DNA of 32,594 bases from a virus. The first letter of the stretch is position 1. Every line of letters begins with the position of its first letter. Positions 1 to 32,594 of this stretch are shown piece after piece. The stretch spans positions 1 to 32,594 of IMG/VR virus record IMGVR_UViG_3300023109_002606; one strand, given 5' to 3'. The notes under the pieces were generated by a model. That model had not been told where the DNA came from and searched no databases. It saw nothing but the letters and a program-made list of their open reading frames with translations. The translations under genes were made by a program, and so were the position numbers.

Positions 1-2
1 AC

Positions 3-194
3 AAATCAGCATCATCCGTAGAACGCATTGAAGCATTTATTGCCTTAGGTAGACCAGATCCTTCTCAATATGCAGATGAAACAGGTCCTGTTAGTTATGA
101 AACAGCTAGGATTTATGTAGAACAAGTCCTTTCCGAACATGCTAAAGAACAATTTAATAAAGTAAGAACATCAAATACATTAAATATAAAGTAA
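3..194 (+). CDS. 3' end of an unidentified phage protein (partial)
   Basis: An open frame enters from the left edge and stops with TAA at 192-194, one base before the next ATG. The visible 63 residues are soluble and mixed-charge, with a likely helical C-terminal part (ETARIYVEQVLSEHAKEQF) and no recognisable motif. The frame has the same AT-rich codon use as the genes downstream and the tight spacing typical of this phage, so it is very likely a real gene. Its start and function lie outside the window. Confidence 0.7.
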   Translation, partial: KSASSVERIEAFIALGRPDPSQYADETGPVSYETARIYVEQVLSEHAKEQFNKVRTSNTLNIK

Positions 195-195
195 T

Positions 196-480
196 ATGAG
201 CGACGGAAAAACAGAAGCAATGAGAGGTACTTATTTTTTAAAAAATGAGATACAACATTCTAAAGAATATTATGATGTAAATCGAAATAGAGGTAGACGA
301 GATAAAAATCTTATAGCAGAAATTAATCACATGCCTAACCAAAAATGGCATAAAATCATTTCCTTTATTAAATCAGGTATTCGCATATTAGGTTATGCAA
401 TTATCCCTTTTAATTTGGTTATTGCAACTGGGGTGCTTATATTGAGTGAAATAATAGGAATAGTAGAAGAATTAGTATAA
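196..480 (+). CDS. small membrane protein of unknown function
   Basis: This 94-residue protein has a charged N-terminal half rich in K, R, E and N, and a C-terminal half made of one long or two close hydrophobic stretches (about residues 60-92, IRILGYAIIPFNLVIATGVL onward). That suggests an inner-membrane anchor with a cytoplasmic N-terminal tail. It starts one base after the upstream stop and ends 14 bases before the thioredoxin gene, so it is probably co-transcribed with both. I recognise no family. The hydrophobic tail could be holin-like, but nothing specific supports that. Confidence 0.7.
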   Translation: MSDGKTEAMRGTYFLKNEIQHSKEYYDVNRNRGRRDKNLIAEINHMPNQKWHKIISFIKSGIRILGYAIIPFNLVIATGVLILSEIIGIVEELV

Positions 481-494
481 TAAAAACAAATAAT

Positions 495-743
495 ATGAAA
501 CAATTGTGGTATTTTAGTGCTCCTTGGTGTGGGCCGTGTAAAATGTTTGGTCCAACAATGGACAGAGTAGCATCTCAAGGTATTCAAGTTAATAAAATTA
601 ACATTGATTATGAAGCAGATGCAGTAACTAAATATGGTGTTAGAAGTGTTCCTACTACTATTTTAGTAGAAAATGGAAAAGAATTAAGACGTTTTGTTGG
701 AGCTAAATCAGAAAACCAAGTAATAGAATTTTATAATGGGTAA
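495..743 (+). CDS. thioredoxin-like protein
   Basis: This is a compact 82-residue thioredoxin fold, shorter than the roughly 105-residue bacterial TrxA. The redox motif WCGPCK sits at residues 11-16 (Cys12, Cys15) after a short beta strand, and the cis-proline loop is SVPTT with Pro53. A Gly-containing C-terminal strand (VGA, 68-70) follows. Thioredoxins reduce protein disulfides; in T4-type phages small thioredoxin or glutaredoxin proteins commonly supply electrons to ribonucleotide reductase. No reductase gene is visible here, so that partner is inferred. The gene overlaps queD by 8 nt. Confidence 0.93.
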   Translation: MKQLWYFSAPWCGPCKMFGPTMDRVASQGIQVNKINIDYEADAVTKYGVRSVPTTILVENGKELRRFVGAKSENQVIEFYNG

Positions 744-1200
744 ATTTCAATCAAGTAAAGTATTTGATGGATTTAGTACAGTATTCCGTCAATGGAAAGC
801 AGAAGATACACATTGTAGATTTATACATGGATACGGTATTTCATTTAAAGTATATTTTGAAGGTGAATTAGACCATAGAAATTGGGTATGGGATTTTGGA
901 GGTATGAAACGTGCCAAAACCTTAATTGATGGTATGCAACCTAAAGCTTGGATGGATTATATGTTTGATCACACAATGATTATTGCTGAAGATGATCCTT
1001 GGGTAGATGCTTTCCAACAAATGGAACAATCAGGAGTAGCTCAAGTAAGAATAATTCCTGCTACTGGAGCAGAAAAATTTGCAGAATATATTTTTAACAA
1101 ATTAAATACATTTGTATTTGAAGAAACAGATGGTAGAGTTAGAGTAACAAAAGTTAAATTTATGGAGCATGGCAAAAACGCAGCTAGTTATGGAGAATAA
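736..1200 (+). CDS. queD: 6-carboxy-5,6,7,8-tetrahydropterin synthase (QueD family)
   Basis: QueD converts 7,8-dihydroneopterin triphosphate to 6-carboxytetrahydropterin, the second step towards preQ0. This 154-residue protein shows the family layout: His26-Cys27, the IHGYGISF segment (30-37), the DFGGMK strand-helix junction (53-58), FDHT with Asp78 and His79, and an ATGAEKFAEYIF segment (109-120) with the conserved Glu. The usual HGH zinc motif reads HGY here, so one classical ligand position is tyrosine. A similar HGY variant occurs in some proteobacterial homologues as far as I recall. It overlaps trx by 8 nt and queE by 11 nt, and FolE at 5176 would make its substrate precursor. Confidence 0.9.
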   Translation: MGKFQSSKVFDGFSTVFRQWKAEDTHCRFIHGYGISFKVYFEGELDHRNWVWDFGGMKRAKTLIDGMQPKAWMDYMFDHTMIIAEDDPWVDAFQQMEQSGVAQVRIIPATGAEKFAEYIFNKLNTFVFEETDGRVRVTKVKFMEHGKNAASYGE

Positions 1201-1996
1201 AAAATTATGGTATAAAAACGCTCCTTTAAAGCGTATTGAAGATTATAATAAAGTACTCCCAGTACTAGAAGTCTATCGTTGTGTACAAAGTGAAGGTAGT
1301 AGATTTGGACGTCCTACAATTGCTGTTCGTACTACTGGTTGTACTCACCGTTGTTATTTTGGTGAGGGAGGATGGTGTGACTCTTGGTATACTTCAATCC
1401 ATCCTGAAAAAGGTGAATTTACTTTTAATGATATTATTAAAATTTACGACGAGAATCCTCACGTTAAAGAAATGATGTTAACAGGAGGATCCCCAACAAT
1501 GCATCCCGCATTAGTAAACGAACTAACACACTTTGCTCATGAAAGAGGAATCCTTATTACGATCGAAACTGAAGGAAGTCATTTCCTCGAAACCGATTAT
1601 CCGATTGGTCTCCTTTCTATCTCACCTAAGTTTAGTAATAGTGTCCCTGTTATTGGTGCTACCACTCCCAATGGATCAGTTACAGATGAGAAGATGGTTA
1701 AAACGCACAATCGTCTTCGCCTTAATACTGAAGCCATTAGAACGAGTATTAATTATCATACTGACTATCATTATAAGCCTGTGTGGGATGGGACTGATGA
1801 AGGCCTCGCTGAAATTGAAGCTTATAGACAAGAGCTCAATATTCCTAAAGACAAAACCTTTGTCATGCCTGCAGGAGATACAAGAGAAACATTAATTGAA
1901 ATGTATCCTAAAGTATTTGAAATGTGTGCAGAACATGGTTATAATATGACTGGTAGAGATCATATTATTGCTTATGATACTAAACGCCAAGTATAA
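1190..1996 (+). CDS. queE: 7-carboxy-7-deazaguanine synthase (QueE, radical SAM)
   Basis: QueE is a radical-SAM enzyme that rearranges 6-carboxytetrahydropterin into 7-carboxy-7-deazaguanine. Visible family features are VQSEGSRFGRP (32-42), FVR-like IAVRTTGC, the GGSP motif (99-102, equivalent to GGEP) and a SISPK segment typical of QueE. The cluster cysteines are Cys51, Cys55 and Cys63, giving CX3CX7C instead of the usual CX3CX2C. I chose ATG 1190 (268 residues) because it is preceded by AGTT, as many starts here are, and overlaps the queD stop closely; an in-frame ATG at 1169 would add seven residues. No queC follows, so preQ0 formation would need another gene. Confidence 0.9.
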   Translation: MENKKLWYKNAPLKRIEDYNKVLPVLEVYRCVQSEGSRFGRPTIAVRTTGCTHRCYFGEGGWCDSWYTSIHPEKGEFTFNDIIKIYDENPHVKEMMLTGGSPTMHPALVNELTHFAHERGILITIETEGSHFLETDYPIGLLSISPKFSNSVPVIGATTPNGSVTDEKMVKTHNRLRLNTEAIRTSINYHTDYHYKPVWDGTDEGLAEIEAYRQELNIPKDKTFVMPAGDTRETLIEMYPKVFEMCAEHGYNMTGRDHIIAYDTKRQV

Positions 1997-2124
1997 TGGA
2001 TAGAGCACTTGAATTACTAGAACAAATAGAAGAAAATGTTTCAGTGTGTTGTGCCATTACTATGGAGCCAGACGAAGTTCTGGCTCTTATTGAAGAATTA
2101 AGAGAAATATTAGAAAACAAATAA
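1996..2124 (+). CDS. small acidic helical protein, unknown
   Basis: This 42-residue frame begins in the last base of the queE stop (TAATG) and ends with another TAATG that starts the nuclease gene, so it is translationally coupled on both sides. The product is strongly acidic and predicted helical (LELLEQIEENV, then LALIEELREILENK), with an adjacent Cys pair in the middle. The exact TAATG fit at both ends is the main evidence that it is a real gene. No function is recognisable. Confidence 0.65.
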   Translation: MDRALELLEQIEENVSVCCAITMEPDEVLALIEELREILENK

Positions 2125-2498
2125 TGTATACATACCACGCCACATTAGATAGAGTAGTAGATGGAGATACAGTAGACGCCTTAGTAGATTTAGGATTCGA
2201 TACTTGGAAAAAAGTTAGAATTAGAATGATGGGGATGGATGCTTGGGAATCTAGAACTCGAAATAAAGAAGAAAAGAAAAAAGGATTAGCAGCTAAAGCT
2301 CGCTTAATTGAAATTCTGAATGAAAATGAAAATAAATTTATTTTAGTATCTCATGGAGTAGGAAAATATGGTCGTTGTTTAGGTGAAATTTATGTTGAAA
2401 ACACCTATAATGACAACCCAAATCTACCAGAAATAAGTGTAAATAAAATTTTAATTAACGAAGGCCACGCTAAAGAATATTACGGAGGAAAACGATGA
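2124..2498 (+). CDS. staphylococcal-nuclease-like (thermonuclease) protein
   Basis: This 124-residue protein matches the SNase fold (OB-type barrel) and is complete for a minimal member. Visible motifs are RVVDGDTVDA (10-19, metal-binding Asp), VRIRMMGMDAWESR with the catalytic Arg, Asp and Glu arrangement, KYGRCLGEIYV with the second catalytic Arg, and a closing VNKILINEGHAKEYYGG segment. These enzymes hydrolyse DNA or RNA with calcium. There is no signal peptide, so it acts inside the cell, perhaps in host DNA breakdown for nucleotide reuse. It overlaps the carbamoyltransferase by 4 nt (ATGA). Confidence 0.9.
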   Translation: MYTYHATLDRVVDGDTVDALVDLGFDTWKKVRIRMMGMDAWESRTRNKEEKKKGLAAKARLIEILNENENKFILVSHGVGKYGRCLGEIYVENTYNDNPNLPEISVNKILINEGHAKEYYGGKR

Positions 2499-4255
2499 CA
2501 AAAGACGGAAAACAAATTAGCTTAGGCTTTTCAGTAGGACATGATAAGGGAGCAGTTATTGTAATTGATGATAAAGTTCAAGTAGGAATTATGGAAGAAA
2601 GATTATCACGTGTAAAACGCGATATGCCTTTCAACACAGATATTCCATTATTATCTATTAATTATTGTTTAGAAACATTGAATATAACGTATGATGACGT
2701 GGATATTTACTGCTACAATACAGCAGAAATGGAAGACTTAGTAGAAGAGCAATTTACACAGTATCTAGCTCAACCCGTAAATAAATTACTATTTGTTCCC
2801 CACCACGTAGCTCATGCTTATTCGACTTTCTTTGCTTCTGGATATGATGAGGCGGCTGTAATTGTAGCGGATGCTATGGGTAATGTTCATGATATTAATA
2901 GTAAAGCTCATGAATATTTTAAAGAAAAATATGGTGATTTACCTAAACTACCTAATGGATTAAGATGGGGAGAAGCTATTACCTTATTTAAATTTACTAA
3001 GAAAGACTATGAAGAGGTTCTTAAAAAATGGATTAAATATCCTGAACCTTATACCTTTGATAAAGAAGAATTATCTGTAGGGTGCATGTATGCTCAGGGT
3101 ACTATGCAGTTGACTTATGATGAAAAAACTTCTAACTGGCAAGCGGGTAAATTAATGGGATTAGCCTCATATGCTGATGAAGATTGGTTAAAAAAACAAG
3201 ATTATATTGCTAACATTATAGAAGATGAAGAAGGAAATATAGTTGATTTTTATATTCCAGGAACTCAGGTATATCCTGAAATTACATATAAGGCTGACTT
3301 TAGACGTAAATCTAATGTAGCCGGGGTTTACCAACGTGAACAGGTTCGATTAACTACAATGTTAGCTAAATATGTAAAACAACTTACAGGATTAAATAAA
3401 ATATGTTGTTCTGGGGGTTCATTCCTTAATTGCAACGCTAATGAAGCTATAATCAAATCAGAGTTATTTGAAAAATGTTATTTTACACCCCCTGCAGATG
3501 ATAGTGGTATTCCTTTAGGTGCTGCCTTTTATGGTAAGCATTTCCTTAATAACTGGGGACCTATTGAAGATAATCCTTTTATGAGTCCTTATTTTGGTAA
3601 AACATATACTAGAAATGACATTATAAAAGATATCCAAACTTATATTAAAGACGAGGATAGTGAATTTTTTGAATTCAATAATATAATTCATTTCAATACT
3701 CGAGAAGAAAGAGATGAATATATAACTGATCTACTCTTGGAAGATAAACCTATTGGTCTCCTCCAGGGAGGTTCAGAAATAGGACCCAGAGCTTTAGGTA
3801 ACAGAAGTATAATAGCTAATCCTTCTACTATTTGGATGAAAGATTATATTAATCATGAAATTAAAAATCGTGAATGGTATAGACCATTTGCCCCTTCAGT
3901 ATTATTTGAGGAACAAGGGAAAGTCTTTGATTTAGATGTATTTTCTCCTTATATGTTAGTAACGGCTTATTGTAATGAAGAATGGAAATCGAAAATTCCT
4001 TCTGTAGTCCATATTGATGGTACTTCAAGATATCAATCTGTTACTAAGGATATGAATGAATCTTATTATAATTTAATTAATAATTTTTACAAAGCAAGTA
4101 AGATTCCCTTAGTATTAAATACATCATTTAATGGTCCTGGAGAACCAATTGTAGAAACACCTTTAGATGCTATTAAAAGTTATGTAAAAAATGGTTTACC
4201 TGTTTTAGTATTGGAAGATATAGTTATTGAAAAAAAAGATTATAGAATTTATTAA
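2495..4255 (+). CDS. carbamoyltransferase, NodU/TobZ/CmcH family
   Basis: These two-domain enzymes use carbamoyl phosphate and ATP to make carbamoyl-adenylate and transfer the carbamoyl group to a hydroxyl. The 586-residue protein has the N-terminal Kae1-like domain: GFSVGHDKGAVIV (11-23), EERLSRVKRD (34-43), PHHVAHA with His103, His104 and His107, and IVADAMGN. The C-terminal YrdC-like half carries GGSEIGPRALGNRSI, WYRPFAPSVL and LNTSFNGPGEPIVETP. Length and motif order are normal for the family. Neighbours on both sides are nucleotide or deazaguanine genes, which points to carbamoylation of a modified base. Carbamoylation of a sugar made by the downstream glycan cassette is the main alternative. 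Confidence 0.93.
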   Translation: MTKDGKQISLGFSVGHDKGAVIVIDDKVQVGIMEERLSRVKRDMPFNTDIPLLSINYCLETLNITYDDVDIYCYNTAEMEDLVEEQFTQYLAQPVNKLLFVPHHVAHAYSTFFASGYDEAAVIVADAMGNVHDINSKAHEYFKEKYGDLPKLPNGLRWGEAITLFKFTKKDYEEVLKKWIKYPEPYTFDKEELSVGCMYAQGTMQLTYDEKTSNWQAGKLMGLASYADEDWLKKQDYIANIIEDEEGNIVDFYIPGTQVYPEITYKADFRRKSNVAGVYQREQVRLTTMLAKYVKQLTGLNKICCSGGSFLNCNANEAIIKSELFEKCYFTPPADDSGIPLGAAFYGKHFLNNWGPIEDNPFMSPYFGKTYTRNDIIKDIQTYIKDEDSEFFEFNNIIHFNTREERDEYITDLLLEDKPIGLLQGGSEIGPRALGNRSIIANPSTIWMKDYINHEIKNREWYRPFAPSVLFEEQGKVFDLDVFSPYMLVTAYCNEEWKSKIPSVVHIDGTSRYQSVTKDMNESYYNLINNFYKASKIPLVLNTSFNGPGEPIVETPLDAIKSYVKNGLPVLVLEDIVIEKKDYRIY

Positions 4256-4638
4256 TGCAGCTGATATCAACCCACCCAATTAAGAAATCTGATTTAGGCT
4301 TCCACGCTAACCTCTTTGGAGGAAAGTTATTAGCTTGGTTAGATGCATCAGCAGCAGCTTATGCTATGGAGGTATGTGATACTCCAAGAATGGTCACAGT
4401 GAAGATTGACGAATGTATTTTTAAGAAAGCTGCTAAGGAAGGTCAGATGATTAAAATATACGGTAGTGTAGATACAATCGGAACTACTTCAATCACACTT
4501 TACATGGAAGCTAGATCACACAATGTGTATTCTGGAAAGCAAAGTATTATATTATCAACAAATATTACATTTGTAAGAATAGATGAGAATAATGAACCTA
4601 TCCCAATTTCAGAAAGAGTAAAAAATAAAATAAAATGA
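4255..4638 (+). CDS. hotdog-fold acyl-CoA thioesterase-like protein
   Basis: This 127-residue protein fits the YciA/ACOT branch of hotdog thioesterases. The N-terminal segment HANLFGGKLLAWLDASAAAYA (17-37) carries the Asn and Asp (Asn19, Asp30) used for catalysis in this family, followed by VTVKIDECIFKKAAKEGQ and a TTSITLYMEARSHN strand. Family members hydrolyse acyl-CoA thioesters. It starts in the stop codon of the carbamoyltransferase gene (TAATG) and overlaps the phosphoribosyltransferase gene by 4 nt, so it is embedded in the nucleotide operon. A role for an acyl-CoA enzyme in a phage is not obvious; a different thioester or a binding role is possible. Confidence 0.85.
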   Translation: MQLISTHPIKKSDLGFHANLFGGKLLAWLDASAAAYAMEVCDTPRMVTVKIDECIFKKAAKEGQMIKIYGSVDTIGTTSITLYMEARSHNVYSGKQSIILSTNITFVRIDENNEPIPISERVKNKIK

Positions 4639-5138
4639 GAGAATTAATTTCAGCTAAGGATATTGATATCCAAACTAAAATAATTGGTAAACAAATCGCA
4701 GATGACCATAGAGGAGATAAAACCCCAGTCATAATGGTGGGTTTACTTAATGGTTGTTTCGCGTTTTACAGCGATTTAGTACGTGCTACGCCAATTGACA
4801 TGGAATGTGATTTTATGCGCGTTAAATCGTATACAAAACGCAAACAAGGCGATATACAAATTACTAAAGACCTAGAAACACCTGTAAAAGGTAAGCATGT
4901 TTATATTGTAGATGATATATATGATACTGGAAATACTATGGCCGCTGTTATAGAATATCTAGAAGTTAAACACCCAGCTTCAATTTCAATAGTATCTCTA
5001 ATAACCAGAGAAACATCTCCAATTCCAGAACAAAAATCATATCATGCTTTTACAATTAAAGATGAGTGGTTGATAGGAATGGGGATGGACGATAGTAAAG
5101 GGTTTAATAGAAATTTAAAGTCAATTTGGGCTCTATAA
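4635..5138 (+). CDS. purine phosphoribosyltransferase (hypoxanthine/guanine type)
   Basis: The 167-residue length and layout fit the HPRT group of type I phosphoribosyltransferases, which join a purine base to PRPP. The diagnostic PRPP-binding loop is YIVDDIYDTGNTM (90-102). An early VGLLNGCFAF segment (35-44) matches the pyrophosphate-binding loop, and VKSYTKRKQGDI fits the flexible catalytic loop. The C-terminal KDEWLIGMGMDD segment matches the family's base-binding region. In a phage this would be purine salvage; next to QueD, QueE and FolE, use of a deazaguanine-like base is a speculative alternative. The folE promoter begins inside its 3' end. Confidence 0.9.
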   Translation: MRELISAKDIDIQTKIIGKQIADDHRGDKTPVIMVGLLNGCFAFYSDLVRATPIDMECDFMRVKSYTKRKQGDIQITKDLETPVKGKHVYIVDDIYDTGNTMAAVIEYLEVKHPASISIVSLITRETSPIPEQKSYHAFTIKDEWLIGMGMDDSKGFNRNLKSIWAL

Positions 5139-5156
5139 ATAGAATTCGTATATTCA
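5125..5156 (+). promoter_or_regulatory. Bacteroidota-type promoter for folE
   Basis: TTTG at 5125-5128, 20 nt, then TATATTCA at 5149-5156, preceded by TTCG. The -33 box lies inside the last codons of the phosphoribosyltransferase gene. The expected transcript starts about 12-14 nt before ATG 5176, and its leader carries AAATAAAAAGTTATA. This matches the TTTG-N19-21-TAnnTTTG pattern known for Bacteroidota sigma-A promoters. Confidence 0.8.
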
Positions 5157-5175
5157 AACAAATAAAAAGTTATAA

Positions 5176-5871
5176 ATGGAAAATAAACGTAGAAAAATCC
5201 ACGAACAATTAGAAGTGGTACAAGAAGGTTTTGCAAATGGTGTAGCACCTGGTTTCCCCCTTAATAGTGATGAAAAAGTAGCAATGATTGATGCTGCTGA
5301 AGAAGCATATGGTAAATTTTTAGATGCTTTAAAATGTGATTGGAGAAACGATCCAAATTCAATGGAAACACCTCGTCGTGTAGCAAAAGCATACGTAAAC
5401 GATTTATGGGCTGGTAGATATACAGCAATGTCTCCAATTACATCATTCCCTTCAGATGGTTATGATGGTATTATTATTGAAAGAAATATCCCATTAACAT
5501 CAATGTGTTCTCACCACCACCAAACAATTGGGGGTGTAGTTCATATTGGTTATATTGCTGGAGATGAAGGTCAAGTAATTGGTTTATCTAAATTAAACAG
5601 AATTGTAGAATTATTTGGACGTAGAGGCGCTATTCAAGAACAATTAACATCAGCTATTCATAACGCAGTAGATAAAATTACTGAAGGTAATAAGGGTGTT
5701 ATTGTAACTATAGTTGGAACACATAATTGTGTATCTTGTAGAGGTGTTAAGCATCAAGGAGCAGCCATGGTTACTACTAAAGCTTCTGGTGTATTTAGAG
5801 AAAATAATAATTTATCAAGAAAAGAATTTTTCGATAGTTTAAAAATTAATAATGGAGGACATAACATCTAA
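5176..5871 (+). CDS. folE: GTP cyclohydrolase I
   Basis: FolE converts GTP to 7,8-dihydroneopterin triphosphate, the entry step to folate and to 7-deazaguanines. The 231-residue protein has the normal catalytic core. Zinc ligands are expected at Cys111 and His114 (MCSHHHQTIGG; the family has CEHH) and at Cys185 (THNCVSCRGV). VIGLSKLNRIVELFGRRGAIQEQLT matches the strictly conserved helix. The N-terminal 40 residues are variable. It has its own promoter although it serves the same pathway as queD and queE about 4 kb upstream, so it may be expressed at a different level or time. The start follows the AAAAAGTTATA leader. Confidence 0.95.
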   Translation: MENKRRKIHEQLEVVQEGFANGVAPGFPLNSDEKVAMIDAAEEAYGKFLDALKCDWRNDPNSMETPRRVAKAYVNDLWAGRYTAMSPITSFPSDGYDGIIIERNIPLTSMCSHHHQTIGGVVHIGYIAGDEGQVIGLSKLNRIVELFGRRGAIQEQLTSAIHNAVDKITEGNKGVIVTIVGTHNCVSCRGVKHQGAAMVTTKASGVFRENNNLSRKEFFDSLKINNGGHNI

Positions 5872-5894
5872 TATTTATCAATAAACTTAATATT

Positions 5895-6194
5895 ATGCTT
5901 TATTTAAAATTAAACGAATCAAATCAAATTGTTATATGTGACCAAGCATCTGGTCAAATAGAAACTATGGACTGTGAATACACAGTAGCGTCAGTTGTTG
6001 AATCTGAAATAAAAATATGGGGAACTTCAGACGATCGTGGTCTTATTGATAGTACAAAATTCAATTTCCCATCTGTAAGTCTTCCTAATTCTGAGGATAT
6101 AGAAGAAAATCAATTAGCTTCTCTTGTTAATGATGCTGTTAGTTTTCTAGAAGGACAAGGTTGTAAAGTTTATAAAAACGATCAACAATTATAA
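5895..6194 (+). CDS. small acidic protein of unknown function
   Basis: This 99-residue protein has alternating short strands (LYLKLNESNQIVICDQ, CEYTVASVV) and an acidic C-terminal helix (EDIEENQLASLVNDAVSFLE). There is no signal peptide or membrane segment, and I recognise no family. It lies 23 bases after folE, in a gap containing a small TAATATT/AATATTA inverted repeat, and is followed by a strong hairpin terminator. It therefore seems to be the last gene of the folE transcript. Confidence 0.75.
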   Translation: MLYLKLNESNQIVICDQASGQIETMDCEYTVASVVESEIKIWGTSDDRGLIDSTKFNFPSVSLPNSEDIEENQLASLVNDAVSFLEGQGCKVYKNDQQL

Positions 6195-6216
6195 TTAAAA
6201 ATATTAATTATTTTAA

Positions 6217-6245
6217 AAAGGAGGTTGGTTTATCCAATCTCCTTT
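6217..6245 (+). terminator. 12-bp hairpin, probable terminator fused to a promoter
   Basis: The left arm 6217-6228 (AAAGGAGGTTGG) pairs with 6234-6245 (CCAATCTCCTTT) in a continuous 12-bp stem with one G-U pair and a 5-nt loop (TTTAT). CTTATATT follows. It sits after the stop at 6194 and ends the folE unit. The same bases also carry the -33 box of the next promoter. Confidence 0.8.
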
Positions 6246-6255
6246 CTTATATTCC
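6224..6255 (+). promoter_or_regulatory. Bacteroidota-type promoter for the MazG-like/polymerase unit
   Basis: GTTG at 6224-6227, 20 nt, then TATATTCC at 6248-6255. The -33 element is inside the left arm of the preceding hairpin. The leader AAAATAAAATAAAAAAGTTATG leads straight into the start at 6278. Unlike most others here, the four bases before the -7 box are TTCT and not TTCG. Confidence 0.65.
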
Positions 6256-6277
6256 GGTAAAATAAAATAAAAAAGTT

Positions 6278-6892
6278 ATGACACAATTTGAAGAAGAAAT
6301 AGAAGTAATTCTATTAAATAGTTTAGGTACTCTAAATTCATTTAGGGATAGAGATCAACTTAGTATGGTCCCCGAAAGTGAATGGGCTCAATTTACTGCT
6401 AAAAAAATAGCAGAACAATTTAAGGGTAATTATGTCCCCTTTGTAAGTGAAGTAGAAACATTTAACGCCACAATGGGTAAACCTAATAACTATGAGCCAA
6501 TTATACCAGAGAAAAAAGAATGGATGTTTGTTTATGATTTCATCCTTGAAGAACTTGAAGAGTACAAACACGCTTGTGAAACAGGAGACATTGTTGAGAT
6601 TCTTGATGCTTTATGTGACATTGCCTACGTCTCGATTGGTAACGGAGCTATGTTACATGGTCTTAAGGATAAGTTATGGGACGCCTATCAAGAAGTACAA
6701 GCGTCGAATATGTCGAAGGCTTGTATTAGTGAAGAGGAAGCACAACAAACAGTGGAAAGACGTTCCCAGGAACAAAATGAACCGTGTCACTATGAAAAGG
6801 TTGGAGAATATTATATTGTCTATAGAACACGTGACAAAAAAGTTATGAAAAACATCAATTATTTTAGACCGGACCTTAAAAAATTCTTTTAA
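6278..6892 (+). CDS. MazG-like nucleoside triphosphate pyrophosphohydrolase
   Basis: This 204-residue protein has the all-alpha NTP-PPase (MazG/PRA-PH/dUTPase-like) core in the middle. A VETFNATMGKP lead-in (59-69) is followed by ILEELEEYKHACETGDIVEILDALCDIAYVSIGNGAML. Glu91, Glu92 and Glu95 plus Glu107, Asp110 and Asp114 form the metal-binding EExxE...ExxD pattern. These enzymes hydrolyse NTPs or dNTPs to monophosphates. In a phage with modified nucleotides it could remove unwanted dNTPs or lower alarmone-related signals. It directly precedes DNA polymerase (ATG in the TAATG of its stop), which supports a role in the dNTP pool. The C-terminal 60 residues are unassigned. Confidence 0.85.
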   Translation: MTQFEEEIEVILLNSLGTLNSFRDRDQLSMVPESEWAQFTAKKIAEQFKGNYVPFVSEVETFNATMGKPNNYEPIIPEKKEWMFVYDFILEELEEYKHACETGDIVEILDALCDIAYVSIGNGAMLHGLKDKLWDAYQEVQASNMSKACISEEEAQQTVERRSQEQNEPCHYEKVGEYYIVYRTRDKKVMKNINYFRPDLKKFF

Positions 6893-9573
6893 TGTATCAA
6901 TCAATTTTCTATGATAGAAGCGACTATGTCTATTATCTTAGGGATGACAAACATGGTTGGAAGAAAAATTTCAAATATGATCCTACTAGATATCAATTAG
7001 ACCCTGATGGAGATTTAAAAACAATATTCGGCCAATCAGTTTCTGTGGCTCCAAGAGCAAAATTTAGAGATCCTAACTTCTTTGAAAATGACGTAGACAG
7101 AGATACCCGTTTACTAGTCGATTTATATTACGAATCAGATGATACTCCTTCATTTCATAATATAGTTTATTTTGATATTGAGTGTGAAATTGTTGGTGCA
7201 TTAACCCCTGAAAATATTAAAAACCCTAAAGGTAAAATAACCTCAGTTGCTGTGTATGATAATAATAGTAAAAAGTACTATTGTTTGATATTGGATGAAA
7301 GTAAGAGATTAAATAAAATTAGTGGAGAAACTGAAATTATTAGATATGATAATGAAAAAGACTTACTAAATGGTTTTCTAGATCTATGGATAAAATTAGA
7401 CCCAACCATAATATCAGGATGGAATAGTCAATACTTTGATGTTCCTTACCTTTATTATAGAATGGAAAAAATTATAGGTAAAACCCAAGCAAGCTATTTT
7501 TCACCTCTTAATAAAATAAATCCATTACAAAGAAAAGATAGGAAAACAGGTAATATTATTAATACAGTTCAATTAGGAGGTATTAATCATTTAGATTATA
7601 TGCTCCTATTCCAGAAATTTATTACTAAACAAGAACCTTCTTATAGATTAGATGATATTGGATCCAAATATGCTAAGTTATCTAAAATTGAATATGAAGG
7701 AAACTTAGATCATTTATTTGAAACTGATGTAGAAAAATTTATTGAATATAACATACGAGATGTTGAAATATTAGTTGAATTAGAACGTTCTCTTAAATTT
7801 ATTGAGCTTACAGTTAATATTTGTCACTTATGTCATACACCTTATGAGACTATATATTATTCAACTGTATTAAATGATGGAGCTATTTTAACTTACCTAA
7901 AGCGTAAAGGTATTGTATCTCCTAATAAACCTACAACTTATAACCCTAATTTAAATATTGGGAATGTAATTAAAGGAATACAAACCAATCCATCTTTGCG
8001 TCAAAGTGAAATTGATGAAAAAATAGCAGAAGTTAAACGAACTCAAGAATATGCTGGGGGTTATCTTAAAGAGCCAGTTCCTGGATTGTATGAGTGGGTT
8101 ATTGATCTTGATTTTACTTCTCTATATCCTTCAATTATTCGTTCCCTTAATATTGGTGTTGAAACTTTAGTAGGACGTATTGTAAATAAAAATAAATATG
8201 ATAACCAATGGTCATTAAAGGAACTAAGAGCAATGGATCCTATGACTAAAGTAGAAATTGAAAGGTTAAATAAAGATTATACTATTGCTGTTACTGAAAA
8301 TGTACCTGTAGGTTTAATTATTAAACAAATAGAACAAGATGACCTTTTAATATCAGCTCCTGGGGTTATATTCCGTAAAGATAAATCAAGTGTAGTTTGT
8401 GAGATATTAGCTGATTGGTTTGCCAAACGTGTTGAATATAAAAATAAAATGAAAAAAGCATACAAAGCAGGTGATGCTGTGCAAGGTGAATTTTATAATA
8501 AACGTCAACACGCGTATAAAATTAAACTAAATGATGTTTATGGTGTATTCGCCCAAAATGGATGGAGATACACAGATGGACATAAAATGATAAGTAAGGC
8601 TATTACATTAACTGGTCAACGATTAACCCAAGATTCTATTATTTTTGTAAATAACTGGATTAATGAACAAATGGGAACTGATAAAGATTATATTATTACA
8701 TCAGATACTGATTCATTATTTGCCCAAGTAAAAGATCTTATTGTTTATAGAAACCCAGAACTAGCTAATGCTGATAGGGAAACCATTGTAGAGGAAACAT
8801 TAAAAGTTGCTGAAGAAATTCAAGAATTAGCTAATAAGCATCTTCATGAAATGGCTCAAGAATTATTCAATATCAAATATCCAGATGAACCTCATTATTT
8901 TGAGTTAAAACAAGAAGTTGTACTTGAAAGGGGATATTTCTCAGGCAAACGTAGATATGCTCAATTTATTGTAAATAAAGAAGGAATTCCAACTGAAGAG
9001 TTAGATATGAAAGGTTTAGATCTAATGAAGTCTAACTTCCCTCCATTATTTAAAAAGTTTGGAGAACATATCCTTACTGAAATTATGTTTGGTAAAGAAA
9101 AAGCTGATATTGATAGACAAGTTCTTGATTTTAGAGAATCACTTAGAACAGTAGGTTGGAAAGAAATACTAAAACCCACAGGACTAAAGAAAATGAGGGA
9201 GTATATTGCTTCCCCTCCCAAATCAGGTGAAATATTTTCTCGTTTAGGATTAAAATGTCCTATTAATACCAAATCAGCAATTTTTTATAATGATATCCTT
9301 AAATTTAAAGGATTAGATAAAAAGTTCCCTATATTTCAAGTTGGAGATAAAATGTATATTGCGTATCTTAAAGAGAATCCATATAGAATAGATACTATTG
9401 GATTTAATGGATATAATGATCCCCCTGAAATTATGGATTTTATTGAAAAATATATTGATAGAGATGGAATATTTGACTCAGTAATTAAGAATAAATTAGA
9501 AAACGTATACCACGACATTAATTGGGGAATGCCAGTATTTAATAGAAAGATAAATAATATTTTTAAGTTTTAA
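6892..9573 (+). CDS. 43: DNA polymerase, family B (T4 gp43-like)
   Basis: This is the replicative polymerase, with 893 residues against 898 in T4. The exonuclease domain has Exo I FDIEC (Asp95, Glu97), Exo II GWNSQYFDVPYL (Asp183) and Exo III YNIRDVEIL (Asp290). The polymerase domain has motif A DFTSLYPSIIRSLN (Asp407), motif B around KRQHAYKIKLNDVYGVFAQ (538-555) and motif C TSDTDSLF with Asp605 and Asp607. All catalytic residues seen in active members are present. No intein or break interrupts it. It starts in the stop codon of the MazG-like gene and is followed after 1 nt by the probable clamp gene, giving a compact replication unit. Confidence 0.97.
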   Translation: MYQSIFYDRSDYVYYLRDDKHGWKKNFKYDPTRYQLDPDGDLKTIFGQSVSVAPRAKFRDPNFFENDVDRDTRLLVDLYYESDDTPSFHNIVYFDIECEIVGALTPENIKNPKGKITSVAVYDNNSKKYYCLILDESKRLNKISGETEIIRYDNEKDLLNGFLDLWIKLDPTIISGWNSQYFDVPYLYYRMEKIIGKTQASYFSPLNKINPLQRKDRKTGNIINTVQLGGINHLDYMLLFQKFITKQEPSYRLDDIGSKYAKLSKIEYEGNLDHLFETDVEKFIEYNIRDVEILVELERSLKFIELTVNICHLCHTPYETIYYSTVLNDGAILTYLKRKGIVSPNKPTTYNPNLNIGNVIKGIQTNPSLRQSEIDEKIAEVKRTQEYAGGYLKEPVPGLYEWVIDLDFTSLYPSIIRSLNIGVETLVGRIVNKNKYDNQWSLKELRAMDPMTKVEIERLNKDYTIAVTENVPVGLIIKQIEQDDLLISAPGVIFRKDKSSVVCEILADWFAKRVEYKNKMKKAYKAGDAVQGEFYNKRQHAYKIKLNDVYGVFAQNGWRYTDGHKMISKAITLTGQRLTQDSIIFVNNWINEQMGTDKDYIITSDTDSLFAQVKDLIVYRNPELANADRETIVEETLKVAEEIQELANKHLHEMAQELFNIKYPDEPHYFELKQEVVLERGYFSGKRRYAQFIVNKEGIPTEELDMKGLDLMKSNFPPLFKKFGEHILTEIMFGKEKADIDRQVLDFRESLRTVGWKEILKPTGLKKMREYIASPPKSGEIFSRLGLKCPINTKSAIFYNDILKFKGLDKKFPIFQVGDKMYIAYLKENPYRIDTIGFNGYNDPPEIMDFIEKYIDRDGIFDSVIKNKLENVYHDINWGMPVFNRKINNIFKF

Positions 9574-9574
9574 T

Positions 9575-10318
9575 ATGATAGATAAATTAGATTTAGTATC
9601 AATAATTTCAAAGTATCACTTAAATGGTACTGTTGAGCAAGTACGATGGGATATAAAAAATAATACTTTAGGTATTGGTTTTAATTCCCCCTCAAAAGAT
9701 TTATTAGGAAGAATAGATTATAAAGAATTTCCTGTTGAGGATTCAGTTATAGCTATTGGTAATACTAGTCAATTAGTAAAATTAATAGGAATTACAAATG
9801 GTTATTTAAATTTAGAATATAATAAAAAACATAAGTTAATTACCCAATTAATTATTGCTGATAATCAATATACTCTTAATTATGCTTTAGCTGATACTAA
9901 TCATATCCCTGCATCTGGAGAATTAGCAGGAGAATTTGAATATACAGCAACAGCAGAAATAGATAATGAGAGTATTTCAGCTATTGTTAAAGCAAAACAA
10001 GCACTAACTGATGCTAATACAGTTGTAATCAAATACAGCCCAAATGAAGATAATGAAGATAGAATAGAATTATGTTTTGGGGGAAATATTCAATATTCTA
10101 ATAAAGTATCATTTTACTTACAAGATGTTAATTTAGAAGACACAAATATAGATGAACATTATGATTCAAGTAGAATTAAAGAAATAATGTATTGCAATAA
10201 AGATATGACATCAGGAAAATTAAGTTTATGTTTACAAGAAAATAAAGAACATATAAAACTTGAATTTGAAAATGATAAATTAAAAAGCACTTATTATCTT
10301 GTTTCAAAAGAAAAATAA
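9575..10318 (+). CDS. probable DNA polymerase sliding clamp (T4 gp45-like)
   Basis: This 247-residue protein lies directly after the polymerase. Its pattern of many short strands is what a two-domain phage clamp gives: an opening helix (IDKLDLVSIISKYH), VIAIGNTSQLVKLIG in the place of the T4 gp45 segment around its first domain helix, then YTLNYALADTNHIPASG resembling the gp45 linker region. A second half (AIVKAKQALTDANTVVIKY, then NKVSFYLQDVN) repeats the design. T4 gp45 has 228 residues. Similarity is by layout and a few conserved positions only, so this is inference backed by gene order and by gp44- and gp62-like loader genes downstream. Confidence 0.65.
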   Translation: MIDKLDLVSIISKYHLNGTVEQVRWDIKNNTLGIGFNSPSKDLLGRIDYKEFPVEDSVIAIGNTSQLVKLIGITNGYLNLEYNKKHKLITQLIIADNQYTLNYALADTNHIPASGELAGEFEYTATAEIDNESISAIVKAKQALTDANTVVIKYSPNEDNEDRIELCFGGNIQYSNKVSFYLQDVNLEDTNIDEHYDSSRIKEIMYCNKDMTSGKLSLCLQENKEHIKLEFENDKLKSTYYLVSKEK

Positions 10319-10329
10319 TTATATATTTA
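10298..10329 (+). promoter_or_regulatory. probable promoter for hsp20
   Basis: CTTG at 10298-10301, 20 nt, then TATATTTA at 10322-10329. The -33 box lies inside the end of the clamp gene. The bases before the -7 box are ATTA, without the TTCG found at most others. It would give a leader of about 65 nt, the longest in the window, holding the inverted-repeat arm and the UUCG hairpin. Confidence 0.6.
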
Positions 10330-10367
10330 TAATAAACGACCTTAGGGCACAATTTATAGTTTAACCC

Positions 10368-10384
10368 GCTGATCTTCGGACAGC
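10368..10384 (+). promoter_or_regulatory. UUCG-capped hairpin in the hsp20 leader
   Basis: GCTG (10368-10371), a bulged A, then TC pairs with GA and CAGC (10379-10384) around a TTCG loop, giving the very stable C(UUCG)G tetraloop. It ends 18 nt before ATG 10403 in an otherwise AT-rich leader. A heat-shock gene with a structured leader suggests translational or stability control, such as an RNA thermometer, but no start-site sequestration is visible. Confidence 0.65.
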
Positions 10385-10402
10385 ATAAATTTAAAAAATG
10401 AT

Positions 10403-10819
10403 ATGAGTACATTAAACATTAATGAACGTAATCCGTTCGACATTCTATTTAGAAACTTCTTTAATGCAGAAGACCAATTCGCACCAGCATTAAATTCAAA
10501 ACAACCCCATCCCTTAGACATTTATTATGATGATGAAGGACTTCATTTTGAAGTAGCCTGTACAGGACTTACTAAAGATGACCTTGACATTAGTGTAGAA
10601 GGAGATTTATTAAAAATTAGTTATAAAAAACCTAAAAGTGAAATCGACTTCTCAGGTTATATCTATCATGGTTTATCTAGAAAATCATTTGATTTAGGAT
10701 ATAAAATATCTCCAAAATTTAATCTAAATAAGATTGGAGCTGAAATGGAAAATGGTTTATTAAAACTTCATATTCCAATTTCAGAAGAGTCAAAACCAAA
10801 AACAGTAAAAATTAAGTAA
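10403..10819 (+). CDS. small heat-shock protein (Hsp20/alpha-crystallin family)
   Basis: sHSPs are ATP-independent holdases that bind unfolding proteins. The 138-residue protein has a short N-terminal arm (RNPFDILFRNFFNAE), then an alpha-crystallin domain from about residue 33 (HPLDIYYDDEGLHFEVACTG, LTKDDLDISVEGDLLKISY), SRKSFDLGYKISPKFNLNKI, and the family's AEMENGLLKLHIPI strand. A short PKTVKIK tail with an alternating V-I pattern may fit the oligomerisation groove. Hsp20 genes are known in T4-type cyanophages. Here it is grouped with groES and groEL and has its own promoter, a structured leader and flanking inverted repeats. Confidence 0.94.
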   Translation: MSTLNINERNPFDILFRNFFNAEDQFAPALNSKQPHPLDIYYDDEGLHFEVACTGLTKDDLDISVEGDLLKISYKKPKSEIDFSGYIYHGLSRKSFDLGYKISPKFNLNKIGAEMENGLLKLHIPISEESKPKTVKIK

Positions 10820-10836
10820 CCTATTGTGCCCTTAAG

Positions 10837-10868
10837 GTTGTTTTATTAATATACTGTTCGTATATTCA
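10837..10868 (+). promoter_or_regulatory. Bacteroidota-type promoter for the groES-groEL unit
   Basis: GTTG at 10837-10840, 20 nt, then TATATTCA at 10861-10868 with TTCG just before. The -33 box touches the right arm of the inverted repeat. Transcription would begin about 18 nt before ATG 10894, with leader AAATAAATAAAAAAGTTAT, and would serve the 105-residue protein, groES and groEL. Confidence 0.78.
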
Positions 10869-10893
10869 CGTTATAAATAAATAAAAAAGTTAT

Positions 10894-11207
10894 ATGGCAA
10901 ACACAATTATTAAAGATCCAGTATTACTCCCGTATTACATTTCTAAAGATCAGTATTGTTATACTGTAATCGAAATCATTACTCCGGATGAAAAAAATCT
11001 TGGAAGATTTGGCAATAAAGGAAATGAAAATGAAGGTAAAGATTATGAAAAACCTTTAGGTCATTATTCTACTCTAGCTAATGCATTAAAGAAAATAGCA
11101 AAAGTAAAATTAGATACAAAACCTGAATATAATAGTATTTTAGAATATATTAAAACTTGGGAATCAGAAAAAACAGAAATGGAAAAATTATTAAATAAAA
11201 TCGGAAT

Positions 11208-11211
<4 letters not shown>
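10894..11211 (+). CDS. unknown small protein at head of the groES-groEL unit
   Basis: This 105-residue, lysine-rich soluble protein contains YCYTVIEIITPDEKNLGRFG, a Gly/Asn/Glu-rich loop (NKGNENEGKDYEKPLG) and a helical C-terminal half (STLANALKKIAKVKL, SILEYIKTWESEKTEMEKLL). The Y-x-V...PLGYY-like...AL-K-I order resembles small phage proteins I have seen without assigned function; that recollection is weak. It is the first gene after a strong promoter and overlaps groES by 4 nt, so it is made together with the chaperonins. Confidence 0.8.
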
Positions 11212-13117
<1,906 letters not shown>

Positions 13118-13130
13118 AAAATATTAGGTT

Positions 13131-13391
13131 ATGAGTAAAACAGAAGTTATAGAAAAACTCCATGAGATAGCTCAACGTGTCCCCCCTGGGGACCGTTGGG
13201 AAGTCGATGGTGTAAAAGAAATTCAAAAATCACTTACTAATGCTTTGGAATCATGGTTTCAGATAGCTAAGGTAAAACCATCAGCATTTCGTTTAGATTT
13301 GGCTAAGGGTAAACTTTTTGCTATATTACCTGATGAAGTAGAGATAGTAGAACCAGAACCAATTAAATATTCAATTTACGGAGATGAGTAA
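13131..13391 (+). CDS. unknown 86-residue protein
   Basis: This is a soluble protein with an N-terminal helix (EVIEKLHEIAQRV), a GDRWEVDGVKEIQKSLTNALESWF segment and a terminal acidic, proline-rich tail (EVEIVEPEPIKY). It starts 13 nt after groEL behind a GGTTATG context and overlaps the clamp-loader ATPase gene by 8 nt, which suggests shared expression with the replication proteins. I recognise no family or catalytic motif. Confidence 0.78.
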   Translation: MSKTEVIEKLHEIAQRVPPGDRWEVDGVKEIQKSLTNALESWFQIAKVKPSAFRLDLAKGKLFAILPDEVEIVEPEPIKYSIYGDE

Positions 13392-14298
13392 AAAAATAAA
13401 TACACTTTGGGTTGAAAAATATCGTAGTGCTGATTTAAATAGTTATGTAGGAAATGAGACAATTAAAACAACAGTCGATAAATACATTAAACAAAATGAC
13501 ATTCAGAACTTTTTATTCTATGGCCCTGCAGGTACTGGGAAGACTACTCTTGCTAAGCTTATCGTTAATAATTTGGACTGTGAATATCTTTATATTAATG
13601 CCAGTGATGAACGTGGAATTGATACTATTAGAGATAAGGTCTCAAGTTTCGCAGGTTCAGCATCGTTTGCTCCCCTTAAAGTAATTATTTTAGATGAGGC
13701 TGATTTCTTAACAATCCAAGGTCAGGCCGCTCTTAGAAATGTAATAGAAACTTATTCACGTACTACTCGTTTTATATTAACTTGTAATTTTGTAGAACGT
13801 ATTATTGATCCTTTACAATCTAGATGTCAAGTACTTAAAATTGTTCCCCCATCAAAACAAGATATTGCTTATCATCTTGTTAATATTTTCAAGCAGGAAA
13901 AAGTTGATTGTGCTGCTGATGATTTAAAAATAGTGGTAAATCAATTCTATCCTGATTTACGTAAAATGCTTAATACTCTCCAATTATCCATCCAAGATGA
14001 TGAAGTAGTATTAGATAAATCTATACTTGTATCATCTAATTATATGGCTCAAGTACTTAAAGAATTAAAAAATGCTAAACCGAATTGGAGAGAAATTAGA
14101 CAAATTATCGCTAATGCAAATGTCAGTGATTTTGAGGAACTTTATCGTTATTTGTATGATAATGCTTCTATATACGCAAATGGAATGGAAGGAATGGTTG
14201 CTATTTACATCAACGAGTATAGTTATCAGTCTAATTTCCGTATTGATAAAGAAATTAACGCAATGGCACTCATCCAAAAATTAATAGAATTAAAATGA
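13384..14298 (+). CDS. 44: clamp loader ATPase (T4 gp44/RFC small-subunit-like)
   Basis: This AAA+ ATPase opens the sliding clamp and places it on primed DNA. The 304-residue protein begins with LWVEKYRSADLNSYVG, typical of RFC/gp44. The Walker A motif is GPAGTGKTT (47-55), Walker B IILDEAD (101-107), sensor 1 LTCNF (132-136), and the SRC arginine-finger motif holds Arg147. T4 gp44 has 319 residues. A helical collar follows to the C terminus. The probable gp62 partner is at 15103, separated by four small genes, whereas in T4 genes 44 and 62 are adjacent. Confidence 0.94.
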   Translation: MSKKINTLWVEKYRSADLNSYVGNETIKTTVDKYIKQNDIQNFLFYGPAGTGKTTLAKLIVNNLDCEYLYINASDERGIDTIRDKVSSFAGSASFAPLKVIILDEADFLTIQGQAALRNVIETYSRTTRFILTCNFVERIIDPLQSRCQVLKIVPPSKQDIAYHLVNIFKQEKVDCAADDLKIVVNQFYPDLRKMLNTLQLSIQDDEVVLDKSILVSSNYMAQVLKELKNAKPNWREIRQIIANANVSDFEELYRYLYDNASIYANGMEGMVAIYINEYSYQSNFRIDKEINAMALIQKLIELK

Positions 14299-14495
14299 AA
14301 CAATTCTTAGAACATAAATATACCAAACTATTATTTAGTCTATCAATTATGGGTTCAGCAATACCCTCTATATACGCTGATTTTACTACAGGGCATAGTG
14401 GTACTTGGACTCATTATGGAATGGTAATAACTGGTATTTTGTATTTTATAGAATCATCTTTATGGACTTTAGATTTATGGAAAAAGAACAATTAA
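14295..14495 (+). CDS. two-helix small membrane protein
   Basis: The 66-residue protein has a short basic N terminus and two hydrophobic segments (about 13-28, LFSLSIMGSAIPSIYA, and 42-60, GMVITGILYFIESSLWTLD), ending in WKKNN. This is a hairpin-type inner-membrane topology. Its start overlaps the gp44 stop by 4 nt, and its last 19 nt overlap the next gene, which also encodes a two-helix membrane protein. The pair may act together. A holin is possible from size and topology, but its place among replication genes gives no support. Confidence 0.8.
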   Translation: MKQFLEHKYTKLLFSLSIMGSAIPSIYADFTTGHSGTWTHYGMVITGILYFIESSLWTLDLWKKNN

Positions 14496-14857
14496 AAAAA
14501 GCACTTGAATATTATGAAGTTTTAATCTTTGAAAATAAAGATTATGATATAAACGACTTTTATAATTTAAAAAGAGAATTACTAAAAGGTGAGCATCTAG
14601 ATTTAATTCAAATTTTTGAAGTGCTAGAAGCTATGGTTGAAAAAAGACATAATGATCTTATGAACCGTAGATTAAACCTGTTAACTGTATGGTCTACAAT
14701 ATTTCTCCCCTTATCATTTTACACTGGACTTTGGGGAATGAACTTTGATGACGTACCTTTAATATCAGATGATAATGGATTTTGGGTTTTTACAGGATTA
14801 ACAATAATTACAATAGGAGCAATGTTTGCCTACTTTAAAAGAAACAAATGGATTTAA
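14477..14857 (+). CDS. miniature CorA-like magnesium channel domain
   Basis: The 126-residue protein (ATG 14477; an upstream in-frame ATG at 14405 would overlap the previous gene by 91 nt and encodes an unlikely Trp/Phe-rich leader) matches the C-terminal pore part of CorA. A helical stalk (residues 40-66) leads into NLLTVWSTIFLPLSFYTGLWGMNF with the GMN selectivity signature at 87-89. An acidic loop (DDVPLISDDNG), a second membrane helix and the basic KRNKW end follow. Full CorA proteins have about 315 residues with a large cytoplasmic metal-sensing funnel, which is almost wholly missing here. It could be a free pore, a regulator of host CorA, or a membrane-disrupting protein. Confidence 0.85.
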   Translation: MEKEQLKKALEYYEVLIFENKDYDINDFYNLKRELLKGEHLDLIQIFEVLEAMVEKRHNDLMNRRLNLLTVWSTIFLPLSFYTGLWGMNFDDVPLISDDNGFWVFTGLTIITIGAMFAYFKRNKWI

Positions 14858-14875
14858 TAAATTAATAAAAAACAA

Positions 14876-15103
14876 ATGAATCAAGCACAACAACCTCAAA
14901 TTGATTTGAGCAAAACAACATCAGTCGAAACTCCAAGTGGATCTAAAATCTGGCAGCAAGGAGTAATTTTACGTAAAGTATCTCGTTTCGTAGTAGGAGC
15001 AGATGAAGATGGTCTTATTCCAATTCCAGTATTTTACGATTCAGAAACCGGAGATATCTTATTAGATACTCTACCTAAAGAATTAAGAGAAGAATATAAG
15101 TAA
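14876..15103 (+). CDS. unknown 75-residue protein
   Basis: The N terminus is polar and probably flexible (QAQQPQIDLSKTTSVETPSG). A compact strand-rich region follows (IWQQGVILRKVSRFVVG, GLIPIPVFYDSETGDILLD) and a charged C-terminal helix. There is no motif I can name. Its stop overlaps the probable gp62 start by one base (TAATG), which couples it to a clamp-loader gene. It could be a small partner of the replication machinery, but only position suggests that. Confidence 0.78.
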   Translation: MNQAQQPQIDLSKTTSVETPSGSKIWQQGVILRKVSRFVVGADEDGLIPIPVFYDSETGDILLDTLPKELREEYK

Positions 15104-15516
15104 TGAATTTATTCGATTGGCTTAACGAAATTACTTATACTAAACGAGATTGGAATTCCTTTACTGAGGATGAACAATCTTCGTTTAGTCCTTATATTGT
15201 ACATAGGTACGTAAGCATGTATTATGGTTATGTTGATATAGCGAATATTGCTCAAAAGTTACCAATGACTGAGAGTGAAAAGATTTATACTATATATAAA
15301 ACTATGTTACCTAAGAAAAAAATGTTTTTAAAATATATTAAAAGTAAAAATAAAAAAAGTAACAAAGAATTACTACAGTATATCTCAGAATATTTTAAAT
15401 GTTCATTTAGGGAAGCTAATAGTTATATTACTATATTGAAAAATAAAGGAATTAAAAGTATTCTAGAAGAGATGGGAATTAACGAAAAAGAAATTAAAAA
15501 ATTACTAAAAAAATAA
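15103..15516 (+). CDS. probable clamp loader small subunit (T4 gp62-like)
   Basis: The 137-residue all-helical, lysine-rich protein opens with FDWLNEITYTKRDWNSFTEDE. Its C-terminal half (LLQYISEYFKCSFREANSYI, TILKNKGIKSILEEMG) matches the gp62 pattern of a helix, an A-x-x-Y-x-x-IL turn, then an L-x-x-LK-like helix. T4 gp62 has 187 residues, so this one is short. In T4 one gp62 joins four gp44 subunits to load gp45. The call rests on that C-terminal pattern and on the presence of gp43- and gp44-like genes. A misassignment is possible. Confidence 0.65.
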   Translation: MNLFDWLNEITYTKRDWNSFTEDEQSSFSPYIVHRYVSMYYGYVDIANIAQKLPMTESEKIYTIYKTMLPKKKMFLKYIKSKNKKSNKELLQYISEYFKCSFREANSYITILKNKGIKSILEEMGINEKEIKKLLKK

Positions 15517-15519
15517 AAC

Positions 15520-15738
15520 ATGAGTAAACTAAGAAACATGCTTTACACATCAGCCATTTCCGATAAAGCAAAAGCACTATTAACTTTAGAATTACTAGAA
15601 AAAAACCCAGCAGGAATTGGAGACCATTCAACAGAAGACTTCTATAAAAATGCTGAAGAAGCACTCTCTATGTTAGCTGATGCTGATGAGAGATTAGAAA
15701 CAATAGAAAAATATTTAGATCAAAAACAAGTTATTTAA
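15520..15738 (+). CDS. unknown small helical protein
   Basis: The 72-residue protein is almost entirely predicted helix (AISDKAKALLTLELLEKNPA, DFYKNAEEALSMLADADERL, ETIEKYLDQKQ) and acidic in its second half. It could be a helical bundle or a small coiled-coil partner. It lies 3 nt after the gp62-like gene and 5 nt before the Nmad1 gene, so it is in the same transcript. No family recognised. Confidence 0.75.
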   Translation: MSKLRNMLYTSAISDKAKALLTLELLEKNPAGIGDHSTEDFYKNAEEALSMLADADERLETIEKYLDQKQVI

Positions 15739-15743
15739 ATAAA

Positions 15744-16199
15744 ATGTCAGAAAAAACATATAAACATCCTGATTGGGAAGTAACAACAACAGGACAAGAA
15801 AACCCAGATTATATAACAGGAACTTATCCTGAGTCTAAAGCAAGTTATGATGAAATTATAGGTTCAACTGTAGGTGATTTTGAAAAAATATACCCTGAAC
15901 TAGCAAAAGAATTTAAACAAATCCAGAAAGAACAATATGATTTGTTTGCTGGAAAAATGTTAGATTATGGATTAGGAAATATTGCTTTAGGGTCTACACT
16001 CACAGAAGATGAAGATGTACAGTGGTCATTGACTGGTATTTGGTTGCGTTGTAACGACAAGATAAACCGCCTAAAAAACATGCTTAATCGTAAAGGTAAA
16101 AATTATGTTAATGATGAACCCATGATTGATAGCTTTATTGATATATCAAATTATGGAATTATTGCCCAATTAGTGATGAGGGGCAAATGGAAGAAATAA
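15744..16199 (+). CDS. Nmad1/DUF1599-like protein (nucleotide-modification-associated)
   Basis: The central segment YDLFAGKMLDYGLGNIALGS (65-84), followed by GIWLRCNDKINRLKNM (98-113), NDEPMIDSFIDISNYGIIAQ (123-142) and a final GKWKK, matches the Nmad1/DUF1599 family, helical proteins frequent in phages that modify their DNA. Biochemical function is not firmly known; links to nucleotide modification come from gene-neighbourhood studies. The 151-residue length is normal. With QueD, QueE, FolE and the carbamoyltransferase in the same window it adds to the case for modified phage nucleotides. It is the last gene before the nuclease promoter. Confidence 0.82.
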   Translation: MSEKTYKHPDWEVTTTGQENPDYITGTYPESKASYDEIIGSTVGDFEKIYPELAKEFKQIQKEQYDLFAGKMLDYGLGNIALGSTLTEDEDVQWSLTGIWLRCNDKINRLKNMLNRKGKNYVNDEPMIDSFIDISNYGIIAQLVMRGKWKK

Positions 16200-16204
16200 T
16201 TTTA

Positions 16205-16236
16205 TTTGGTTACCTTAATCCTATTTCGTATATTAT
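16205..16236 (+). promoter_or_regulatory. Bacteroidota-type promoter for the nuclease gene
   Basis: TTTG at 16205-16208, 20 nt, then TATATTAT at 16229-16236 with TTCG just before. It lies in the gap after the stop at 16199. The transcript would start near 16243, about 15 nt before the TTG start codon at 16257. GATAAATAAATTGAAG forms the short leader. Confidence 0.75.
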
Positions 16237-16256
16237 AGGATAAATAAATTGAAGTT

Positions 16257-17207
16257 TTGGCTAAAAAAAAGATACCCCAAATTGTAAAAGAAATAAGGAA
16301 TAGGCCTAATAGAGAAGTTAATTATGCTACTGAAAAGGCTATTTCCTATTCTCAAATGTCAATGTATAGGAGTTGCCCTAAAAAATGGTCATTACATTAC
16401 AGAGATGGTCATAAAATATCTGAACAGAGCATTCATATGACCTTTGGAACAGCAATACATGAAGCTATCCAACATTATTTAGATATAATGTATGAAAAAA
16501 GTGCAGCTGAAGCTAATAGAATGGATATTGAACAATACTTTGAGGATAGCTTAAGAAAGACTTACCTTGATGATTATAAAAAGAACAAAAATGTCCATTT
16601 TAGTGATCCTGCTGAAATAAATGAATTTTATGAGGATGGTTTAGAAATTCTTAGAACATTTAAAAAGAAAAGAGGACAATATTTTTCTAAAAAAGGATGG
16701 CATTTAATACAATGTGAGTTACCTATACTCACTACTCCTGATCCATCTTACAATGATGTTTTATATAGAGGTTATTTAGATATAGTAATGTATCATGAAC
16801 CTACAAATACAATAAAAATCCTTGATATTAAAACATCTACCAGGGGATGGAATGCTAAAGCCAAAAAAGATGAAGATAAACAATTTCAATTAATCCTATA
16901 CAAAAAATACTTTTCAGAACAATATAACTTCCCAATTGAAAATATTGATATTGAATTTTTTATTGTAAAACGAAAGTTATATGAGAGTAAGGATTATGTA
17001 ATACCTCGTATACAAACTTTTAAGCCTGCATCTGGTAAAATAAAAATGAGTAGAGCAGATAAAGCAGTAAAAGATTTTATTAAAGAAGTATTTACACCTA
17101 ATAATCAATTTAAAGATGACATAATGACTCCAAATCCCTCAAAATGGAACTGTACATTTTGTCCTTATAAAAATAAAAAAGAATTATGTAATGTGGGTAT
17201 TTCTTAA
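16257..17207 (+). CDS. RecB/Cas4-like PD-(D/E)XK nuclease with Fe-S-type cysteines
   Basis: The 316-residue protein has the RecB-family order: FGTAIHEA (His68), an acidic strand QCELP, GYLDIV (Asp175), ILDIKTS (Asp190, Lys192) and the downstream QFQLILYKKYF (Gln211, Tyr215). Cys40 in YRSCPKKW plus Cys299, Cys302 and Cys311 (CTFCPYKNKKELC) reproduce the four-cysteine iron-sulfur staple of Cas4 and AddB nucleases. It probably resects DNA ends in phage recombination. The start codon is TTG: MAKKKIPQ is a natural N terminus, and no upstream in-frame ATG was found. It has its own promoter. Confidence 0.9.
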   Translation: MAKKKIPQIVKEIRNRPNREVNYATEKAISYSQMSMYRSCPKKWSLHYRDGHKISEQSIHMTFGTAIHEAIQHYLDIMYEKSAAEANRMDIEQYFEDSLRKTYLDDYKKNKNVHFSDPAEINEFYEDGLEILRTFKKKRGQYFSKKGWHLIQCELPILTTPDPSYNDVLYRGYLDIVMYHEPTNTIKILDIKTSTRGWNAKAKKDEDKQFQLILYKKYFSEQYNFPIENIDIEFFIVKRKLYESKDYVIPRIQTFKPASGKIKMSRADKAVKDFIKEVFTPNNQFKDDIMTPNPSKWNCTFCPYKNKKELCNVGIS

Positions 17208-17230
17208 AAATCCATACATACGTATATATA
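17199..17230 (+). promoter_or_regulatory. possible weak promoter before the ribbon-helix-helix gene
   Basis: TATATATA at 17223-17230 preceded by TACG sits in the only gap between the nuclease and the next gene, at the distance seen for other promoters. The -33 position reads ATTT, which is a poor match. The leader AAAAATAAAGATTATG resembles the others. Included because of position and leader. Confidence 0.35.
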
Positions 17231-17253
17231 ACAATTAATTAAAAATAAAGATT

Positions 17254-17445
17254 ATGAGTAAAAAAGACATGACATTAACCTCGGTTAAAGTCCAATCCGA
17301 ATTATTTGAAGAATTCAAAATATCTTGTGTAAGATATAAGTTTTCTTTACAAAAACTTGCTGACCGTACTATTCATTTGTATCTTACTGATGAAGATTTT
17401 CGTAAGAAAATCCATAGTCATACTGATTTAGATTTGAATAAATAG
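17254..17445 (+). CDS. small ribbon-helix-helix-like protein
   Basis: The 63-residue protein has an N-terminal strand (MTLTSVKVQSELFEEFKISC) followed by two helices (ELFEEFKISCVRYK, LQKLADRTIHLYLTD), the arrangement of Arc/CopG-type DNA-binding proteins. These bind operators as dimers through the beta strand. It sits alone between two possible transcription units and just ahead of the large glycan cassette, so it may regulate that cassette. The strand is short, and a non-DNA-binding helical role remains possible. Confidence 0.7.
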   Translation: MSKKDMTLTSVKVQSELFEEFKISCVRYKFSLQKLADRTIHLYLTDEDFRKKIHSHTDLDLNK

Positions 17446-17468
17446 TAAATTAAATAAAATAAAAGTTA

Positions 17469-18905
17469 ATGAATAAAAGTTTTAAATACATCCCTAAGGA
17501 TGAAAGGAAAAAAATCCTATTAATTTGTGATGATATTAGAGTCCATTCAGGAGTAGCAACAGTTGCTCGTGAAATTGTAATTCATACCGCATCTCATTTT
17601 AATTGGGTAAATATGGCAGGTAGTATTCAACATCCTGAAAAAGGTAAAAGATTTGATTTGAGTTCCGATACAAATAAAAATGCTGGTATCGATGATTCAT
17701 CTGTTATTCTTTACCCAACCGATGGATACGGAACACCAGATTTTCTTAGACAATTAATCAATCTAGAAAAACCTGACGCTATATTATTAATAACAGATCC
17801 AAGATATTTTGAATATATTTTCCAAATGGAAAATGAAATTAGAAAAGATATTCCTATTGCTTATTTAAATATTTGGGATGATTATCCTACACCGTTATAT
17901 AATAAAGCATTTTATGAAGCATGTGATTTGTTAATGGGTATTAGTAAGCAAACAGTAAACATTAATAAATTAGTATTAGGCGATAAAGCAAATGATAAAG
18001 TAATTAAGTATGTTCCTCACGGCTTAAATAATGAGATATTTTATCCTATGACTGAATTTCCTAAAGATTTTCTTGAATTTAAGAATGGGTTATTTGAGGG
18101 AAATGAATTTGAATTTGTAGTATTTTTTAATTCTAGAAATATTAGACGTAAAGCCATTCCTGATACATTATTAGCTTTTAGGTACTTTTTAGATAAACTT
18201 CCTAAAGAAAAAGCTGAAAAATGTGCTATTTTACTTCATACTGAAGAAGTAAGTGAACATGGAACTGATTTAATTGCTATTATAGAGTTATTATTTGAAG
18301 AATACCCAAATAATGTTTTCTTTACTAAAGGTAAATTTGCTCCTGAACATATGAATTATTTATATAATATGGCTGATGTGCAAATATTATTAAGTTCTAA
18401 TGAAGGGTGGGGATTATCTCTTACTGAAGCATTACTAACAGGTACTCCTATTATTGCTAACACAACTGGAGGAATGCAGGATCAAATGCGTTTTGAAGAT
18501 GAAAACGGTAATTGGATTGATTTTAATGCTGATTTCCCTTCAAACCATAATGGTACATATAAAACATCAGGTGAATGGGCATTTCCCGTATTCCCAACAA
18601 ATAGATCAATTCAAGGTTCACCTAGAACACCTTATATTTGGGATGATAGATGTAGTGCCGAAGATGCAGCTGAACAAATTATGAATGTTTATTCATTAGG
18701 AAAAGATAAACAAAAAGAATTAGGTAATAAAGGTAGAGAATGGGCTTTAAATTCAGAAGCAGGATTTACTTCACCACATCAAGCAGAACGTATTGTTGAT
18801 GCCTTTAATTCCTTATTTGATACTTGGAAACCAAGACATAGATTTGAATTTATAGACACTAAAGAAGTTAAAAATAAAGTTATACCACATAAATTGTTAT
18901 ATTAA
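17469..18905 (+). CDS. glycosyltransferase, GT4-like (GT-B fold)
   Basis: The 478-residue protein opens with a Rossmann-like strand KILLICDDIRVHSGVATVAR (15-34), where SGVATV fits the acceptor-side glycine loop. The C-terminal donor domain has FFTKGKFAPEHMNYLYNMAD and SSNEGWGLSLTEALLTGTPI with the EX7E pair Glu312 and Glu320, then ANTTGG. This is the GT4 signature for nucleotide-sugar donors. It starts the glycan cassette and is followed after 0 nt by a second GT4 (TAATG). No membrane segment is visible, so it works in the cytosol on a soluble acceptor, DNA or a membrane-surface lipid. Acceptor and sugar cannot be read from sequence. Confidence 0.9.
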   Translation: MNKSFKYIPKDERKKILLICDDIRVHSGVATVAREIVIHTASHFNWVNMAGSIQHPEKGKRFDLSSDTNKNAGIDDSSVILYPTDGYGTPDFLRQLINLEKPDAILLITDPRYFEYIFQMENEIRKDIPIAYLNIWDDYPTPLYNKAFYEACDLLMGISKQTVNINKLVLGDKANDKVIKYVPHGLNNEIFYPMTEFPKDFLEFKNGLFEGNEFEFVVFFNSRNIRRKAIPDTLLAFRYFLDKLPKEKAEKCAILLHTEEVSEHGTDLIAIIELLFEEYPNNVFFTKGKFAPEHMNYLYNMADVQILLSSNEGWGLSLTEALLTGTPIIANTTGGMQDQMRFEDENGNWIDFNADFPSNHNGTYKTSGEWAFPVFPTNRSIQGSPRTPYIWDDRCSAEDAAEQIMNVYSLGKDKQKELGNKGREWALNSEAGFTSPHQAERIVDAFNSLFDTWKPRHRFEFIDTKEVKNKVIPHKLLY

Positions 18906-20188
18906 TGAAACCATCATTTGTAATTAGTTCTCCTTTTGACACATATAGCGGATATGGAGCCCGCTCACGAGATGTAATTAAAGCTATTATAGCAACCGAA
19001 AAATACGATGTAAAACTCCTTTCTCAAAGATGGGGAAATACACCTTTTGGTTTTTGTAAGGATAATCCTGAATGGGAGTCTTTATTAGATTTAGTAATTC
19101 CAATGCCTCTAACTGAACAACCAGAAATTTGGGCTCAAATTACAGTACCTAATGAATTCCAACCAGTAGGAAAATACAATATAGGAATTACAGCAGGAAT
19201 TGAAACAACATTAGTACCAGGAGAATGGATTGAAGGATGTAATCGTATGAATTTAATCTTAACATCATCCGAACATTCTAAAAATTCTTTTATAAAATCA
19301 GAGTTTGAAAAAAGAAATGAAAATCAATTATTAGGAAAAATCAAATTAGAAACTCCTATAGAAGTATTATTTGAGGGTGCTGATTTAGATATATATAAAA
19401 CTTTAAATACACCTATGACTAATGATGATTTATTTAAGTCAATTGATTCAATTCAAGAATCATTTGCTTATCTATTTGTAGGTCATTGGATGGAAGGCAA
19501 CTTAGGTGAAGATAGAAAAAATGTAGGTTTATTGGTGAAAGCATTTCTTGAAACTTTTAAAAATAAAAAGAAAAGACCTGCTCTTATTTTAAAAACATCT
19601 CATGTTGGTGCTTCTCATATGGATAGAGATTCTATACTGAATAAAATTAAAGCTATTAAAGAAACAGTTAAATCAAATGATCTTCCTAATATATATTTAA
19701 TCCATGGAGATTTTTCAGATACTGAGATGAATGAAATTTATAATCATAGAAAAATTAAAGCTATGATTAGTTTAACTAAAGGTGAAGGATTTGGACGTCC
19801 ATTATTAGAATTTAGTTTATCTAAAAAACCAATTATTGTTAGTGGTTGGAGTGGTCATATGGATTTTCTAAACCCTGAATATAATATTGTAATTGGGGGT
19901 AATTTAACTAAAGTCCATGAAAGTGTAAAAAATCAATTTCTACTTCCTGATGCTGAATGGTTTAGTCCTGATCATGGTTCTATAGGTGGTGCTTTCCAAT
20001 CAGTATTTAAAGATTATAAAAAATACCAACAATTAGGAAAAAGACAAGGTTATCATAGTAAAGAGAATTTTAGTTGGGATAAGATGAAAAACTTATTATC
20101 TTCATTACTAGAAAAAAATATACCTGAATTTCCTAAAGAAATTAGCTTAAAATTACCAAAATTAAATTTACCAAAATTAATAAAATAA
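18905..20188 (+). CDS. glycosyltransferase, GT4-like, second copy
   Basis: The 427-residue GT-B protein has an N-terminal SPFDTYSGYGARSRDVI loop and a donor domain with HVGASHMDRDSI, IYLIHGDFSD and LTKGEGFGRPLLEFSLSKKP, whose EX7E pair (GEGFGRPLLE) is clear, followed by VSGWSGHMDF. It is related to the preceding enzyme in fold but not an obvious recent duplicate. The two N-terminal domains differ in length and sequence, so the acceptors probably differ. It ends with a Leu/Pro/Lys-rich repeat-like tail (KLPKLNLPKLIK), likely a flexible or membrane-contacting end. Confidence 0.9.
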   Translation: MKPSFVISSPFDTYSGYGARSRDVIKAIIATEKYDVKLLSQRWGNTPFGFCKDNPEWESLLDLVIPMPLTEQPEIWAQITVPNEFQPVGKYNIGITAGIETTLVPGEWIEGCNRMNLILTSSEHSKNSFIKSEFEKRNENQLLGKIKLETPIEVLFEGADLDIYKTLNTPMTNDDLFKSIDSIQESFAYLFVGHWMEGNLGEDRKNVGLLVKAFLETFKNKKKRPALILKTSHVGASHMDRDSILNKIKAIKETVKSNDLPNIYLIHGDFSDTEMNEIYNHRKIKAMISLTKGEGFGRPLLEFSLSKKPIIVSGWSGHMDFLNPEYNIVIGGNLTKVHESVKNQFLLPDAEWFSPDHGSIGGAFQSVFKDYKKYQQLGKRQGYHSKENFSWDKMKNLLSSLLEKNIPEFPKEISLKLPKLNLPKLIK

Positions 20189-20191
20189 AAA

Positions 20192-20626
20192 ATGGACAAT
20201 CTAATTATATGCACAAATTGCTCTTCAGATGCATGCTATGTTGATGAAGTAAATAAAGATATTAAAACTTACTTTTGTTATGGATGTGGGTTTCAAAGTA
20301 ACTCTTTAATGAGAGAAGGTGAAGATTTTTATAACCAACAAGTAGAATTATTACCTGAATTATATAAGGATTTATTATCAACTGATGATGATGGAATGGT
20401 TTGGATGCCTTCTACAGTTAATGTTGTTGATAAAGGAATGGTATTTGCTGATGGAACTTCAATTTCAGATTGGAAATGGGCATCTGTGAAAGCGGTATTA
20501 TTAACTGAAGAAGATAATAAAATTAAAGAAGACCAAACCCATAAAATGGATATGACCACAAAAGTTAATTTTGAAAGAAATAATTTTATGGATGCTTTAT
20601 CTTATATTGGATTACTACCTGAATAA
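20192..20626 (+). CDS. zinc-ribbon protein of unknown function
   Basis: The 144-residue protein starts with a four-cysteine zinc ribbon: Cys7 and Cys10 (ICTNC), then Cys29 and Cys32 (FCYGCGFQ). The remainder is acidic, with an aromatic strand region (DDDGMVWMPSTVNVVDKGMV, SDWKWASVKAVLL) and a helical end. It resembles small T4-type phage proteins with an N-terminal ribbon and a WxWA-like segment. It is placed between two glycosyltransferases and overlaps the next by one base. It could be an adaptor for DNA, RNA or protein, or simply an inserted gene. Confidence 0.78.
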   Translation: MDNLIICTNCSSDACYVDEVNKDIKTYFCYGCGFQSNSLMREGEDFYNQQVELLPELYKDLLSTDDDGMVWMPSTVNVVDKGMVFADGTSISDWKWASVKAVLLTEEDNKIKEDQTHKMDMTTKVNFERNNFMDALSYIGLLPE

Positions 20627-21255
20627 TGAAGTTAAGTTACGCTATAACAGTATGTAATGAATTTTTAGAAATACAAAGATTATTACCTTTTATCATTTCT
20701 AATAAACGTCCTCAAGATGAAATAGTAGTTTTAGTTGATTTAACTAAAAACTCCCCAACATCTGAATTATTAGGATACCTACATAAACTAAGTTCAAATA
20801 ACCACATTATACTCTCAGAACAAAATTTTAATGGAGATTTTGCTAGGTGGAAAAATATACTAAACAATTCATGTAATGGTGATTATATATTTCAAATAGA
20901 TGCTGATGAAATGCCTACTGAATATATGATGAAAATAATTCCCCAAGTAATTGAATCTAATGATATAGATTTAATTAGAGTACCTCGTATTAATACAGTA
21001 GAAGGATTAACTGAAGAACATATTCAAAAATGGGGATGGAATGTAAATGAAAAAGGATGGGTTAACTATCCAGATTTCCAATGGAGAATTTATAAAAACG
21101 ATCCTAGAATTCAATGGTATGGAGAAGTTCATGAAAAAATAATTGGTCATTCTACATTTGCCCATTTACCTATGGAAGAACCAGAATTAGCATTAAGACA
21201 TAATAAAACTATTATTAAGCAAGAAAAACAAAACGCATATTACGAGACATTATGA
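20626..21255 (+). CDS. glycosyltransferase, GT2-like (GT-A fold)
   Basis: The 209-residue protein has the GT2 opening LSYAITVCNEFLEIQRLLPF, a VVLVDLTKNSPT nucleotide-binding segment, an FARWKNILNNSCNGDYIFQI helix-strand and the metal-binding DAD at 92-94 followed by EMPTEY. A C-terminal GWVNYPDFQWRIYKN and EVHEKIIG segment matches the acceptor-side motif of many small GT2 enzymes, including LgtF/WaaE-like proteins. Metal-dependent inverting sugar transfer is expected. It is co-transcribed with the sugar epimerase gene (4-nt overlap). No transmembrane helices. Confidence 0.88.
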   Translation: MKLSYAITVCNEFLEIQRLLPFIISNKRPQDEIVVLVDLTKNSPTSELLGYLHKLSSNNHIILSEQNFNGDFARWKNILNNSCNGDYIFQIDADEMPTEYMMKIIPQVIESNDIDLIRVPRINTVEGLTEEHIQKWGWNVNEKGWVNYPDFQWRIYKNDPRIQWYGEVHEKIIGHSTFAHLPMEEPELALRHNKTIIKQEKQNAYYETL

Positions 21256-22256
21256 AAACAGTATTAATCACAGGAGTAGCAGGATTATTAGGAAGTAGAT
21301 TAGCAGATTGGATTATTGAGAATAAACCAGAATATAAAGTAGTAGGTCTTGATGATTTAAGTGGTGGTTTTGAAGAAAACATTAACCCAAAAGTAGATTT
21401 TTGGCAAATGAACCTTACAGAACACCCTATTGAAAATTGTTTTGAGGTACATAAACCTGATTATGTTTTTCATTTTGCGGCTTATGCTGCTGAAGGTTTA
21501 TCTCCTTTTATACGTTGTTATAATTATGATAATAATTTAAAATCAACTGCCCGTATAGTTAATGAATGTATTAAACACGACGTTAAAAGACTAGTATTTA
21601 CGTCAACTCTCGCAGTATATGGACATGGATATGGAGGGATTTTTGATGAAAGTCAACAACAAGCACCAATTGATCCTTATGGAGTAGCTAAGTATGGATG
21701 TGAAATGGACATTCAAATAGCTGGTGAACAACATGGTTTAGATTGGTGTATTATTAGACCTCATAATGTATATGGTGTGAAACAAAACATTTGGGATAAA
21801 TATAGAAATGTATTAGGTATTTGGATGTATCAACACTTAAATGGTATGGATATGACTATTTTTGGTGATGGTAAACAAACCAGAGCATTTAGTTTTATTG
21901 ATGATTCATTAGAACCATTATGGAATGCTGCTGTTAGACCTCAAGCTAGTAAAGAAATTATTAATTTAGGGGGTATTGAAGAAGTATCTATAAAAGAAGC
22001 TTCTACTATCTTAAGAGAAGTGATTGGAGAAGGTGATGTAGTTCATTTAGAACCGAGACATGAAGTTAAACATTCAATACCAACTTACCAAAAATCAGTT
22101 GACTTATTAGGATTTGAGCATAAAACCGATATAAAATCAGGTTTAACACAAATGTGGGAATGGGCTAAAAAACAACCTATGAGAGATAGATTTGTATGGC
22201 CTGAATATGAAATTGATAAAGGTATTTATTCATTTTGGAAAACTGAAAATAAGTGA
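21252..22256 (+). CDS. SDR nucleotide-sugar epimerase/dehydratase
   Basis: An extended short-chain dehydrogenase of 334 residues, normal for GalE/WbpP/UXS-type enzymes. The NAD-binding loop is TGVAGLLG (7-14), with LDDLSGG after strand 2, HFAAYA, the catalytic Ser/Thr in FTSTLAVYG, and YGVAK with Tyr143 and Lys147. IRPHNVYG and RAFSFIDD are typical substrate-side segments for UDP-sugars. It would change a nucleotide-linked hexose before transfer by the neighbouring glycosyltransferases. Epimerase, decarboxylase and HldD-type functions cannot be separated here. The stop overlaps a GTG start downstream. Confidence 0.9.
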   Translation: MKTVLITGVAGLLGSRLADWIIENKPEYKVVGLDDLSGGFEENINPKVDFWQMNLTEHPIENCFEVHKPDYVFHFAAYAAEGLSPFIRCYNYDNNLKSTARIVNECIKHDVKRLVFTSTLAVYGHGYGGIFDESQQQAPIDPYGVAKYGCEMDIQIAGEQHGLDWCIIRPHNVYGVKQNIWDKYRNVLGIWMYQHLNGMDMTIFGDGKQTRAFSFIDDSLEPLWNAAVRPQASKEIINLGGIEEVSIKEASTILREVIGEGDVVHLEPRHEVKHSIPTYQKSVDLLGFEHKTDIKSGLTQMWEWAKKQPMRDRFVWPEYEIDKGIYSFWKTENK

Positions 22257-23122
22257 ATATACTCTATGTAACAAATCATGTTAAAATAGCCCAAGCAAGT
22301 GGAGGATTCATTTCAGATTATCAAAATGATCTTGTATTTTATGGTCTGAGAGAATTATATGGAGATAGTGTTGTTGATTCTACCCAAATTATATCTCTTT
22401 ATAAAGAATATGAAGGAAGAATACCCCAAAGACATTTATGGGGTGCAATGACTACATTTTGGCTTATAGGTGATAATAATATAGATAGAACTAATATTGA
22501 ACAAAAAATTAAAGATCAATTTTATGATTTAATTATTTATGGTTCAATTAAACGTTGTAAAGATTATTATGACTTAGTTTCAAAACATTACCCATCTGAT
22601 AAGATTATTTTAATTGATGGTAATGATGAATCTGAGTTGGATCCATTACATAAAAAACATTTATATTTTAAACGTGAATTAGTAAATGAACATCCTAATT
22701 TAAAACCAATCACATTTGCTATTCCAACACCTAAATTATCTCAACCTAACAAAAATAAAATCCAAGAATATGCTACATGCATCCCCGGTCAACCTGAAAC
22801 TTATGTATTCAAGGAAGAACAACCTTATTATGAGGATTATCAAAAATCTTATTATGGGGTTACTATGAAAAAAGCAGGTTGGGATTGTATGAGACATTAT
22901 GAAATATTAGGTAATTATTGTATGCCTTATTTTACTGATTTAGAAGATTGTCCTAAAGATACATTATCTAGTTTTCCTAAAGAATTGTTATTAGAAGCTA
23001 AAAAATTAGCTAATAATTTTAATCAAGAAAAATATTATACACTTTTAGATAAAGTATTTGAACATACCAAACAACATTTGACAACAAAAAGCTTAGCCAA
23101 ATATATTTTAAGTTATATATAA
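22253..23122 (+). CDS. glycosyltransferase-like protein (GT-B C-terminal type)
   Basis: The start is GTG at 22253, overlapping the previous TGA (GTGA), and no ATG fits as well. The 289-residue protein opens with NILYVTNHVKIAQASGGFI and contains YDLIIYGSIKR, IILIDGNDESE and YFKRELVNEHP. Near its end it has YYGVTMKKAGWDCMRHYEIL followed by GNYCMPYF (200-227). The last segment resembles the conserved C-terminal region of CgeB/YkvP-like and other sugar-cluster GT-B proteins. The donor-binding N-terminal domain is short, so activity is uncertain. Its place in the cassette supports sugar transfer. Confidence 0.72.
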   Translation: MNILYVTNHVKIAQASGGFISDYQNDLVFYGLRELYGDSVVDSTQIISLYKEYEGRIPQRHLWGAMTTFWLIGDNNIDRTNIEQKIKDQFYDLIIYGSIKRCKDYYDLVSKHYPSDKIILIDGNDESELDPLHKKHLYFKRELVNEHPNLKPITFAIPTPKLSQPNKNKIQEYATCIPGQPETYVFKEEQPYYEDYQKSYYGVTMKKAGWDCMRHYEILGNYCMPYFTDLEDCPKDTLSSFPKELLLEAKKLANNFNQEKYYTLLDKVFEHTKQHLTTKSLAKYILSYI

Positions 23123-23125
23123 ATT

Positions 23126-23917
23126 ATGAATTTAAAAGATATTATAAATAAAAGTTGGTATGGTTCTATAGGTTTCATTAACGATGATTTAGATATTGAA
23201 TTATTAGGTTCTTATTTACTACACAATAAATCAGTATCAGATGAGTATAAAGGACATATCTTTGCCTTTACTTATAATAAACTAAATAAAGAATACTTAG
23301 AAAATACCATAACTTCTTTATACCCAGATGCTATTATTATTTACTTAGATAAAAATCGAGGACACAATTTTGGAACAGCTGATTTAGATAATACTATATT
23401 TAATTATTGTAAAGAAAATAATATAGAATGGTTATGTAAAGCTTCAAACGATATAATTTTACAACCTGAAGTATTAGAAATACCAATTCAAGAAGCTGAT
23501 TTTTATTATATGAACGGGGTAGGTTATGGTGGAATGGTTAAATATAGTTTTAGTAATGAACGTATTATAAATGAAGATTTTTTCCCACAAACTAACTTTT
23601 ATTTTATAAATGTATCTAAAACAGATTATCTAAATGATAAAGAATATATAGATAAAACTTATAATGAAATACAAAATATCCCTAATTACAATGGTAAAAT
23701 TTGGGAGTATTTCCAAGGGTGGGAATGTGAAGGATTTTTAAGGGAATGTATTAATAGAAATAAGCTTTTTAAATATCACTTGGTTCCCCAAAAAACTTAT
23801 ATTAAATTATTAGAATATATAAAACAACACCAAATACACGATTGTAGTCACAAAAACATTATGATTAAAGGTATTTGCCATTACCAAAATATAAATCAAA
23901 AAATTACAATATTATGA
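23126..23917 (+). CDS. GT-A-fold glycosyltransferase-like protein
   Basis: The 263-residue protein has IFAFTYNKLNKEYLENTITS, then AIIIYLDKNRGHNFGTADLD (69-88), a GT2-type loop that usually contacts the nucleotide sugar. WLCKASNDIILQPE (102-115) holds an ND pair in the place of the metal-binding DxD. The classical Asp-x-Asp is not clear, so catalysis may use a variant metal site or be lost. The C-terminal part contains YFQGWECEGFLRECINRNKL. It overlaps the methyltransferase gene by 4 nt. Support is by loop pattern and neighbours. Confidence 0.68.
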   Translation: MNLKDIINKSWYGSIGFINDDLDIELLGSYLLHNKSVSDEYKGHIFAFTYNKLNKEYLENTITSLYPDAIIIYLDKNRGHNFGTADLDNTIFNYCKENNIEWLCKASNDIILQPEVLEIPIQEADFYYMNGVGYGGMVKYSFSNERIINEDFFPQTNFYFINVSKTDYLNDKEYIDKTYNEIQNIPNYNGKIWEYFQGWECEGFLRECINRNKLFKYHLVPQKTYIKLLEYIKQHQIHDCSHKNIMIKGICHYQNINQKITIL

Positions 23918-24612
23918 GCGAGATAAACAGCTATGAAGATTTAATCAATTATCTTATTGATTCTAAAATTACAATGGTAAACAAAAGAGAGTTTAATACC
24001 ATATTAAGACACTTTAATTCAATAGTTGATATTGATGGAGATATAGTAGAATGTGGTGTATGGAGAGGTGGGTTTTCTATCTTTTTATCACTAGTTTTTA
24101 GAGATAAAAATATATGGGTCTGTGATTCATATGAAGGTTTCCAACCCCTAGAAGGAGCTAAACATCAATACGATAAAGAAAGGCATACACCTCGTTATAC
24201 ACATAATGCTGATGGTCCCTTAGCTATTAGTTTAGAAGAAGTCCAAAACCATTTTAAAAATTTTGGATTAGGGGATGATCCTAGAATTAAATACCTTAAA
24301 GGGTTTGTTAAAGATACTCTCCCGAATTCAGGTATAGAAAACATCTCAATACTTAGAGTAGATGTAGATGCTTATTCAGCAACATTAGAAGTTTTAGAAG
24401 AACTATATCCTAAAGTAAAAACTGGAGGTTATGTTATATTTGATGATTCTTGCTTATACGAATCTTTAGATGCTATTAAAGTTTATTTTAAAGCAAATAA
24501 CCTCCCTTATTTCTTGTATCATCCAGAAACAGATAAAAAGTTAGATTTAAATAAAAGTTATACTAATGATGATTCAGGTTTTCCAGCAGGGTGTTATATT
24601 ATAAAAGAATGA
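23914..24612 (+). CDS. TylF/MycF-type SAM methyltransferase
   Basis: Members O-methylate sugars using SAM and Mg2+. The 232-residue protein from ATG 23914 (chosen for its ATGA overlap; an upstream frame to 23875 runs into the previous gene) has the SAM motif VECGVWRGGFSIFLSL (45-60), CDSYEGFQPL (70-79), LRVDVDAYSATLEVLEELYP and YVIFDDSCLY, whose Asp residues match the metal site of TylF/MycF. Macrocin O-methyltransferase is the best-known member. In this cassette it would methylate a transferred or nucleotide-bound sugar, making the glycan resistant to recognition or degradation. Confidence 0.9.
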   Translation: MSEINSYEDLINYLIDSKITMVNKREFNTILRHFNSIVDIDGDIVECGVWRGGFSIFLSLVFRDKNIWVCDSYEGFQPLEGAKHQYDKERHTPRYTHNADGPLAISLEEVQNHFKNFGLGDDPRIKYLKGFVKDTLPNSGIENISILRVDVDAYSATLEVLEELYPKVKTGGYVIFDDSCLYESLDAIKVYFKANNLPYFLYHPETDKKLDLNKSYTNDDSGFPAGCYIIKE

Positions 24613-25301
24613 AAATAATCTATAGAATATCAGATGCTGGTTATAAAAAAGAAAAACCAGATTATATAAACAATGAAAATTGTTTAGCTAATGCTACTAA
24701 GGTATTTAAAGATGCTGATTGGTCTGTTATAGCGGATAATGTATCCGAAGATACTAATAACATGATTCAAAAATATGTAACTCGAAGTAGTATTGAATAC
24801 GTCTCTATAGGACATGGAGCTGGGACATTTAATTTAGCATTAGATGAAGCACTACAATATGATAATGATGAAATTGTATATTTTATTGAAAATGATTATA
24901 TCCACAAACCAAATAGCCAAAAAATTATAGAGGAAGGTTTTACCTTAGGAGCCCCCTTTATAGCACTCTACGACCACCCAGATAAGTATTTAGATCCCTC
25001 TAAAGGAGGTAATCCATACTGTCAAGGTAGTGCTGAAGATACTAGAGTATATTTAAGTGATAGTATACATTGGAAAATTACTAATTCAACAACAATGACA
25101 TTTGCTGCTAAAGTATCAACGCTTAAAAAATATGAAGATACTTTAAGAAATTTTACTAAAGATACCCACCCTGATGACTTCCAGATGTTTTTACATTTAA
25201 GAGAACAAGGAGGATTACTATTAACTCCTCTACCAGGTTATGCTACACATGGAGAAACAGCTTGGCTATCACCTTTAACTAATTGGGGGGATTATGTTTA
25301 G
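24609..25301 (+). CDS. GT-A-fold glycosyltransferase-like protein
   Basis: From ATG 24609 (ATGA overlap; a GTG 18 nt upstream is the alternative) it encodes 230 residues. YVSIGHGAGTFNLALDEALQ (64-83) and EIVYFIENDYIHKPNSQKII match the GT-A pattern of a donor loop followed by a strand with an acidic END (94-96) in the DxD position. A THPDDFQMF acidic motif in the C-terminal third could be a catalytic or acceptor site. The last part contains two runs of small residues (LPGYATHGETAWLSP). Similar proteins occur in phage and surface-sugar clusters. It overlaps the next GT2 gene by 8 nt. Confidence 0.72.
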   Translation: MKIIYRISDAGYKKEKPDYINNENCLANATKVFKDADWSVIADNVSEDTNNMIQKYVTRSSIEYVSIGHGAGTFNLALDEALQYDNDEIVYFIENDYIHKPNSQKIIEEGFTLGAPFIALYDHPDKYLDPSKGGNPYCQGSAEDTRVYLSDSIHWKITNSTTMTFAAKVSTLKKYEDTLRNFTKDTHPDDFQMFLHLREQGGLLLTPLPGYATHGETAWLSPLTNWGDYV

Positions 25302-26064
25302 TGTAATTATACCTACATATAAAGAACCTGAATATTTAGACTTATGTTTAAAATCAGCATTCGAGGGGCAAGTAAATAACAATGAAATTATTGTTGTAGT
25401 AGATGGTTTTTTAGAGCTAAACCAACCTATACTTGACAAATACCCAGATGTTAGAGTATTAGATTTAGGTACTAACCAAGGATTATCAGTAGCTACTAAT
25501 TGGGGAGTTTATAATGCTACCCATGATTATATTCTAGTAGTAAATGATGATAATGTATTTCCTAAAGAATGGGATTCTCGTTTAGAAATATTTTGTCAAC
25601 CTGGAGTTGTAGTATCCCCAAATCAGATAGAACCTAAACCATCAATGTTCTCACAATTTATAATTAAAGATTTTGGTCAAACACCTGATGATTTTAATAT
25701 AAATGATTATTGGGAATTTGAGCAAACACAATATAAACAAGCTGAATTAAATGGTTCTACTTTACCCTTTATGATGAATAAATACGATTATCTAGCAGTT
25801 GGTGGTTGGGATGTTATGTATCCTTCTCCTCATGTAGTTGATTGGGATTTTTTCCTTAAATGTGAGTACGTTGGGTATCTTATGAAACGTGCATATATTA
25901 ATTTTTACCATTTTGCAGGAGCCGCTACACGGAAAACTCAAGAACAAAATGCTGAATCAATACGTAAAGAACAATTAGCACATGACTTTTTTAGTATTAA
26001 ATGGGATGGTAGAGCAGAGCATAACCCACAAAATAATTCAAAATTAATCAATAAATTTAAATAA
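25294..26064 (+). CDS. glycosyltransferase, GT2 family
   Basis: The clearest GT2 of the cassette: 256 residues opening with FSVIIPTYKEPEYLDLCLKS, EIIVVVDG in strand 2, LGTNQGLSVATNWGVYNATH as the donor loop, and YILVVNDDNVF with the metal-binding NDDN (84-87). GGWDVMYPSPHVVDWDFFLK is the usual acidic acceptor-side region. Activity is expected because all key residues are there. It is the last enzyme of the continuous glycan block; a 6-nt gap and a small unknown gene follow. Confidence 0.92.
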   Translation: MFSVIIPTYKEPEYLDLCLKSAFEGQVNNNEIIVVVDGFLELNQPILDKYPDVRVLDLGTNQGLSVATNWGVYNATHDYILVVNDDNVFPKEWDSRLEIFCQPGVVVSPNQIEPKPSMFSQFIIKDFGQTPDDFNINDYWEFEQTQYKQAELNGSTLPFMMNKYDYLAVGGWDVMYPSPHVVDWDFFLKCEYVGYLMKRAYINFYHFAGAATRKTQEQNAESIRKEQLAHDFFSIKWDGRAEHNPQNNSKLINKFK

Positions 26065-26070
26065 AATATT

Positions 26071-26226
26071 ATGCAAAATTATTATTTTTATGTAACAAAT
26101 GATAAAAAAAAAGAACCCATAAATCACACAAAAGCATCAACTTTAGAAGAAGCAATCGAATATTTTGCTAAAATAAAACAAATGCCTGTGAATGTATTTT
26201 TAAATATATTTACTGTATCTGAATGA
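26071..26226 (+). CDS. small protein of unknown function
   Basis: A 51-residue frame with a start after AAATATT and a stop overlapping the next start by 4 nt (ATGA), the same spacing as its neighbours. The product is QNYYFYVTNDKKKEP followed by a helical middle (STLEEAIEYFAKIKQM) and a hydrophobic end (VNVFLNIFTV). Such strand-helix-strand mini-proteins are common in T4-type phages. No known motif. Confidence 0.6.
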   Translation: MQNYYFYVTNDKKKEPINHTKASTLEEAIEYFAKIKQMPVNVFLNIFTVSE

Positions 26227-26609
26227 AAAATCTAGGAAAACATCTTATTTTAAAGAAAAGATTATCTCCATTACTTGAAAAGGATTTATTCTGTGAAATT
26301 GTAGATTTATATGAAGATAAAGCAATAAGAAGTACTTTTTTAACCAATGATACTGGCATTAATCTTATTGAATATAATGAAGACTTTTATTTAATTATTG
26401 AGAATCTTCTCTATTTAAAATATGGAGAATGGAAAACAGAAATAATTTCATGGTATATTTGGGAAAGAAAAGATCATATTACTGGTGAAATAGGATTAAT
26501 GGAATGGTCTAATAGTAAAACAGATGAAGTAAAAGAAGTAATAATAAAATGTTCTGAAGATTTATGGGATATTTTAGAAGAAATAGATAAAAAAAGTGAA
26601 GATGAATAA
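26223..26609 (+). CDS. unknown 128-residue protein
   Basis: The protein has a basic N terminus (KNLGKHLILKKRLSPLLEKD), an aromatic middle (NEDFYLIIENLLYLKYGEW, IISWYIWERKD) and an acidic, helical C-terminal half. No signal peptide, membrane segment or catalytic motif is evident. It overlaps the nucleotidyltransferase gene by 8 nt and lies between the glycan cassette and the HldE-like genes. Function unknown. Confidence 0.75.
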   Translation: MKNLGKHLILKKRLSPLLEKDLFCEIVDLYEDKAIRSTFLTNDTGINLIEYNEDFYLIIENLLYLKYGEWKTEIISWYIWERKDHITGEIGLMEWSNSKTDEVKEVIIKCSEDLWDILEEIDKKSEDE

Positions 26610-27018
26610 AATAGGGATTACATGCTCTAGTTTTGATTTATTACATGCAGGTCATATTAAAATGTTAGAAGAAGCATATAATAATTGTGATTATTTAATT
26701 GTAGCGTTACAAACGGATCCAACAATTGATAGACCAAATAAAAATAAACCCATCCAATCTCTAGTTGAGAGATACATTCAATTAAAAGGATGTAAGTTTG
26801 TAGATGAAATTATACCTTACCAAACAGAAAAAGAATTAGAAGAAATATTTTTATCTTTTAATCTAGATGTTAGATTTATAGGTAGTGATTATCTTAATAA
26901 AGATTTCACCGCTAAAAAAATATGTGAACATTTAAATATTTATATTCATTATAATAGTAGAAACCATAATTTTTCTAGTTCAGGACTAAGAAATAAAATA
27001 AAAGATCAACATGCCTAA
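26602..27018 (+). CDS. cytidylyl/adenylyltransferase, TagD/HldE C-domain-like
   Basis: A 138-residue nucleotidyltransferase with the HxGH signature: ITCSSFDLLHAGHIKMLEEA (6-25, His15 and His18), then LIVALQTDPT (32-41), LVERYIQLKGCKFVDEIIPY and a closing SSSGLRNKI that fits the family's S-T/S-x-I/L-R element. These enzymes couple CTP or ATP to a phosphorylated polyol or sugar. The start is ATG 26602, overlapping the previous stop; a GTG at 26596 is possible. Candidates are glycerol-3-phosphate cytidylyltransferase (TagD) and heptose-1-phosphate adenylyltransferase (HldE C domain); the HldE-like kinase at 28982 favours the second. Confidence 0.85.
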   Translation: MNKIGITCSSFDLLHAGHIKMLEEAYNNCDYLIVALQTDPTIDRPNKNKPIQSLVERYIQLKGCKFVDEIIPYQTEKELEEIFLSFNLDVRFIGSDYLNKDFTAKKICEHLNIYIHYNSRNHNFSSSGLRNKIKDQHA

Positions 27019-27646
27019 AGCAAAACCACTTGGAAAAGAAATGATTTTAGCAGCTATGGCTAAAACCAAATCTAATAGAGCAGCATGTAGATATTTAAAC
27101 GTGTCATATCAACACTATAAAAAATGGGCAAAAGAATATGATGCTACTGAAGAAGGATATCCTAATTTATTTGAACAACACAAAAATCAATCAGGTAAAG
27201 GAATCCCTAAATTTTTAAATCCAGGTAAGAGTGACTTTAATGTTTTAGATATTATTGAGGGTAGATTAGATTCATCATCGTTTAATCCTCAAAAAATCAA
27301 ACATAGGATGATTGAAGAGGGATATTTAAAAGAAGAATGTAATCAATGTGGGTATCATGAACGAAGAGTAATTGATTATAAAATGGCATTACTTTTACAT
27401 TTTAAGGATGGTAATAAAAAACATTATGGTTTAAATAATGTAGAATTTCTCTGTTATAATTGTTATTTTACATCCATTGGGGATATTTTTAATGATAAAC
27501 AAATTGAAGGAATGGAAGACCATAAACCAATAAACAAATCAGAAGTTGATTGGGAGTTAGATGAATATACTAAACAACGATTAGCTGAATTAGGATTAGG
27601 TGATGATCCTAAGGATGATGAATTAGATATAATTTCAAGATTATAA
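27011..27646 (+). CDS. HTH plus degenerate HNH/zinc-finger protein
   Basis: The 211-residue protein begins with a helical domain resembling a helix-turn-helix (NRAACRYLNVSYQHYKKWAK, 22-41). A treble-clef-like zinc site follows: Cys110 and Cys113 (ECNQCGYHE), then LLLHFKDGNKKHYGLNNVEF with His130, and FLCYNCY with Cys148 and Cys151. The spacing matches HNH endonucleases, but the second catalytic His position and the final NCH histidine are changed (NCY). It may bind DNA without cutting, or be a weak nuclease. The C-terminal 50 residues are acidic. It overlaps the nucleotidyltransferase gene by 8 nt. Confidence 0.78.
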   Translation: MPKAKPLGKEMILAAMAKTKSNRAACRYLNVSYQHYKKWAKEYDATEEGYPNLFEQHKNQSGKGIPKFLNPGKSDFNVLDIIEGRLDSSSFNPQKIKHRMIEEGYLKEECNQCGYHERRVIDYKMALLLHFKDGNKKHYGLNNVEFLCYNCYFTSIGDIFNDKQIEGMEDHKPINKSEVDWELDEYTKQRLAELGLGDDPKDDELDIISRL

Positions 27647-27648
27647 TT

Positions 27649-27837
27649 ATGGGAAGGAAAAAAATACCTTTACTAAAAAAGAAAAAACATCGTAAACATG
27701 ATAAACTTGTTAACGATTATGAGAACCAAAAAAATAAACATTTAGAAAAACTTGCTACAAAAACCTTGGATAAGCAAGAAAAGCTTAGTAAATTACGGGA
27801 GAAGAAAATAGATAAAGACTTTTTAGATTTATTTTAA
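27649..27837 (+). CDS. small lysine-rich protein
   Basis: A 62-residue, extremely basic helical protein (GRKKIPLLKKKKHRKHDKLV, then NDYENQKNKHLEKLATKTL). The charge suggests nucleic-acid binding. The last ten residues are acidic and hydrophobic (KDFLDLF), a possible docking tail for another protein. It follows the HNH-like gene by 2 nt and precedes the next gene by 3 nt. No family recognised. Confidence 0.72.
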   Translation: MGRKKIPLLKKKKHRKHDKLVNDYENQKNKHLEKLATKTLDKQEKLSKLREKKIDKDFLDLF

Positions 27838-27840
27838 ATT

Positions 27841-28188
27841 ATGAAATACAAACCAAAAGAATTTCTTGTAGACTCAGTTGAAGAATTTGAAGACATGGTA
27901 ATGAATAAGGATTTTAGAATAACCGAATCTATTGTAGAAGGGATATTTGCAAATCTTAATACCAAGAAAAAACATATTCATTTACTGTCAGTAATAGTTG
28001 AATCCGAAAACTCAATATTTGATATTACTATTGAACGAAAACATTTTGCTGAAACATTAGAAGAAAATCTTCCTAATTATGTTAGAGAAGAAAAATATGA
28101 AGAATGTCAACGTATAGCTGATACTATTAATAAATTAAAATCATCACAAGTATCTGATATTTTAAACCAAGTTAAAAATAAAAAATAA
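27841..28188 (+). CDS. unknown 115-residue protein
   Basis: A soluble, charged protein. The first part is helical and acidic (SVEEFEDMVMNKDFRITESI), the middle is a strand pair (KHIHLLSVIVES, SIFDITIERKHF) and the end is a long helix rich in K, E and S (YEECQRIADTINKLKSSQVS). This resembles small phage regulatory or scaffold-like proteins but nothing specific. It is separated from its neighbours by only 3 nt on each side. Confidence 0.75.
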   Translation: MKYKPKEFLVDSVEEFEDMVMNKDFRITESIVEGIFANLNTKKKHIHLLSVIVESENSIFDITIERKHFAETLEENLPNYVREEKYEECQRIADTINKLKSSQVSDILNQVKNKK

Positions 28189-28191
28189 GTT

Positions 28192-28719
28192 ATGAAAAAA
28201 GTTTTATTAATATTAATGATTCCATTTATAATTAGTAATGGTCATGTAGTTACTTCTAATAGTATAATAGCAGCTGAAATTAACCCCATAAAAAATATTG
28301 AAGAATTTAACACAGAAGAACCAGTTATTGAAAAACCAATTACAATATCACCCAAACCCATTAATGATTTGGTTAACGCATTAATATACGTTGAATCCCG
28401 TGGTATAGACAGCGCTATTGGTGATAAACATTTAGATCAACCATCAGTAGGTGTATTACAAATCCGTCCTATTATGGTTAGAGAAGTAAATAGAATTTGT
28501 AAAAGAATAGGTTCATACCAAAGATTTACTTTAAAAGATAGATTTGATCGTGATAAATCAGTTCATATGTTTCTAATATGGAAAGAATTTCATCATAAAG
28601 ATAGTGATTTTGAATCAATTGCTAGAAGTTGGAATGGTGGACCTAAAGGTCCTAAATTAAGTAGAACTATTCCATATTGGGAAAAAGTAGAAAAACAATT
28701 AAATAATCAAAATAATTAA
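28192..28719 (+). CDS. secreted SLT/lysozyme-like muramidase
   Basis: A 175-residue protein with a signal peptide (KKVLLILMIPFIISNGHVV, probable cleavage after AAA near residue 28) and a Glu/Pro-rich linker. A lysozyme-fold domain follows: LVNALIYVESRGIDSAIGD (60-78) holds the likely catalytic Glu68, SVGVLQIRPIMVREVNRI matches the soluble-lytic-transglycosylase GxLQI-like motif, and ARSWNGGPKGP fits the AYNxG-type substrate loop. It would cleave peptidoglycan in the periplasm. Sec-dependent export suggests a role in lysis or in entry-related wall opening. The start follows AAATAAGTTATG. Confidence 0.85.
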   Translation: MKKVLLILMIPFIISNGHVVTSNSIIAAEINPIKNIEEFNTEEPVIEKPITISPKPINDLVNALIYVESRGIDSAIGDKHLDQPSVGVLQIRPIMVREVNRICKRIGSYQRFTLKDRFDRDKSVHMFLIWKEFHHKDSDFESIARSWNGGPKGPKLSRTIPYWEKVEKQLNNQNN

Positions 28720-28724
28720 TTAAA

Positions 28725-28865
28725 ATGAGCAAAAACTCTTCAAAACAAAATTACACAACATTCCAAGAATGGCATAAATGGGCTAAATCAAAATACCCAA
28801 GCTATAAAGTTGCTAGTAAGAAAAAACCAACACAGAAACCAATTTGGTCTTTATTTGATGAATGA
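28725..28865 (+). CDS. small basic protein
   Basis: A 46-residue frame from ATG 28725 (5 nt after the muramidase stop, behind AATTAAA) to TGA 28865, overlapping the next gene by 8 nt. The sequence is aromatic and basic (YTTFQEWHKWAKSKYPSYKV, then KKKPTQKPIWSLFDE). The overlap pattern and codon use match true neighbours. It has no recognisable motif. Confidence 0.62.
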   Translation: MSKNSSKQNYTTFQEWHKWAKSKYPSYKVASKKKPTQKPIWSLFDE

Positions 28866-29028
28866 TTCAATATCTTTTTTTCATAGTATTCCTGATGATG
28901 TTATGATTGAAATTGCTTTAAAAGATTGGGGGTCATTAGAAGCATTATGTCAAGGTTTAGCTATTGATTTACAATTACAAAATGAAAAAAATAATGAAAG
29001 TACTAGTAATAGGAGAAACGTGTGTTGA
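28858..29028 (+). CDS. small protein overlapping the kinase gene
   Basis: From ATG 28858 it encodes 56 residues with a DSISFFHSIPDDVMIEIALK core and a helical WGSLEALCQGLAIDLQLQNE segment. Its 3' end overlaps the PfkB-like gene by 47 nt in another frame, an unusually long overlap for this window. An upstream in-frame TTG at 28810 is less likely because it would overlap the preceding gene more. Function unknown. Confidence 0.55.
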   Translation: MNDSISFFHSIPDDVMIEIALKDWGSLEALCQGLAIDLQLQNEKNNESTSNRRNVC

Positions 29029-29731
29029 TAAATTTATTTATTGTGAAACAAATAGAATATCACCTGAAGCCCCTGTACCTGTAATTAATCCAATTACAAT
29101 TACTACAAATGAAGGGATGGCTGGAAACACAGTAGCAAATATCAAATCTCTATTTCCTGAAAGTATTGTAGCTGGTATCCATCAGAAACAAAATATTTTA
29201 AAAACAAGATATGTAGAGGATAAGTCAAATCATATGTTCATTCGTGTAGATGAAGGTGAAAAATTTGATGATAGATTTGTATGGAATAGTTTTACTGATA
29301 TGAGTATAGGAAGTGCAGATATTGTAATAGTTAGTGATTATAATAAAGGATTTCTAACAAACGCTGATTTAAAAGAAATTGCTCGTAAATCAACTTTATC
29401 TATTTTAGATAGTAAACGTAAATTAACTGATGATATTATTGAAGGTTTTACATTTGTTAAATTAAATGAATCTGAACATTTAAACAATCCAGATTTAACT
29501 ACAGATAATATTATTACTACATTAGGTAAAAAAGGAGCTTTGTATAATGGTGAATTATTTGAATCACCAAATCCACAAGATACAATTGACGTATCAGGAG
29601 CTGGGGATACATTTACTGCTGCTTTTATAGGTAAATTTTACCAATTACAGGAAGAAAATGCAGCTATTAGATTTGCAAATCGTAAATCATCTGAAGTAGT
29701 TTCTCAAAGAGGCGTGGTTACTGCAAAATAA
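28982..29731 (+). CDS. PfkB-family sugar kinase, HldE kinase-domain-like
   Basis: The protein (249 residues from ATG 28982; ATG 28994 is an equally plausible start) has the ribokinase fold. VLVIGETCVDKFIYCETNRI is followed by SPEAPVPV, which is nearly diagnostic of the HldE kinase domain (heptose-7-phosphate kinase). Next come NEGMAGNTVANIKSLFP, the strand IVIVSDYNKGFL and the anion-hole/catalytic DVSGAGDTFTAAF with Asp at about 209. It is short against about 318 residues for the E. coli HldE N domain, with a reduced central region. Paired with the nucleotidyltransferase at 26602 it suggests a split HldE. Confidence 0.88.
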   Translation: MKKIMKVLVIGETCVDKFIYCETNRISPEAPVPVINPITITTNEGMAGNTVANIKSLFPESIVAGIHQKQNILKTRYVEDKSNHMFIRVDEGEKFDDRFVWNSFTDMSIGSADIVIVSDYNKGFLTNADLKEIARKSTLSILDSKRKLTDDIIEGFTFVKLNESEHLNNPDLTTDNIITTLGKKGALYNGELFESPNPQDTIDVSGAGDTFTAAFIGKFYQLQEENAAIRFANRKSSEVVSQRGVVTAK

Positions 29732-29744
29732 GTTCGTATATTTA
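29713..29744 (+). promoter_or_regulatory. probable promoter before the SWIM-protein gene
   Basis: TATATTTA at 29737-29744, preceded by TTCG and followed by a TATAAATAAAGGTTATG leader, is a perfect -7 match. The -33 position reads CGTG, a weak fit. It overlaps the last codons of the kinase gene; the predicted transcript start is about 10 nt before ATG 29761. Confidence 0.6.
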
Positions 29745-29760
29745 GGTATAAATAAAGGTT

Positions 29761-30195
29761 ATGTTATATAAATTTACAAATAAGAACAAATACGGTACTT
29801 TGCGTAGTCGTATTATTTATCGTCCTAATGGAGAAGGATTCAAATTTAATCCTAAAAATTTTGGTGATTTTGTTGATGTAAGAGTATTTAGATACACTTA
29901 TGAACATCCAATATTACCCCCTAGTTTATTTATTGATAAAGACGGGCAAAAATGGATTGTACCTATTTGGAAAAAAGTATTACCTGAAACAACATTAGAA
30001 GATATCAATTGGGTTAAACCTAAAGTTAAAAAGGAAAAACCAAAAAAAGATGAATGGTTGTTTGAATCTAAAAGTGATCCTGGTCATTTTTATAAAGTGA
30101 CTCAAGTTGGTATTACATATAAATGTAATTGTCCTGGTGTTTGGAGAGCTAAAGATCGTCAGTGTAAACATATTAAAGAGGTTAAAAATGTGTAA
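29761..30195 (+). CDS. SWIM-type zinc finger protein
   Basis: The 144-residue protein ends in a SWIM-like zinc site: YKCNCPGVWRAKDRQCKHIK (120-139) gives Cys122, Cys124, Cys135 and His137, the CxCxnCxH pattern used in DNA/protein-binding SWIM domains. The N-terminal 75 residues are strand-rich and aromatic (KYGTLRSRIIYRPNGEGFKF), followed by a Lys/Pro-rich linker. It could be an adaptor that tethers another protein to nucleic acid. It overlaps the HNH gene by 8 nt. Confidence 0.8.
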   Translation: MLYKFTNKNKYGTLRSRIIYRPNGEGFKFNPKNFGDFVDVRVFRYTYEHPILPPSLFIDKDGQKWIVPIWKKVLPETTLEDINWVKPKVKKEKPKKDEWLFESKSDPGHFYKVTQVGITYKCNCPGVWRAKDRQCKHIKEVKNV

Positions 30196-30571
30196 AGTAT
30201 CATGGTGTAATAACAAAACCGAGTATTACAATAAATCCCAAAAATATGTTTATTGTCCAACCCATATCCAATATAAACAAATATGTGGGGCTGCTTCTAG
30301 AATAGATCGTCCACATTTGATGTATAAAGTTCAAAAATGGGTTAAGGGTGAACATCAATGTGAAAGTTGTGGATTTGATCCTGTAACATCTTATCCTGAT
30401 TTACATACTAAAGGACAATCATCAATGATGGATGTTGATCATATCAATTCAGATATTAAATATACATTAGAAGGTGAACAACCAAATAATTATCAATTAA
30501 ATTGTAAACACTGCCATATTGTAAAATCACATATGGAAGGTGATTATGTAGCTAAAATTTATAGAAAATGA
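30188..30571 (+). CDS. HNH-type endonuclease-like protein
   Basis: From ATG 30188 (8-nt overlap; the longer upstream frame reads through the SWIM gene and is not used) the 127-residue protein has Cys pairs at the N terminus (Cys2 and Cys7, Cys23) and a core zinc pair Cys58 and Cys61 (QCESCGFDP). The HNH motif is DVDHINSD (82-89), Asn101 (PNNYQLN) and CKHCH (Cys106, Cys109, His110). The His and Asn needed for cutting are present, so it may be a homing or restriction-type nuclease or a phage-encoded nickase. It is not next to a split gene or intron. Confidence 0.82.
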   Translation: MCKVSWCNNKTEYYNKSQKYVYCPTHIQYKQICGAASRIDRPHLMYKVQKWVKGEHQCESCGFDPVTSYPDLHTKGQSSMMDVDHINSDIKYTLEGEQPNNYQLNCKHCHIVKSHMEGDYVAKIYRK

Positions 30572-30981
30572 GTAGAGGTAGACCAGCAGAAGCACCAGCA
30601 ATAGTAAAAGAAAAATATACTTTAGAGTATTATGATGTCCCTTCAAAACCAGAATTAGGATGGAAATCAGTATGGTATTTTGATAGAAGCAAAACTACAT
30701 TTGGTCCTTGGAAGGTAGAACATACTCCACCTAAAGGATGGAAAGCACCTAAAATTAAAGCTGAAAAAGGTAAAGCTTATGCTAAACAACCTGTAGTTAT
30801 GGTATTTAAAACATCAAATCGTTCAAATGCTAAAACTAAAATGAAGATTTGGAAAAATGAAAATATAGACTATATCATGTCAGCAGATAAATTATCAGGT
30901 GTACCTGATAACGCAATTACATTAGAATTAGGTGTAGGTGAAAGCTTTATTAAAAAATGGCAATCTAAATATAACTTATAA
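30568..30981 (+). CDS. unknown basic protein
   Basis: The 137-residue, Lys- and Trp-rich protein has an N-terminal SRGRPAEAPAIV segment, YYDVPSKPELGWKSVWYFDR (21-40), a basic middle and an end like a small DNA-binding helix (FIKKWQSKYNL). The GRP core of the first residues resembles AT-hook minor-groove contacts (one copy only). Overlap with the HNH gene is 4 nt. It may bind AT-rich DNA, but this is weak inference. Confidence 0.75.
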   Translation: MSRGRPAEAPAIVKEKYTLEYYDVPSKPELGWKSVWYFDRSKTTFGPWKVEHTPPKGWKAPKIKAEKGKAYAKQPVVMVFKTSNRSNAKTKMKIWKNENIDYIMSADKLSGVPDNAITLELGVGESFIKKWQSKYNL

Positions 30982-31013
30982 TATTTATTAACATATAATT
31001 AAACAAAAATAAA

Positions 31014-31715
31014 ATGGCAACAAGAGCTTTAGTAGGTTTTATCAACGATAAACCAGAATTAATTTCAACATATAACCATTATGATGGTTACCCTGAAAAT
31101 TTAGGTAAAGGCCTAGAATCACATTATTCAATGCCTGAAGAAGCATTAAAAGTATCTTCTATGGGTTACATTTCTTATATGGATCCTGAAACAGGTGAAA
31201 TCGAAGCAAAACATAAAGAACCAGCTGATAGAAATAAACTACCTATGGAGTTTGATGATGCTATGATGAAAGTAGCTGAAATAGGTGATTCTTATGGTGC
31301 TGATTACATTTATATATACAATGTTGAAACCTCAGATTGGGTTAATGCTTCACTTGGTAGAGGTATTAGAGGAGCATCTGAACAATTGATGAGAGCACTT
31401 CAAGATTATGATGGTGGTATTTTCGCCCCTTCAGAAGGGGATGATCTAGGTATCCCAGGTGATAATGCTTTAGGTTTAGAAGAAGGTAAATCTGAATGTC
31501 TAGTTAAAGCTCAAACAGCATTAAAAGGAAAACCTGAATTGAATATGTACATGAGTTCATTAACAAACGATATTCGTTTAAATGGGGAAGATGCTTATTT
31601 AGATTATGAAAGTGATGATTGGGTAGAAGATTATGAGGAATATATTGCTGATAAAATGTCACTTGAAGAATATAATAAAACTCAATGGCAAAGAAGAGCA
31701 GGTATTATTAAATAA
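31014..31715 (+). CDS. conserved phage protein with a YNHYDGYPENLG motif
   Basis: The 233-residue protein opens with ATRALVGFINDKPELISTYN, then HYDGYPENLGKGLESHY (29-45). The H-x-DGYP-x-x-x-G order resembles a family of phage-encoded proteins of unknown function, where the segment usually reads HWDGYP with a few glycines. The rest is acidic (GIFAPSEGDDLGIPGDNALG, DYESDDWVEDYEEYI) and ends with a basic WQRRAGIIK. Starts with a weak AT-rich leader. Catalysis cannot be inferred. Confidence 0.8.
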   Translation: MATRALVGFINDKPELISTYNHYDGYPENLGKGLESHYSMPEEALKVSSMGYISYMDPETGEIEAKHKEPADRNKLPMEFDDAMMKVAEIGDSYGADYIYIYNVETSDWVNASLGRGIRGASEQLMRALQDYDGGIFAPSEGDDLGIPGDNALGLEEGKSECLVKAQTALKGKPELNMYMSSLTNDIRLNGEDAYLDYESDDWVEDYEEYIADKMSLEEYNKTQWQRRAGIIK

Positions 31716-31739
31716 AAATCATATAAAATAAACAACTAT

Positions 31740-31769
31740 GAAGGGATTTGGCTTTGGTCAGATCCCTTC
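31740..31769 (+). terminator. 11-bp hairpin fused to a promoter
   Basis: The stem GAAGGGATTTG (31740-31750) pairs with CAGATCCCTTC (31759-31769) with one G-U pair and an 8-nt loop (31751-31758). It follows the stop at 31715 and ends immediately before GTATATTTACG. It could end the upstream transcript, though the usual T tract is replaced by the promoter's -7 region. Confidence 0.65.
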
Positions 31770-31778
31770 GTATATTTA
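31747..31778 (+). promoter_or_regulatory. Bacteroidota-type promoter with its -33 box inside a hairpin stem
   Basis: TTTG at 31747-31750 in the left stem arm, 20 nt, then TATATTTA at 31771-31778 preceded by TTCG. The next ATG is at 31782, only 3 nt after the -7 box, so a transcript from here would be leaderless or start inside the small gene. Confidence 0.8.
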
Positions 31779-31781
31779 CGT

Positions 31782-31919
31782 ATGATGGAAAAGGTTAAGG
31801 AAATACAATTGACTCAACACGAATGGAATGAAGCCATGCGTATGCCTACTCCTCATCGTAATAAAAAGAAATTCCATCGTAAAGAAAAACACAAAAAGAT
31901 TTGGAAAAGCGAGGAATAG
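31782..31919 (+). CDS. small basic protein, possible leaderless gene
   Basis: A 45-residue frame (ATG 31782, second ATG at 31785) ending at TAG 31919, just where the next promoter begins. The product is highly basic and histidine-rich (EIQLTQHEWNEAMRMPTPHR, NKKKFHRKEKHKKIWKSEE). Codon use is like its neighbours and the frame fills the gap exactly. The very short distance to the promoter makes translation from this ATG uncertain; it could also be a transcribed leader. Confidence 0.5.
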   Translation: MMEKVKEIQLTQHEWNEAMRMPTPHRNKKKFHRKEKHKKIWKSEE

Positions 31920-31931
31920 TTCGTATATTCA
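31900..31931 (+). promoter_or_regulatory. Bacteroidota-type promoter
   Basis: TTTG at 31900-31903, 20 nt, then TATATTCA at 31924-31931 with TTCG before it. The leader is GGTATAAAAGAAATAAAGGTT before ATG 31954. It has the best overall match in the window and overlaps the end of the small basic gene. Confidence 0.82.
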
Positions 31932-31953
31932 CGGTATAAAAGAAATAAAGGTT

Positions 31954-32322
31954 ATGTATAGATTCGAAAAAGAAAATCAAGATTTATTTATTGCACTAGC
32001 AAGCATTTTAAATACTAAAGGTGCTGATGTTGAAATGAAAAGTGATTTTGATCACTGGAAAGAACATCAAGAAATTAAATACACTAATGTACCTTACATT
32101 GGTAGTGGTCATTACATGGGTGATGCCGGGTTTTACTTTAGAGCAAAACGTGATTTCTTTGGACTTAGTTTAGAACAAATTAGAGATAGTTTCCCGTACA
32201 ATATTGATGGTTATAAATTCGAATGTGTTAGTATTAGTGAATTTGAAATGGATGACGATCGTACTTGGTCTGAAAGTGTTGGGTTTACAGTTTATAAAAA
32301 TGGTAAAAACGTTTTAAAGTAA
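31954..32322 (+). CDS. unknown acidic protein
   Basis: From ATG 31954 (promoter- and leader-based; a longer frame from 31828 crosses the upstream gene and promoter and is rejected) it has 122 residues. NQDLFIALASILNTKGADVE, a NVPYIGSGHYMGDAGFYFRA segment (about 46-65) and a helical GLSLEQIRDSFPYNIDGYKF follow one another, with an acidic strand-rich end. The Gly/Tyr-rich middle might be a ligand-binding loop. No known family. It is followed by a strong hairpin. Confidence 0.8.
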   Translation: MYRFEKENQDLFIALASILNTKGADVEMKSDFDHWKEHQEIKYTNVPYIGSGHYMGDAGFYFRAKRDFFGLSLEQIRDSFPYNIDGYKFECVSISEFEMDDDRTWSESVGFTVYKNGKNVLK

Positions 32323-32327
32323 CCGCG

Positions 32328-32353
32328 CGGGGGGTTGGTTTCCCAACCCCTCG
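32328..32353 (+). terminator. GC-rich 11-bp hairpin fused to a promoter
   Basis: CGGGGGGTTGG (32328-32338) pairs with CCAACCCCTCG (32343-32353), with one G-U pair and a TTTC loop. It is one of the most GC-rich spots in the window and follows the stop at 32322 by 5 nt. TTCGTATATT follows in place of a T tract. Termination is likely but not certain. Confidence 0.72.
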
Positions 32354-32365
32354 TTCGTATATTTA
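32334..32365 (+). promoter_or_regulatory. Bacteroidota-type promoter with its -33 box inside the hairpin
   Basis: GTTG at 32334-32337 in the hairpin's left arm, 20 nt, then TATATTTA at 32358-32365 preceded by TTCG. The transcript would carry a GNRA-type mini-hairpin and then AAAATAAAAGTTATG at 32402. Confidence 0.78.
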
Positions 32366-32376
32366 CGGGGTAAATG

Positions 32377-32388
32377 AGGCGCGAGCCT
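32377..32388 (+). promoter_or_regulatory. GNRA-capped mini-hairpin in a leader
   Basis: AGGC (32377-32380) pairs with GCCT (32385-32388) around a GCGA loop, a stable GNRA tetraloop, 13 nt before ATG 32402. Only four pairs, but GC-rich in an AT-rich leader. Confidence 0.45.
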
Positions 32389-32401
32389 AAAAATAAAAGT
32401 T

Positions 32402-32584
32402 ATGTTTAAAAAAATAGATTTCAAGTATTTAGTAGGAGCAGTAGGTGCTCTAGGTTTAGCAGTATTAACAATGGCAGGTGTTGTTCAACAATATATCCAC
32501 TTTGCTGGTGTTGATAATGAAATGGGATTTGCATTAATGGCAATTTTCATGAGTGTTATGTGTATGTTTGGTATTAAAAAATAA
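32402..32584 (+). CDS. small two-helix membrane protein
   Basis: The 60-residue protein has a short basic start (FKKIDFKY), a Gly/Ala/Leu-rich helix (LVGAVGALGLAVLTMAGVVQ, about 10-29), a short polar turn and a second helix (MGFALMAIFMSVMCMFGI), ending in KK. The topology fits a small inner-membrane hairpin, possibly holin-like. It has its own strong promoter with a structured leader, which suggests high or late expression. The next start (ATG 32590) follows an AAAAGTTATG leader and runs out of the window. Confidence 0.78.
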   Translation: MFKKIDFKYLVGAVGALGLAVLTMAGVVQQYIHFAGVDNEMGFALMAIFMSVMCMFGIKK

Positions 32585-32589
32585 AAGTT

Positions 32590-32594
32590 ATGTT
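32590..32594 (+). CDS. start of the next gene (partial)
   Basis: ATG at 32590 follows ATAAAAGTT, the same leader used by the preceding gene, 5 nt after its stop. Only the first codon and two bases are inside the window, so nothing can be said about the product. Confidence 0.5.

Follow-up and report, generated by a model that had tools for sequence, protein, structure and literature searches.

The 32,594-nucleotide stretch of viral DNA analyzed here (IMG/VR record IMGVR_UViG_3300023109_002606, positions 1 to 32,594; hereafter the window) most probably holds part of the known FolE-QueD-QueE-QueC-DpdA route to a preQ0-type DNA base, accompanied by a carbamoyltransferase, a hotdog protein and a nuclease as accessory cargo. 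What had looked like a new pathway would then be the known preQ0/DpdA route, found in a widespread and mostly uncultured group of relatives of Bacteroidota phages.

Deazaguanine genes in the window and its relatives

Profile matches place all genes that the first-pass annotation had named in the run at 736 to 5871 on the plus strand, namely those for QueD (6-carboxytetrahydropterin synthase, 736 to 1200; PF01242, 5.7e-14; PHROG 2389 (QueD), 1.7e-40), QueE (7-carboxy-7-deazaguanine synthase, 1169 to 1996; PHROG 2076 (QueE), 2.2e-49), the carbamoyltransferase, the hotdog thioesterase, a hypoxanthine/guanine phosphoribosyltransferase (HPRT) and, as the first pathway step, FolE (GTP cyclohydrolase I, 5176 to 5871; PF01227, 2.8e-42). 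Its list had omitted one member, an accessory SNase-type (staphylococcal-nuclease-type) endonuclease between QueE and the carbamoyltransferase (2124 to 2498, plus strand; PF00565, 8.9e-10; PHROG 452 endonuclease, 2.4e-33). The run is flanked on the same strand by a thioredoxin gene, a frequent queD neighbor (495 to 743; PF00085, 4.6e-18), and by a conserved nucleoside-triphosphate pyrophosphohydrolase gene of the PRA-PH/MazG type (6278 to 6892; PF01503, 1.6e-8), which lies at the same place in Flavobacterium phage immuto. Since dozens of viral contigs share this gene set in this order, it is not a chance assembly. The call of an Nmad1 protein at 15744 to 16199 passes its cut-off (PF07659, 26.2 bits against 25) but is weak, covering 38 of 151 residues.

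The apparent lack of queC and dpdA proved to be an artifact of where the window begins. Its first edge cuts through queC (7-cyano-7-deazaguanine synthase), of which the C-terminal end remains at 3 to 194 on the plus strand (tblastn, 65% to immuto QueC), and positions 1 to 165 align at 90% DNA identity to the end of the queC gene of contig L004, a relative that matches window positions 187 to 12855 at 94.1% DNA identity. This contig carries queC in full (6790 to 7695; PHROG QueC match, 7.2e-40), and the QueC proteins of the window's relatives are about 280 to 301 amino acids long, with the family match covering the QueC domain. The gene dpdA adjoins queC in L004, L005 and about 40 related loci. 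In L004 it sits about 1 to 3 kb upstream of the position matching the window edge, hence outside the window, and judging from this near-identical relative the window phage itself probably carries it too. An AlphaFold model of a relative's DpdA (pLDDT 93.9) has the TGT fold expected of a DNA-guanine transglycosylase: its top structural match, at Z 17.1 and level with TGTs, is 7ui4, "DNA preQ0 insertase DpdA", with 12% to 13% identity in the structural alignment. Of 40 further QueE loci that extend 5 kb to either side, 21 have both DpdA and QueC and 18 have neither, and some related contigs of 112 to 173 kb have queD, queE and folE with neither dpdA nor queC.

We infer the in vivo chemistry and its preQ0 end product as follows: FolE, QueD, QueE and QueC would make 7-cyano-7-deazaguanine (preQ0) from GTP, DpdA would swap guanine in the phage DNA for it, and the modified DNA should be protected from restriction. 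We tentatively predict preQ0 rather than archaeosine or preQ1 because no Gat-QueC, ArcS or QueF was seen in the window's lineage, whose contigs are fragments. Specifically, QueF (PF14489) was found neither on G002 or the 112-kb G003 (both incomplete contigs) nor on most members of this class, with matches present in immuto, L026 and L052; given the fragmentary contigs, QueF, a dCMP hydroxymethylase or a tailoring enzyme could sit in unsequenced parts. It is improbable that the Que genes feed only host tRNA queuosine, even if FolE, QueD, QueE and QueC are all common to queuosine synthesis. The dpdA gene beside queC in the near-identical relative encodes a homologue of DNA-guanine transglycosylase and therefore argues for modification of phage DNA, as the first-pass annotation had proposed, and neither QueF nor a bacterial-type TGT was found in these relatives.

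An exchangeable carbamoyltransferase between queE and folE

The O-carbamoyltransferase (2495 to 4255, plus strand; PF16861, 1e-59; PF02543, 1.9e-22; PDB carbamoyltransferase 7xb6, 1.2e-55) belongs to the NodU/TobZ superfamily, with N- and C-terminal carbamoyltransferase domains and conserved HHxxH and RAL-GNRS motifs. It forms a clean 1.76-kb cassette: sister phage L007 lacks exactly this gene between the same neighbors, with window positions 2105 to 2494 and 4252 to 5875 contiguous and no scar. None of the 40 other well-covered QueE loci has the enzyme between -5 and +6.5 kb. Of 25 que contigs, 6 carry a carbamoyltransferase, a proportion that does not measure enrichment as five of the six were picked for having one within 10 kb. 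Judged by these sequence comparisons, it is a recently exchanged cassette. A pattern scan of a genome collection with the carbamoyltransferase returned no relative among cellular genomes, so we name no cellular source.

Together with the SNase-type endonuclease and a YciA-like hotdog acyl-CoA thioesterase (4255 to 4638, plus strand; PF03061 (4HBT), 2e-12; NF007970, 2.1e-8), the carbamoyltransferase makes up the accessory cargo of a slot between queE and folE whose content varies: in other phages it holds a methyltransferase, a DegT aminotransferase with a GNAT protein, a 2OG-Fe(II) oxygenase or a sulfotransferase. It is here that phages of this kind swap cargo genes.

The most likely task of the carbamoyltransferase is the O-carbamoylation of a glycan sugar, be it on the surface of the host or on the virion. 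No queE is present on the 11 contigs that carry the enzyme's closest sisters (47% to 50% identity). The nearest of these sisters, L113, sits between a GT2 and another glycosyltransferase-like protein next to a UDP-galactopyranose mutase. L113 is the one sister in the enzyme's own clade that clearly lies in a glycan operon; an HNH endonuclease and frequently another carbamoyltransferase lie next to the others. More distant viral carbamoyltransferases neighbor genes for heptosyltransferase GT9, HldE-like kinase/nucleotidyltransferase, HAD phosphatase, GT2, sulfotransferase and 2OG oxygenase. In the window, the enzyme would act together with glycosyltransferase and HldE-like genes further along, all on the plus strand: a candidate partner block at 17469 to 26064 (glycosyltransferases at 17469, 18905 and 25294, an epimerase at 21252 and a TylF methyltransferase at 23875), an HldE-type sugar-phosphate nucleotidyltransferase domain (26596 to 27018; TIGR02199 rfaE_dom_II, 1.4e-18, under its cut-off) and a shortened HldE-type heptose-phosphate kinase domain of the PfkB family (28964 to 29731; TIGR02198 rfaE_dom_I, 1.6e-33, under its cut-off; PF00294). 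The corresponding region of immuto likewise holds glycosyltransferases.

Such glycan carbamoylation is likelier than the carbamoylated deazaguanine that the first-pass annotation had considered conceivable. The latter would be a new DNA base made by carbamoylation of 7-deazaguanine, for example of the preQ1 amine or a hypothetical hydroxymethyl derivative. In its favor, the carbamoyltransferase shares one gene run with queD, queE and folE, has short overlaps of a few bases with its neighbors and evolves under purifying selection (dN/dS about 0.1), and tailoring with a small group would fit these phages, since the cluster of sister phage immuto includes QueF and a formyltransferase. However, preQ0 has no hydroxyl, and the lack of QueF on the examined contigs of the lineage implies that no amine acceptor is made by the phage. 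Together with the absence of the cassette from L007 and the other QueE loci, the sisters without queE (the nearest of them in a glycan run), the enzyme's place outside the clade acting on 5-hydroxymethylcytosine (5hmC) and the dUMP-type thymidylate synthases described below, this makes a carbamoylated deazaguanine very unlikely. We give equally little credence to a variant in which the enzyme acts on 7-deazaguanine already in DNA (e.g., preQ1 via host QueF) to create an undescribed carbamoylated base.

Only slightly less doubtful is a second, separate DNA modification, in which the enzyme would act on 5hmC like a related enzyme of a metagenomic phage that makes 5-carbamoyloxymethylcytosine (PMC8670742). 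PRA-PH genes were reported as neighbors of such enzymes (PMC8670742), and the window has one at 6278. We compared the two enzymes by tree and by visible motifs, the specificity residues reported for this family being W408, G421 and R423 of TobZ (PMC8670742). In the tree, L013, L014, L015 and the second carbamoyltransferases of tandem pairs form a group with the characterized 5hmC enzyme (support 0.91) that excludes the carbamoyltransferase of the window. The latter has the motifs REWYRPFAP and RALGNRS against GRDTVMPFAP and RALCNTT in the characterized clade. Moreover, every thymidylate synthase that could be read near these clusters, on contigs that are incomplete, has LPFNIA and thus Asn rather than Asp at position 177, which decides between dUMP and dCMP, and L004 has ThyX instead of such an enzyme.

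A phosphoribosyltransferase that accompanies DpdA

The HPRT (4635 to 5138, plus strand; TIGR01203, 1.7e-41; solved HGPRT 3acb, 2.5e-29) scores 141.8 bits against TIGR01203, slightly under the cut-off of 150, and keeps the PRPP loop VDDIYDTGNT and the purine-binding C-terminal motif DEWLIGMGMD, ordinary residues of a hypoxanthine/guanine phosphoribosyltransferase. Across the 40 other QueE loci, DpdA and a phosphoribosyltransferase occur together in 21, DpdA alone in 1, the phosphoribosyltransferase alone in 8 and neither in 10 (p 0.0007, indicative only as the loci are related). From this co-occurrence and the chemistry we surmise that the enzyme salvages guanine released by DpdA, most likely turning it back into GMP. 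Our literature search returned nothing on DpdA with a phosphoribosyltransferase, and their steady company yields the testable idea that base-swapping phages also carry an enzyme recycling the ejected guanine.

The first-pass annotation had instead considered it conceivable that the base is loaded through this phosphoribosyltransferase. On such a route, preQ0 or CDG would be joined to PRPP and, with no need of DpdA, be built into replicating DNA as a dNTP. HPRT does lie in the cluster, Campylobacter phages and Halovirus HVTV-1 reportedly insert such bases independently of DpdA (PMC6884629), and part of the class of 112- to 173-kb relatives without dpdA and queC keeps HPRT. Yet the window's lineage has dpdA, a dedicated base-exchange enzyme, and HPRT accompanies DpdA more than it occurs without it; with a standard PRPP loop and purine site besides, we regard this loading route as improbable.

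Relation to known systems

The window phage is a new relative of the isolate Flavobacterium phage vB_FspM_immuto (Immutovirus, MW353176). Immuto and the window's lineage share the QueD-QueE-phosphoribosyltransferase-FolE-PRA-PH order, queC, dpdA and, downstream, GroES/GroEL, a PD-(D/E)XK nuclease and glycosyltransferases, with identities of 70% for QueE, 69% for QueD and 61% for FolE. Immuto differs in having QueF, a formyltransferase and a DNA polymerase of family A, and its slot holds no carbamoyltransferase. In the window's lineage, the polymerase is PolB, DpdA is more distant (37%) and encoded upstream of queC, and the slot contains the carbamoyltransferase, hotdog and SNase cargo. A literature search on DpdA with Cellulophaga returned nothing. 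FolE-QueD-QueE-QueC-DpdA pathways are known from E. coli phages 9g and CAjan and from Mycobacterium phage Rosebush (PMC6884629); the window's lineage matches them in its enzymes and in the route predicted to lead from GTP to 7-deazaguanine in DNA, but no Gat-QueC, ArcS or QueF was seen in it, and its DpdA is far in sequence.

The window's carbamoyltransferase shares with the 5hmC carbamoyltransferase found by MetaGPA (PMC8670742) its superfamily, its phage origin and the expected use of carbamoyl phosphate and ATP, but falls into a separate clade with other active-region motifs and no dCMP hydroxymethylase in reach. The O-carbamoyltransferases TobZ, NodU and GdmN resemble it over their full length and in the RALG-RS and RPFAP motifs, though at about 30% identity.

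A DpdA-type cluster cut by the window edge

The window is an entire IMG/VR record of 32,594 bases with 30% G+C, a fragment without end repeats, and all genes named in the first-pass annotation are present where it had placed them. Two genes had been overlooked: the end of queC in the first 194 bases and an SNase-type endonuclease gene (2124-2498) between those of QueE and the NodU/TobZ-type carbamoyltransferase (CT; 2495-4255, plus strand). Beside family B polymerase and sliding clamp, positions 10403-14298 encode Hsp20, GroES, GroEL and an RFC-like clamp-loader small subunit. A QueE query that matches hundreds of loci retrieved at least 80 related viral loci. The closest useful one among those listed, L004, shares 94.1% DNA identity with positions 187-12855 and carries complete queC, a 262-residue DpdA homologue and ThyX upstream of this stretch; locus L005 (on a 112-kb contig) is arranged likewise, but ThyA replaces ThyX. 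The queC and dpdA genes thought to be lacking near the Que genes are found just outside the window edge in these two loci, and the novelty claimed for the gene combination stems from the position of this edge: the window most likely represents DpdA-type 7-deazaguanine DNA modification of an Immutovirus-like phage with exchangeable cargo.

In sequence libraries, the DpdA homologue matches only a family of unknown function (phrog_19058). Its AlphaFold model (25 relatives) is confident (pLDDT 93.9), and the top match among solved structures is 7ui4, "DNA preQ0 insertase DpdA" (Z 17.1, 231 residues), level with tRNA-guanine transglycosylases (TGTs) of bacteria and archaea. The alignment shows no variation at the aspartates D53, D84 and D206, as would be expected for a TGT-like active site, and the DpdA identity is taken as real. 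QueC is single-domain by its length, and a QueF search that matches Flavobacterium phage vB_FspM_immuto (immuto) and two related contigs found none on the incomplete contigs of the window lineage. The simplest prediction from these contigs is preQ0 in DNA, though their incompleteness leaves room for preQ1 or archaeosine as end product.

Forty other QueE loci have flanks of roughly 5 kb or more on either side: 21 of them encode DpdA together with an HPRT or a short phosphoribosyltransferase, one only the former, eight only the latter and 10 neither, a co-occurrence (Fisher 0.0007) among loci that share ancestry. The window HPRT retains the PRPP loop and purine-site motif and, judged by its nearest solved relatives, is an ordinary HGPRT. 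Because DpdA exchanges bases and releases guanine, HPRT may salvage this guanine to GMP and thereby refill the GTP pool for FolE.

The carbamoyltransferase and its acceptor

The CT is a cassette: in the related locus L007, its window flanks (2105-2494 and 4252-5875) are directly joined with no residue left. It is intact with conserved motifs, is under purifying selection (dN/dS 0.09-0.13) and occurs at 87-100% identity only in L003, L004 and L005. Other phages carry a class I methyltransferase, DegT aminotransferase plus GNAT acetyltransferase, 2OG-Fe(II) oxygenase-like proteins, a sulfotransferase or a DNA/RNA nuclease in the queE-to-HPRT/folE stretch, and CTs of other clades lie within 10 kb in four further que loci (L013, L014, L015, and L023).

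A characterised phage carbamoyltransferase forms 5-carbamoyloxymethylcytosine, and the thymidylate-synthase homologues with which it co-occurs carry Asp at position 177 (PMC8670742). That the window CT is such a 5hmC enzyme is unlikely, since in a tree of 107 CTs it forms a clade with 11 sisters (support 1.0), outside the group of the 5hmC enzyme with L013, L014, L015 and the second CTs of tandem pairs (support 0.91), and since every thymidylate synthase that could be read around these gene clusters has Asn at position 177. For a second DNA modification, the CTs of L013 (18537-20162), L014 (1179-2774, between queC and a thioredoxin gene) and L015 (15877-17502), all within about 9 kb of queE, are stronger candidates than the window CT. 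The tandem CTs, of two different clades, lie at about 6000 and 7700 in L108, L110, L111, L112, L114, L115 and L116; the second belongs to the 5hmC-enzyme clade, most pairs have an HNH endonuclease upstream, and the thymidylate synthases read on these contigs are of the dUMP type.

Our best guess for the acceptor of the window CT is a glycan, as suggested by its relatives and by sugar genes in the window. The nearest of the 11 sister loci (47-50% identity), L113, has its CT gene flanked by those for a GT2 glycosyltransferase and a GT-like protein, with 4-base overlaps between the CT gene and its neighbours; genes for UDP-galactopyranose mutase and a large glycosyltransferase come after the GT-like one. 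QueE matched nowhere on the contigs of these sisters in a search that held no internal positive control, though that query yields matches at hundreds of loci elsewhere. Near 26 viral CTs that are more distantly related, the genes seen most often encode GT9 heptosyltransferases, 2OG oxygenases, HAD phosphatases, cytidylyltransferase-like and PfkB proteins, GT2 and sulfotransferases. The window itself holds several glycosyltransferases, an epimerase (21252) and separate short genes for HldE-like nucleotidyltransferase (26596-27018) and kinase (28964-29731) domains, which together with the epimerase possibly form a sugar-nucleotide pathway. At L113, a long run of wrong-frame ORFs (1-4745) reads in another frame as collagen-like Pro-Gln-Gly repeats, immediately ahead of 2OG oxygenases and the glycan genes around the CT; a collagen-like fibre that is hydroxylated and glycosylated is possible.

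Comparison with immuto and related clusters

Three large related contigs carry queD and queE (L034, 173 kb; L059, 160 kb; L041, 112 kb), the former two also folE, and no queC, queF or DpdA of the window-lineage type was detected on them. These phages may bring 7-carboxy-7-deazaguanine or another derivative into DNA through a route that needs no DpdA, or may depend on their host. Sister clusters in L026, L018, L052, L078 and L082 have QueF, a DpdA closer to that of immuto (52-73%) and/or a formyltransferase, so that base decoration seems to vary among close relatives. In immuto itself, an isolated phage whose QueE is 70% identical to that of the window, the cluster comprises queC, queD, queE, a phosphoribosyltransferase, folE, a nucleoside-triphosphate pyrophosphohydrolase, dpdA, a formyltransferase and queF.
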